Assembly: GCA_016946835.1 (NCBI GenBank)
Contig: JACVTC010000034.1
Span: 1,041,001-1,105,000 of the forward strand
DNA: 64,000 nucleotides
Source of the DNA: Neocallimastix lanati (nom. inval.)
Taxonomy: Eukaryota; Neocallimastigomycota; Neocallimastigomycetes; Neocallimastigales; Neocallimastigaceae
Direction: 5' to 3'
In this document: positions 1 through 64,000 of the stretch, piece by piece
Position numbering within the stretch: position 1 is the first letter of the stretch
How the letters are laid out: each line of letters starts with the position of its first letter
Notes under the pieces: model-generated
The model's input: only the letters and a program-made list of their open reading frames with translations
What the model was told of the DNA's origin: nothing
Database searches by the model: none
Made by a program: the position numbers and the translations under genes

Positions 1-125
1 ACTAGTTGACCTAGACTATTTCCTAAATATTTTAATAATAATTATTATATTATTAATTATTAATATTGAAATTCAAATAACTGAATTATTGAAATTGAAA
101 TTGAAATTCAGTTATTATCTTAACA
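1..125 (-). repeat. Partial 3' LTR of element A
   Basis: The sequence matches the inner end of the family A LTRs at 2623-3219 and 43607-44260. It ends in CTTAACA at 125, which is the minus-strand LTR start TGTTAAG, and is followed by the PPT of the element. The rest of the LTR lies beyond the window. Confidence 0.8.
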
Positions 126-138
126 ATGCCCTTCCACA

Positions 139-160
139 AAAATCGGATTCCAGACGATTT
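139..160 (-). other. Hairpin just upstream of the polypurine tract of element A
   Basis: On the minus strand the stem AAATCG (160-155) pairs with CGATTT (145-140) around the 9-nt loop TCTGGAATC (154-146). It directly precedes the purine stretch GTGGAAGGG. Elements C and E have the same architecture with different stem pairs. Confidence 0.65.
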
Positions 161-1658
161 GTGTAACATTGTTAAAAAAAATTTTTAATTTTTTAAAGTT
201 ATTAAGGAATTAAGAGGTCACTTGAATCCTTTGGAGAAGACTTTTTAAGTGACAATTTCGTGAAATTTGAAATTTGTCAAAAATTGTTAAAATTAAAATT
301 TTATTATAAAATTCAATATTTTGAAATGTGTTGGTACCATTTTTAAAATATATTCCCTTGTAAATTTTTGAAATTGAAATTTTGAAATTTAATTGAAATT
401 AACATTTCAATTTTTACTATTAACTTTGAAATTATTGAAAATTTTAAAAATATAGTAAATAATAAATATATTAAAATATAAAATTAATATTAAATCGTTA
501 AATATATAATTTTTATTAAATTTTGAAATTTCGTAAAGTGAAATTTTTAAATGTCGAAATTTGAAATTTTAAAATTTATAATTTCTAATTTTCTAAATTT
601 TGAAATTGTAATTGAAAATTTTATCAATTTAATTATTGAATATATTATAATATTCAATTTAGTATATTATTAATCTTGATAATTATGAAAGCGTCCTTAT
701 CATAATTATCATTTTATCATCGAAGAATATTATAGAGAAAAGCGTCCTTTTCAATATAATATTAAACAAATTTTAATCTATTAAATTTCAAATATTGAAT
801 CAATTTAGAATGCTCCTCCTTCCTTCTTTCATATTATTATTTTTCTATGATTAATTCAGAAATTTAAAATTTAATAAGTTTAATGTAATTTTGCTATTTA
901 TATATTTATAATTGATGTTTAAAAGAAAATTATTATTATTGCAATTCAGTCGAAGAGAATATTTATTTATTTAAAATATAGAATTGATTGATTTTATGTA
1001 ATAGAAATATATATATATATATATATATATATTAATATTTAAATTTTAAATTATAAAATTGTATATATTTATTAGTATATAACGTTTTTGGAATTTTAAC
1101 GATTGTTTTAAAAAATATAATTTTGATTATTTTTTGAATAATTTGTAATTATTACTTTTGTATTAATTTAATAACCATATAAGTCTTAAAATTTTAATTA
1201 TAACTCTTGTAGAGAATATTTTAATTATAGCTCTTGTAAAAATATTATTAAGTGTAAAAGAAGGGAAAAGTTGATTGTTTTCAACTGTTTAATTATAATA
1301 TAATTAAGGTTTTTGATTTTAAAGAAAAATTATTAATCCCAAATATTGATTCCTACTGAATTTTTTTTATTTTTTTTTTTTTTTAATTGGAGTAATTCAT
1401 TAATTGAAATGTTTTAATAATTATTTTAATATAGATTTTGGTAAATTGATATAAAAAAAATTGATTTTAATAATTGAAAGTTTTAATGTTATGTAAAATA
1501 AAATTATAGTAGTTTATTTTATATCCAAATTTAGTATTATTAAAATTAAAGTTATTTATTAATAACTATAATTAATTATTAATGTATATTCAAATGTAAA
1601 TAATAATCGAAGATTATAAAATCTACCAGTGCAGTATCGTTTTAATTTAAATAGTAAA

Positions 1659-2588
1659 TTAATTATTATCAATAAAGTGTTTGTTAATTGTATTATTCTT
1701 CGTATTTACATGATATGGTGGAGAAAAATCTGATTCATGAGAATGTGCCTTTATTTTTCTCATTTTAGACTTGGAAATGATGATCTTTAAGACAAATGAA
1801 ATTAATACTACAACTGTTTTACTAATATAATTTTTATAATTGTGGTTTGAGATACTTGTTTCTAGTTTTGGTTTAACCTTGGTAACACTAATGTTGTTCT
1901 TATATGTTAAATTTTCACCTTGATTTATGTTATATTTAACTTTCAATTTATTATTAACCTTCTTAATTATATTTATTTTAGAATATTTATTATATTTATT
2001 TGTTATTTCTTTATTATTTTCATTAATATTTAATTGATTGTTATAAGTAAAATAAACTTGATTTTTGCTAGAAATTTCATTATTGAAAGATTGATTTTCC
2101 TTAATGGATTGATTTTTTATAGAATTAATATTATTCCTCGAATTTTCGGAAGTCTTGATTTGGATAGATTCTTTATTAATGTTTTTATCTTTATTAATCA
2201 CATTAATTCTATTATAAGCGTTTCCTTTTGATTTTCTATAACCTATTTTAGGATCTATATATTTGAAAGACCTATTTAGCTTAATACAATATAACGAATT
2301 AGTTTTATTTTGTAGAAGTATTTTATTGATTTGATCTAAGACATTCTGAGCAGTATTCGTATCTATAGAACGATTTTCTATTAACTTTAGGATTTTAGAC
2401 CTAAGGGCGCAAGCCTGTTTTTGGGCTTTAATAATTATTGATAACTGAGCATTAACTTCATTTGTAACTTTATTAACAAACCCATTGTATTCTTCAATAG
2501 TAACGTAATCTTTCTTTATTTCTTTTAGTTTCTTTGTATCATCTATTGTAAATGATACAGTAGTAGCGTTACTAATTATTTTAGACAT
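1659..2588 (-). CDS. Gag-like coiled-coil ORF of element A, unrecognised family
   Basis: The ORF has 309 codons and starts 35 bp inside the 5' LTR of element A, the normal place for gag. Residues about 20-95 are charged and probably helical or coiled coil (segments EEYNGFVNKVTNEVNAQL and LLQNKTNSLYCIKL). Residues 100-250 are low-complexity N/K/I-rich. A short hydrophobic stretch near 255-272 (VVVLISFVLKII) precedes a basic, proline-containing tail. There is no CCHC knuckle, protease or RT. The N-terminus loosely resembles the start of the element E gag in length and helical character, so it may be a gag N-terminal domain kept after loss of pol. The open frame in such AT-rich DNA suggests selection or youth. 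Function is unknown. Confidence 0.55.
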   Translation of the reverse strand: MSKIISNATTVSFTIDDTKKLKEIKKDYVTIEEYNGFVNKVTNEVNAQLSIIIKAQKQACALRSKILKLIENRSIDTNTAQNVLDQINKILLQNKTNSLYCIKLNRSFKYIDPKIGYRKSKGNAYNRINVINKDKNINKESIQIKTSENSRNNINSIKNQSIKENQSFNNEISSKNQVYFTYNNQLNINENNKEITNKYNKYSKINIIKKVNNKLKVKYNINQGENLTYKNNISVTKVKPKLETSISNHNYKNYISKTVVVLISFVLKIIISKSKMRKIKAHSHESDFSPPYHVNTKNNTINKHFIDNN

Positions 2589-2622
2589 CTTGAGGCAATC
2601 GATAGATTGTTGGTAGGATTAT

Positions 2623-3219
2623 TGTCAAAGTTTTGTGATAATTTGGTCTTAACGATTAGGTCAAGATGCCAAATTATAGTAATTAATTAATAATTTAAAT
2701 TTACTCTTATTTAAAACATATTATTATTAGTAAATTTTATAAATAAGTTTTATTTAAAATATAAATTTTATTTAATCTTAATAATATTTTATTACATTAT
2801 TATTTTATATAATTATTACTATAATTTAAATTACAATAATCCTACAAAGGATTAATCAAAAGATTTAAACATGTATTTATATAAAATAATTAATTATTAA
2901 AATATTAATTATTAATATGAATATGCAATAGTATTAATATAAGTTTGATATTGATAATATAAAGTAAGATAATAATATAATAATATAAATATTTAATATA
3001 AATAAAATATAAGAATATGTAGAAATTAATTTAATATGACAATCACGTGTTTACATTATTTAATATATATTAATTTCAATATGTTAATAATATTTAGTCA
3101 ATTAGTTGACCTAGACTATTTCCTAAATATTTTAATAATAATTATTATATTATTAATTATTAATATTGAAATTCAAATAACTGAATTATTGAAATTGAAA
3201 TTCAGTTATTATCTTAACA
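2623..3219 (-). repeat. 5' LTR of element A (family A LTR, 597 bp)
   Basis: It reads TGTCAAAG to CTTAACA on the plus strand and is homologous over its length to 43607-44260 and, inverted, to 61907-62576. It contains CACGTG at 3044, a small AATCCT/AGGATT hairpin at 2838-2853, and the AACTGAA/TTCAGTT palindrome near its minus-strand start. Confidence 0.85.
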
Positions 3220-4190
3220 TTAATAATAATAAAATAAAAACTATTATTAAATTTTATTATTAAATATTCTTTTATTAATATCAAATCTAATAAAAATTAT
3301 TATTAAATATTCTAATAAAAATCTTTTATTAATATCAAATATAATAAAAATTATTATTAAATATTCTAATAAAAATCTTTTATTAATATTAAATATAATA
3401 AAAATTATTATTAAATATTCTTATTAAAATCTTTTATTAATATCAAATATAATAAAAATTATTATTAAATATTCTAATAAAAATCTTTTATTAATATTAA
3501 ATATAATAAAAATTATTACTAAATATTCTTATTAAAAACTATATATAATTTAAATCATTACTAATTCTTATTTTTATATTAAGTATAATAAAAACCTATT
3601 TCAATAAATATTTGATATAAAATACAGAATTATAAGTTTCTGTATAATATTTTCTAAAACTTTGAAATAAACTAAAAATAAAACAAAAATCAAAAATAAA
3701 TTAAATCTTTATTAAAATAAAAATGAACTAAAATACAGAAGAATTTCAATAATAAAAATGATCTTAAATACAGAAAATATCAATTCTGTATAATTCTCTC
3801 TCTGAAAAACAATATCAAGAAGAAGCTACCGCCCGGAATGCCCTTCGTGATACAATCTCTAAATTAATTTTTATTTAATTAATATTATTTTATTTTTTAA
3901 AAAATAATTTAAAATAATAGTTAAAAATTAAAATAAAATAATTATAATAGTTTTTTTTATAAAGAATATATTAATAATAAAAATAAAATGTATTAAAATA
4001 AAAGTATAAAAAGAAGATTAAATTTCTTTCTTTTTAATACTTGGAACAAATAATTTTAATTTTAAATTTAAATAAAGAATATTTTAAAATTTAATTTTTT
4101 TCTTGTTTCCAAATTTATTTTTATAGTTATATGTTAATATTTATTTTTTTTGTTTTGAATATCTTAGTGTTTCAACCCCAGCCCGTATCA
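3220..4190 (-). repeat. R2 repeat, copy 1, truncated by element A
   Basis: This is the reverse complement of the left part of the R2 copy at 44314-47163. It includes the end TGATACGGGCTGGGG (minus strand from 4190), a GC-richer block at 3825-3855 that contains CCGCCCGGAATGCCC, and about five of the 54-bp tandem units at 3240-3540. The array side is cut by the LTR of element A. No ORF was found. Confidence 0.7.
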
Positions 4191-4553
4191 TAATTGGTAC
4201 GGTGCCGAATTAAATTTTTAATATAAATATATTTATTTCCTTACTTGGAGAACTTTCTTATGTTCTATTACTGCCAAATTATTACTAATAATATATTTAT
4301 TATTATTAATATAAATTCTTTATCAATATCAATACTTTATTATTAAAATTAATACTATATTATTAATATCAATATTATTATCAATATCTAGTTTTATTAA
4401 TATGATTTATTCAAATAATAAAGGTCACTTTACAAATATTTTAATAAGTAATAAAGTGGTCTTGTTTGTATAAATTTTTCTTTAAACTAGTGTGTTCGGA
4501 GAGAAATTTATCAATAATAATAATAATAATATAAAATTTTAATAATATTAAAA

Positions 4554-4591
<38 letters not shown>

Positions 4592-4896
4592 ATAGTTTTT
4601 ATATAAATTTATTTTTTTTTTAACTTTTTGAGAATAATAAAACCAAAAAATATAAAAATTCATGTACAGTGTTTAAACCGTAAGAAAATTAATTAATTAA
4701 TTAATAAGTTTAGGTAATTACAATTTATTATTAAATTTAGGTTTTTAATTGAAGTCCGTTGTAGGTGCGGTTTTCCGTCCCGGAGTAATAATTATACTCC
4801 TCAAAATACTTAATATATTAACTATTCAAGTGTTGGCAGGGTTTCCGGCCAAGATCGAGCCATGGCGAATAATGAACTTATTTCACCAAAGTTTTA

Positions 4897-4934
<38 letters not shown>

Positions 4935-5200
4935 ATTATTATATTAATATGAAATAACGTCTCATCAGCAACTATAAATTCAGATGAAAGTTTTCTGTTT
5001 ATTAATATTTCAATCCAATAATAGTTTATTTTTAAATTTTAATCATTTCAATATTTAATCTAATTAAGAAAGTTAAAAAAAAATGCAAATTAATTCATCC
5101 ATCCATCAATTTAAAAAATAAATAAATAATTGATAATAAACTTAATATATAAATAAAAATTCATCTATCCATCCATCAATTAATCAATTCATTAAAATTT
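4191..5200. other. Non-coding AT-rich stretch with long A and T runs
   Basis: No gene is visible. There is an A run of about 34 at 4556-4589 and a T run of about 32 at 4898-4930. A GC-richer island at 4755-4865 is of unknown origin. It contains a near-palindrome (GGAGTAATAATTATACTCC) at 4783-4801. Confidence 0.6.
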
Positions 5201-6460
5201 CAAAATGAAAATATTAGAATTAGAAAGACTTTTCCCTAGGCTTAATGAAAATGTAAGAGACATCAGCTCATGAATTTTTTCCAAAATAATGTTTCTGGCG
5301 GATATATCTAATCCATAAAATATACTTTCATGAGCTACAGAATATGTTGATGGTAAATTGAAAGGAACCTAACAAGAGCTACTTATTATGGATGAAGATG
5401 ACAATGATATTTACCCATTCATTAAGGAAATCAAAGAAGCTATCGAAAATGAGCCTCAAGAAAAAAGTAAAAGACTACAAAGAACAAAAATTAGTATAAA
5501 GAATTTTAATTGGGGATATAAGAAAATTTAAAATAACTTACCTAAAATATATCAATCATTTAATTACAGTTGAAGACTACGCTGATTCATTAATTTATCG
5601 TTCATACGCTTGATCTCAGGTCATAACTCAAAAATGTTTAGAGTTGGAAGATGCTTTTGAAGAAACTGAATTAGCAGAAAGAACCTATGAAATTGGAGAT
5701 ACTACTAACGAAATCGTAATGACCAGAGAATTTAATTCCTAACCATTTTATTATAAAAATAGTGTTCGTTTTTTTTTTTTTTAAGCAATTCAATTCACCA
5801 ATTTTATAATCAGAATTACAATCAAAGTTATAATCAACATTATAATCAAAAATATAATAGATAATAATTATTCAATTCATACAATAAAAAGAATCAATCA
5901 AACTATCAAAATTATAATGAAAATAATGAATTCCAGTATGGTTTTTGTAATTTAAAATAATTGACAATAATAAAAGAACAGACAATAGAAATGAATTTGT
6001 GTAAAATATAACAATCCAGAAAATGTTAAACAAGATTTTAATAGTACAAGACTTTTAGTGAAACAAAAAGTAATACTCAAAATAAAGGATATAAATAAAT
6101 TCAGAAAAAAGATCATAGGCAATGAACCTTACCTCCAAGATTATAAGGTTCCTGTTTAAAGGGGAATTATTATTCCAGATTAGGGTTTGAATTGACTCTC
6201 TGAAAGAAATTATGACCTTCTCCTTCATAGGCATTGGCCCTGCTAGTCTGTCTTACCGCATATTCAGAGTTGACGCTCCTGGTTAATTTGCGCTTATGCC
6301 GTCGGAAAAGACATCCTTGTGGAGTACTAGTCCTTGGCATAATTTCTGTAAAGAGAGTCGCAGATCGCACCAAGAATAGCATTTTTAAAATAATCACCAG
6401 AAAAGATTTGGTTCTTAAACCAAAATATTCCATTCCTTTTTATAATTTAAGCCAATAATA
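5200..6460 (+). pseudogene. Decayed coding DNA of unrecognised type, possibly a retroelement gag
   Basis: Several frames give protein-like fragments broken by stops and shifts. One near 5390-5510 includes DIYPFIKEIKEAIENEPQ and KISIKNFNWGYKK. Another at 5568-5742 contains LELEDAFEETELAERTYEIG. A run rich in N, Q and Y at 5790-5950 (NQNYNQSYNQHYNQKYN) follows. A GC-richer block at 6120-6440 remains open in places. The pattern of an acidic helical domain followed by an NQY-rich tail would fit a retroelement gag, but no diagnostic motif was seen, so the family is left open. Confidence 0.35.
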
Positions 6461-6914
6461 TATGCATCCCTTCCACCAAGAAGGAAGTTATATAATTGGT
6501 ACCACATCACATATATATTTACACACTCATTATCCAGAAAATTAATGAAATTAACATGATTTTCACCAGTTGACCTATTCACCATATTATTAGTAACGAT
6601 ACTATTATTATCACTATCACTAATATTAATATTCTTATTTTTACTATCACTAACACTACTATTATTAATAATATAATATATCTGTTGTTATTATTATTAA
6701 TATTATACTCTTCGTTACTACTATCAGAATCAGTACTTGATTCACCATTATTCACATCTGTCACAACAGTATTTACATTACTATTAGGTATTGGACAATA
6801 TTTACTAATTACAAAAAAAAAAAAAAAAATAAAAAAAATAAATTTTCATAAAGGATATCAATATCCATAAAAATATTTCATTCGAAATTCACAGAAAAGA
6901 TAGTACTAAGAAAA
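6461..6914. other. AT-rich spacer with short TTA/ACT repeats
   Basis: No gene is supported. It contains imperfect trinucleotide repeats at 6590-6720 and an A run at 6811-6838. Confidence 0.6.
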
Positions 6915-8262
6915 CTATTGATCTAATCGAGGATTACTATTTTCTCTATAGTAAGGGAGACACCGTTCTGGAAAGTCGTCTTCAACCCTATTGGCAGTTT
7001 TGGCAATAACAAGTATCGAATTTATATCCAGACATCTGGGACGAAGTACCCATTGGAAACCAATATTATATTCAAGGATACTTAAAAAGTTGAGCTTCAA
7101 GGAGTCTCTTAGTTTTTCTCAAATTTTTATTTTTACTTTAATAAGCCTTAGCCTTGATTGATTTTCCTGCCCCTGTCTCTATCCCAGTAAAAATTAGCCA
7201 TTGCTTTTTTTTTTTTTTTTATAGAAATTTATCTAAGTTTGTATGCTAAAATTTTTTTAACTTTCTTTTACCTATGTATGGCATCTACAATGTGATATAT
7301 TCTCAAAGTAAAACAGAGATGATATATTTTCGAGTTTTTACTTTTTTTTTTTTTTTAAATAGTCTAATCTGAGCAATTTCACATTTCGCACGAAAGAGGG
7401 GGGAATGTTAAAGTTCTTTTTGAGAACAAAATAAAGGGATGTTGAGCTATTAATTCCCATTAGATAAATACCTTCAATCCAGTATAAAAATCCTGAATTA
7501 ACTAGTAGTTCTGGGGTACTTCTCATTCTTTCTTTGTAAGATCCAAAAATAGAGGTGCATAATACGAAACTTGCCCAAATACTATAAACAGAAAATAACC
7601 ATTTTTTTTTTTTTAAAGGATAAGAATATAAGGATTCTATAAGAAATCCTTTTTTTATAGAATAAAGTGTTTTTCTAACGTTTTATTATTCATTCTCTGT
7701 ATAATTAGTTTCAATTCTAAATCATTTGAAAATAGGTACACCTAATAGATATAGCAATTCGTTTTAAGTAACACTTGACTTGAAAAATAAAAGGTAGAGT
7801 TACTGTTATTAAGAAATTATGAAACTTTCCCTCATACTACTAAATTTATACATTTATTAATATCAAATTGTATTTTATTATTTTTAGCTCATATACTTTC
7901 TCAATTTAACAATCTCTTAAGTCGAGATCTTGTTGGAAGACATAACACAATGTCATCTGTAAAGATATTTCTACAACGGGCATTTTATCACCAATAGAGG
8001 TTCTCATATTTATTACATTTATTAAAAATGTCATTAATAAACAAAAAAAAAAAAAAAATTAGTGAGAAGGGACAACCTTGAAGAACACCCATCATAATAT
8101 TAAATGATTCCGATAATTGTTCATTAACCTTTACATAAAGCCTTGGAAGATAAGTATAAGATTTCAATAAAATTATAGCATTTATCTCTGAGACCTAAGT
8201 GATGAATCTTCATTAATACATTATATATAAAGAGAAACTGACTCATACGCTATTTTAAGGTC

Positions 8263-8303
<41 letters not shown>

Positions 8304-10150
8304 AAGGTACCTATCTTTATTTTCAAATTTCCGTCCCTGAACATATGATTCTTAATTAAGTGTAAAGACTTAAACATTCTTCTCGGTTACGAAAATCCAA
8401 AAATTGTTCTAGTCTAATAAATCCTTTTTATCAATTCCATATATAGTGATTCTATTAGTGATGTTTTTAGCCACAAAATTTTTAACCCAGTATTGATAAG
8501 AGAAATGCCGCGATAGTTATTACAATTCGAAGGATCATCTTTTTTATGAATAGAAACTATTAATGAGTTATTCCATGTTTCTTTGGAAAATCACCATTCC
8601 AAATACCGTTGATTAAGGCCTTGAAACATTTAAAACAAGATGAAATATTACTATTATTTTCACTAGATTCTTCTGAATCATCTTTTACCGGGGAATCAAA
8701 GCCTTGAAGAATTTCATTGGAATCCCTATCAGTACCACAAGCTTTAAAGTTAGGGGTAGATGAGATCACCTTGCTAAGTTCTTCATCGCCTAAATTTTGG
8801 TTAATTTCCCACTTTTATTACGTTGCCTCAGATTTCCCAAATTCCTAAGTGCTTCCAGAAATTTTTAGTAAACTATGACCTGAAGAATCCGACGCTAGGA
8901 ATTTATAATGAGAATACCAAGCTTTTAATTTTTTCATCTGTGAAAGATACTAATTCATTATTATTATTATTATAATTATTATTTAATAGGATGAAAGACC
9001 ATGAAAGGATGGATAATTTTATTTAATTTTTTTTTTACGCATTTCCATACTTTTCTAATCTATCAATTTTTAAAGAGCTAAAGGAGCATCCAATTTTTTA
9101 TCTAATAAAAATATTCTTTTTTTTTTTTTTTTTTCAAAATTCATTATATTTTTTTATATGAATTGATTCATATAATCTATTATACGAGTCAACAATTTTT
9201 AACAAATTCATTGGGAATCTCATTCAAGATTTATAACACATAATTTATTTATACTTTTTAAAAAAGTTTTACTTTTTGACCATAATAAGTTTTATGGGAC
9301 ATTCTAAACATTGATTTTCTTATTTCTGTTGACAATATAATCGATAAAATCCTTAACAATAGAATTAGTAGTGATGATGAACTTTTTATCAATACTATCT
9401 GTTGAAAGTTCTCCATTTCCAAATTCTTCCCTAAGAATCTCAAATTTATTGTGATCACATTCTCAAGTTCAAAACATTTATACCTATCCCACCTAACAAA
9501 TTTTTTTTTTGACAAAAAAAAAAATGATAGATATGTGATAGTTCTCTTGCAATAAACAACGAGGGGTTTAAGATCAGATACAGAAGGATAGTCAACAAAA
9601 ATAAACACTTAATATTTTATCCAGTATACTTTAGTTAACTAAACGTATGATCAATATCTGATGAATATTTACCTCTAGTCCATATAAAAATTGGTGAACC
9701 AATTAATCGGGAAGAATAAATTAGTTACCAAGATTACTGTGGGTCAATTTGTTTTGTAAATCAAGGGGGGGCTTATGTTAAAAGTTTCCAAGAAGAATAT
9801 ATGGATGATTAATGTGATTTCCAAGGCATGTGAAAACTTCAGAAAATGCGTATTGGACTTATAATGAATGTTTCTTAGTGGGGAATTTAAGCATTACCTA
9901 CAGAACACTTAAAGTAATTCCATAGATGATAGGTTGTTTAAAGACACAATATGAGAATAGGAATTATCTTCAAAAAGACTATTTGACACGAGATATGATA
10001 CCCAAGATATAAACCTCTGCAATATTGGCGTATTTGGATCCATTCTTTTCAGGAAATTATTTGTAGTTGGGAAGTATTTACCTTACAAAGATATCTATCA
10101 TCTTTGGTTCCATTACCTATTTTCTGAAAGCAAGATAATGGTTTTAAAAG
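6915..10150 (-). pseudogene. Degenerate LINE (endonuclease plus reverse transcriptase)
   Basis: Reading the minus strand in order, these pieces are visible. A GDFN-like block HPYILLGNF lies near 9786-9811. The APE-type endonuclease ending VSDLKPLVVY lies near 9555-9585 (normally SDHKPL). The RT entry region is at 8770-8560 with FKACGTDRDSNEIL, then LIVSIHKKDDPSNCNNYRG at about 8500-8565 in another frame. GVLQGCPFS lies at 8066-8091. The catalytic motif is FTDDIVLC at 7940-7963. Tail segments follow at 7530-7350 and 7100-6915, the last with the cysteine-bearing CLPYY. Frameshifts, stops and T-run insertions break every domain. The motif order is that of APE-type non-LTR retrotransposons. Sequence at 10150-10650 may be the 5' part but shows no motif. 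Confidence 0.8.
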
Positions 10151-10649
10151 TGATATAGAAGTATTCAATACTATCTCTTTTCACAAAATTTCATCCATTG
10201 GTGTTTCAACTAAGAGAAAAAGGAAAACTTTTCTGTATTAGAATGAGAAATTGGAATTTGAGAGATAAGATTAAGATATATTGGGAGTATTGGGTTCATG
10301 ATTGGCATTTCATAGCATTTACTAAATTAGTTGAACTGGAATTGGCTGAGTTTATATTATTGGAAGTATTTTTTGGATATTAAATTTTGATTTTAAATAC
10401 TGAAAAAAAAATCTTATGATTCCATTTGGAACATCCATAATATGAAAATTCAATTCCTGATATTGTTTTTTTTTTTTTTTTTTCAAATATTTTTTCAAAT
10501 TTTTCGTGGTTGAAATTTGGAGTGTATACTTTAATTCTGAAGAAACTATCATTGAATTTAGTAATTTTTTTCACTGACAAAATATTATCTTTAAATTTTT
10601 TTCTACATCTAGAATGAATTAAATTCCTTCATTTTTAGCGTTGGTCCAT

Positions 10650-11800
10650 GAGTGTATACCCCCCATATAAAAATTAACCTTGTGTTGTTAAAAGATGTTC
10701 CATAACAGCAGGAAACCCCCCGTTAAATATCTTTTCTATAATGAACAACAAATTACAAAATGATAAAAATGAAAATAGTATATACTAAAATACTAAAAAC
10801 TAATTGATATGTATAAAGAATAATATAAAATGAAAAAAAAAATTAAATTTAGAAAAATTAAAAAAAAAAAAAAAAAATCAGAAAATAATGGTATTATTGT
10901 CTCTTTTTTTTTTTTATTTTTATCCTATTTTTTTTTTTTATATTGGTAATATTTAAGTAAGATAAGCATCGATATAGAATTGTAATTGTTAATAAAAATT
11001 TTTTATTTCTTTCAAATTTTTTTTTTTGATTTTCTATTTGATTAATAAAGCTATGATTAATGTAATAATTTTCTATAGAATAATCATATAACATATAACA
11101 ACTAAAATGTAAAGATAAATAAAACATTAGTAGTGAAAGATCATAAAAAGATATTCATCCACTAAATAAAATCTTAAGCACATGCTTTGGAATGAATCAA
11201 ACTCCTACGACTTCCAATTTACAATAGCTACATGAGTTTAAATAATACAATAGAAAAATACATATACAAAATAATACAAAGGTAAAAAATATAATAAATT
11301 CATTTCAATGATAAACATGTAGAAACTACATGATATTATTAATTTTTACAACTTCAATGTTACTACATATCCAGTCTAAAACAATATAAAACATCAGGTT
11401 CACAATCTATGGTCTTCCTCTATTCCAAACTATCTCTCTTCGTACTAGAAGCCACTTAATAAAGGATAACCATGGATTATCATCAGAACTACAGAAAACT
11501 ATCATTAGTACACCTGATATAGTCTATTCCTTTTCCATCGACCTTCAATGGACCTGAAAAAACAGTATATATCATTTGGAGCATAAATTAATGATTATAA
11601 TTATTTTATTTAATATTATTAAAATTTTTATAAATAATTGAAATTGAAATTAAATTGAAATTGGAAATACAGTTATTATTTAACTTTTCAAAAAAAAAAT
11701 TAAAATAATAAATAAATAAAAATAATTAAAAAAAAAATATTCGAAAAAGAGATAGTGTATGAGTGTATATATATATGTATAATCCTTTTTAGTAAAATAA

Positions 11801-11860
<60 letters not shown>

Positions 11861-12043
11861 TATAATAAATATAATTTTTATTATAAAATTTTCAATTTTT
11901 TTTATTTTTACTTATTAGATTTTAAATTTTTATTTATTTATTTTTTTATTTATTAATTTTTTATTTATTTATAAATTTTTCTTTATATTAATTTTTTAAA
12001 TTTTTAATTATTAAAATGTTAATTTTTGTTATATATGTAAAAC

Positions 12044-12083
<40 letters not shown>

Positions 12084-12393
12084 TTCATTCATTCATTCAT
12101 TTTTTACTTATTTATTAATTTTTTTTTATATGTTTTTATAAAGTTCTTTATTTATTAAAATATTAATTTTTATTATATATGTAAAACATTTTTTATTTAT
12201 TTATTTATTTATTTTATATTTATATTTTTTTTCTTATATATATTTATAATTGATCTTTAATTTTCTTTTTTTTATTTCCTCCTTTTAATCTTTTTTTATT
12301 ATTTATTTTTCATTTTTCATTTTTTATTTTTTTTTTTGTTTATTTTATTTATTTTATTTAAATTTTATATATATATTATCTTATTTAATTTTA
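10650..12393. other. AT-rich intergenic DNA downstream of the cyclin gene
   Basis: No gene is supported. It holds an (ATA)n microsatellite at about 11803-11862, TTTA repeats at 12047-12110 and long poly-T tracts. A less AT-biased patch at 11380-11560 gives one short minus-strand reading (GPLKVDGKGIDYIRC) that was not recognised. Confidence 0.55.
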
Positions 12394-13418
12394 TTAACGA
12401 AAATTTTTATTCACTGATGGTTTATTTAAAAATAAAGAAATATTATTATTTTGTTGAGGATAGGATTCCATAGGTGATCCATTCATGGTTATCATATTAT
12501 TAAAATTAGGATTTAAGGAGTCGGTAGAAAGAGACGAAGATGTATAAGAACGAGGAAGAGATGGAACTGTTTGATGAGGTTCTGGTGGTGGTGGAGGTTG
12601 TTGTGGAATGGATTGATTTGAAAAGCGTTTTGAATTAATATTACCTAATGATTGTGAAGAATTAGGTAGATTTGGTAATCCTCTATCTATTCTTTCTACA
12701 GGTAGGGAATGTACTGAAAAATGTTTATTTAAAGGTATGGCAGATACTGGTGATTGTTGATTCATTGAATTTGGATCAATATTCAAACCAGGTGGATGAT
12801 TATTAGTAGTAGTAATTGGCTATTATTATATTAATTTTAAAATTTATCAATGTTTTTAAATTATATAATTATGATTATATATAAAGAAAAAAAGATATAT
12901 AGATTAAAAAATAAAAAATAAAAATAAAAAAAAAAAAAAGGTTAATATAAATTTTAATAATAAAATATTTAAAATTATATATATATATATATTATTAAAT
13001 ATATGAAATAAATATTAAATTTTATTTTAAAAATAATAAATGATAATATAAGGATTTTTAACAAATTTAATGGTAAAATAATAATTATAATAATAATAAT
13101 TAATTAATTAATGAAACAATAAAAATAATAACAATAATAGAATATTATATAATAAATATATATATATTTTTTTTAAAAAAAAATAAATAAAATAAATAAA
13201 ATAAAAAACTATTTATCAAAATAAAATAAAGATAAAAAAAAAATAATAATAATAAAAATAAAAATAAATTATATAATATATATAAATATATCTATAATTT
13301 TATTGTATATATAATATATAACTATTACAATAAAATAGGATATTTTATATTATATAATATATTCATTGATTACTTAATGATCAATATTGTTATATATATA
13401 TTATGATAATGATGATAA

Positions 13419-13461
<43 letters not shown>

Positions 13462-13913
13462 TTCTTATCTTTTTTTTTTATTATTTTAATAATCACACTA
13501 TTTGTAATTTGTAATTGAACAAGTGATTATTATTACTATCATTATTATTATTATTGTTGTTGTTATTATTGTTATTATCATTATCATTATTTATCAATTT
13601 CAATATAATGCATTATTATATGTAATGATGAATTATTATTATTATTATTATTATCAATGTCATTATTATCATTTATTAATTTCAATATAATGTATTATAT
13701 TATTATATGTAATCTACGAATTATTGTTATTATTATAATTATTTATACTATAGTTACATTGATCGTTATATATTGACTTTTGATTTAAATTTTTTTTTTT
13801 TTGGTTGTTATTATTATTGTTGTTGTTATTATTATTATAAATAAATAATATTTTATAGTAACAATAGTGATATATATTTTTGTATTTTTAAAATATTTTT
13901 GTTATAAATAAAA

Positions 13914-13950
<37 letters not shown>

Positions 13951-14023
13951 GAAAAAAATAAAAAAAGGTAAAAAAGAAAAATAAAATAAATGAAATATAA
14001 AAAAATATATATAGAAAAAAGAG

Positions 14024-14076
<53 letters not shown>

Positions 14077-17000
14077 GAAAAAGAAAATTATTAGTAATGG
14101 AGAAATAATATAAAATATAAAAGAAAAATAAAAAAGATAAAAAAAAAATTTTTTTTTTTTTTGTAAAGAAATAGAAAAAAAATATATATTTATATATTTA
14201 TAATATTTTTCATTAATTTTAATTTTCATTTATAATTCATATTTTTTTTTCTCCATTACTATTAATTATGAATATATATTATAAATATTATAATTATTTT
14301 AAAAACAAATAATTTTTTTTTTCTAATTTCTTTACTCTATAACTAAAAATTTATTCATTATTATTATTATTATTTTAATTAAATTATTATAAATTTATAT
14401 TTATTTATTAAAAAAATAAAATAAAATAATAATAATAATAATAAATAAATAAATATATATATATATATTTTTTATATATATAAATATTTATATTTATATT
14501 TATACATATAATTTAAATTTATATATATATTTATATTTATTTATATATATTAAAAAAAATAAAATAAAATAAAATAAAATAAAATAAAAAATATATACAC
14601 ATTAGTATTTTAATAAAAAAAAAGAAAAAAAAAAACTTACAGATAATGAAAGGTTGCTGGCTTTATTGGCTAATGGAGATATAGAGACTGATGGATCCAT
14701 AGCAGCACTTAAATGACCACTCGAAATAGAACTAATATTGTTTAAAACAACCGCTGAACCATTAGGAGTACTACCAGCTGAATTTGTATAGGAACGAAGA
14801 GGAGTATTTCCAGCTGAAGAAACATTGGTATTAATATGTAAATTAGAAAAACTTTGAGTGATGGTAGGGGAACGAGTAGATTGAGAATTTAATGGAGAAA
14901 GATAGAAATTGTTTGTCACATCCTCCATTTTTTGTAAATCTTGTTGATAATCATCATTAATCTTAATTGGACTAACAATTTCACTTGGCATATAACCAAA
15001 TAATTTTGTGAGACGTGGTGGAGCATCTAATGGAGAATCAAATTGACTATTGCTACCATTAATTGTATTATTCATTGAAAGTCTATTATTTGAAGTCATT
15101 GGATTTGTATTAATCTTTATTGGAGAATTTGTATAAATTGATGAAACTGGATTTGGTGGAGATGGTAACTGTTGTTGTTGATACTGATATTGCTGTTGAT
15201 GTTGATATAATACTTCATTAGCACTATGAGAATTATTATTATTATCAATAATATGATGACTATCACCAGAATTTGGTTTAGTTGGAATCTTTAGTGGTGG
15301 TAATTCCTTATTATGCCAATCATTAACAAGATTAATAGAGGAATTACTCTTATTGTGAAGTGGCTGTTTGTACAATGTATTTATAGTTGGATTACCATTA
15401 TTAGGATTAGTATTTGTATTGATCATTAAATTATTAGAATTATAGCTATTGTTGCTTGCTCTTTTTTGGTTGTATAATTCACTAGTACCATAACTTATTC
15501 CACTACCATTAGATTTATATATCATATATTGATTATTATCTGATATTTGAGATTTATTGGGTGCATTTGAATTCATTAGATAAGCTTCATTATATTTTTT
15601 CATTATTTCATTCTGTTGATGTTGATGTTGTTGTTGCTCAAACATATAGGAATTATATTGAGTATCCATTAATACTGCTTGCGGTGGTTGTGGTGGTGGT
15701 GGTTGTGGCATAGTAGATGGTGTTTGATACATTGTATAATGATTCTGTGGCAGTATTTGTTGTGGTTGAGAAGTTTGTGATTGTTGTGATTGAGGTTGAG
15801 GTTGAGGCATAGAAACTTGGGATTGATAGGAATACCTATAGCTAACATTTGGATTAGTCATCATTGAATTTTCATTGACGGATGTGACACCATGTTGATT
15901 GTTATTATTATTAGTTGAAGAAAGAGGTATATTACTATTCATGGACATAATTAAAGAATTTCTTATTTTTGCTGATGCTGATTTTGATGAAGTTCTCTTA
16001 TATGAATAAACATTTGGTGCAGAAGAATGATTATCACCTGTTGGAGATATAGTACTCAAACCAGTGTACTTTTGAATTGGTTCATTATCAAATGAATCAA
16101 TAGCCGCAGCAGTTGAATCAATGATATCTCTATTATAATCATCATAAGAAGTAATATGTTTGGTTTGAGTACCAGATGAATTATTAAATTGAATATTGTA
16201 TTGTACATGATTATTATTTGTTTTTGTGTTAGTGATAGGTAGAGATGGTTGTTTGGATTGACGACGACCTGATTCTTCTGCTTCATTTAATGTCACTCTT
16301 GGAGGTACCGGTATATCTTTTTGTTGCTTTTGTTGCTTCTGTTGTTTTTGTTGTGAAGATGTATTTAACTTAGAAGAATGTTTTAATAGCTTTAAATCAT
16401 TAGTTGGATTAGCATTGATTTTAAGTGGGTATTTTAACTTATGGTTTAATAAAAGATCACCAGTTTCCTGAATTTCTTCAACACTGATATGTAAATCAAA
16501 ATCATTAATTAAGAGAAATTCAATTTCTAATTGATTAAGTTCTATCACTGGTAAACCACCAACCTAATAATTTTTTTTTTTTTTTTTTTGATCATTTAAT
16601 TTATTTTTGTATTAAAATTATTATTATTGATTATTATTATTATTATTATTGATTATTATTATTATTGGTTATTATTATTATTGGTTATTATTATTATTGG
16701 TTATTATTATTGGTTATTATTATTATTGATTATTATTATTATTATTGATTATTATTATTATTATTGATTATTATTATTGATTATTATTATTGATTATGAA
16801 TTATTATTTATTAATAATTATTGATTAAAAATTTTTATTGATTATTATTTTATTTTATTTTATTTTATTTTATGAATATAATTTATGATTTAATTTTTGA
16901 CAATCATAAATAGAAAAAATAGATAAATTTTCAAAAAAAAAAAAAAAAAAAAAAAAAAGTTACAATAAAAAAAAATTTTTTTAATTAATAAAAATTATAA

Positions 17001-17790
17001 TATATATAAGTAATAATGAATTTAAATTTAATAGATATAAAAAAAAATAATAATAAAATATCTATTTAAATAGAATTATATATAATTTTCTATGAAGTCA
17101 TTCTTTATTATAATTCTTTTATTTTTTAATTATTTTTTATAATAAAATAAAAAAATTACCTTTGCATAGTGAGAATTTGTAAAGAAAATATCACTATAAA
17201 ATTTAGCAGCAATCATAATACCTATTATAAGTAAACGATGAATATTATATGAATTGATAATGATTGGCTTTCTACGTTTTTTACAGGAACTAACAAAAGA
17301 TGGAGGTTTATTTTGAAGAGTTGCCATTCGATTAAAATAAACTAATACCGAAAGAAAACAATCATTCTCACAAGGTGCGTATTTTAAAATTCTATTTAAA
17401 TAAGCCAAAATATCAATGGTTGGAATGGATTTAGCATGAAATCTTGTCTATAATATAATAATTATTATTTTTTAAATGTTTTTTTTTTTTTGGTTTTTTT
17501 TTTTTTTTTTTGTTATTACGAAAAAAAATTTTTTCGTTTATAAATATAATAGTATTAAATTTAAGTATAAATTTAGTATTGAAATTATATATATATTATA
17601 TAAATATTTATATTTAAAAATGGTTTTTTATAAAAATAATTTTTAAAATTTTATTCATTATTTTTACCAATTCATTTCTACTTTCAGGCATTTTATCTGT
17701 TTGTTCTATTACTTCTTGGAGATATCCAGCCATAAGACGTAAAGTCTCATGTCTTGAATAATTCACTATATCAAAATGTTTACTACTCAT
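12394..17790 (-). CDS. Pho80/Pcl-type cyclin with long N/Q/S-rich tail (four exons)
   Basis: Proposed exons on the minus strand are 17790-17668, 17447-17160, 16563-14641 and 12819-12394. All junctions are phase 0 with GT..AG ends (donors GTAAAA, GTAATT and GTAAGT; acceptors ATAG, TTAG and ATAG). They total 919 codons plus TAA. The Pho80-type cyclin box spans roughly residues 1-165. It contains KSIPTIDILAYLNRILKYA, SVLVYFNRM and YNIHRLLIIGIMIAAKF. SHYAK joins VGGLPVIELNQLEIEFLL exactly at the exon 2/3 junction, the usual cyclin-box layout of this family, which supports the splice model. By family knowledge such cyclins bind a Pho85-like CDK and link nutrient or cell-cycle state to phosphorylation. 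The remaining about 750 residues are low-complexity Q, N, S and P with repeated SP motifs (SPIKIN, SPLNSQ), candidate CDK sites. The start codon is the first ATG of the open exon. The donor of intron 1 is the least certain part. Confidence 0.85.
12820..14640 (-). other. Intron 3 of the cyclin gene (about 1.8 kb)
   Basis: It is bounded by GTAAGT at 14640 and ATAG before 12819. It is made of A/T homopolymers (A run near 14029-14070), (TTA)n at 13421-13460, AAT repeats and AT dinucleotides. It is far longer than introns 1 (220 bp) and 2 (596 bp). No ORF or transposon motif is visible, so growth by microsatellite expansion is likely. Confidence 0.7.
16564..17159 (-). other. Intron 2 of the cyclin gene with a TTATTAG/TTATTGG microsatellite
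   Basis: The region 16618-16800 alternates TTA or ATT triplets with GATT and GGTT interruptions. An A/T homopolymer lies near 16933-16957. The donor GTAATT follows the codon for lysine of SHYAK and the acceptor TTAG precedes VGG. Confidence 0.7.
17448..17667 (-). other. Intron 1 of the cyclin gene
   Basis: It runs from GTAAAA after the leucine codon at 17668 to ATAG before 17447. Removing it joins the N-terminal helix (NYSRHETLRLMAGYLQEVIE) in frame to TRFHAKSIP. T runs fill most of it. Confidence 0.6.
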
Positions 17791-18291
17791 ATTATATATA
17801 TAATTATATTGTAATGACTTTTTAGGACTTTTAATAATATTTATTGATTAATTGTTTTGCTATTATTTTATGTATGATTTTCATTTAATATTTGAAGAAA
17901 AAAAAAAGATTTTATTATTAATATTTAAAAGCAATTTAATTATTATTAAATTATTAATAATAGTAAAATGATAGATTCTTTATTTATTGGTTTACTTATT
18001 TACTTTTTTTGGTTTGTTTGTTGTATTTTTTTGGAGAGTTTTAGCTTTTTCCTTTTTTTTTTTTATTAATTTATTTACTTTAAAAGATATAATTTTCTGT
18101 CAATATATAAAAAAAAAGTTCTATTCTTTATGCAAATTTTTATTTTTATTTTTTTTTAAAGAAAAAACTAAATTAATATATATATATATTTTTCTATAAA
18201 TTATTATTGTTTAATAATTTTTTTATATTTTCGTTTTGTTTTTATTTTATTTTTTTATTATTATAGATTATATTTCTTTTTAACTTTATTC

Positions 18292-18323
<32 letters not shown>

Positions 18324-18883
18324 TATCTTTTATTGTAGTTAAATGTTATATTCTTTTTTTTTTTTTTTTTTTTGGAAACTCTAAATCATTTGCTAAAAAT
18401 TTGAATTTATATTATCTTGTTCTTTCTTTTAGGTTCTTTCAATATATTAACTTTTATTTCTTTTTCTCTGAAAGGAAAGAAATAAAACTTTTGGTTTATA
18501 TATTTTAAATTTATATATCGTATTATATCATCAGTTTCTTTTTATTATTCCTTTATTGTTGAATTATTCAAAATGAATAATATAGAAATAGTATATTTAT
18601 TGTAATATATTTTATATCAAAAGATTTTATTTAAATAAAATTTTTAATATAAAAATATTAATAATATATATTATATATTAGTATTTAAAAAAAAATAATA
18701 ATAATTAATATATTTGTTAAAAATAATATATATCATTAATAAAATTTATGATATAATAAATAATTCTTTCCAATTCTATATATATATATATATACTTGAT
18801 TATGATACTAATAAATATCAATAATAAAAATAATAAATGTATATATTTTTATAAAAATATTTTACTTGAGAAAAAAAAAAAAG

Positions 18884-19172
18884 CAATTTATTAAAACATA
18901 AAGTTATTGTTTTTAAATAATTTATTCTTTCAAATTTGAAGCATTATTATTAATCTTTTTATATTTATAAATATTTTAAACATTTTTGTTTTTTTGTTTT
19001 TAATCTTTGTATTTTCAGAGTTTATTACAATTTATTAAAACATAAAGTTATTGTTTTTAAATAATTTATTCTTTCAAATTTGAAGTATTATTATTAATCT
19101 TTTTATATTTATAAATATTTTAAACATTTTTGTTTTTTGTTTTTAATCTTTGTATAATTTTCAGAGTTTATT
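18884..19172. repeat. Tandem duplication, two copies of about 145 bp
   Basis: The segment starting CAATTTATTAAAACATAAAG at about 18883 recurs at about 19029, each running through TTTAATCTTTGTAT and followed by TTTTCAGAGTTTATTACAA. The two differ by a few substitutions and T-run length changes, so the duplication is fairly recent. Confidence 0.75.
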
Positions 19173-20028
19173 ACAATTTATTATATTTTATAGTATCAAT
19201 TTCATAAATACTTGTAATATATTTATATATAAATTTCTTTTTATTATTGTTTTACAGACATATTTATGTGTTTTGTTTTGTTTCTTAGTTATGTTTTGTT
19301 TTTAGTTTTGTTTTTATTAAACTTTCTTTATATTATTAATTAATATGTAAACTTCAATTATTGAAACTTTTTTTTTTTCTTTTTTTTTTTTTTTTTTGTT
19401 ATCTTTTTATTAATTTTTTTTTTTCTCATATACATAAATAAATAGAATAGAGTTATGATTAATTTACCTAAATGTATATTTTATTATATAATTAGAATAT
19501 AAATATAGGAAATAAATATATAAAAAAAAAAATTTCGTAATAATAGATACTAAAAGAAAATAATAATAGTTTAATATATAAAGTTATAATAAAAATAATA
19601 AAATATATATATATATTTTATTTTTATATCGATATACAATAAATTTAACTTTATATCGAAGAACTAAAGAAAATATAAAATATAATGATAAAAAGAAAAA
19701 TATTTTATTTTTAGGTTTTCTGTTGGTAATTGTCAATTTAAGGTTTATTTTTTTGTTTATTTATTATTTATTAATTTATTAATTTATTTATTTAATTATT
19801 TATTATTTAATTATTTATTATTTAATTATTTATTATTTAATTATTTATTATTCAATTATTTATTATTCATTTATTTAATAAATACTCTTTATTATTTGTT
19901 TGTTTGTTTGCTTATTTAACTAATGATTTTATCACAAAAATATTAATGAATCAATAATGAATTTATCAAAAAATAATTTTAATAAGATGTAAATGAATTA
20001 ATAAATATAATTACAAATAAATTATTAA

Positions 20029-20059
<31 letters not shown>

Positions 20060-20246
20060 ATATTACAGTTAAGTAAAGGATTGTCTTTTTTTCTTATATA
20101 CATCAATTTCTCTATTATTAATTAAAGTACTATTAATATATATACATTATATATTGCAATATTATTCAATATATACTAATAATTTTAGAATATGTACAAT
20201 TTAAATTAAAATTATTTATTTATTAAAAGTAATCTTTTTTACTTAT

Positions 20247-20420
<174 letters not shown>

Positions 20421-20516
20421 TTCAATTATTTATTTCTCTAATTAAATTTTAAATGTCATTTTATATTTTATCATTTTTTTTCACAATGGATTAAAAAAAA
20501 AAAAACTTTGTTCTAC

Positions 20517-21270
20517 GGCAGGCTTTGTTTACCGTAGAATAAGGTTATTTACATTAATTAAAAGCCACATATAATTTACATATTTAAAATATTGGCTTTG
20601 AAAAACTAATTTTAATTACTAAAATAATGATAATACAAATGTATCAATTTTATATAGCCACAATGGTATTAATGATCACATGGCCATGTTTCTTTTTTCC
20701 ATATAGAACTTAAAGTATAATTAAACTATTAATCTTTTTTAGAAGGAAAACAGCTCATAATTTAATATATGGTATAATATATTGTGACATATATAAAAGT
20801 AATTAAATTCTATTTATTAATTAATTAAAATTAAGTACAAAAAAGGAAATTAAAAAAAAAAAAAAAAAGAGAGAACAATGATTTTTTCTAATATAAATAA
20901 AGTTTATTTGATATATTATATATAAATTAATTCAGTTGAATTTCATATATTAAGTATATAATATCAAAAATTAAATAAATATGTCTTTAAATTTTATTAT
21001 TATTTAAATATATTAGCAATATTAACAATTGATTTATTATTTTTTATCCTTTTATGAATAATTTTGTTGTGTATTACATAAAAATAAGAAAAATCAACGA
21101 CAAATAAGAAGTTTCAATTTTAGATAGCAAATATTAAAGATTAAGAAATATAGGAAACAGAGAAAAGGAAAAATCATTAATTATTAATTACCTATTATTC
21201 AATTATTTATTTATTTATTTATTCAATTATTTATTTATTTATTTATTCTTTATAAATTATTTATTTATTC

Positions 21271-21351
<81 letters not shown>

Positions 21352-21790
21352 TTCAATTATTTAATTATTTTATTTATTCAATTATTTATTTATTTATTTA
21401 TTATTTATTTATTTATTATTTATTTATTTATTTGTTTATTATTTATTTATTTATTCTTTATTAATAATTAATAATTACTCCTTATTATTTGTTTGTTTAT
21501 TATTTATTTATTTATTATTTATTTATTTATTTATTATTTATTTATTATTTATTTATTATTTATTTATTTTTTTTTTATTTTTATTATTTATTTATTTATT
21601 TATTAATTATTTATTATTTATTATGTAACATTGGAGGCTTCGCTTACATTTTAATTAGGTTATTGTACATTATATAAAGCCACACATAATTTACATTTTT
21701 AAAATTTTGGAATTTGAAAAATTAATTTTAATTAGTTAAATGACCAAATTTATCAAATTCAATATCCACAATTCTATTAATGAACACATA
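20517..21790. repeat. Diverged direct repeat pair flanking ATTT arrays
   Basis: The blocks at about 20517-20690 and 21628-21790 share a series of matching words in the same order: AGGTTATT, AAAGCCACA, ATAATTTACAT, GAAAAACTAATTTTAATTA and TTAATGA with ACA. They are old duplicates of an unidentified non-coding unit, each next to tetranucleotide arrays. Confidence 0.5.
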
Positions 21791-21929
21791 TAAAGAAATA
21801 TAGTTAAAAGCTTTTGAAAAAGAATTAAATAATATGAAAAGAATGAAAGTTTTTTCTGTTATTGGTGAAATACTGAAGAATCCAAATATTATTTCAACTA
21901 GATAGGTACTTAAATATAAAAAAAATTCC

Positions 21930-23280
21930 TAAGGAAAAATGATTAAATATAAAGCCAGATAAATAATAAGGGGATTTAATCAAGTATACGAAATTAACAA
22001 TAATAATACTTTTTCTCCAACACTCAAACAGGATATTTTTAGAACAATAATTGCAATCACAGTTCAAAACAATTTCAATATTCACCAGATGGACATTAAA
22101 GTCGCTTACCTAAACGCAAAATTAGATGAAGATAACGTATTGATGCCGGAGGATATAAAACGGAGGATATAAACCGAAAGGGATTTTGTAAATTGAATAA
22201 TGAATTATACGGCCTAAAACAATCTGGTAGAATGTGGAATGAAATCTTAAAAAAAGTTTTGCTGGAACTAAACTTTAAAAGATTCATAAGTAAATTATGT
22301 GTATACATAAAAAAAAGATAAATATATTAATATAAACTATTTACTAGCTGTATAGATCGAAGACATAATCGTTACAGGTACAAAGGATGAAATAATTAAA
22401 ACTAAATGTTCAATTATGAATAATTTTAAAGCTAACGATGTAGGCGAAGTTAATTTCAAAATAGGAATTAAGTTTATAAAATGTAAAGATGGCTATTTGA
22501 TTTATCAAAAGAAATATTTGAAAGAAATATTAAATAAATTTATCATTGGTAAATATACTCCAGTGTCTAATACATTGAAAACACAAATTTAAAAAATAAG
22601 AAATCTAACATAACTAAATACAAAAAAACTTATAGGGTCTTTATTGTATTTAGCCATTAGTTCAAGACCAAATATACTATTATCCGTAAATAAAACCTCC
22701 AGAAAGTATGAAGACTGGTATAATGTTTTAAAAATATTTAAATATCTCAAGGGTAACTCTAATTATGGAATAAAATTTTCTAATACTGATAATTTTAACT
22801 TAAATGTTAATGTCAACGCTGATATAGGTAAAGACAAAGAAATAAGAAAATCCACTATTCAATTCATAATGTTTTTTAACTCGGCTCCTTACAAGCTGGT
22901 ATTTTAAACGTCAACATTATGTTGCAATTTTTACTACTGAAAATGAGTGCTACGGAATTCACGAATGTGTAAGACACTGCCTTTGGTATAGGAATGAATT
23001 TAAAGAACGTAGACTTAAACATGATGCTATCAATAAATGCAGATAACAAAATCGCAATTTATCATTGCGAGAAAGAAACAATTAATCCAAAATCTAAACA
23101 CGTTGATTTACGTTATCATAGTATAAGAGAATGAGTCATAAGGAAATATATTACAATAAAATATATAAAATCTGAACATCTTTTGTCTGACGGAATTACA
23201 AAGTATCTAAACTCAACCTAAATGAAGAAATTTAGAAATAACATTTTATATCAATTTTACTGATCTTAAACTTTAGGGGA
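21930..23280 (+). pseudogene. Ty1/copia pol remnant (RT and RNase H)
   Basis: RT pieces in order are GFNQVYEINNNNTFSPTLKQ, then IHQMDIKVAYLNAKLDEDN at about 22080-22135. ELYGLKQSGRMWNE follows at about 22200-22245. The catalytic site near 22350 has decayed to a stop followed by IEDIIVTG, where YVDD is expected. RNase H pieces start at 22644 with YLAISSRPNILLSVNK, FKYLKGNSNYGIKF and ADIGKDKEIRKSTI, with further traces to about 23220 (HVDLRYHSIRE and KYLNST equivalents). Stops and shifts are frequent. The remnant ends at a purine stretch (TTTAGGGGAG) directly before the LTR. Confidence 0.85.
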
Positions 23281-23281
23281 G

Positions 23282-23465
23282 TGTTAGAAATAAAGTTTTA
23301 TATGTTATATTAAATCTTGTATAACTTAAAATAATATATATTTGTTATACTAAACCATTCATGTACAATACAATACAATGTATGATTCATTGTAGCATAT
23401 TGATGAATGTATATCACGTAATTATATATCTACATTAGTTAACCAAATATCTTATACGTACATTT
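23282..23465 (+). repeat. 3' LTR of the copia remnant
   Basis: It begins TGTTAGAAAT directly after the PPT. The end is placed provisionally at the TACA near 23462-23465. No second copy in the window allows the end to be fixed. Confidence 0.55.
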
Positions 23466-23787
23466 TTTATTTTTATTTTTTTTTAATATATCATTAACAA
23501 ATAATTTTAATAAATAATATAATAAATAAAGTTATTTAATAAATTTTTTTTTTTTTTTTTTTCGTTTTTTATCAATAATACTTTTTTTATTTTTAATTTT
23601 TTTCTATAAAAATTTAAAATAAAAAATATATACAAATATCAAATTGTTTAGGTAAGGAATTGAAATTATTTTAATCATTAAAATAATAATTGGTAAAATA
23701 GTAATTTTTTTTCTTGAAAATGCTTCTATATTACATTATATTTTAAAAAGGTTTATACTATATATATATTAAGTAAAATTAACATCA

Positions 23788-24648
23788 ATGACAAAAAAAT
23801 CAAAAAATATAAATGACGGTACCAATATTACTACCATTAAAAATGAAAGTAATATTGATTCCGATAAAAAAGCTGAAATAATTCAAGATAAAGTAGGCCA
23901 ATTATACAAGAAAATAAACTTTTTGGAAAAAATAACTCAATATTTTTTCTATATCAATTTATTAATTGTATTATCATTTATATTTCATATTCAATTTAAA
24001 AATTGGTTCATTCTTCTCCATATTTGTTTCAGTATTATTTATAATGTATTATCAAAATATATCGATCTTTATTTAAAAAACAATGTAGAAACAGAGCATA
24101 GAAAAACTTTTATTAAAAATGCCCTTAATGCCAATATTACAGAAAATAATTCTACCAACAATTACTATAATAATAGCGAAAAAGAATCCATAAAAAAAAT
24201 GGGTTTAAATTGTTTCGAAAGTTTATTATTTTCCGAGTTTATTGCAAATAAAATGATTCGGGAAGAATTTTTGAAAACGACAGGTTTAGTTTTAATATTT
24301 ATTTCCTTAGTCATAAGTACTCATAATTTATTAGATTTTACCCTTTTAATAAGTCAAGCTTTTCTTTCACTTGAAAAACTATATCTATTTATTAAACTAC
24401 TGTACTTCAAAAATCATGTCACCGTACTCTACTCTGATATATATTCTTTGTTTGTCACTTCACGTCCAAAGAATGATCAGGTTTTAATAGCAAAAATTTT
24501 AGATATAACTATGAATTATGAATGTTTAAAGTATTTTTGTAAAATATCACTTTCTTCTCGCATATTCAATAAATATAATTCAGCACTATCGAAAGAATGG
24601 GATGATATATATCATAAAAAAATAGAAAGTACTAACGCTAACCAATAA
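23788..24648 (+). CDS. Four-TM protein of unrecognised family, paralogue 1
   Basis: A single open frame of 286 codons without introns. A basic, polar N-terminus (1-45) is followed by two paired hydrophobic segments (about 52-68 and 73-92). A conserved cytoplasm-like block carries EHRKTFI (103-109), YYNN (126-129) and KMGLNCFESLLF (137-148). A second pair of hydrophobic segments (164-180, 182-203) leads into a soluble C-terminal domain ending YECLKYFCKISLSSRIFNKY (244-263) and KEWDDIY. The downstream gene at 26027 is about half identical with the same layout, so both are real, duplicated genes. The lack of introns and the architecture recall small multi-TM proteins of bacterial accessory regions, which raises transfer from gut bacteria as a hypothesis. 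I do not recognise a named family. It is the only apparently intact gene near the copia remnant. Confidence 0.75.
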   Translation: MTKKSKNINDGTNITTIKNESNIDSDKKAEIIQDKVGQLYKKINFLEKITQYFFYINLLIVLSFIFHIQFKNWFILLHICFSIIYNVLSKYIDLYLKNNVETEHRKTFIKNALNANITENNSTNNYYNNSEKESIKKMGLNCFESLLFSEFIANKMIREEFLKTTGLVLIFISLVISTHNLLDFTLLISQAFLSLEKLYLFIKLLYFKNHVTVLYSDIYSLFVTSRPKNDQVLIAKILDITMNYECLKYFCKISLSSRIFNKYNSALSKEWDDIYHKKIESTNANQ

Positions 24649-25312
24649 AATAAATAGTCAAATATCCAAATCCTTCAAAAGAAATAGAATATTTTTTTCA
24701 AAAATTAAATTATTATAAAGTTTCAATAATAAAAACATAAAAAGCATACAAATATTTTCTTAAAAAACAATAAATAAAAAAAAAAAAAAAAAAAACTTAG
24801 ATCATATAATATATATATATATTATTTGTTTATATCTATAATACTCAAATTTAAAAATAACAAGTTATAAATAATTATATATAATAATATATAATATATC
24901 TTAGAATATTTAAGTTTATAGAAATTATAACTGTAATAATATTTATTGTAATAGAAGTGATAGATGTGGTAATAATAAAGTGTTGTTGATATTTGATTAT
25001 TTTATCGAGGAATTTTACAATAATTATTTTAATAACATTATAAAATCATCATTAAGTTTGATTTACGATATTAATTTATGTTTGAATAATAAAAATTATT
25101 TTATATTAATTAAGGTTTGAATTTTTTAATTTATATCATATTGATTTATAAATTCCCAAATAAATGACATTTCAAGGACATTTCCAATATTGTACTACCC
25201 TAATTTTAAATTTTAGATTTTTTAGATTAAATCCTTAAAATTATATATAAAAATAAAAACATAAAAATAAAAAAAGCAATAATAAAAATTATTATTATTA
25301 TTATTAAAACTA

Positions 25313-25346
<34 letters not shown>

Positions 25347-25569
25347 AGAAAGGGATATGAAAGAAATATAAAAAGTCGTTTTGTAAAAAATAGAATTAAG
25401 GTTTGAAGATTTCATTTTATATCATATTGTTTTATGATGCCAAAATGACCGTCCGGCATTTCAAGGACATTTCCAATATTGTACTACCCTAATTTTCAAT
25501 TTTCAATTTTTTTTTTAAACTAAATCCTAAAAATATAAAAATAAAAAGAAATAATTTTTGTTATTATTA

Positions 25570-25625
<56 letters not shown>

Positions 25626-26026
25626 ATAAAGGAAACATAGAAAAGTCTTTTTTATGTTAATATATAAAAAATAATAATAAAATATAACTTTTAAATAATT
25701 ATTAATAAAAAAAAAAATTAAAATAAAATATCATTAAATAAATATTTATAAATAATATATTATTAATATTATTTTCGGTTATTTTAATATAAAATATTAT
25801 TATATACCTAATCACATAAAATATATATTAAAACAAATGTTTAATACACTTGTTTCTATCAATCTCCACAAACACAAAATAAAAGAAATAGTAATAGGAA
25901 AAAGTTAAATAAAATTCAATATCTATCTAACATTCAATATTTTATAAGATATTTTCATTTATCTATACATAAAAATATATACTAACGATAAAAAGAAAAA
26001 AAAAAAAAAAATTTATTTATTTTCAG
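24649..26026. other. Spacer between the two four-TM genes
   Basis: AT-rich with long A runs (24776-24795, 25317-25344, 25575-25621). It holds a tandem duplication described separately and, presumably, the promoter of the second gene after 25800. Confidence 0.6.
25106..25660. repeat. Tandem duplication of about 280 bp between the four-TM genes
   Basis: Two units begin TAAGGTTTGAA near 25109 and 25396. Both contain CATTTCAAGGACATTTCCAA and GTACTACCCTAATTT, then ATAAAAATAAAAA, a TTATTATTAAAA stretch, a long A run, GGATAT(G/A)AA and AAAAGTC. The A runs differ in length (about 28 against about 47). Confidence 0.75.
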
Positions 26027-26869
26027 ATGTCAAGTCCACAAAAAAATACTTTAAAGCATACTCTGTCTTGCCCTGAATTAACAGTTATAAATCTACCTGA
26101 ACCAGAGAAAAGTGAAGAAAAAGTCGATGAAGTCAATAAATTGTATAATAGAGTCAATATTTCAGAAAAAATTGCCAATGGTGTATTTTTTATTAATTTA
26201 ATAGTATCCGCTATTACAATTTTTGAATTCAAATATCAAGATTTATTTTTCATTATAAATATTATATTCAGTATAACGTATGTGGTACTTAGTAATGTTA
26301 TTGATATTTACTTTAAAAATAGAGCTGAAAATGAACGAAGAAAATCGTTTATTAAAGAATCCTTTAACGTTAACCTTACCAAAAGAAAAACGTATAAATA
26401 TTATAATAATGACGAACAGGAATCACTACGAAAAATGGGAGTGAATTGTTTTGAAAATTTATTTTTCACAAAATATATTGCTAAAAAAATGTTAATCACA
26501 GAAAGTATAAAAGTTTTTATTATCGTACTCTTATATATCATTCTGTTAATTCAGGTAGAAAATTTAGAACTTTTAGTACTTATTACCCAAACTGTATTTT
26601 CTTCAGAGTACTTCTTCAAGTATATCAAATTTTTATATTTTAAGGTTCATGTAACCCGTATCTACCAAAAATTGTTCGATATATTTGTCACCACTCATAC
26701 AGAAGATGATAAAGTTACTAGAATTAAAATATTGGATGCTGCTATGGATTATGAATGTTTAAAATTTTATTGTAAAATATCTCTTTCTAGTAGAATTTAT
26801 AACAAATACAATAACAAACTTAACAAAGAATGGGATGAATTATATCATTCATCTATTGTATATCATTAA
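26027..26869 (+). CDS. Four-TM protein of unrecognised family, paralogue 2
   Basis: An open frame of 280 codons with hydrophobic segments at about 52-68, 73-92, 162-178 and 181-203. The blocks shared with paralogue 1 are ENERRKSFI, KYYNNDEQESLRKMGVNCFE (124-143) and DYECLKFYCKISLSSRIYNK (241-260), ending KEWDELY. The N-terminal 40 residues differ and contain a TLSCPELTVINLPEPE stretch. TTTATTTTCAG immediately precedes the ATG, which looks like a splice acceptor, so a 5'-UTR intron or an upstream exon is possible. Same strand and about 1.4 kb downstream of paralogue 1, so tandem duplication is the simplest origin. Function is unknown; a membrane-associated role is inferred from topology only. 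Confidence 0.75.
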   Translation: MSSPQKNTLKHTLSCPELTVINLPEPEKSEEKVDEVNKLYNRVNISEKIANGVFFINLIVSAITIFEFKYQDLFFIINIIFSITYVVLSNVIDIYFKNRAENERRKSFIKESFNVNLTKRKTYKYYNNDEQESLRKMGVNCFENLFFTKYIAKKMLITESIKVFIIVLLYIILLIQVENLELLVLITQTVFSSEYFFKYIKFLYFKVHVTRIYQKLFDIFVTTHTEDDKVTRIKILDAAMDYECLKFYCKISLSSRIYNKYNNKLNKEWDELYHSSIVYH

Positions 26870-28179
26870 CATATCTCCTTTAAAATTCTCCATTCTTTTT
26901 TTTTTTTTAATAAATATATATTTTATTAGAAAAAAATCTTTAATGATTATTAATAATATAGACAAGAATTAGAATAAAAAAAAAAAGATTGGTTCTATAA
27001 TCAATATAAATAGATAAGTAAGATGTTACTATCATGTATATTTTTTAATCATAATTTTATCATTCATATTTATTATGAGAATTAATATTCAACCGTAAAA
27101 ATGTTATTGTAATGCTCAATAATATTTAAAAAAATTAATCCTATTATAATCTCTTTCTTACTTATATAAATTATATTAATTTAATGAAAAAAAAAATAAT
27201 AATATACTGTAATTGATAATACATATAAAATAATATAAAAATAAACATTATAATAATGAACAAATTTTATTTTATTTTATATAATTTTATTTAATATTTT
27301 TAAAGATAATTTAAAATGAGATTTTTTTTATTTACTATGCTTAAAAAATATTGAATTTATTTGTATTAACTTTAGTGGATATTTGTTGCTATATAAATAT
27401 TATTATAAGTATTAATGATATATTCGATTTTTATACTATTTTGTTTTGACCAAATTTTTTTATTTTTTTTATACTTGACTTTATCTTTTAATAAATAATT
27501 TTTTTTTTTTCAATATATATTTGAAATGTGTTACATTTAGAAACGTGGCTTATAAATTAAAATTTAATTTGTAATTCAACGCCCCACATTTTTATTTTTT
27601 TTAAATCATTGTAAATAAATAAATAAATAAAATTAGAAATAAATATAAAGGGTTAATTTTTTTTTCTTTAAAATAACAAAAAAAATTTTTTCATAAGAGC
27701 ATTATTTATAATTATTAACAAAAAAAAAAAATAATTGAATAAAAATAAAATAAATAAAAATAAATAAAAATAAATAAAATAAATGAAAATAAATAAAAAT
27801 ATATAAAATAAATAAAATTAAAATTAAAAAAAAATAAATAAAATAAATAAAAAAAAATAAAATATTAAATTATAAAAAATTAAATTTAATAAATTATTAA
27901 AATTTTTTATTGATTTATTTAAAATTTAAGTAATATTATTTATTTATCAAAAACAAAATAAGCCACATTCATGTGAACAATACATTGTAATACGCCACTT
28001 TTCATATAAAGTCACGTTCCGAAATGGAACATTCCCATTCCCCCTTTATTATATAATATGACTAAAAAAGACACCATACTAGCTGTGGGCCTGAAAGGGT
28101 TGCATTAATATTGTAATTTAATATATTTACAAGGGAATTACTAGCATTTGAGTGCGTGATTTCATGTGTCCATGTACAT
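26870..28179. other. Non-coding AT-rich region
   Basis: No ORF is supported. AAATAA-type repeats occupy 27730-27870. GTGGCTTAT at 27545 and its inverse ATAAGCCAC at 27957 bracket about 410 bp and could be the arms of a small inverted-repeat element, but similarity beyond the 9-bp core is weak. Confidence 0.45.
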
Positions 28180-28302
28180 ACATATTTTACTTGTGATGTA
28201 GGATATATTCTACTAAATTATAATCTTTCTGACGTTTAGATACATATTCTACTTGTGATGTAGAATATATTCAACTAAATTGTAATCTTTCTGACGTTTA
28301 GT
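28180..28302. repeat. Tandem repeat, 2 x 62 bp
   Basis: The unit ACATATT(T/C)TACTTGTGATG to TTTCTGACGTTTAG is repeated at 28180 and 28242 with six or fewer differences. Each unit contains GACGTTTAG. Confidence 0.85.
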
Positions 28303-28306
28303 TTAG

Positions 28307-28594
28307 TACTAATCTCTATAGGTTAGGTTACATTGTCCTCACTTCAAAGGGAAGTTAAGAACTAGAGAAGCACTCCAAGAAAGTATACTTCAAAAATTCT
28401 CAGGAATAATGATAGGCATGGCAGAGCCACGATGCTGAACACTCGGTAGGGTCGTCCAGTAGGGACAATCATGCCTCTATGGAAGTGTGCAACTATCTCA
28501 TTATTCCCACAACACCAGAGAGGGGGGTGGGGCTGAATCCAAAGGTGGTTCATGTCGGAAATGAAATAAATAAAAAAAATAATTAAAATTAATA

Positions 28595-28633
<39 letters not shown>

Positions 28634-28690
28634 GTGCTTCTCTAATGTAACCTAACCCATAGAGATTCGTTACTAGTTCCCTTGGCAAAT
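28307..28690. repeat. Inverted-repeat element with a GC-richer core
   Basis: The left arm at 28307-28372 (AATCTCTATAGGTTAGGTTACATT, then AGAGAAGCAC) is matched in inverse by the right arm at 28632-28680 (GTGCTTCTCT, AATGTAACCTAACC, then ATAGAGATT). The core at 28373-28560 is unusually GC-rich for the window, with GGTAGGGTCGTCC and GAGAGGGGGGTGGGGC. A (TTA)n run of about 36 bp follows. A MITE-like element or a structured RNA fragment is possible. Confidence 0.6.
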
Positions 28691-29503
28691 TCATAGTAGT
28701 AAGAAATATTACAATTTAGTAGAGTATATCTACACAGACAAATGAAATCATATACCAAAATGCTAATAATTTCCCTCTTAAATATAATATATATAAAGGG
28801 AAATACTTAATTTTAATCCTAACCACCATATTCCTTAAAAAACCTCGTGTTAAGAAAACCAGGAAAATGGTCATAAGGCTGGACCAAACCAGGAGTATTA
28901 TATATGCTAGTCCACGGACTAACAATCAGGATAGAACCTAGTTCAATTTTTCATGTAAAAGGTTAAGTTTACTATGAAATAAAAATAACAATGTATGAAG
29001 AAAGGCTAAGATAATTCAATACTTCCCTATTCAAGTTACCCCCATGAAAAACTTTTATATATTATTTTTAAATAATTATTGCTAAAACTACATTTAAAGA
29101 ATATAAAGCAAAGCTATTAAACTCCATTCATTAGTAGCAAGCCAAGTTTGCACTAGATATTTATATTTATTTATTTATATAATTAATTTTTATTTATTAA
29201 TAAAATATTTTTAATACTTCAATTTACCTTTAATAGTGAGGCTAATGCGTTTGTAGATTCAGTCACAGAGATTATTTATACATGCTACCTATTTTTTATG
29301 ATTGGATAAATATTTAATTTATATAAAACTCACTAATCAGTCAATTATAAAGCTATCTAAATATAAATTAGTTTAATTAAATATCTAAATACAGAAATTT
29401 AATGATATAACATAATAAAATAAATGTACAATTATTGTACAAAACTAATTAAAGATGCTATGCAATTCACAAAGAAATTGCTAACTGTTTTAGAGATATA
29501 TTA
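28691..29503. other. Non-coding spacer left of element C
   Basis: Short open frames have no recognised motif. A fragment at 28840-28930 (KKTRKMVIRLDQTRS on the plus strand) is protein-like but too short to assign. Confidence 0.45.
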
Positions 29504-29508
29504 CATAT

Positions 29509-30120
29509 TGTAACGAATCTTAAAAAATTAGAAATTAGAATGCTGGCATAGTGGTTAGTCACTATGACCTCAGCCTGAACCACTAGGGTTTGACTCACAC
29601 CTTTATTAAAATTTTATATCATTTAAATTTTAAAGAATTTTTATACTTCATTTCTGTATTTGTTTCTGTATTTGTTTCTGTATAAATTTCTGTAAAAATT
29701 AACAAAAGAAATTCTTAGAAATTAATAGAAACAAATCAGATAGAAATTCTATTTTAATTTATCTTTTATCATTATTTCCTTTAGATTCTTTTTAACCGAA
29801 AATAATCAATTTTTATGAAACTTTTTAATGATTTTATGGTTTTAAATTTTTATGGATTTAAATTTTGAAAAACTATAAATAGGAGTGAATTTCGCAGCCA
29901 AAAAAAAAAAAAAAATATTCTAAAAATTGTGTTTTTATTAATTATTGAATTAATTAATAAGTAATTCGAAATATTACAATAATTAATCTTTATAATTAAT
30001 ATTTTTAAATTTCTTAATTAATAAAACTATATTTTAAAAAACCAAATTACTTATTAATCAAAAAGTGCTTACCTATTGTGTTACACTCTTTAAAACACGG
30101 ATATTCCAATATTCGTTACA
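29509..30120 (+). repeat. 5' LTR of element C (612 bp)
   Basis: TGTAACGAATC to ATTCGTTACA, with a 10-bp terminal inverted repeat (TGTAACGAAT/ATTCGTTACA). It contains a triple TTTCTGTA(T/A) repeat at 29653-29695 and a TATAAATAGG box at 29874. GCAGCC followed by an A run at 29895-29915 is probably in the transcribed R region. Confidence 0.9.
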
Positions 30121-30163
30121 ATAAAAACACCACTAAACTAAGCACAATACCTTTGCACTTTTA

Positions 30164-30372
30164 CTCTTTTTGGAACCCCGTTAAGGAATCCCATTTTCTA
30201 CTACTATTTTTGGAACACCGTTAAGGAATCCCATTTACTACTATTCTTTTTTGGAACCCCGTTAAGGAATCCCATTCTCTACTACTCTTTTTGGAACCCC
30301 GTTAAGTAATCCCATTCTCTATTACTCTTTTTGGAACCCCGTTAAGGAATCCCATTTTCTACTATTTTTGAA
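30164..30372 (+). repeat. Leader minisatellite of element C, five 40-bp units
   Basis: Units containing TGGAACCCCGTTAAGGAATC start at 30171, 30211, 30252, 30292 and 30332, with a decayed sixth at 30366. They lie between the LTR end and the gag ATG. Sibling element D lacks the whole block. Confidence 0.9.
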
Positions 30373-30599
30373 ACCACTTACCAAGACTATAAATTTTTCT
30401 ACCAAAATTCATGCATGAATTTATAAATTCAATCGGAACCCTTGAATTTTACTATATATTAAAATTATTAATATTTTCAATAATCCATATAGCCATCCTT
30501 GAAATTAAAATTATTTATATTGAAATTAAATATTTACTTCTTCTAATAATTAATTATATTGTATATTTATTATTCAATCAAAATTAATGATTATAATAA

Positions 30600-30647
<48 letters not shown>

Positions 30648-30760
30648 AAAAAAATTAGTAATAATTAATATTTAATAATTAATATTTAATAATTAATAAT
30701 AATAATTAATAATCAATAATTAGTAATAATTAATAATTAATAATTAATAATAATAATAAT

Positions 30761-30871
30761 CAATATTCAATAATTAGTAATAATTAATAGTAATAATCAA
30801 TATTCAATAATTAGTAATAATTAATAGTAATAATCAATATTCAATAATTAGTAATAATTAATAATAATAAT
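30761..30871 (+). repeat. 37-bp tandem units in the element C leader
   Basis: CAATATTCAATAATTAGTAA recurs exactly at 30761, 30798 and 30835 within a broader TAATTAATA-rich tract (30660-30950). Confidence 0.85.
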
Positions 30872-30977
30872 TAATAATTAGTAATAATCAATATTTAATA
30901 ATTAATAATAATTAATAATTAATAATTAATAATTAGTAATCAATAATTAGAATTAAAAAAAAAAAAAAAAAAAAAAA

Positions 30978-33900
30978 ATGGAAGAAGTAAACAATAGTAA
31001 TGCAACACTCAAGGATGGATTCGCCGGCGATAGAAGGTATTTTAAAGGATTCCTGGCTAAAATTGAACTTCTTTTTATGATCTATCCAGATAGATTCGTT
31101 GGTGATGAATCAAAAGTGGTATACATTATTTCAAGACTATATGGAACCGCTATGAACTGGGCAGCAACGTTAATTGAAAACATGGATCCATGCCTAGGTA
31201 ATTACGAAGAATTCATCGAACGAATGAAATCGGTTTTTGGGAATAATGACGCAACTTTCGTGGCAAACCATAGGTTAAGAACAATAAAGCAAAAAAGAAT
31301 CGGTGATATTCAACATTACATCATGGAATTCAACCGATATGCTGATGATTCATCTTGGAACGAAGAAGCCAAGATGGATGCTTTTTTGGATGGATTACAA
31401 GACCAAATAGCTACCAGAATACTCGAAATGTTTCCAGGACCCCGTTCATTATTCGCAATGCAAACAATTGCTTCCAGAATCGATAGCCGCATATCAAACC
31501 ATCGAAACTTTAATAACTTAACCAACCGACAAAACAACAATAATAGTAATACTAGAAACAATTTTAAAAGAAACGCTGGTAAAAAACCTTTTCAATCCAA
31601 ACCTAATAAAACCCATGGACCTCTTTCAAAAGAAGAAAAAGAAAAAAGAAGAAAGGAAAACCTCTGCCTCTATTGTGGATCTACTGACCACCAACTTGAT
31701 AATTGCCCCATCAAAAACAGAAAAAGAAACAATAATAACAGTACAAGTAGTAATACTACTTACGTAACAAATCCAGAAACAACCAAACCAAGACCAAGAC
31801 TCTCTGATAATCCCAATGTTAAAACTACAACCTTTGAATTCAATATAAGTACCTCAAACGCTTCCGTTAAAACCAAAATTTTAATTGACTCCGGATCACA
31901 ATTAAATCTTATGGATATCTACTTCGCAAAAGAAAATAATATTCCCTTCGAAAAACAAAATGTTGTCCCACAAGTCTCCGGTATAGGTGGAAATCAAACT
32001 ATATTAGGCAAAACCATGCCACTCTCCCTCACTTATGATAATCACAAATGCTTAGCTGAATTCTACATCACTGATTTACCCTCTTACTGCTGCATACTTG
32101 GCTCTGAATGGCTCTGTACCCATAATCCAATGATAAATTTCTCTGAAAAGAAACTTTGCTTTAAATCAAGTTATTGCACTAATAATTGCCTGGTTATTCC
32201 TATGACTTTCACTGCTCACGTTACAGAAAAAGAACCCCAACTTGATGATGAAACCTTAGAATCAATTAATCAACCTGAAACGAACAATCTTCCTGAAAAG
32301 CTTTTGCAATTTATTGATGTCTTCGATGAAAAATCTGCCAACAAACTACCACCTCATCGTCAATATGATTGTGAGATAAAACTAAAACCCGATGCAAAAC
32401 TGTTTTATAGCCCAATCTACCCACTCACTGAACAAGAATCCATTGCTCTTAAGGAATATATTGATGAAAATCTCGCTAAAGGATTCATACGTAAATCAAA
32501 GTCACCAGCAGGTGCCCCTGTACTTTTTGTACCTAAGAAAAGCGGTGAACTTCGTATGTGTGTAGACTACCGCAAACTTAACGACATCACTATTCGGGAC
32601 TCGTATCCTCTACCACTTATAAACGATATGTTAGAACACTTGAGTAAAGGAAAAATATTTTCAAAACTCGATCTCCGCTCAGCATACAATTTAGTTCGAA
32701 TAATGGAAGGAGACGAGTATAAAACTGCGTTTACGTGTAAGTATGGCCACTACGAATACCGCGTGATGCCTTTCGGCTTGAAAAATGCACCAGCAGTATT
32801 CCAACATTTCATAAATGACGTTCTTGAAGACTGTCTTGGAAAATTCGCCTTCAGCTACATTGATGATATAATTATCTTTTCTCCTGATTTGGATTCTCAT
32901 TGGATACATCTCGCTGAAATTCTCACTAGACTCCGTAAAGCAGGATTATACGCAAAGCTCGAAAAATGCGAATTCTGCGTTCCATTTATCGATTTCCTTG
33001 GTCATAGAATCTCCTCCAATGGTATATTTATGGACCCAAAAAAGATCTCTTCTATACTCGAATGGCCTACTCCAACATGTGTTAAAGACATTCAATCGTT
33101 TCTAGGTTTAGCCAATTACTATAGACGCTTCATACCCAATTTCGCAAAACTAGCTCATCCCCTCAATGCTCTCTTAAGAAAAGACTCCGAATTTCTCTGG
33201 TCCGAAGAAGCTGAAGAATCTTTTAATACAATCAAATCCAAATTTACTTCTGCTCCCGTTCTCGCTTATCCTGACCGAAATCTCCCATTCATGGTCGAAA
33301 CCGATAGCAGTAATTTTGCTATAGGTGCTGTTCTCTCCCAAACTTCTTCAAAAGATAATAAAATTCATCCCATTGCCTTTTATTCAAGATCTCTTACTTC
33401 ACCAGAAAGAAACTACCCGATTTACGATAAGGAGCTCTTAGCAATCATCTCTGCATTGGAAAACTGGCGACATCTTCTGAAAGGAACACCTACCCCGTTT
33501 ACAATTTATTCTGATCATCTCAACCTTCTCTATCAGAAAAAACCTGAAAAGATGACACAAAGGCTTATTCGTTGGTCTCTATTCTTATCCGAGTTTAACT
33601 TCAAAATTGTCTATCGCTCTGGCTCAATCAATGGAAAACCCGATGCGCTCTCAAGAAGACCTGATTATGCTGCTTCTGAACAAAATTCTAATGAAATCCC
33701 CTTCTCAGTGCTCCGTCCTGAAAACTTTGCTGCTTTCCCAACTTCCGCTGTACCTTTCACTGAAGAAATCCTTTCCGAATGTAAAAACGATTCATTTTAT
33801 CATAACGTTTGTGACTACCTTGGAAATAACAAGCTCCCAATCCCACATCCTAAAATCGATAAATTCTCACTTAGTAACGGTTACCTTCTCTTTGACAACA

Positions 33901-34517
33901 AACTTTATATTCCGCCTAACTGCCGCTCACACGCTTTTAAGATCTGCCATGACTCTCCCTCCGCTGGTCACTTCGGAATTCGAAAAACAATTAATCTTTT
34001 AAATCGCGACTTTTGGTGGCCCTCGCTTAACTCTGATGCTAAAGACTATATTCGCTCCTGCGAAACTTGCTGCCGTTCTAAGGACTCAAGACACAAACCT
34101 TATGGATACTTACAACCGCTTGAAATTCCTAATCGCCCTTGGATCTCTATTGCTATGGATTTTATTACCGATCTCCCTGAATCTTCTGGTTTTACTTGTA
34201 TCTTTGTCATTGTCGACCGCTTCTCTAAAATGTGCCACTTTATTCCTTTTGAAAACGTTCCTTCCGCCCCTGACACTGCTTCTGCTTTTATGAAAACCGT
34301 CTTTCGACTCCACGGCTTACCAAATGAAATTCTATCCGATAGAGGAACCCAATTTACCTCTAAATTTTGGACTGCTGTTTGCGATGCCCTCGACATTAAG
34401 TTGAAGTTCTCTTCTCCATCCCATCACCAAACTAACGGTTTGACGGAGAGGGTGAACTCCGTTATTGAACAATATTTAAGATGTTTTGCTAACTACAAAG
34501 GATCTAATTGGAGTAAC

Positions 34518-34535
<18 letters not shown>
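30978..34535 (+). pseudogene. Element C gag-pol polyprotein, 5' part (truncated by insertion)
   Basis: A single frame of 1185 codons starts at the ATG after an A run of about 23. Gag occupies about 1-225 and the zinc knuckle CLYCGSTDHQLDNC 230-243. The protease motif LIDSGSQ has its aspartate at residue 304. RT follows with SPAGAPVLFVPKKSGELRMC and the active site YIDD at 627-630. RNase H has ETDSSNFAIGAVLSQ with the aspartate at 776. The integrase zinc finger lies near 985-1036 and the catalytic DDE at residues 1061, 1121 and 1157 (D-X59-D-X35-E). Every catalytic residue visible is intact. The last codons come from the insertion at 34518, which adds a premature stop. No frameshift separates gag from pol, so one polyprotein is made. 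Confidence 0.92.
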
Positions 34536-35956
<1,421 letters not shown>

Positions 35957-36024
35957 ATATAAATCATTTAATCAAAAATAAATTTTATTTCATCAAAGTA
36001 CTATTAATCATTCTAACTTATGAT

Positions 36025-36057
<33 letters not shown>

Positions 36058-36243
36058 TATTTTATATTATTCAAAAACATTTATTCTAGATAGTTTTATT
36101 TTTATACTTTATTTTTAAAACTTAAAATTCATGTAATTTTTATTATCCAATGTATTAATTAAATTATCACTCCTATAAGTATTTTAGTTATAGTTTATTA
36201 TTATAAAAGTTAGAATTAGAAATAGTTTAGATTTAAAGCAAAA

Positions 36244-36264
36244 GATTCGTCTGGCATCCGAATC
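36244..36264 (+). other. Hairpin before the polypurine tract of element C
   Basis: Stem GATTCG (36244-36249) and CGAATC (36259-36264) enclose the 9-nt loop TCTGGCATC, followed by the PPT AGAGGAGGACC. See the hairpins at 139-160 and 59184-59208. Confidence 0.65.
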
Positions 36265-36278
36265 CTAGAGGAGGACCA

Positions 36279-36887
36279 TGTAACGAATCTTAAAAAATTA
36301 GAAATTAGAATGCTGGCATAGTGGTTAGTCACTATGACCTCAGCCTGAACCACTAGGGTTCGACTCACACCTTTACTAAAATTTTATATCATTTAAATTT
36401 TAAAGAATTTTTATACTTCATTTCTGTATTTGTTTCTGTATTTGTTTCTGTATAAATTTCTGTAAAAATTAACAAAAGAAATTCTTAGAAATTAATAGAA
36501 ACAAATCAGATAGAAATTCTATTTTAATTTATCTTTTATCATTATTTCCTTTAGATTCTTTTTAACCGAAAATAAACAATTTTTATGAAACTTTTTAATG
36601 ATTTTATGGTTTTAAATTTTTATGGATTTAAATTTTGAAAAACTATAAATAGGAGTGAATTTCGCAGCCAAAAAAAAAAAAATATTCTAAAAATTGTGTT
36701 TTTATTAATTATTGAATTAATTAATAAGTAATTCGAAATATTACAATAATTAATCTTTATAATTAATATTTTTAAATTTCTTAATTAATAAAACTATATT
36801 TTAAAAAACCAAATTACTTATTAATCAAAAAGTGCTTACCTATTGTGTTACACTCTTTAAAACACGGATATTCCAATATTCGTTACA
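36279..36887 (+). repeat. 3' LTR of element C (609 bp)
   Basis: It matches the 5' LTR with about three substitutions (for example ACTCACACCTTTA(C/T)TAAAAT) and a shorter A run (about 13 against 16). Confidence 0.9.
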
Positions 36888-37465
36888 CGTATAATATATT
36901 TTAAGATCAACCTTTTTATTGTATAAAATTTCATTTGGAATTTTGGTTTGAATACTCTTATGAGGACTTATATTATATAATAAATTCGCATACTTTATTA
37001 CGTAATCCCAGAATTCGGTTGACATTTTGTTCCAATGTATAGTGTTTTTACATAACTAATTATTGCATAATTAAATCTTTTAGAAATCCCATTGTTTTGG
37101 GGATTGTATAGAGGTGAATAAGTGTTAATTATACCATTTTCTTTGCAATGGTTGAGTATTCTTTTATTGTTGCATTCAGTTCCTTGATCTGTTCGGAATG
37201 ATTTTATTTTATTATTAATTTGATTATTTAAATATGTAAAGAAATTTATAACAATTTTTGGGATCTCTTTTTTATTTTCTAAAAAAAAAAAATATAGCTT
37301 TTTCTTGTGAATTTATCAATAAATGTGAGTACATATGATTTTCCTGTATAAGATGGAGATATAGGACCCATCATATCTGAGTGAATAACTTCTAAAGAAC
37401 AAGTAGTCTATGGGGTTTCCTTACTGTGTGGTTTCCTACTTAATTTTTGCAATCTTGCTGTAAAA
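36888..37465 (-). pseudogene. Ty1/copia integrase fragment
   Basis: On the minus strand: SLEVIHSDMMGPISPSYTGK, then SYVLTFIDKFTRKSYIFF, KSFRTDQGTECNNKRILNHC, KENGIINTYSPLYNPQNNGI and, after a shift, LLYNISPHKSIQTKIPNEIL. These are the copia integrase core motifs HSD, TDQG and SPLYNPQNNG. Stops and one shift are present. It is truncated by the 3' LTR of C on one side and joined abruptly to the RT of D on the other. Confidence 0.85.
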
Positions 37466-39445
37466 AGAAAACACTAATCCTGCTTTACGGAGTCTAGTGA
37501 GAATTTCAGCGAGATGTATCCAATGAGAATCTAAATCAGGAGAAAAGATAATTATATCATCAATGTAGCTGAAGGCGAATTTTCCAAGACAGTCTTCAAG
37601 AACGTCATTTATGAAATGTTGGAATACTGCTGGTGCATTTTTCAAGCCGAAAGGCATCACGCGGTATTCGTAGTGGCCATACTTACACGTAAAGGCAGTT
37701 TTATACTCGTCTCCTTCCTTTATTCGAACTAAATTGTATGCTGAGCGGAGATCGAGTTTTGAAAATATTTTTCCTTTACTCAAGTGTTCTAACATATCGT
37801 TTATAAGTGGTAGAGGATACGAGTCCCGAATAGTGATGTCGTTAAGTTTGCGGTAGTCTACACACATACGAAGTTCACCGCTTTTCTTAGGTACGAAAAG
37901 TACAGGGGCACCTGCTGGTGACTTTGATTTACGTATGAATCCTTTAGCGAGATTTTCATCAATATATTCCTTAAGAGCAATGGATTCTTGTTCAGTGAGT
38001 GGGTAGATTGGGCCATAAAACAGTTTTGCATCGGGTTTTAGTTTTATCTCACAATCATATTGACGATGAGGTGGTAGTTTGTTGGCAGATTTTTCATCGA
38101 AGACATCAATAAATTGCAAAAGCTTTTCAGGAAGATTGTTCATTTCAGGTTGATTAATTGATTCTAAGGTTTCATCATCAAGTTGGGGTTCTTTTTCTGT
38201 AACGTGAGCAGTGAAAGTCATAGGAATAACCAGGCAATTATTAGTGCAATAACTTGATTTAAAGCAAAGTTTCTTTTCAGAGAAATTTATCATTGGATTA
38301 TGGGTACAGAGCCATTCAGAGCCAAGTATGCAGCAGTAAGAGGGTAAATCGATGATGTAGAATTCAGCTAAGCATTTGTGATTATCATAAGTGAGGGAGA
38401 GTGGCATGGTTTTGCCTAATATAGTTTGATTTCCACCTATACCGGAGACTTGTGGGACAACATTTTGTTTTTCGAAGGGAATATTATTTTCTTTTGCGAA
38501 GTAGATATCCATAAGATTTAATTGTGATCCGGAGTCAATTAAAATTTTGGTTTTAACAGAAGCGTTTGAGGTACTTATATTGAATTCAAAGGTTGCAGTT
38601 TTAACATTGGGATTATCAGAGAGTCTTGGTCTTGGTTTGGTTGTTTCTGGATTTGTTACGTAAGTAGTATTACTGCTTGTACTGTTATTATTGTTTCTTT
38701 TTCTGTTTTTGATGGGGCAATTATCAAGTTGGTGGTCAGTAGATCCACAATAGAGGCAGAGGTTTTCCTTTCTTCTTCTTTCTTTCTCTTCTTTTGAAAG
38801 AGGTCCATGGGTTTTATTAGGTTTGGATTGAAAAGGTTTTTTACCAGCGTTTCTTTTAAAATTGTTTCTAGTATTACTATTATTGTTGTTTTGTCGGTTG
38901 GTTAAGTTATTAAAGTTTCGATGGTTTGATATGCGGCTATCGATTCTGGAAGCAATTGTTTGCATTGCGAATAATGAACGGGGTCCTGGAAACATTTCGA
39001 GTATTCTGGTAGCTATTTGGTCTTGTAATCCATCCAAAAAAGCATCCATCTTGGCTTCTTCGTTCCAAGATGAATCATCAGCATATCGGTTGAATTCCAT
39101 GATGTAATGTTGAATATCACCGATTCTTTTTTGCTTTATTGTTCTTAACCTATGATTTGCCACGAAAGTTGCGTCATTATTCCCAAAAACCGATTTCATT
39201 CGTTCGATGAATTCTTCGTAATTACCTAGGCATGGATCCATGTTTTCAATTAACGTTGCTGCCCAGTTCATAGCGGTTCCATATAGTCTTGAAATAATGT
39301 ATACCACTTTTGATTCATCATCAACGAATCTATCTGGATAGATCATAAAAAGAAGTTCAATTTTAGCGAGGAATCCTTTAAAATACCTTCTATCGCCGGC
39401 GAATCCATCCTTGAGTGTTGCATTACTATTGTTTACTTCTTCCAT
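37436..39445 (-). pseudogene. Element D gag-PR-RT, truncated
   Basis: The open frame of 669 codons differs from C at only a handful of residues over about 655 (for example VDDES for VGDES, RIKEG for RIMEG). It keeps the CCHC knuckle, the LIDSGS protease and RT through YIDD. The last 13 or so codons are foreign (copia-derived). RNase H, integrase and chromodomain are absent, so it cannot mobilise itself. Confidence 0.9.
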
Positions 39446-39861
39446 TTTTTTTTTTTTTTTTTTTTTTTTTGGCTGCGAAATTCACTCCTATTTATAGTTT
39501 TTCAAAATTTAAATCCATAAAAATTTAAAACCATAAAATCATTAAAAAGTTTCATAAAAATTGATTATTTTCGGTTAAAAAGAATCTAAAAGAAATAATG
39601 ATAAAAGATAAATTAAAATAGAATTTCTATCTGATTTGTTTCTATTAATTTCTAAGAATTTCTTTTGTTAATTTTTTCAGAAATTTATACAGAAACAAAT
39701 ACAGAAACAAATACAGAAATGAAGTATAAAAATTCTTTAAAATTTAAATGATATAAAATTTTAGTAAAGGTGTGAGTCGAACCCTAGTGGTTCAGGCTGA
39801 GGTCATAGTGACTAACCACTATGCCAGCATTCTAATTTCTAATTATTTAAGATTCGTTACA
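37466..39861 (-). mobile_element. Element D: 3'-truncated sibling of element C
   Basis: The minus strand starts at 39861 with the C-type LTR start TGTAACGAATC. It runs through the LTR to GCAGCC plus A run, then passes directly into the gag ATG at 39445. About 1.06 kb present in C (the rest of the LTR and the whole leader) is missing. RT ends after LRKAGL at about 37466, where copia integrase DNA begins. It is inserted in the RT of element E-prime. Confidence 0.85.
39467..39861 (-). repeat. Partial 5' LTR of element D
   Basis: It matches 29509-29915 of the C LTR, ending at the internal A run. It contains TATAAATAGG (minus strand) and the TTTCTGTA repeats. Confidence 0.85.
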
Positions 39862-41573
39862 ACAACAAATAATATTGGCGCACCAGCAGGGGATTTAGAT
39901 TTCCGAATAAATCCTTTAAGTAGATTTTCTTTTATATATTCCTTAAGTGCTATCATTTCTTTAACTGTTAAGGAATAAATAGGCCCGAAATACAACTGGC
40001 TTCCTGGAACTAAGTCGATTGTCATATCATATAGTCGATGAGGAGGAAGCTTTTCAGCTTTTCTTTCATCAAATATTTCTATAAGGTCTGAATAGTACTT
40101 CTTTAAAATTTCTATTGTTTTTTCTAAGGCCGGATTGTCTTCTACTGGAGTATCTAAGATAGACGCACAAATATCGCTTTCTGAGTCATAAATAATATCA
40201 GTTGAGACTGTTTCTGGTATTATGGTATCCAACCGTGATTCTTCGGATATAGCAGCTGAAATTACTTTTTTTTTAAATTGGAATTTATTGCCTACACATG
40301 ATGGACAATGTTTAGCGCAATAATTTTCAAGGAAGAATATTCTATTTCTTTTATAGTCAATGTAGGGATTGTGAGTTGAGAGCCAGTCCCTACCCAATAT
40401 ACCAGAGATTCCACTTAATTGTATATTTCCAATGCAAAATTCATAAACCTCTTGATGGTCCATGAATTTCAGTTTCAATGGCTTAGATGTCTGTTTTATC
40501 ATCATTGTTTTAGTATTTGGTAATTGGACATTTATCGGGGAGGATAAATCTACAATTGGTATTCTGTGAGCATTAACAAAAGATTTACACAAGAAACTTC
40601 TAGCTGATCCGGAGTCAATAAGCATATTGATTTTAATATTCTTGTTATTAAAGGAAATAATAAATGTTGTAGTCATAGTAGTTGATTTATCTGGTGTATA
40701 GTTCGCAGATAGAACTTCATTGTTATTCTTGTTCTTTAGATTTTTATTAAACTTAAATTTGTTTTCTCTTTTATTATGAAATTTAAATTTGTTTTCTGAT
40801 TTATTTAATTCATGCTTCTTTTTGTTAAATGATTTATTATTTCGCTTTTGGAATGAACCACGTTTATTTCGGATACAACTTTCCAAATAATATTTTTTAT
40901 CTATAGCCATAATCATGTTAGTAGCCTCGAATAGAGTTCTAGGTTTTTCTTGCTTGTCGAACTCCTCTCGAACTTTATCTATAAGTCCCTTTCCGATTAT
41001 ATCAACGCAAACTTCATCTGGCCAACCCAATCTACCTGCGATCTTCCTGAATTCAATGGTGTATTCAGCCACTCCTCCAAGTTGTTGTTGTTTGAGAGCC
41101 CATAGTTTATCCATCAAAACATATTTTTGCTTTCTGTCGTCTCCTCCATCGAAGTTCTTAATTAGAAGTGTTTTAAATTCTTTATAACTAAGTGAATTTA
41201 AAGTACCGTCCACCAGTAAAGACAAAGCCCATTTTCTAGCGGTTCCACTAAGTTTATTCACTAAGAATGTGCTTTTTGATACTTCTTCTTCGAAAGATTT
41301 CGGATGGTGCAAAAAGAACTTCTCACATTGAATGATTATTGCAGGAATATTGTCTTTATTCTCCTCTTCTTGTTCTTTAGTTAGTAATCCATTAGCAGAG
41401 AAGAATGTTGGGATAAGTTCAGTTATTGCGGTAATAAACTTTGATGTTCCTTCAGAATGGAATGGGGAATTATTTTCTTCGAATAAAGATGGATTCATTA
41501 TATTGTCTTCACCATTGTCTGGCTCTACAAAACTCTTATGCTTGGAAGGGCTAATATCACTATTCATTTCCAT
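39862..41573 (-). pseudogene. Element E-prime gag-PR and start of RT (Ty3-type), broken by D
   Basis: The frame of about 570 codons starts at the ATG at 41573. Gag shows STFLVNKLSGTARKWALSLL, VAEYTIEFRKIAGRLGW and a K/N/F-rich basic tail in place of a CCHC knuckle. The protease has MLIDSGSARSF and GILGRDWLSTHNP. RT begins with KLPPHRLYDM and SPAGAPILFV, where the LTR of D (39861) interrupts it. The final codons VVTNLK are LTR sequence. The remainder of RT and the integrase were not found in the window. It is a different Ty3 lineage from C, with LTR family F upstream. Confidence 0.88.
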
Positions 41574-41707
41574 ATTACCTATTTATATTATGCAAAATAT
41601 AATTAGTGCAGTATTAAAATAATAATATTTTATAATTTATATAAATATTTTTTTTTTTTTTTTAAGTTTTAGCAAATATTCTTGATAGCTTGAAGAAGAG
41701 TTATTAT

Positions 41708-42604
41708 TGTTAGAAATTGAAATAAAAATTCTTTTATATCAATTTCTAATCCACAATTTTATTTTAATAATAATATTATTAACTAAAATTGAGAAATTTA
41801 AATTTGTTTTATTAAAATAAAAAGAGTTTATTATAAGAAAATTCAAATAAATTTAATTTATTTTTATTTTTATTTTTTTTTTTATTTTTAAAAAAAAAAA
41901 TAATAAATAAAATTTATTTTAAGATTAAAAAAGAATAAATTTATTGCTATTAATTTGTAAAATTTTATTGTTATTATTATTTTTCTTTTAATAATAACTC
42001 TTAATTTCTAAAAGAACTTAAGAATCTCTATTTATACTTTTTCAAAATTTTAAATTAAATATTGTCTAATCTTAACAAATTTCTTATTTAGGAAAAGATT
42101 AGAAGAAAAACCTAAATAAGTTTCGATTAATATTCTAAACATATTAATCATCGGATCATTAAGTAAAACCGATACCAATCAGTATTCGGGAAAACCTTAA
42201 AGATCGATTTTCTAATTATTTTTATAATAAATAATTTTAATTAAATGTCCAAAATAATAAATAAAAAAAATTAGAAATTGAAAAAATTTGTCCAAATTTA
42301 GAAAAAATTTTTTGTTATGAAAAATTTTAAATAATTTTTGATTATGTCTAAACATTTAAATAATAATTATAACGAATAAATATTAACTAATATTAATAAA
42401 ATTTTTAATTATTAAGTTTAACTAATAATTGGTTAACTACTCCTAATTTTTAAATAATTTTACATGTAATAGTTATAGTACATTGTTACAAAATAAATAA
42501 TGATAATGTAAAAATAATGTATTTCTAATTATTAAGTATTTAATATATTAATACATAATAAGAAATAATAATTAAAATTTAAAAATTTATTATTATTTCT
42601 TACA
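41708..42604 (-). repeat. LTR-F copy serving as 5' LTR of E-prime (897 bp)
   Basis: The minus strand reads TGTAAGAAAT to TTTCTAACA, ending 134 bp before the gag ATG. Homologous copies lie at 48472-49262, 51251-51954 and 51962-59554. It contains two hairpins: 42083-42120 (CTTATTTAGG/CCTAAATAAG) and 42125-42149 (GATTAATAT/ATATTAATC). Confidence 0.8.
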
Positions 42605-43601
42605 CACGAAAATGATTTATACCTAATATTCTTAATCTACAAAAATTAAATTTTGTAGAAGTGAATAAAAGGATAAATACTGAATAAAATTGATTTAAGA
42701 AATTTAAAAAAAAAAAAATAAATATGTTTTATTATTAAACACAAAAATGTTTTATTAAAAAATTTATTTTTATTTTAATATTAATCTTTATTTATTTAAT
42801 AATTAATTTTGTTTAAATTAATAAAATAATTGTTAAAACTAATAAAATAATAAAATGAAATATTTATTATTTATACTAATTTATTTTAAATTTTAATAAT
42901 AAAATTGATTATTAATAACAAATAAAATATATAATAATTTATCAAAATAATTAATGATCATAAAAAAATTGATTATTAAAAACTAATAAAATATCTGTAA
43001 TAATTTATTAAATAATTAATAATCATACTTTTTGATTATTAAAACTAATAAAATATTTATAATAATTTATTAACTAATTAATAATAAAGAATAATTTATA
43101 AGAAATATTTACATGTTTTTATATTTTTCTTTGATTTTAAACTATTTACATTAAAAATAATAAAATTAATAAAAGAGAAATAAAGAATAATTTATTATTA
43201 AATTAAACAATATTTACAATTAAAATGTTTATAAAGATGAGTTTTAAAATGTTATTTTAATTACAATTTGTTTATAAAAGTTGAGTTATAAAATAAATAA
43301 AATAATCATTATTTTAAATAAAGGTAACTTAAAAAATTATTTAACTATCTAATTTTAATTTTGCGATGTTTATAAGTTTGTTTATTTGTTATTTATAATT
43401 TATTAAATTTGTTTATTATTTTGTTTATTTGTAGTCTTAGAAAAATATTATTTATTAATTTATTTAAGTTTTTAATTAAAATTATTAATGATTAATTAAT
43501 TTATTATTATTTTATTTTAATTATTTTTATTTAATTAATTTTTCTTAAATATGGATTTAATTTTTTTGTTTAGAATGGATTAATTTTTGGGTTAAGTTAG
43601 A
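42605..43601. other. AT-rich spacer with no recognisable feature
   Basis: AAATAAT-type low complexity throughout with no ORF, LTR ends or tRNA-like sequence seen. Confidence 0.6.
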
Positions 43602-43606
43602 CAGAA

Positions 43607-44260
43607 TGTCAAAGTTTTTAGATAATTTGGTCTTAACGATTAGGTCAAGATGCCAAATTATAGTAATTAATTAATAATTTAATTTTATTCTTATTTAAAA
43701 CATATTGTTATTAGTAAATTTTATAATTAAGTTTTTATTTAAAATATAAATTTTATTTAATCTTATTAATATTTTATTACATTATTATTTTATATAATTA
43801 TTACTATAATTTAAATTACAATAATCCTACAAAGGATTAATCAAAAGATTTAAACATGTATTTATATAAAATAATTAATTATTAAAATATTAATTATTAA
43901 TATGAATATGTAATAATATTAATATAAGTTTGATATTGATAATGTAAAATAAGATAATAATATAAATATTTAATATAAATAAAATATAAGAATATAATAA
44001 CTAAATATTATATTTTATAATTAAAATATAATATGTAGAAATTAATTTAATGACAATCACGTGTTTACATTATTTAATATATATTAATTTCAATATGTTA
44101 ATAATATTTAGTAATTAGTTGGCCTAGACTAATTCCTAAATATTTTAATAAAGTTAATTTAATAATAATTATTATATTATTATTATTTATTAATATTGAA
44201 ATTCAAATAACTGAATTATCGAAATTGAAATTGAATTGAAATTCAGTTATTATCTTAACA
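43607..44260 (-). mobile_element. Solo LTR, family A (654 bp)
   Basis: TGTCAAAG to CTTAACA, flanked by perfect 5-bp TSDs CAGAA (43602-43606, 44261-44265). Same sequence as the LTR of element A. Confidence 0.92.
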
Positions 44261-44313
44261 CAGAATTTGTTTTTTATTATTTATTTTAATTTAATAATTT
44301 TGTTATTTATAAA

Positions 44314-47163
44314 TGATACGGGCTGGGGTTGAAACACTAAGATATTCAAAACAAAAAAAAATAAATATTAACACATAACTATAAAAATAAGTTTGGAAAC
44401 AAGAAAAAAAATTAAATTTTAAAATATTCTTTATTTAAATTTAAAATTAAAATTATTTGTTCCCCCGTATTAAAAAGAAAGAAATTTATTCTTCTTTTTA
44501 TACTTTTATTTTTATACATTTTATTTATTATTAATATATTCTTTATAAAAAACTATTATAACTATTTTATTTTAATTTTTAACTATTATTTTAAATTATT
44601 TTTTAAAAAAAAATAACATTTATTAAATTAAAATATAAAAAATTAATTTGGAGCTTGTATCACGAAGGGCATTCCGGGCGGTAGCTTCTTCTTGATATTG
44701 TTATTCAGAGAGAGAATTATACAGAATTGATATTTTCTGTATTTTAGATTATTTTTATTATTGGAATTCTTCTGTATTTTAGTTCATTTTTATTTTAATA
44801 AAGATTTAATTTATTTTTAATTTTTGTTTTATTTTTAGTTTATTTCAAAGGTTTTAGAAAATATTATACAGAAACTTATAATTCTGTATTTTATATCAAA
44901 TATTTATTGAAATAGGTTTTTATTATTCTTAATATAAAAATAAGAATTAGTAATGATTTAAATATTATATAATTTTTAATAAGAATATTTAGTAATAATT
45001 TTTATTATATTTAATATTAATAAAATATTTAATAATTATTTTTATTAGATTTGATATTAATAAAAGATTTTAATAAGAATATTTAATAATAATTTTTATT
45101 ATATTTAATATTAATAAAAGAATTTTATAAGAATATTTAATAATAATTTTTATTATAAAAGATTTTAATAAGAATATTTAATAATAATTTTTATTATAAA
45201 AGATTTTAATAAGAATATTTAATAATAATTTTTATTATATTTGATATTAATAAAAGATTTTAATAAGAATATTTAATAATAATTTTTATTATTTTTGATA
45301 TTAATAAAAGAAATTTATAAGAATATTTAATAATAATTTTTATTATATTTAATATTAATAAAAGATTTTTATTAGAATATTTAATAATAATTTTTATTAT
45401 ATTTGATATTAATAAAAGAAATTTATAAGAATATTTAATAATAATTTTTATTATATTTAATATTAATAAAAGAAATTTATAAGAATATTTAATAATAATT
45501 TTTATTATATTTCATATTAATAAAAGAAATTTATAAGAATATTTAATAATAATTTTTATTATATTTAATATTAATAAAAGAATTTTATAAGAATATTTAA
45601 TAATAATTTTTATTATATTTGATATTAATAAAAGAAATTTATAAGAATATTTAATAATAATTTTTATTAGATTTGATATTAATAAAAGCATTTTATAAGA
45701 ATATTTAATAATTTTTATTATAAAAGATTTTAATAAGAATATTTAATAATAATTTTTATTATATTTAATATTAATAAAAGAATTTTATAAGAATATTTAA
45801 TAATTTTTATTATATTTGATATTAATAAAAGATTTTAATAAGAATATTTAATAATAATTTTTATTATATTTAATATTAATAAAAGATTTTTATTAGAATA
45901 TTTAATAATTTTTATTATATTTAATATTAATAAAAGATTTTAATAAGAATATTTAATAATAATTTTTATTATATTTGATATTAATAAAAGATTTTAATAA
46001 GAATATTTAATAATAATTTTTATTATATTTGATATTAATAAAAGATTTTAATAAGAATATTTAATAATAATTTTTATTATGTTTAATATTAATAAAAGAT
46101 TTTAATAAGAAGATTTAATAATAATTTTTATTATATTTGATATTAATAAAAGATTTTAATAAGAATATTTAATAATAATTTTTATTATAAAAGATTTTAA
46201 TAAGAATATTTAATAATAATTTTTATTATATTTAATATTAATAAAAGATTTTTATTAGAATATTTAATAATAATTTTTATTATATTTGATATTAATAAAA
46301 GAAATTTATAAGAATATTTAATAATAATTTTTATTATATTTAATATTAATAAAAGAAATTTATAAGAATATTTAATAATAATTTTTATTATATTTCATAT
46401 TAATAAAAGAAATTTATAAGAATATTTAATAATAATTTTTATTATATTTAATATTAATAAAAGAATTTTATAAGAATATTTAATAATAATTTTTATTATA
46501 TTTGATATTAATAAAAGAAATTTATAAGAATATTTAATAATAATTTTTATTATAAAAGATTTTAATAAGAATATTTAATAATAATTTTTATTATATTTGA
46601 TATTAATAAAAGATTTTAATAAGAATATTTAATAATAATTTTTATTATATTTGATATTAATAAAAGATTTTAATAAGAATATTTAATAATAATTTTTTAT
46701 TAGATTTGATATTAATAAAAGAATTTTATAAGAATATTTAATAATAATTTTTATTATAAAAGATTTTAATAAGAATATTTAATAATAATTTTTATTATAT
46801 TTAATATTAATAAAAGAAATTTATAAGAATATTTAATAATAATTTTTATTATATTTAATATTAATAAAAGAATTTTATAAGAATATTTAATAATAATTTT
46901 TATTAGATTTGATATTAATAAAAGAATTTTATAAGAATATTTAATAATAATTTTTATTATAAAAGATTTTAATAAGAATATTTAATAATAATTTTTATTA
47001 TATTTAATATTAATAAAAGATTTTTATTAGAATATTTAATAATTTTTATTATATTTGATATTAATAAAAGATTTTAATAAGAATATTTAATAATAATTTT
47101 TATTTTATTATTATTAAGAGTATTTAATAGGAAATACAAGGTATTTAGTGACACCCCGTATCA
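44314..47163 (+). mobile_element. R2 element, copy 2 (2.85 kb, terminal TGATACGGG inverted repeats)
   Basis: It starts TGATACGGGCTGGGG and ends CACCCCGTATCA, with flanking TAAA repeats (44310-44313, 47164-47167). The left 670 bp match the inverse of 3540-4190. The right 2.1 kb is a tandem array. It has no ORF. It could be a giant solo LTR (TG...CA ends), a terminal-inverted-repeat transposon, or a satellite-bearing non-autonomous element. Confidence 0.65.
44983..47104. repeat. Tandem array of about forty 54-bp units
   Basis: The unit is roughly TTTTAATAAGAATATTTAAT plus AATAATTTTTATTATATTTG plus ATATTAATAAAAGA. Variants are a shorter 41-bp form lacking ATATTTGATATTAATA, and AAATTTATAAG in place of TTTTAATAAG. 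Variant order repeats over longer stretches (45361-45660 resembles 46240-46540), so blocks of several units were duplicated together. Confidence 0.9.
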
Positions 47164-47682
47164 TAAATGGTACGTTATTTTTATATATTGTACCTTTTAT
47201 ATGATTTGGGGAAAGCAAGTTGTAAAATTATAAAATAATATATTCTAATAAAAGAAATAAATAAAAAAATTATAACACAAAATTAATAATAAATTTTTAA
47301 TAAATAATAATGTGTTACTTTTAAGTCTTTATTTTATTTATAAGTTTTGTTCTTTAAATAAGTACATTTAATTTTATTATAACTTTATTATATCTTTAAA
47401 TTTATATTTTAATAATAATATTAACCAAAATATCCTAAATATTTATTCACCCGAATAAATATTTTATAATTCCTATTCTAACTATTATATTCTTTTAAAG
47501 ATACTAAATTATTAAGTTCCTCTTTTGTTAATATTTTATCTTTCACTTATTTTTATACTATAATTTATCTTAATTCTTATTGGTTATCTATTAATTAAAA
47601 TTATTTTTATTAATATTATATTTTTATATACTAATTAAACCTTATACCTATTATAATAAAATAACTAAAGAATTATTTATTT
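47164..47682. other. AT-rich spacer
   Basis: No gene. TGGTACGTTA at 47168 and the inverse TAACGTACCA at 48458-48468 bracket the two solo LTRs to the right; significance unknown. Confidence 0.45.
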
Positions 47683-48417
47683 TGTTAAAAAGTAAACAGG
47701 TTGAATTTAACGAGGAATCAGGTTGATATATCTATATAATATAACTATATAGATATAAGTAAATTATTAAAATAAAAGAGTTATAAAGTTAAATTTGTTA
47801 ATTTAACACTTAATTAAAACTAATAATTGGTTTGATATGATAAAAATTTTTATTTATTAATAAAAATATATAGTTATATTATAATAGGTTAACTATAACC
47901 TTACAAAGGACAAAAAGATAAATTTGAATTTTCTTTTTATACTTTGTAGGTTTGAGAATATTGATAATAATAATATAAAGTTGATAATAATAATATTTAG
48001 TATAAGAATATGTTTAATATAAATAAATTATATTTTTTAATCTAATATATTAGCTAATATATATAATATAATATTAAATTTAAATATTTAATATAGTAAT
48101 TAATAATTAATAATTAATTAAATCAATATAACATAAATTAATACATAAACATTAATTTATGAATCAAGGATGACATGACCAAATGATTCATGTTAATAAA
48201 TATTTTATTTATTAATAATATTTAAGTTTAATATGATATCATTAGAATCAGTAGGCCTAAGCTGGTCCTAAGATGATCAAATAACTTATAATATTATAAA
48301 ATAAATAAAATTTAAAGAATAATTAATGAATTATAAATTTTTATTAATTATTTTGTTTTTAATAATTTTAATTGAAATTAATTGAAATTGAAATTTAATT
48401 CAGTTGTAATTTCGACA
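47683..48417 (-). mobile_element. Solo LTR, family E (735 bp)
   Basis: The minus strand begins TGTCGAAATTACAACTGAAT, like the LTR of element E. Perfect TSDs TATTT at 47678-47682 and 48418-48422. An inverted repeat at about 47896-47953 (CCTTACAAAG...CTTTGTAGG) corresponds to the hairpin at 53266-53324. Confidence 0.88.
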
Positions 48418-48471
48418 TATTTTCTTATATTTTTAATAATTTATTCTATTTTAGTGAGTAACGTACCATAA

Positions 48472-49262
48472 TGTAATAATTTCTATAAATTATAGAAATT
48501 ATTATTTATAATTAATATTAACTAAACTATTAAGATTAAATAAAAAAGTAAAATAAAAATTAAAATAAAAATAAGAATTTAATACTTATCTTTAAAATTA
48601 GAGTTTATTATAAGAAAATATAATAGACCTTAAATGAATGAGAAATAAAATATGTTTTTATCAAAAGAACTTTATTAATCTATTTTATTATTAAATATTT
48701 TATTATTTTTTTTTTGACAAATTTTAAAATAACTATTTTATATTAATTGAAATATTAATGTCTTTTATTGTTATTATATTTTTCCTAAAATAATAACTCT
48801 TGATTTTCTAAAGACGAAAATCAACAGCTATTTATATTTTTACAAAAATAAATGTATTTTTCTAATCTTAACAATGATTCTTTCCAGAAAAAGATTAGAA
48901 GAAAAAACTGGAAAGATTTTTGATCAATAATCTATACTTATTGATCATCGTGTTATTAAATAAAACCAATTATAATTAATCGGAAAAACTTTAATAACCG
49001 ATTTTAATAACTAAAAGAATTAAAAAGAAAAAGGATAAAAAAGAGAAGGATAAAATAATGCAGAAATTTTATTAAATACATTTTTTCTATGAAATAATAC
49101 AGAAGTTATATTAAATACATTTTTTCATATAACAATTAATACATTAATTAGTATAATTGTTTTTAAATGAAATAAATTTTTTTAAAGAATAATAATTATG
49201 AAATAATTATTAATTAATAAGAAATAGAAATAAATTATAAAAATTTATATCAATTTCTTACA
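48472..49262 (-). mobile_element. Solo LTR-F ending 17 bp before tRNA-Ala copy 1
   Basis: The minus strand starts TGTAAGAAATTGATATAAAT; perfect TSDs CATAA at 48467-48471 and 49263-49267. Hairpins at 48879-48916 (TCTTTCCAG/CTGGAAAGA) and 48921-48947 (TGATCAATAA/TTATTGATCA). Seventeen bases (49263-49279) separate it from the tRNA. Confidence 0.9.
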
Positions 49263-49279
49263 CATAAAAAAATTGTGCT

Positions 49280-49351
49280 GGGGATATAACTCAGTGGTAG
49301 AGTGCTTGCTTTGCATGCAAGAAGCCTCGGGTTCGATCCCCGATATCTCCA
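49280..49351 (+). tRNA. tRNA-Ala (anticodon UGC), copy 1
   Basis: 72 nt with acceptor GGGGATA/TATCTCC, discriminator A, D arm ACTC-AGTGGTA-GAGT, anticodon arm CTTGC-TTTGCAT-GCAAG and T arm TCGGG-TTCGATC-CCCGA. All stems pair and there is no intron. The A box TAACTCAGTGG and B box GGTTCGATCCC are present, and a T run 10 bp downstream would terminate Pol III. Confidence 0.97.
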
Positions 49352-50557
49352 GGGATTAATTTTTTTTGTTAATTTATTTTTTTTATGTAAGAATGTTAGT
49401 GAATAAAACCCCAGGCAGAAATGTGTAACGACGTGTGGAGGGGCGATGCTGTACTGGTATGCCAGTATATCACACTTGACAGTTATATCTGTTATGGTCA
49501 TAATAGGAGATGGATACTCATTATGAATGTCTAAATTATTTATCAATACTTTTAGGAAAATTAATGGGTGATCATAAATCCAGACTAATATTGATATAAT
49601 AAATATTATTATTAGTTTATTTACTATAATATTTTTATTTATTTATTTATTTATTTATTCCTATTTCCTTTAAAATAACTAATGACATGCAATTAATTTT
49701 ATTTTTTTAAATATTATTTATATATAACTATAATAAGATTTATATATTAAAATAATTCAAAGTAAAATATTTTTTAATTTTGATGATATATATTTCATAT
49801 ATAAATTAATACCTAATCATAAAAAAAAATATTTTTTTTTTAAAAAAGTATAATATTATTATTACAAATAATTATAGATAATATCTTGAAATTATTTATA
49901 TAAATAATTTGTTATATATTATAATATAAAATAAAATTTAAAAAATAAAATAAAATATATACTGTTGAAATATGAACATAAAGTATAAATTTAATAAAAT
50001 AAATAAGGATAAAATATAATATAATTATATAATATTTATATAATATAAAGAATTAAAATAAAAAATTAAATATGAAAAATAATAAATGAAATATATAAAA
50101 ATTTGATTAAAATTATGAAAGGAAAACTAATCACATTTAATTTTTTTTTTTTTTTTTTTATAGTTTATATGTATATTTTTATTTTATTCTAAATTTTTTT
50201 ACATACAATATATTTAAAATTATTTAAAAAAAATAAAAAAAAATAAAAATATGAATTATATTATTAGAATTAAAATGATATGAAATATTTACATGAAAGT
50301 ATTTAAAAAAAAATAATAAAATTAATAACAAATATATAATTAATATAATAGATCTTTTATTAATTTCTATTAATAAAATATATAATTTATAAATAAAATA
50401 ATGAATTTTGATAAAAATAATTTAAAAAAATAAAAAGAAAGGGTATATAGTAATTTTTTTCAATTAAAATAATTTAAATATTAAATAAATAAATAACTTT
50501 TTAATTAATTAAAAAGTATTTCTAATTTTAATTTCTAATGTATTATTTATTAATTTA

Positions 50558-51250
50558 TCAAATTTGAATGCTACGAGTATGTTCCTTTTTATCAGGAATA
50601 ATTTTATTGAAAGTCACATCTAAAGCTCCATTCTCCATTTTAGCTGAAATATGTTCTAGATCAATATCTTCGGAAAGCGTTAGTTTTCTTTCAAATTGAC
50701 CATAACTACATTCCATCATTGAATATTTCTGCTCCTTTTTCTTCTCTTTCTCCTTTTTTTTATTTTCTTTATTCTTCTCTTCTTCTTCATGATCTATTTT
50801 CATTTCTGTATCTGTTTCTTTTCCTGATTCTTTTTCTTTTTCCTTTTCTACTTCAACTTCCATTTTATCTTCGTTTTCATTTTCATTTTCATTTTCATTA
50901 TTATTTCCAGAAAGTGTTAAAATACCACCTTCAGATATTTCCATTTTCACTTGATCCTTGGTCATACCAGGTAAATCAGCATGAAGATAATAATGCTTCT
51001 CATCTTCTCCAAAATTAATTTTTGGACAAAAATCATCAAATTTAAAATCAAAGAAATCATGGAAAATTTGCGTTTCAAGATCTTGCTTTGGTCTTTGAAT
51101 AGAAACTTGTTTATCAGTTTTATTTTCATTTTCTTTCTCTTTTTCATTTTTCTTTTCATTTTTCTTTTCACAATTTTCTTGTGATTTATCTTGTAATTGT
51201 TGTTGCTTTAACGATTCCTTTTCTTTATTTTGTTCTTTATTTGAAGTTAA
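50558..51250 (-). pseudogene. HSP20-type small heat shock protein, 5'-truncated, copy 1
   Basis: The frame is open on the minus strand from about 51270 to TGA at 50558 but has no start codon before PGM. The alpha-crystallin domain opens with INFGEDEKHYYLHADLPGM and QVKMEISEGGILTLSG. It resumes after a K/E-rich insert of about 55 residues with YSMMECSYGQFERKLTLSED and MENGALDVTFNKI, ending TRSIQI. Family proteins act as ATP-independent holdases. The N-terminus keeps a K/E/N/Q-rich stretch and LETQIFHDFFDF, then runs into LTR-F sequence at 51251 with an upstream stop, so the true 5' end is lost. The charged insert sits between the beta-5 region and the dimer-loop side, where most small HSPs have a short loop. 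Confidence 0.85.
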
Positions 51251-51954
51251 TGTAAACTTTAGTTTTATTTATTTTGTACATTTAAAAGAACAATTAATAA
51301 GTTTCTGTATTTTTTAAAGATAGTTTTATGTTAATAAGTTTAGATTAGACTTTAAAAATAATATTTAGAAAAATAGAATAATTTAGATCATTCCGGTTAT
51401 TATTTATTTTTCCTTTTATTTGATAATCTAAATTAAAATTTAGAAAATCGATATATTAAGGTTTTATCCAAATATAAAATAATATATTTGATTTTACTTA
51501 ATATATACGATGATCGATATGAATAGAATATCGATCAAAACTTATCTAGTTTTTTCTTCTAATCTTTTTCTAGATAAGATAATTTTTAAGATTAGAAAAA
51601 CTTTTTATTTAACTTTATTTTAATAAAAAAAATATAAAAAGGGCTATTGATTTCTCTTTAAGAAATCAAGAGTTATTATTATAAAAAGATAGTTATAATA
51701 ATAACAATATTACATTTTAAACTTTAATAAATTAATAAAATATTTTATTTAAAAACATATTCTTTAAAAAAACCAACTTAAACTTTATACAAATATTTCT
51801 TCCTTTAGTTTTTGTGTTGTTATTATAATTAATTTTATAATAAACTCTTTTTAGGTAAAATTTTTATTTTTATTTTATTTCTCAACTTAATGAATTAGTC
51901 ATTAAGTTGAAGTTAATAATCATATTTAGTGATAGAACTTAGTATGATTATTAC
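51251..51954 (+). mobile_element. LTR-F copy ending 17 bp before the site of tRNA-Ala copy 2
   Basis: TGTAAACTTT to ATTATTACA. Its right end is followed by CATCGA, which continues after the next LTR-F insertion as the 16 bp before tRNA copy 2, so its original distance to the tRNA was 17 bp. Hairpins at 51511-51537 (TGATCGATAT/ATATCGATCA) and 51541-51578 (CTTATCTAG/CTAGATAAG). No TSD was found at the left end, which also cuts the HSP20 remnant. Confidence 0.75.
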
Positions 51955-52881
51955 ACATCGATGTAAGAATCTATAATTATTTTTAAATAAAATAATTATA
52001 TTTTCTTAGTTAAGTTATAATTATAACTTTATTTAATTATATAATATTTATTCATTTAAATATTATTAATAATTTATTAAACTCAATATTAAATAATCAT
52101 TAATTTAATACAACAAATTTATTTAATTAATTATTATTTATACATTTATAAATAATTATAGTTTATTTAATTATATATTTAATTATAAAATTTATTAGTC
52201 TTAGTTTATTTATTTAATTAAATTGTAAACAAATATATTATGTATTCTAATTTGTACTTAATAATGTATTCTGTATTTTGTTTATTAATATCATTATTAT
52301 GTTATTTTCCTTATTTGTAAATTTATGATTTTATGGTCGAAATATCTTTTATTATTTTATTCTTTTATTTTTGATCAATTAAATTAGATTAGCTAATCGG
52401 TCAATTAGGGTTTTTCCCAATCACTTTTTAAAAGTAATTGGTTTTACCTAATTGATACGATGATCGATATGGATAGAATATCGATCAAAAATCTTATCTA
52501 GGTTTTTCTCTCTAATCTTTTCCTAGATAAGAGATTTGTTAAGATTAGAAAACATTTTTTAATTTAACCTTATTTTTCAAAAAAGTATAAATAAGGCTCT
52601 TGAATTCTCTTTGAGAAATCAAGAGTTATTATTATAACAATTATAATATAGTAATAGCATTAATAAATTTTTTATATTTCTATTTTAATAAAGTAAGTTT
52701 TAATAAAAAACAAATTTTAAAAAAAAAAAATAAAATAATCTTTTCTCTTTGACAATTTTGTGTTATTAGTTTATTATATAATTAGTTATAATAAACTCTC
52801 TCTTATAGAAGATAAGTATATTTATCTTTTTTTTGTTTTCTCAATTTAATAATAATTATTATTTAGTTATTATTAAGTTGT

Positions 52882-53592
52882 TGTTGAAATTATAACTGAA
52901 TTGAAATCTCAATTTCAGTTATTTACATTTCAATAATTAAAAATATTATTTATTTAATTATAAATAATATATATATTTAAATAATTAATAATTAATATAA
53001 ATTCTTGTTTAATATTTAAAGGGTTATCTTAGGCCTAATAATTCTGAGAATATTAATAAATAAGGTTTATATTAATAATTAATTTCAATGATACATTTGA
53101 CGTCACGTGTATTTTATTTATATTATGTTTTTACATATGTTTACAACATATCTATATTAAATTTAATTATTCAAATTAATTATATAATTAAATTTATCCT
53201 TATATTTTATTATTATTTATATTACTATATTATTACTATCCTATAATTAAATATTATTATTATGTAACTTACAAAGTATAAAAGAAAGATGTAAAAATCT
53301 ATCTTTTATGTTCTTTGTAAGGTTATTGTGAAATTACCTTAATAGTAATATATTATAGATATTTTATTATTAAATAAAATCAATAAATTTAAAATCAAAT
53401 TAATTTGATAATTCTAATTATCAAAGTTTATTATAAATAAATTTTCATTAAACTAAACATTTAAATATTTATTATTATTATTATATATCTATATAGTATA
53501 TTACTATATAGACATATCGACTTAGTGAATATTTTTATTAAAACATATTATTTTATTTACATTTAAATTATAAATTATTTCAAAATCTTAAC
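52882..53592 (+). repeat. 5' LTR of element E (711 bp)
   Basis: TGTTGAAATT to ATCTTAACA. It contains the palindrome ATAACTGAA...TTCAGTTAT at its start, GACGTCACGTG at 53099-53109 and a long hairpin at 53266-53324 (ACTTACAAAG and inverse CTTTGTAAGGT). It is homologous to the solo LTR at 47683-48417. Confidence 0.85.
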
Positions 53593-53627
53593 AATAACCT
53601 TACCCTAGTTTTAGTTGCTACCTTGAT

Positions 53628-54701
53628 ATGTCTTACTATACGAACGTCTGGGCTAGTGAAATACCTGACATTGCACCAATGTCAGAAGTTAATAAATTAA
53701 GGTCTGACGCCCAAGTTACCGTATCCGAATTGGCTTCTTCTGTTAATGATAGTTTTTTATTAAAAGAAGATTTTAATAATTATAACCAGGACTTACAGAA
53801 AAAACTTTATACATTTTACAGAGATAACAAGAATATTATTAATCAACTTTCTAATTTAACTAAAATATTTAATGAAAAATTAGATATAAAAATTGGTACC
53901 AACGATGAACCCTCTTCCAGCCAAACTGTACTACAAAATCAAGATGATAACGCATCTATTTCTACAAGACGTGATGCAGACAATGATGTTATCATGAAAA
54001 ATAACTATTCTAATAACTTACAACAAGTACCTGAACCTGGATTCTTTTCTGGAAACACTAATGACACAGATTTATTTTGTCAATTATGTGAAGATACTTT
54101 CTCAACTTATCCCAACTTAGGATTACCAGAAGAAGTAAAAATAAACTTTGTCAAATCTCGTTTGAGAGACGGTGCAAGAAATTGGTATATTGCTACCTAT
54201 AACGAGAACAATCATCCAGGAACACTAAAGAAATTATTAAGTGATATAAAGAAAACTTTTACGAATGTTGCAAGTAAAAAATTGGCTAAAATCCAATTAG
54301 TAAAATTAAAACATTCGTATGGGAAAATAAATGATTATATAGAAAAGTTTAGAACGTTAACTACTGGTCTGTCTTGGGATGAAGAAGCTTTAGTCTTATT
54401 TTTCTATAATGGACTTCACCCAAAGTTCCAAGAAGAAATAGATAAAATGGAAGAATTCCCTACAAAGTTTGGTGATATTTATACTAAGTGCATCTTATTT
54501 GAAAATAATATTAAAAGTAAGGACCAATTAAGAAATAATATTGGTAATAAAAATTTGAGAAAGAAACATTCAAGCCCACATGTAAACAATAGCAAGAATT
54601 ATAATAATAATAATTATTATTATACTAAAAATAAATCTAGCAATAATTATTTTAATAATAATAACAATAATAATAATCAACATAATAATCAAAAAAACTA
54701 A
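53628..54701 (+). CDS. Element E Gag
   Basis: 357 codons starting 35 bp after the LTR. The N-terminal 130 residues are helical and polar (SELASSVNDSFLLKEDFNNY). The capsid-like retrotransposon gag domain spans about 140-300, with EPGFFSGNTNDTDLFCQLCE, FVKSRLRDGARNWY, INDYIEKFRTLTTGLSWDEE and LFFYNGLHPKFQEEIDK. The tail is basic and N-rich, with no CCHC knuckle. Gag assembles the particle that packages the RNA. The last sense codons, AAA AAC before TAA, form a -1 slippery heptamer with the preceding A. Confidence 0.88.
   Translation: MSYYTNVWASEIPDIAPMSEVNKLRSDAQVTVSELASSVNDSFLLKEDFNNYNQDLQKKLYTFYRDNKNIINQLSNLTKIFNEKLDIKIGTNDEPSSSQTVLQNQDDNASISTRRDADNDVIMKNNYSNNLQQVPEPGFFSGNTNDTDLFCQLCEDTFSTYPNLGLPEEVKINFVKSRLRDGARNWYIATYNENNHPGTLKKLLSDIKKTFTNVASKKLAKIQLVKLKHSYGKINDYIEKFRTLTTGLSWDEEALVLFFYNGLHPKFQEEIDKMEEFPTKFGDIYTKCILFENNIKSKDQLRNNIGNKNLRKKHSSPHVNNSKNYNNNNYYYTKNKSSNNYFNNNNNNNNQHNNQKN
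54692..54698 (+). promoter_or_regulatory. Candidate -1 ribosomal frameshift site (A_AAA_AAC)
   Basis: The heptamer is in the correct register of the gag frame and lies directly before the gag stop TAA (54699-54701). Slipping back by one gives AAA AAA CTA ATT GAT, which is open into the protease frame starting with the ATG at 54716. The site type is known from retroviral gag-pro junctions. A downstream pseudoknot was not assessed. Confidence 0.7.
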
Positions 54702-54715
54702 TTGATGGACTTCAA

Positions 54716-55300
54716 ATGGAGTCCAGAACATCAAAAAATTTAAAAACAATTTATTATAATTTTCCTACACTTGATTCAATCAATGAATCAAATCTCCCAT
54801 CTACATTCCTTTTATTCAAATCTTATATTCCTATTAAATTCTTAAATAATTTTTCAATTAAAAATGAAAAAATTCAAAAATTAACTTCTGAATCTATGTT
54901 AGATTCAGGATCCTTTTGCAATTTTATCACAGAAAAATTAGCAAATAAATTAAAACTAAATATTCATAAAACAAAAAATAAAATCCTAGTTAAAGGTATT
55001 TCAGGCAGAACTACCAAATTAGATCAATTTGTTTGGTTAAATTTTCAAATTAAATTTTTTAAAAATAATAAATTTTATTTTCAAGATTTTAAAGAAAAAT
55101 TTTTAATCTCAAATTGTATTCCTACTGATTTACTTTTTGGAAATCAGTTTATTAGGAAATTCAAAATACATTACAATTATAAAAATAATACCTTATATTC
55201 TTTTTTAAATTATAATTCTTTAAATGATCATAAAAATAAATCCATAAAATATAAGGGAAATAATTTTTATTTAAACTCGTTGAAAAAGAAAAATTTTTAA
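54716..55300 (+). CDS. Element E aspartic protease
   Basis: 194 codons from the ATG, also open upstream to the frameshift site. The catalytic motif SMLDSGSFCNFI has its aspartate at residue 63. It is followed by the flap-like GISGRTTKLDQ and the LLFGNQFIRKF segment typical of retropepsins of Ty3 elements. The C-terminus becomes K/N-rich and ends at TAA. It would release Gag and Pol products. Probably made only as a Gag fusion. Confidence 0.8.
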   Translation: MESRTSKNLKTIYYNFPTLDSINESNLPSTFLLFKSYIPIKFLNNFSIKNEKIQKLTSESMLDSGSFCNFITEKLANKLKLNIHKTKNKILVKGISGRTTKLDQFVWLNFQIKFFKNNKFYFQDFKEKFLISNCIPTDLLFGNQFIRKFKIHYNYKNNTLYSFLNYNSLNDHKNKSIKYKGNNFYLNSLKKKNF

Positions 55301-55418
55301 AAATAAATTTTTTAAAAGAAAAATAAAAAATAAATTTTATTATAAAAAATTTTCAAAAAATCGATCAAAAAATAATTCAAAAAATATCTCCAAAAAATTT
55401 AATTTAAAAAATTTAAAA
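55301..55418 (+). other. Frame-broken K/N/F-rich linker between protease and RT of element E
   Basis: Stops occur in all three frames over this A/T-homopolymer stretch. The pol frame differs from the protease frame, so at least one indel or recoding event is needed. Slippage decay in A runs is the simple explanation. Confidence 0.55.
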
Positions 55419-58313
55419 AATTTTTCAAAAAATCCAAAGTTTAATAAATATAAAAATTCTATTAATAAAAATTCTAAAATTTATATATATGTAAAATATT
55501 TATATAAATCTAAAAGTAAATTTTCTTCCAAAAAATTTAACAAAAATCATCGAGATTTATATAATAATAAAAAAGAATTTAGTTATAATTTTTTAATATA
55601 TTGTTTTCTTTCAACTAAAGATAAAGTTGAAATTGAAAATGAGGAACCAAAAATAGAAGAAATTCCTCATCAATATCAAGATTTAGCAATCGTATTTAGC
55701 AAAAAAGAGGCAGATAAATTACCTCCTCACCGTTTAACCGACTGTAAGATTGTTTTAGAAAAAGACGCTACACTCCATTACGGCCCAATTTATCCATTAA
55801 CTGAAGAAGAATCACAAGTTCTTAAGGACTATATAAAAGAAAATTTAGAAAAAGGATTTATTAGACCATCAGAATCTCCTGCTGGATATCCTGTCCTTTT
55901 TCAAAAGAAAAAAGATGGTTCCCTTCGGTTATGTGTAGACTATAAAAAATTAAATGCAGTAACTATAAGAAATTCATATCCTCTCCCTCTAATAACAGAT
56001 ATAATAGAAAAAGTAAAGGGAGCAAAATATTTTACGAAATTGGATTTACGTTCAGCTTATAATTTAATAAGAATAAAAGAAGGTGATGAATATAAAACTG
56101 CGTTTAGAACTAAATATGGTCATTATGAATATTTAGTTATGCCGTTTGGATTAAAAAATGCGCCTGCCACTTTCCAATCATTTATTAACTCTATTCTTAG
56201 ACCATACTTGGAAAAATGTGTGATCTTATATTTAGATGATATTTTAATTTATTCCAAAGATTTAGAGGAGCATCATAATCAAGTCAGAAACGTCCTTCAA
56301 ACTTTAATTAATAATAATTTATATGCAAAATTAGAAAAATGTGAATTTGACCAGAACCAAGTTGAATTTTTAGATTACATTTTATCTGGTGATGGTGTAT
56401 CTACTGATCCAAAGAAAATTAAATCAATAGAAGAGTGGCCAAGACCAGAAAATTTAAAAGATGTTCAAAGATTTATTGGCCTATGTAATTACTATAGAAG
56501 ATTTGTTAAAGATTTTGCAAAAATTGCAAAACCCTTACATAATTTAACAAGGAAAAATATTAAATTTTTATGGACAAATGAATGTGAAAATGCTTTTAAG
56601 GAATTAAAGAAAAGATTAATTACTTCTCCAATTCTACTTCATCCTGATATTACAAAACCTTTTATAGTAGAATGTGATGCAAGTAATTATGCTATTGGTG
56701 CTGTTCTATCTCAAAGAGATAAAGATAATAATTTACATCCAGTAGCATATTATTCTAGAAGTTTACTAAACGCCGAAATAAATTATACAATTACTGATAA
56801 AGAACTACTTGCTATAAGGGATGCTTTTATTACTTGGAGACATCTACTTCTTGGTGCTAAATACCAGATTACTGTTTATACAGATCATAGGAACTTAATA
56901 TACACATTAGGAGGAAAGGTTGCAAATCAAAGACAACACAGATGGTACCTTTTCTTCCAAGAATATAATTTCATAATAAAGTATAGACAGGGAAACAAAA
57001 ACGGAAAACCTGACAGTCTATCTAGAAGACCTGACTATATTAAAAACAACACTGAAGAAAAACCTGAAAATATTTTAGACATTAAAAATGTTAAAGAAAT
57101 TCCATGTTATGTTAGTATTGTGAGTGACCTTTTAGAAAGAATTATTGATGCTACCAAGTCTGACGCTACAGCTGAGGATATTCAACTTTACTTTAGTCCT
57201 CAAAATGTAAAAAATGATATGTCTTATAAGCCCTTCAGAAAAATGGAAAAGTTTAAATTAAAGGACAATTTAATATTTTATAATAATTTAGTCTATATTC
57301 CTGAAGTTCTCCGATTAGAAATATTAACAAAATATCATGAAAAGCCCGCAGCCGGTCATTTAGGAATTAGAAGAACTTTAGAGTTAATAACAAGAAACTT
57401 TTGGTGGCCTAAAATAAAAGAAGATGTAACCAAATATGTAAACTCTTGTCAATCCTGTGCAAGAAACAAAATGAATAGACACAGAAAATATGGTCTTCTA
57501 CAACCTTTGGATACTCCCGAAAGACCTTGGAAATCTATTGAAATCGACTTTCTATGCGGTCTTCCTGATTCTAAAGGATATACAGTAATAATGGTAGTTG
57601 TCGATCGTTTTTCTAAAATGATCCACTTAATTCCCTTTAAACAAATACCTGATGCAAAACAAACTGCTAAGGCTTTTATGAATAATATCTTTAAACTACA
57701 TGGTTTACCTCAAGATATTTACACAGACAGAGGATCACAATTTACAAGTGCTCTTTGGAATGAATTTATGCACTTATTAAAAATTAAAAATAATATAGCT
57801 ACCACAGATCATCATGAAACCGTCGGACAAGTTGAAAGGTGTAACTCTTTTATTGAACAATATCTTAGGGCTTATTCAAGAGCTTATTATCATGATGACT
57901 GGATAGATTGGATCTACCTTGCAGAATTTGCATATAATAATTCGGTTAACGAATCTACTAAGGAAACTCCTTTCTTTATAAATTATGGTTTCCATCCTTC
58001 CATGGACGAATTCTTTTTATTACCTCAAATGGATACTAATTTTAAATATATAAAAAATGTAAATACTAGTTTTAATCACATTAAAGACGTCTTACTACGT
58101 TCCAAAGAATTATATAAAAGGCATGCTGATAAGAAAAGATTAGAACCTCCTGTTTTTAAAGAAGGTGACTTAGTATGGGTTCAAACTCCTCCTTCTCTTA
58201 ATATCGAAGATTATTCTAAATTATCACCTTGTAAGTACGGACCCTATAAAGTACTTGAAGCTTTAGATAATAATAATTATAAAATAGATTTAAAAAAGAT
58301 CTCCTTTCCCTAA
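55419..58313 (+). pseudogene. Element E pol: RT, RNase H and integrase
   Basis: The frame is open from about 55419 without an ATG, as expected for a translated-through domain. RT starts with KLPPHRLTDCKIVL, then SPAGYPVLFQKKKDGSLRLC. The active site YLDD is at 56229-56240. RNase H has VECDASNYAIGAVLSQRDKD and TDKELLAI. The integrase zinc finger includes AAGHLGIRRTLEL and NSCQSC. The catalytic D, D, E lie at 57546, 57726 and 57834 (X59, X35), all present. The GPY-like motif CKYGPYKVLEALDNNNYKID precedes the stop TAA at 58311. A shift near 58308 puts the tail in another frame. Confidence 0.88.
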
Positions 58314-58601
58314 ACACCATCCAATATTCCATATATCCGAGCTCGAACCTTTCATTCCTACTCCTCCAGAATATAGAAAAAGAAGATCTCATAATGAATC
58401 TATTAAGGATATTATAGAAATAGCAGGATTTAGGACTAATTATAAGAAAAAATGTTATGAATATCGTGTAAGGTATAAATATAAAAATTCATACGATTGG
58501 GTTCCTTCTGAAGAAGTTGAAAATAACCCAAGAAATCAAGACATTTATTTATTATATTTAAAGAATGGAAGGAAATTTACTTCGATTGCATATAATTAAA
58601 A
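58314..58601 (+). pseudogene. Element E pol tail, chromodomain-like, out of frame
   Basis: The alternative frame reads HHPIFHISELEPFIPTPPEY, then DIIEIAGFRTNYKKKCYEYR, RYKYKNSYDWVPSEEVENN and YLLYLKNGRKF, ending at TAA. HISELEPF continues the integrase end. The I..I...R....YEY.VRYK....DWVP pattern is that of a diverged chromodomain. Confidence 0.7.
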
Positions 58602-58612
58602 AAAAAATAAAA

Positions 58613-58659
<47 letters not shown>

Positions 58660-59041
58660 AAAATCTATTTTTTATTATTAATTTAACTTTTACTTTATTA
58701 TTATCTATTTTTTTAGTTAATTTTAATTTTTCAATATTTCTAAAATGAAATTGCAATTTCAAAATTTCAAAATTCAAAAATTCAAAAGATATAGCTATAT
58801 TACACTCTTAACAATCAATTTATAATTCAACATAATCAAAATTTTATAAATTATTATAATTTTCATTTTTTTAAAATTTAATGCAACAAATTAAGCAGTT
58901 AATTGAAATTAAATTTCAAAATTTCAATTTCAAAAATTCTATATCAAATTCATTCAAAAATGGTACCATTATATTCACAACTATCAATTTTATTAACAAA
59001 ATTTTAATTTTAATAAATTTTAGAAATTTCAAAATTTTAAT

Positions 59042-59099
59042 GAAATGGTCACTTGAAATGGGGTTTCCTATAAAAATTTAAAAGGACTCAAGTGACCTT
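59042..59099 (+). other. Inverted repeat near the 3' end of element E
   Basis: GGTCACTTGA (59047) pairs with TCAAGTGACC (59089). Element A has the equivalent pair GTCACTT/AAGTGAC at about 210-263 (minus strand) at a similar distance from its PPT. Confidence 0.6.
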
Positions 59100-59183
59100 C
59101 TTCCTTTGAAATTAAAAAATTTTTTAATTTATGAAATTTCAAAATTTTTTTTAATAAAAATTTAGACCTCCGTATCGTTACAC

Positions 59184-59208
59184 AAAAATCGTCTTGAATC
59201 CGATTTTT
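59184..59208 (+). other. Hairpin before the polypurine tract of element E
   Basis: Stem AAAAATCG (59184-59191) and CGATTTTT (59201-59208) with the 9-nt loop TCTTGAATC, followed by the PPT ATGGGAGGG and the 3' LTR at 59221. Confidence 0.65.
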
Positions 59209-59220
59209 ATGGGAGGGCGT

Positions 59221-59504
59221 TGTTGAAATTATAACTGAATTGAAATCTCAATTTCAGTTATTTACATTTCAATAATTAAAAATATTATTTATTTAATTAT
59301 AAATAATATATATATTTAAATAATTAATAATTAATATAAATTCTTGTTTAATATTTAAAGGGTTATCTTAGGCCTAATAATTCTGAGAATATTAATAAAT
59401 AAGGTTTATATTAATAATTAATTTCAATGATACATTTGACGTCACGTGTATTTTATTTATATTATGTTTTTATATATGTTTACAACATATCTATATTAAA
59501 TTCA
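59221..59504 (+). repeat. 3' LTR of element E, shortened (284 bp)
   Basis: It matches 52882-53163 almost perfectly up to CTATATTAAATT, then ends in CA followed by the TSD GTTGT. About 427 bp found in the 5' LTR is missing, so a deletion removed the rest while sparing the end. Confidence 0.8.
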
Positions 59505-59570
59505 GTTGTAGTTAATAATTTAATTCTAATTAATTTTATAATTAAATTATTACAATCGAAAAATTGTACT

Positions 59571-59642
59571 GGGGATATAACTCAGTGGTAGAGTGCTTGC
59601 TTTGCATGCAAGAAGCCTCGGGTTCGATCCCCGATATCTCCA
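59571..59642 (+). tRNA. tRNA-Ala (anticodon UGC), copy 2
   Basis: Identical in sequence to copy 1 over all 72 nt, with A and B boxes intact. The sequence outside the tRNA has diverged (for example the terminator region AGGGATAAATTTATTTTG), so the tRNA has probably been held constant by selection. Confidence 0.97.
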
Positions 59643-60871
59643 GGGATAAATTTATTTTGTTAATTTATTTTTTCTATGTAAGAATGTAATAGAATAAAAC
59701 CCCAGGCAAAAATGTGTAACGACGTGTGGAGAGGCGATGCTGTACTGTATGCCAGTATATCGCACTTGACAGTTATATCTGCTATGGTCATAATGGGAGA
59801 TGGGTACTCATAATGATGTCTAAATTATTTATCAATACTTTTAGGAAAAATTATACATCCAGACTAGTATTGACTTATTTTATATATAATGATATTATAA
59901 ATATTATTATTAATTTATTTACTATAATCTTTTTATATATTTATTTATTTATTTATTTCTATTTCCTTTAAAATAGCTAATGACATGCAATTAATTTTAT
60001 TTTTTTATATGTTATTTATATAGAGTTATAATGAGATTTATATTAATATAATTTAAAGTAAAATATTTTTTAATTTTAGTAATATATATTTCATATATAA
60101 ATTAATACCTAATCATAAAAAAATTTTTTTTTAAACAAATTATAATATTATTATTACTATTAATAATTATAGATAATATCTTGATATTATTTATAAAAAA
60201 AATTATTATATTTAATAATATAAAATAAATTTTAAAAAATAAAATAAAACATACATTGTTGAAATATGAACATAAAGTATAAATTTAATAAAGTAAATTA
60301 GGACAAAATATAATATAATTATATAATATTTATATAATATTTATATAATATAAAGAATTAAAATAAAAAATTAAATATGAAAAATAATAAATGAAAAATA
60401 TAAAAATTTGATTAAAATTACCAAAGGAAAACGAATCACATTTATTTTTTTTTTTTCCTATAGTTTTTATGTATATTTTTATTTTTATTCCAAATTTTTT
60501 TTACAAAAAATATATTTAAAATTATTTAAAAAAAATAATAAAATAAAAAAAGATAAAAATATGAATTATATTATTAGAATTAAAATAATATAAAATATTT
60601 ACATGTAAGTATTTATAAAAAAAAAATAATAAAATTAATAACAAATATATAATTAATATAATAGATCTTTTATTAATTTTATTAATTTCTATTAATAAAA
60701 TATATAATTTATAAATAAAACAATGAATTTTAATTTAAAAAAATAAAAAGAAAGGGTATATAATATTTTTTTTCAATTAAAATAATTTAAATATTAAATA
60801 AATAAATAACTTTTTAATTAATTAAAAAGTATTTCTAATATATTTCAATTTATAATGTATTATTTATTAAT

Positions 60872-61356
60872 TTATTGAATTTGAATTCTATGAATATGTT
60901 CCTTTTTATCAGGAATAATTTTATTGAAAGTCACATCTAAAGCTCCATTCTCCATTTTAGCTGAAAATGTTTTAGATCAATATCTTCGGGAAGTGTTAGT
61001 CTTCTTTCAAATTGACCATAACTACATTCCATCATTGAATATTTCTCCTCAATCTTCTTCTCTTTCTCCTTCTCTTTATTTTCTTTATTCTTCTCTTCTT
61101 CTTCATGATCTATTTTCATTTCTGTATCTGTTTCTTTTCCTAATTCTTTTTCTTTTTCCTTTTCTACTTCAACTTCCATTTTATCTTCGTTTTCAATTTC
61201 ATTTTCTTTTTCATCATTATTTCCATCTTTATAAATATATTCTCTTTTACCATAAAGTGTTAAAATACCATCTTCAGATATTTCCATTTTCACTTGATCC
61301 TTGGTCATACCAGGTAAATCAGCATGAAGATAATAATGTTTCTCATCTTCTCCAAA
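60872..61356 (-). pseudogene. HSP20-type small heat shock protein remnant, copy 2
   Basis: It matches copy 1 from LHADLPGM to the end, including the K/E-rich insert, which here also carries KREYIYKDGNNDEKE. Relative to copy 1 it lacks a base near 60967, so the frame shifts from ENG-ALD to an early stop at about 60937. The final stop also differs (TAA at 60872). The 5' part upstream of KHYYLHADLPGM is gone, replaced by LTR-G at 61354. It is non-functional. Confidence 0.88.
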
Positions 61357-61402
61357 ACCAAATATAATCTTAACAAATAATGTTAAGATTATATTTGGTT
61401 TT
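61354..61402. repeat. Head-to-head LTR-G ends: 22-bp perfect palindrome with AATAA spacer
   Basis: 61354-61375 ends CTTAACA and is the exact inverse of 61381-61402, which starts TGTTAAG. The 5-bp spacer AATAA has the length of a TSD. It suggests two LTR-G ends placed at one target, the left one reduced to its terminal 22 bp. Confidence 0.8.
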
Positions 61403-61901
61403 AATATAACTTGGTTGGAATGCTATAAACTAATAACTTCTTTATAATAATTAAATTTTATTTTATCAGTGTTCTTATAGAATTTTATTATATTTTTATT
61501 TTATTATTTTATTTGATTTTATTTAATAATATTTTTTAATGAATGAAGTTATTAGATTATTAAAATATTAATAATCTTACGAAGATTATTTAAAACAGTT
61601 AATTCACTATTCTTTTATACATAAAAAATAAACAATTAAAAAGTTATATAATAATAAATAAAATAATAAACAATAGTTTAAAAAGTTAGATAACAATAAA
61701 TAAAAAATAAACAATTAATTATACTTTAAAAAGTATAAATTATATTCAACAATTTTATTATTATTATTATTATTATTTAATAATAATAAATAATATATAT
61801 TTATATTGTAAAAGGATTTTGAGGCGTATGATCATACTAAATAATGATTAATTTGTTATGGTAATGAGGCTTATATAGCTCATCGAGTTATATCCTTTAC
61901 A
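61381..61901 (+). mobile_element. LTR-G copy I (521 bp)
   Basis: TGTTAAGATTATATTTGG to ATCCTTTACA. Inverse homologue at 63345-63862. It contains GAGGCGTATGATCATAC near 61822 and CTCATCGAGTTATAT near its end. Its right end abuts the TSD of the next solo LTR. Confidence 0.85.
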
Positions 61902-61906
61902 AGTAA

Positions 61907-62576
61907 TGTTAAGATAATAACTGAATTTCCATTTAATTCAATTTCAATTTCAATTTCAATAATTCAGTTATTTAAATTTCAATATTAATGAATAATAATA
62001 TATAATAATTATTATTAAATTAACTTTATTAAAATATTTAGGAATTAGTCTAGGCCAACTAATTACTAAATATTATTAACATATTGAATTTAATATATAT
62101 TAAATAATGTAAACACGTGATTGTCATATTAAATTAATTTCTACATATTATATTTTAATTATAAAATATAATAGTTAGCAAATATTATATTCTTATATTT
62201 TATTTATATTAAATATTTATATTATTATCTTAGTTTATATTATCAATATCAAACTTATATTAATACTATTACATATTCGTATTAATAATTAATATTTTAA
62301 TAATTAATTATTTTATATAAATATATGTTTAAATCTTTTGATTAATCCTTTGTAGGATTATTGTAATTTAAATTATAGTAATAATTATATAAAATAATAA
62401 TGTAATAAAATATTATTAAGATTAAATAAAATTTATATTTTGAATAAGAAAACTTAATTATAAAATTTACTAATAACAATATGTTTTAAATAGAGTATAA
62501 TTAAATTATTAATTAATTACTATAATTTGGCATCTTGACCTAATCGTTAAGACCAAATTATCTAAAAACTTTGACA
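61907..62576 (+). mobile_element. Solo LTR, family A (670 bp)
   Basis: TGTTAAGATAATAACTG to ACTTTGACA, with perfect TSDs AGTAA at 61902-61906 and 62577-62581. Inverse of 2623-3219 and 43607-44260. Confidence 0.92.
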
Positions 62577-63339
62577 AGTAAAGAATTATTAATAATAAAA
62601 TAAAGGTTATTAATTCATTCTTTACCAAAAATGGTACAGTATTGAAGAATTTTTATCATAAAATGATATATTCTAATAATTAAAGAAAATTTTAAATTCT
62701 ATTCTATTATTCTAATCTATTATTCTAATTTAAAAATCTAAATACTAAACAATTTAAACTAAAATAAATTATTCAAAATTAATATAACCTAATATAAATA
62801 ATTTAACTAACAGCTATAATTATTAAAACTATTAACCAAACACTAAAAACCTTTAAACACTTAATACAAAACTTAAATTATTTTTAATTCTAACTTTATT
62901 TAAAATAAACTATTTTATTTTTATTATTTAATCTATTCTAATTTTATTATTTAAACTATACTAATTTATTATTTAAACTATTTAAATTTAATTATTTAAA
63001 CTAATTTTATTTTAATTTAACTATCTAAATTTATCATTTAAACTCGAAAATATCAAAAGAATAATATAATAATAAAGTTGTAAGAAAAAGAGAGAGAACT
63101 AAAGTATTGTACTACTTTGTTCTTTTTATACATTTAGAATAGTTATTTGATTGGATTAGAATAAAAATTTAATAATAAAAATTTAATAATAAAATATAAT
63201 TAACTATTAAAATATTATTAAGTATTACAATATTAAATAAAAATAATAATTAATACATTTTCTAATTTATTATAACTAAATTTATAATTATTTTAATATT
63301 TTAATATTTGTTATTTAATTCCACTAATATTAATAATTT
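62577..63339. other. AT-rich spacer
   Basis: TTTAAACTA-type low complexity at 62680-63050 and no ORF or LTR end recognised. Confidence 0.6.
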
Positions 63340-63344
63340 TTAAT

Positions 63345-63862
63345 TGTAAAAGATATAACTCGATGAGCTATATAAGCCTCATTACCATAACAAATTAATC
63401 ATTATTTAGTATGATCATACGCCTCAAAATCCTTTTACAATATAAATATATATTATTTATTATTATTAAATAATAATAATAATAATAAAATTGTTGAATA
63501 TAATTTATACTTTTTAAAGTATAATTAATTGTTTATTTTTTATTTATTATTATCTAACTTTTTAAACTATTGTTAATTATTTTATTTATTATTATATAAC
63601 TTTTTAATTGTTTATTTTTTATGTATAAAAGAATAGTGAATTAAATGTTTTAAATAATCTTCTTAAGATTATTAACATTTTAATAATCTGATAACTTCAT
63701 TCATTAAAAAATATTATTAAATAAAATCAAATAAAATAATAAAATAAAAATATAATAAAATTCTATAAGAATACTGATAAAATAAAATTTAATTATCATA
63801 AGGAAGTTATTAGTTTATAGCATTCCAACCAAGTTATATAAAAACTAAATATAATCTTAACA
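63345..63862 (-). mobile_element. Solo LTR-G copy II (518 bp)
   Basis: The plus strand reads TGTAAAAGATATAACTCG to ATAATCTTAACA, with perfect TSDs TTAAT at 63340-63344 and 63863-63867. Inverted relative to copy I. Both copies share the GATCATAC block. Confidence 0.92.
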
Positions 63863-64000
63863 TTAATTGTTAAATTAAAATTGAGTGTTTAGGTAAGATT
63901 CTTGCTATATCTTTCCAAGTTTTGGGTTAAATTGGTCAGGTCAAGATGTTTTTATTAATTGTAACAATTAATTAAATTTAAATAATAAATAACACACACA

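What the first reader, a model, noticed from the sequence alone, without database searches (positions are those of the whole stretch)
48467..59642. Three LTR-F insertions stop 16-17 bp upstream of tRNA-Ala genes, in both orientations
Seen directly: the minus-strand LTR-F (TSD CATAA) leaves 17 bp before tRNA copy 1. The plus-strand LTR-F at 51962/59554 (TSD ATCGA) leaves 16 bp before tRNA copy 2. The earlier plus-strand LTR-F ending at 51954 is followed by CATCGA, whose continuation gives 17 bp to the same tRNA. Opposite orientations and different TSDs mean independent events. Established: yeast Ty3 integrates next to Pol III start sites about 16-19 bp before mature tRNAs. Inference: the E-prime/LTR-F lineage here uses the same targeting, and tRNA copy 2 was hit twice in succession.
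Basis: partly seen in the sequence, partly recalled or inferred. Interest (0 to 1): 0.88.

Follow-up and report, generated by a model that had tools for sequence, protein, structure and literature searches.

The report
Retrotransposons queue beside tRNA genes
In the genome of a gut fungus, one family of jumping genes inserts almost exactly 16 base pairs in front of tRNA genes and a second about 66 base pairs in front, so insertions pile up there in layers; the first habit is known from yeasts and slime moulds, but here a second position is used as well and tRNA-like start signals inside other jumping genes are also hit.

Summary
Confirmed and extended. The window lies in a 199-Mb genome, most likely of the anaerobic gut fungus Neocallimastix lanati. 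Both tRNA-Ala genes have LTR edges 16-17 bp upstream, in both orientations, two with matching 5-bp TSDs. The three "LTR-F" are related subfamilies; one is 5'-truncated without a TSD pair. Among the 40 best-matching LTR-F copies of the genome (29 independent insertions with both flanks read), 13 end 15-18 bp before a tRNA gene (8) or a tRNA-like A-box unit (5); 3 are separated from one by an LTR-sized insert; 13 are unresolved in 1.5-kb flanks. The LTR-F integrase ends just after its SH3 domain and lacks the chromodomain that positions Ty3. A chromovirus control (11 distinct flanks) shows neither. In a tRNA-Arg/Asn sample chosen without regard to LTRs, 24 of 37 loci have an LTR-tip-like end at 12-18 bp. 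Four of the tRNA-like targets lie in LTR-like sequences related to that chromovirus. Tethering to TFIIIB is inferred. New variant of a known kind.

The parts
48467..49267 (-). F-superfamily solo LTR (48472-49262, 791 bp) with TSD CATAA on both sides; edge 17 bp before tRNA copy 1
   Evidence: sequence; about 70-74% similar to the other two LTRs
49280..49351 (+). tRNA-Ala(TGC) copy 1
50558..51268 (-). HSP20 gene fragment (matches residues 161-399 of a 400-aa Neocallimastix HSP20), cut at the LTR junction; part of a duplicated tRNA-HSP20 unit
51224..51955 (+). 5'-truncated F3-subfamily LTR; only the 3' edge is intact, 17 bp before tRNA copy 2 in the empty site
51957..52881 (+). TSD ATCGA (51957-51961) and left part of solo LTR-F (from 51962), up to and including the E' TSD GTTGT
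   Evidence: 39 further copies at 98-99% among those scored
52882..59504 (+). Nested Ty3/gypsy element E' (5' LTR 52882-53593; 3' LTR 59221-59504, shorter by about 430 bp), TSD GTTGT; its end is 66 bp before tRNA copy 2
53598..54701 (+). E' gag ORF
   Evidence: Pfam Retrotrans_gag
54689..55300 (+). E' protease ORF
   Evidence: Pfam Peptidase_A2B
55284..58313 (+). E' pol ORF (RT, RNase H, integrase, SH3; no chromodomain match in Pfam)
59510..59559 (+). right end of LTR-F (to 59554) and TSD ATCGA 59555-59559; 16 bp to tRNA copy 2
59571..59642 (+). tRNA-Ala(TGC) copy 2
29509..30120 (+). 5' LTR of chromovirus C with tRNA-like Pol III boxes: A box 29544-29554, B box from 29587 (spacing 43)
36279..36887 (+). 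3' LTR of chromovirus C with the same A box (from 36314) and B box (from 36357)
43602..44265 (+). solo E'-like LTR (43607-44260) with TSD CAGAA on both sides, about 50 bp from the end of another repeat (nearly the same place as E' in L066)
   Evidence: read by eye
39846..42604 (-). fragment of an F-superfamily element (gag-protease ORF and LTR-like sequence)

Best explanation
LTR-F is a young, high-copy Ty3/gypsy family whose integrase is guided to the Pol III initiation complex, most likely TFIIIB on DNA, and joins its ends about 16 bp upstream of the mature RNA start (cuts at about -16 and -12, roughly 2-6 bp upstream of transcription start if that start lies ~10 bp before the mature tRNA). 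Family E' is guided to the other side of the same complex, 64-67 bp upstream. Because the position is fixed by the gene and not by sequence, each new insertion lands between the gene and the previous one and re-duplicates nearly the same five bases. This builds layered stacks. Shown: positions, TSDs, orientation, nesting, lack of a chromodomain, controls. Inferred: TFIIIB as tether, the CTD/SH3 or the short tail as contact, order within stacks.
For: LTR-F: of 29 independent insertions with both flanks read (from 40 copies scored out of 3477 first-look candidates), 13 have a tRNA or A-box unit at 15-18 bp: Trp 16, 16; Ala 16, 16; Met 16; Thr 17; Glu 18; Arg 15; tRNA-like 16, 16, 16, 17, 17 (both Ala and L025 counted by eye). 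All 11 A-box hits that the script found within 5-45 bp of an LTR-F edge lie at 15-18 (one is a duplicate site). TSDs differ, orientation 7:6. Stacks with a re-used TSD: CTGTG three times in L032/L027, ACAAT in L021. E': 64, 65, 66, 66, 66, 67 bp to Pol III units; the tip motif lies 45-54 bp from E' 16 times in 37 non-redundant flanks against about 1.8 expected. tRNA samples: tip at 12-18 bp in 24 of 37 non-redundant tRNA-Arg/Asn loci and in 11 of 17 non-redundant tRNA-Ala loci, these from 20 fetched out of the 26 that had no TTACA within 30 bp and were not already known; 25 of 60 loci share their upstream end with a tRNA of another isotype. LTR-F pol aligns to Ty3 (7q5b) up to chain residue 1447 of 1547 and then ends. 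LTR pairs of one element differ by 0-1 substitutions over 963-970 matched bases.
Against: 13 of the 29 LTR-F insertions show no Pol III unit within the 1.5 kb read; stacking is the likely reason but was not followed out. One E' stack followed further (C167) reached more LTRs, not the tRNA. E' loci L045, L056, L060 and L070 show neither a tip nor a Pol III unit at the expected place. The 5-letter tip motif could partly be a Pol III promoter motif rather than an LTR end. Two of 11 control flanks of element C have the motif 6-7 bp away. Only the best-matching (youngest) copies were scored. No biochemical data. The stated confidence is for the two fixed positions; for TFIIIB as the tether I would say about 0.65.
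Confidence: 0.9

Rival explanations
1. LTR-tRNA units were copied together by segmental duplication, so the constant spacing is inherited rather than made by repeated targeting.
For: The tRNA-HSP20 unit in the window is duplicated, tRNA-Arg genes lie in a long series on C555, and some sampled loci are near-copies.
Against: LTR-F sits before six tRNA isotypes and three kinds of tRNA-like units with different TSDs, different downstream sequence and both orientations. Near-copies were merged before counting; they were not merged.
Confidence: 0.04
2. Integration follows a DNA sequence preference (for example A+T-rich ..TATCA/TTACA motifs) and Pol III genes happen to carry it.
For: Most sites have TTACA/TATCA/TACCA beside the insertion (26 of the 29 rows on at least one side, against 4.6% per random 14-mer).
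Against: In many loci the motif is the end of a repeat shared between different tRNA genes (25 of 60); the TSD letters vary freely; the distance is fixed to the A box in 11 of 11 script hits; the E' distance is fixed to the gene at 64-67; element C in the same A+T-rich genome shows no Pol III unit at its edges.
Confidence: 0.05
3. E' recognises LTR tips (about 50 bp inside another LTR) rather than the Pol III gene.
For: The tip lies 45-54 bp from E' in 16 cases; the window copy, L049 and L057 are inside LTR-F or LTR-F-like ends.
Against: At the six sites where a Pol III unit is still adjacent, the distance to the gene is 64-67; tips themselves lie about 14-17 bp from genes, so 50 follows from 66 minus 16. 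All six also have a tip-like end or LTR in between, so the two readings are not fully separated.
Confidence: 0.15
4. The tether is Pol III itself or TFIIIC rather than TFIIIB.
For: Ty1 integrase binds Pol III subunits through a short C-terminal segment (abstract of PMC10050235 in the listing); LTR-F lacks the Ty3 chromodomain that contacts Brf1 (PMC8632968, passages).
Against: Single-site precision like Ty3 rather than a 1-kb window like Ty1 (Table 1 of PMC5911963, section 11 read).
Confidence: 0.25

Closest known systems
Ty3 (Saccharomyces cerevisiae, Ty3/gypsy)
   Same: pol order RT-RNase H-integrase, 5-bp TSD, single position at the Pol III start (-6/-2 relative to TSS in PMC8632968, passages)
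   Different: Ty3 integrase has a vestigial chromodomain that contacts Brf1 and DNA and acts as a ruler; LTR-F pol ends 9 aa after the part that aligns to Ty3, before it
DGLT-A (Dictyostelium, Ty3/gypsy)
   Same: no chromodomain, average 15 bp upstream of mature tRNA (PMC5006619, passages)
   Different: compact amoeba genome, 20 insertions in D. discoideum; here a 199-Mb genome with 3477 first-look LTR candidates and stacking
Tj1 (Schizosaccharomyces japonicus)
   Same: targets Pol III genes a few bp upstream
   Different: Tj1 lands 5-11 bp from mature tRNA and only in forward orientation (PMC4600332, passages); LTR-F 15-18 bp, both orientations
TRE5 / NLTR-B (dictyostelid L1-type elements)
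   Same: an upstream position like E' (40-54 and 39-64 bp; Table 1, PMC5911963)
   Different: they are non-LTR elements; E' is Ty3/gypsy with 5-bp TSD at 64-67 bp
Helenus / TRIMp3 and Cassandra
   Same: tRNA- or 5S-like Pol III promoter inside LTRs; Helenus occurs in fungi (PMC10886601, abstract and passages)
   Different: those are short non-autonomous elements; here the A/B boxes are in LTRs of a coding chromovirus (element C)

Membership tests
Ty3/gypsy (Metaviridae) LTR retrotransposon, for LTR-F | gag and pol with RT-RNase H-integrase order between LTRs | tested here: met
   L041 ORFs 3093-4601 and 4546-7260, Pfam order
Ty3/gypsy (Metaviridae) LTR retrotransposon, for LTR-F | LTRs TG..CA with 5-bp TSD | tested here: met
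   an exact 5-bp TSD in 22 of 29 rows (one row is a duplicate site), 4 bp in 1 (L038), none by exact match in 6 (L003, L007 and L023 differ by one letter; L021, L028, L039 do not match)
Pol III-targeting Ty3-like element, for LTR-F | insertions concentrated at one position next to Pol III start sites | tested here: met
   13 of 29 direct at 15-18 bp
Ty3 itself (with chromodomain ruler) | vestigial chromodomain after the integrase CTD | tested here: not met
   LTR-F pol stops 9 aa after the part aligned to Ty3 residue 1447 of 1547 and 9 bp before the 3' LTR; 18 of 18 measurable clade members (22 listed) end 12-22 aa after the CTD motif
Ty3-like mechanism | integrase binding to TFIIIB | not testable with these tools
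   no binding data
Pol III-targeting element, for E' | one preferred distance from Pol III genes | tested here: met
   six sites at 64-67 bp, tip peak at 45-54 bp; few sites, and some loci show neither
Helenus (tRNA-like sequence in LTRs), for element C | A and B boxes at tRNA spacing inside the LTR | tested here: met
   spacing 43 in three C LTR copies and 43-44 in T1/T2 copies (one T1 copy has an A box that the script did not match)
Helenus (tRNA-like sequence in LTRs), for element C | short, non-autonomous TRIM | tested here: not met
   between its LTRs C has gag, RT, integrase and a chromodomain; the pol reading frame of the window copy is not continuous

The most novel reading that the evidence does not exclude
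In this fungus the Pol III initiation complex is the address for a whole community of retrotransposons. One lane at -16 (several F subfamilies and other repeat families) and one at -66 (E') bracket TFIIIB, insertions queue so that each tRNA gene carries a dated stack, precision is kept without the chromodomain ruler of Ty3, and a chromovirus whose LTRs imitate a tRNA promoter draws insertions onto itself, which shows that those LTR promoters assemble Pol III factors in the cell.
Probability: 0.55. Interest if true: 0.85.

Novelty: new variant of a known kind. Interest (0 to 1): 0.72.

Why it matters
Table 1 of the 2018 review (PMC5911963, section 11 read) lists Pol III-targeting Ty3/gypsy elements only from ascomycete yeasts and a dictyostelid, and PMC5006619 (abstract and passages) explains tRNA targeting as a means to colonise compact genomes. 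Here it occurs in an early-diverging fungal phylum with a large, A+T-rich genome that carries very many LTRs, so compactness cannot be the whole reason. The family keeps Ty3-like precision without Ty3's ruler domain, which makes the ruler model testable. The second lane at -66 by an LTR element may mark the far edge of the complex. Insertions into LTR-like sequences with tRNA-like boxes are indirect in vivo evidence that these sequences recruit Pol III factors.

Tried and rejected
Rejected: E' as the body of LTR-F (nested, TSD GTTGT). Rejected: a first reading of the tRNA-like units T1/T2 as SINEs; T2 starts with the C-type LTR end in L036/L037 and matches the inside of the C LTR, and T1 is similar to T2. 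Rejected: two A+T-rich unit types (TGATACGGG.., TGGTAGACTCGG..) as Pol III genes; I saw no A/B boxes at tRNA spacing, and Rfam at E up to 1 gave one tRNA only in the 17 loci searched; I treat them as ends of other repeats. I first took the 63 tRNA rows for tRNA-Ala; the 40 that I read begin like tRNA-Arg(TCT). The B-box column is empty through a slip in my script; B boxes rest. Papers: searches (1 paper; 1; 20 of 34 listed; 12 of 330 listed; 10 of 916 listed) showed no paper on Pol III targeting in anaerobic fungi; since most hits were not listed, this is weak evidence of absence. Not done: copies beyond the 40 scored per family; 5S and U6 genes; structure prediction.
Full report
SETTING. The window is C268:1041001-1105000 of a 199-Mb assembly of 762 contigs. 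The HSP20 fragment beside tRNA copy 1 matches proteins of Neocallimastix; two of the matches are named Neocallimastix lanati and lie on a contig of 1,469,177 bases, the length of C268 (taxonomy). I infer that the host is this anaerobic gut fungus (Neocallimastigomycota).

OBSERVATION. The minus LTR leaves 17 bp to tRNA copy 1; plus LTR-F leaves 16 bp to copy 2; the edge at 51955 leaves 17 bp in the empty site. The last is a 5'-truncated LTR of another subfamily joined to a truncated HSP20 gene, so it has no TSD pair, and a later rearrangement is likely. LTR-F at 51962-59554 is a solo LTR holding an E' element with TSD GTTGT.

LTR-F GENOME-WIDE. Searching the first 915 bases of LTR-F gave 3477 first-look candidates, of which 40 were scored, all 98% or more alike; 30 came as loci and 10 were fetched. 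They form 32 insertions by my reading. One (L024/L014, with L013 in between) duplicates L011/L012 (flanks 399/400 and 400/400 alike), L026 shows one outer flank and L034 lacks a located 3' end; these three are dropped, leaving 29 (28 of the 29 rows, plus the window copy). Of 29: 8 end next to a tRNA gene (Ala 16, Ala 16, Trp 16, Trp 16, Met 16, Glu 18, Thr 17, Arg 15 bp, counted from the A box), 5 next to a tRNA-like A-box unit (16, 16, 16, 17, 17), 3 are separated from such a unit by about one LTR length (L021, L030, L032), and 13 are unresolved within 1.5 kb (L019, L025 and the window copy counted by eye). ARAGORN found 11 tRNAs in the 40 loci; 8 lie 14-18 bp from LTR-F by its own start positions, which can be one base off (one of the 8 is the duplicate site), and 3 lie at 758, 808 and 1213; all 11 have the 5' end towards the LTR. 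Orientation is 7 same, 6 opposite. LTR pairs of full-length copies differ by 0-1 substitutions and 0-4 gap positions, so these insertions are recent.

CONTROLS. Element C (chromovirus with a chromodomain): 20 LTR 5' edges fetched, 8 internal, 12 outer (11 distinct); no tRNA in any of the 20 pieces, and A-box-like hits only at 26 (L083) and 72 bp (L078); two outer edges have the 5-letter tip motif 6-7 bp away. Only about 220 bp of one flank was examined for C. E': tRNAs in 30 loci lie at 66, 66, 779 and 1294 bp, none at 12-18.

THE SECOND LANE. E' has a 713-bp LTR. Where a Pol III unit is adjacent, the E' edge is 66 (window tRNA-Ala), 66 (tRNA-Trp, L061), 66 (tRNA-Cys, L063 and the like site L145), 65 (tRNA-Ala, L147/L148, from the coordinates), 67 (tRNA-Arg, an E'-like LTR end in the near-identical L104/L105/L113, counted once) and 64 bp (a T2-type promoter, L139) away. 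In 37 non-redundant flanks the tip motif peaks at 45-54 bp (16 against about 1.8 expected), as expected if the -16 lane was occupied when E' came. L045, L056, L060 and L070 show neither. Of the ten further copies, two had a 3' edge that my script did not locate and several had no tip or A box.

tRNA GENES. Of 63 tRNA rows I took the upstream 140 bp of 40, all beginning like tRNA-Arg(TCT). Twelve are the second gene of a tRNA-Asn/tRNA-Arg pair. After merging near-copies, 24 of 37 loci have a tip-like motif 12-18 bp before the first tRNA; the other 7-bp bins counted hold 0-6. Of 37 tRNA-Ala starts I read 20, all from the 26 left after taking out the ten and C36:345802; 11 of 17 distinct loci have the motif at 12-18. 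In 25 of 60 loci the upstream end that stops there is shared with a tRNA of another isotype (near-copies not merged), so several repeat families end at this position. The motif alone may overstate LTR ends.

STACKS. L032/L027: CTGTG, LTR-F, CTGTG, another LTR, CTGTG, then a tRNA-like unit. L021: ACAAT before LTR-F and after a second LTR, then tRNA-Ala. In L002, L030 and L026 a second F-type LTR adjoins LTR-F within a few bases. C167 against C2: the same E' site, but C167 carries a 7.0-kb element with identical 790-bp LTRs, and a further LTR, where C2 has tRNA-Trp; the tRNA on C167 was not reached.

PROTEIN. LTR-F pol (L041:4546-7260) has RT, RNase H, integrase and a Tf2-type SH3 domain and ends 9 bp before the 3' LTR. 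It aligns to Ty3 (7q5b) up to residue 1447 of 1547. PMC8632968 (passages read) places the Ty3 chromodomain after the CTD and calls it the ruler. Of 22 listed proteins at 68% identity or more, the 18 measurable ones end 12-22 aa after the CTD motif, against a median of 89 aa in the 50 measurable of 98 others, three of which are also under 30. The LTR-F clade is one branch (15 of 78 rows, support 100; FastTree with long-branch warnings). E' relatives also have short tails, so loss of the chromodomain alone does not set the position. The C-terminal tail of the 7.0-kb element also looks short.

LTRs WITH tRNA-LIKE PROMOTERS. Element C LTRs hold an A box and a B box 43 bp apart; T1 and T2, LTR-like sequences related to it, keep boxes 43-44 apart although the letters between differ. 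LTR-F inserted 16-17 bp upstream of these units in four places (L004/L006, L025, L016, L036/L037); in L036/L037 it sits inside an otherwise intact C-type LTR start. A fifth tRNA-like unit, L017/L022, is of another kind. Helenus elements with tRNA-like LTRs are known from fungi but are short and non-coding (PMC10886601, abstract and passages).

MECHANISM. Shown: distances, TSDs, nesting, missing chromodomain. From established work: TFIIIB marks the start of Pol III genes and tethers Ty3. Inferred: LTR-F uses TFIIIB from the downstream side, E' from the upstream side. [quoted passage not shown] PMC5006619 gives about 12), which are the Ty3 values in PMC8632968.

Noticed in passing
window 29509-30120, 36279-36887: LTRs of a coding chromovirus contain tRNA-like A and B boxes at tRNA spacing as well as a TATA-like box further on.
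   Followed up: partly
window 61359-61906 and 63340-63883: A foldback or DNA element with 548-bp inverted repeats (96% alike) cuts the second HSP20 copy.
   Followed up: no
L092-L095, L097-L099, L106, L109, L110, L129, L130: tRNA-Asn and tRNA-Arg genes form close pairs (12 of 40 tRNA-Arg loci); tip-like ends lie before the pair.
   Followed up: partly
G000:C555:170732-399007: 34 tRNA rows on one strand (31 with the same top score), often about 0.5 kb apart; those read begin like tRNA-Arg(TCT).
   Followed up: no
window 3214-3608 and 44864-47050: 54-bp minisatellite arrays in opposite orientation, about 42 kb apart.
   Followed up: no
window 23773-24648 and 25973-26869: Two ORFs of about 290-300 aa that look similar by eye; the first has no Pfam match.
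   Followed up: no
L044, L046, L059; L011/L012 and L024/L014: Several E' and LTR-F sites occur on near-identical contigs, which looks like haplotype copies or duplications kept in the assembly.
   Followed up: partly
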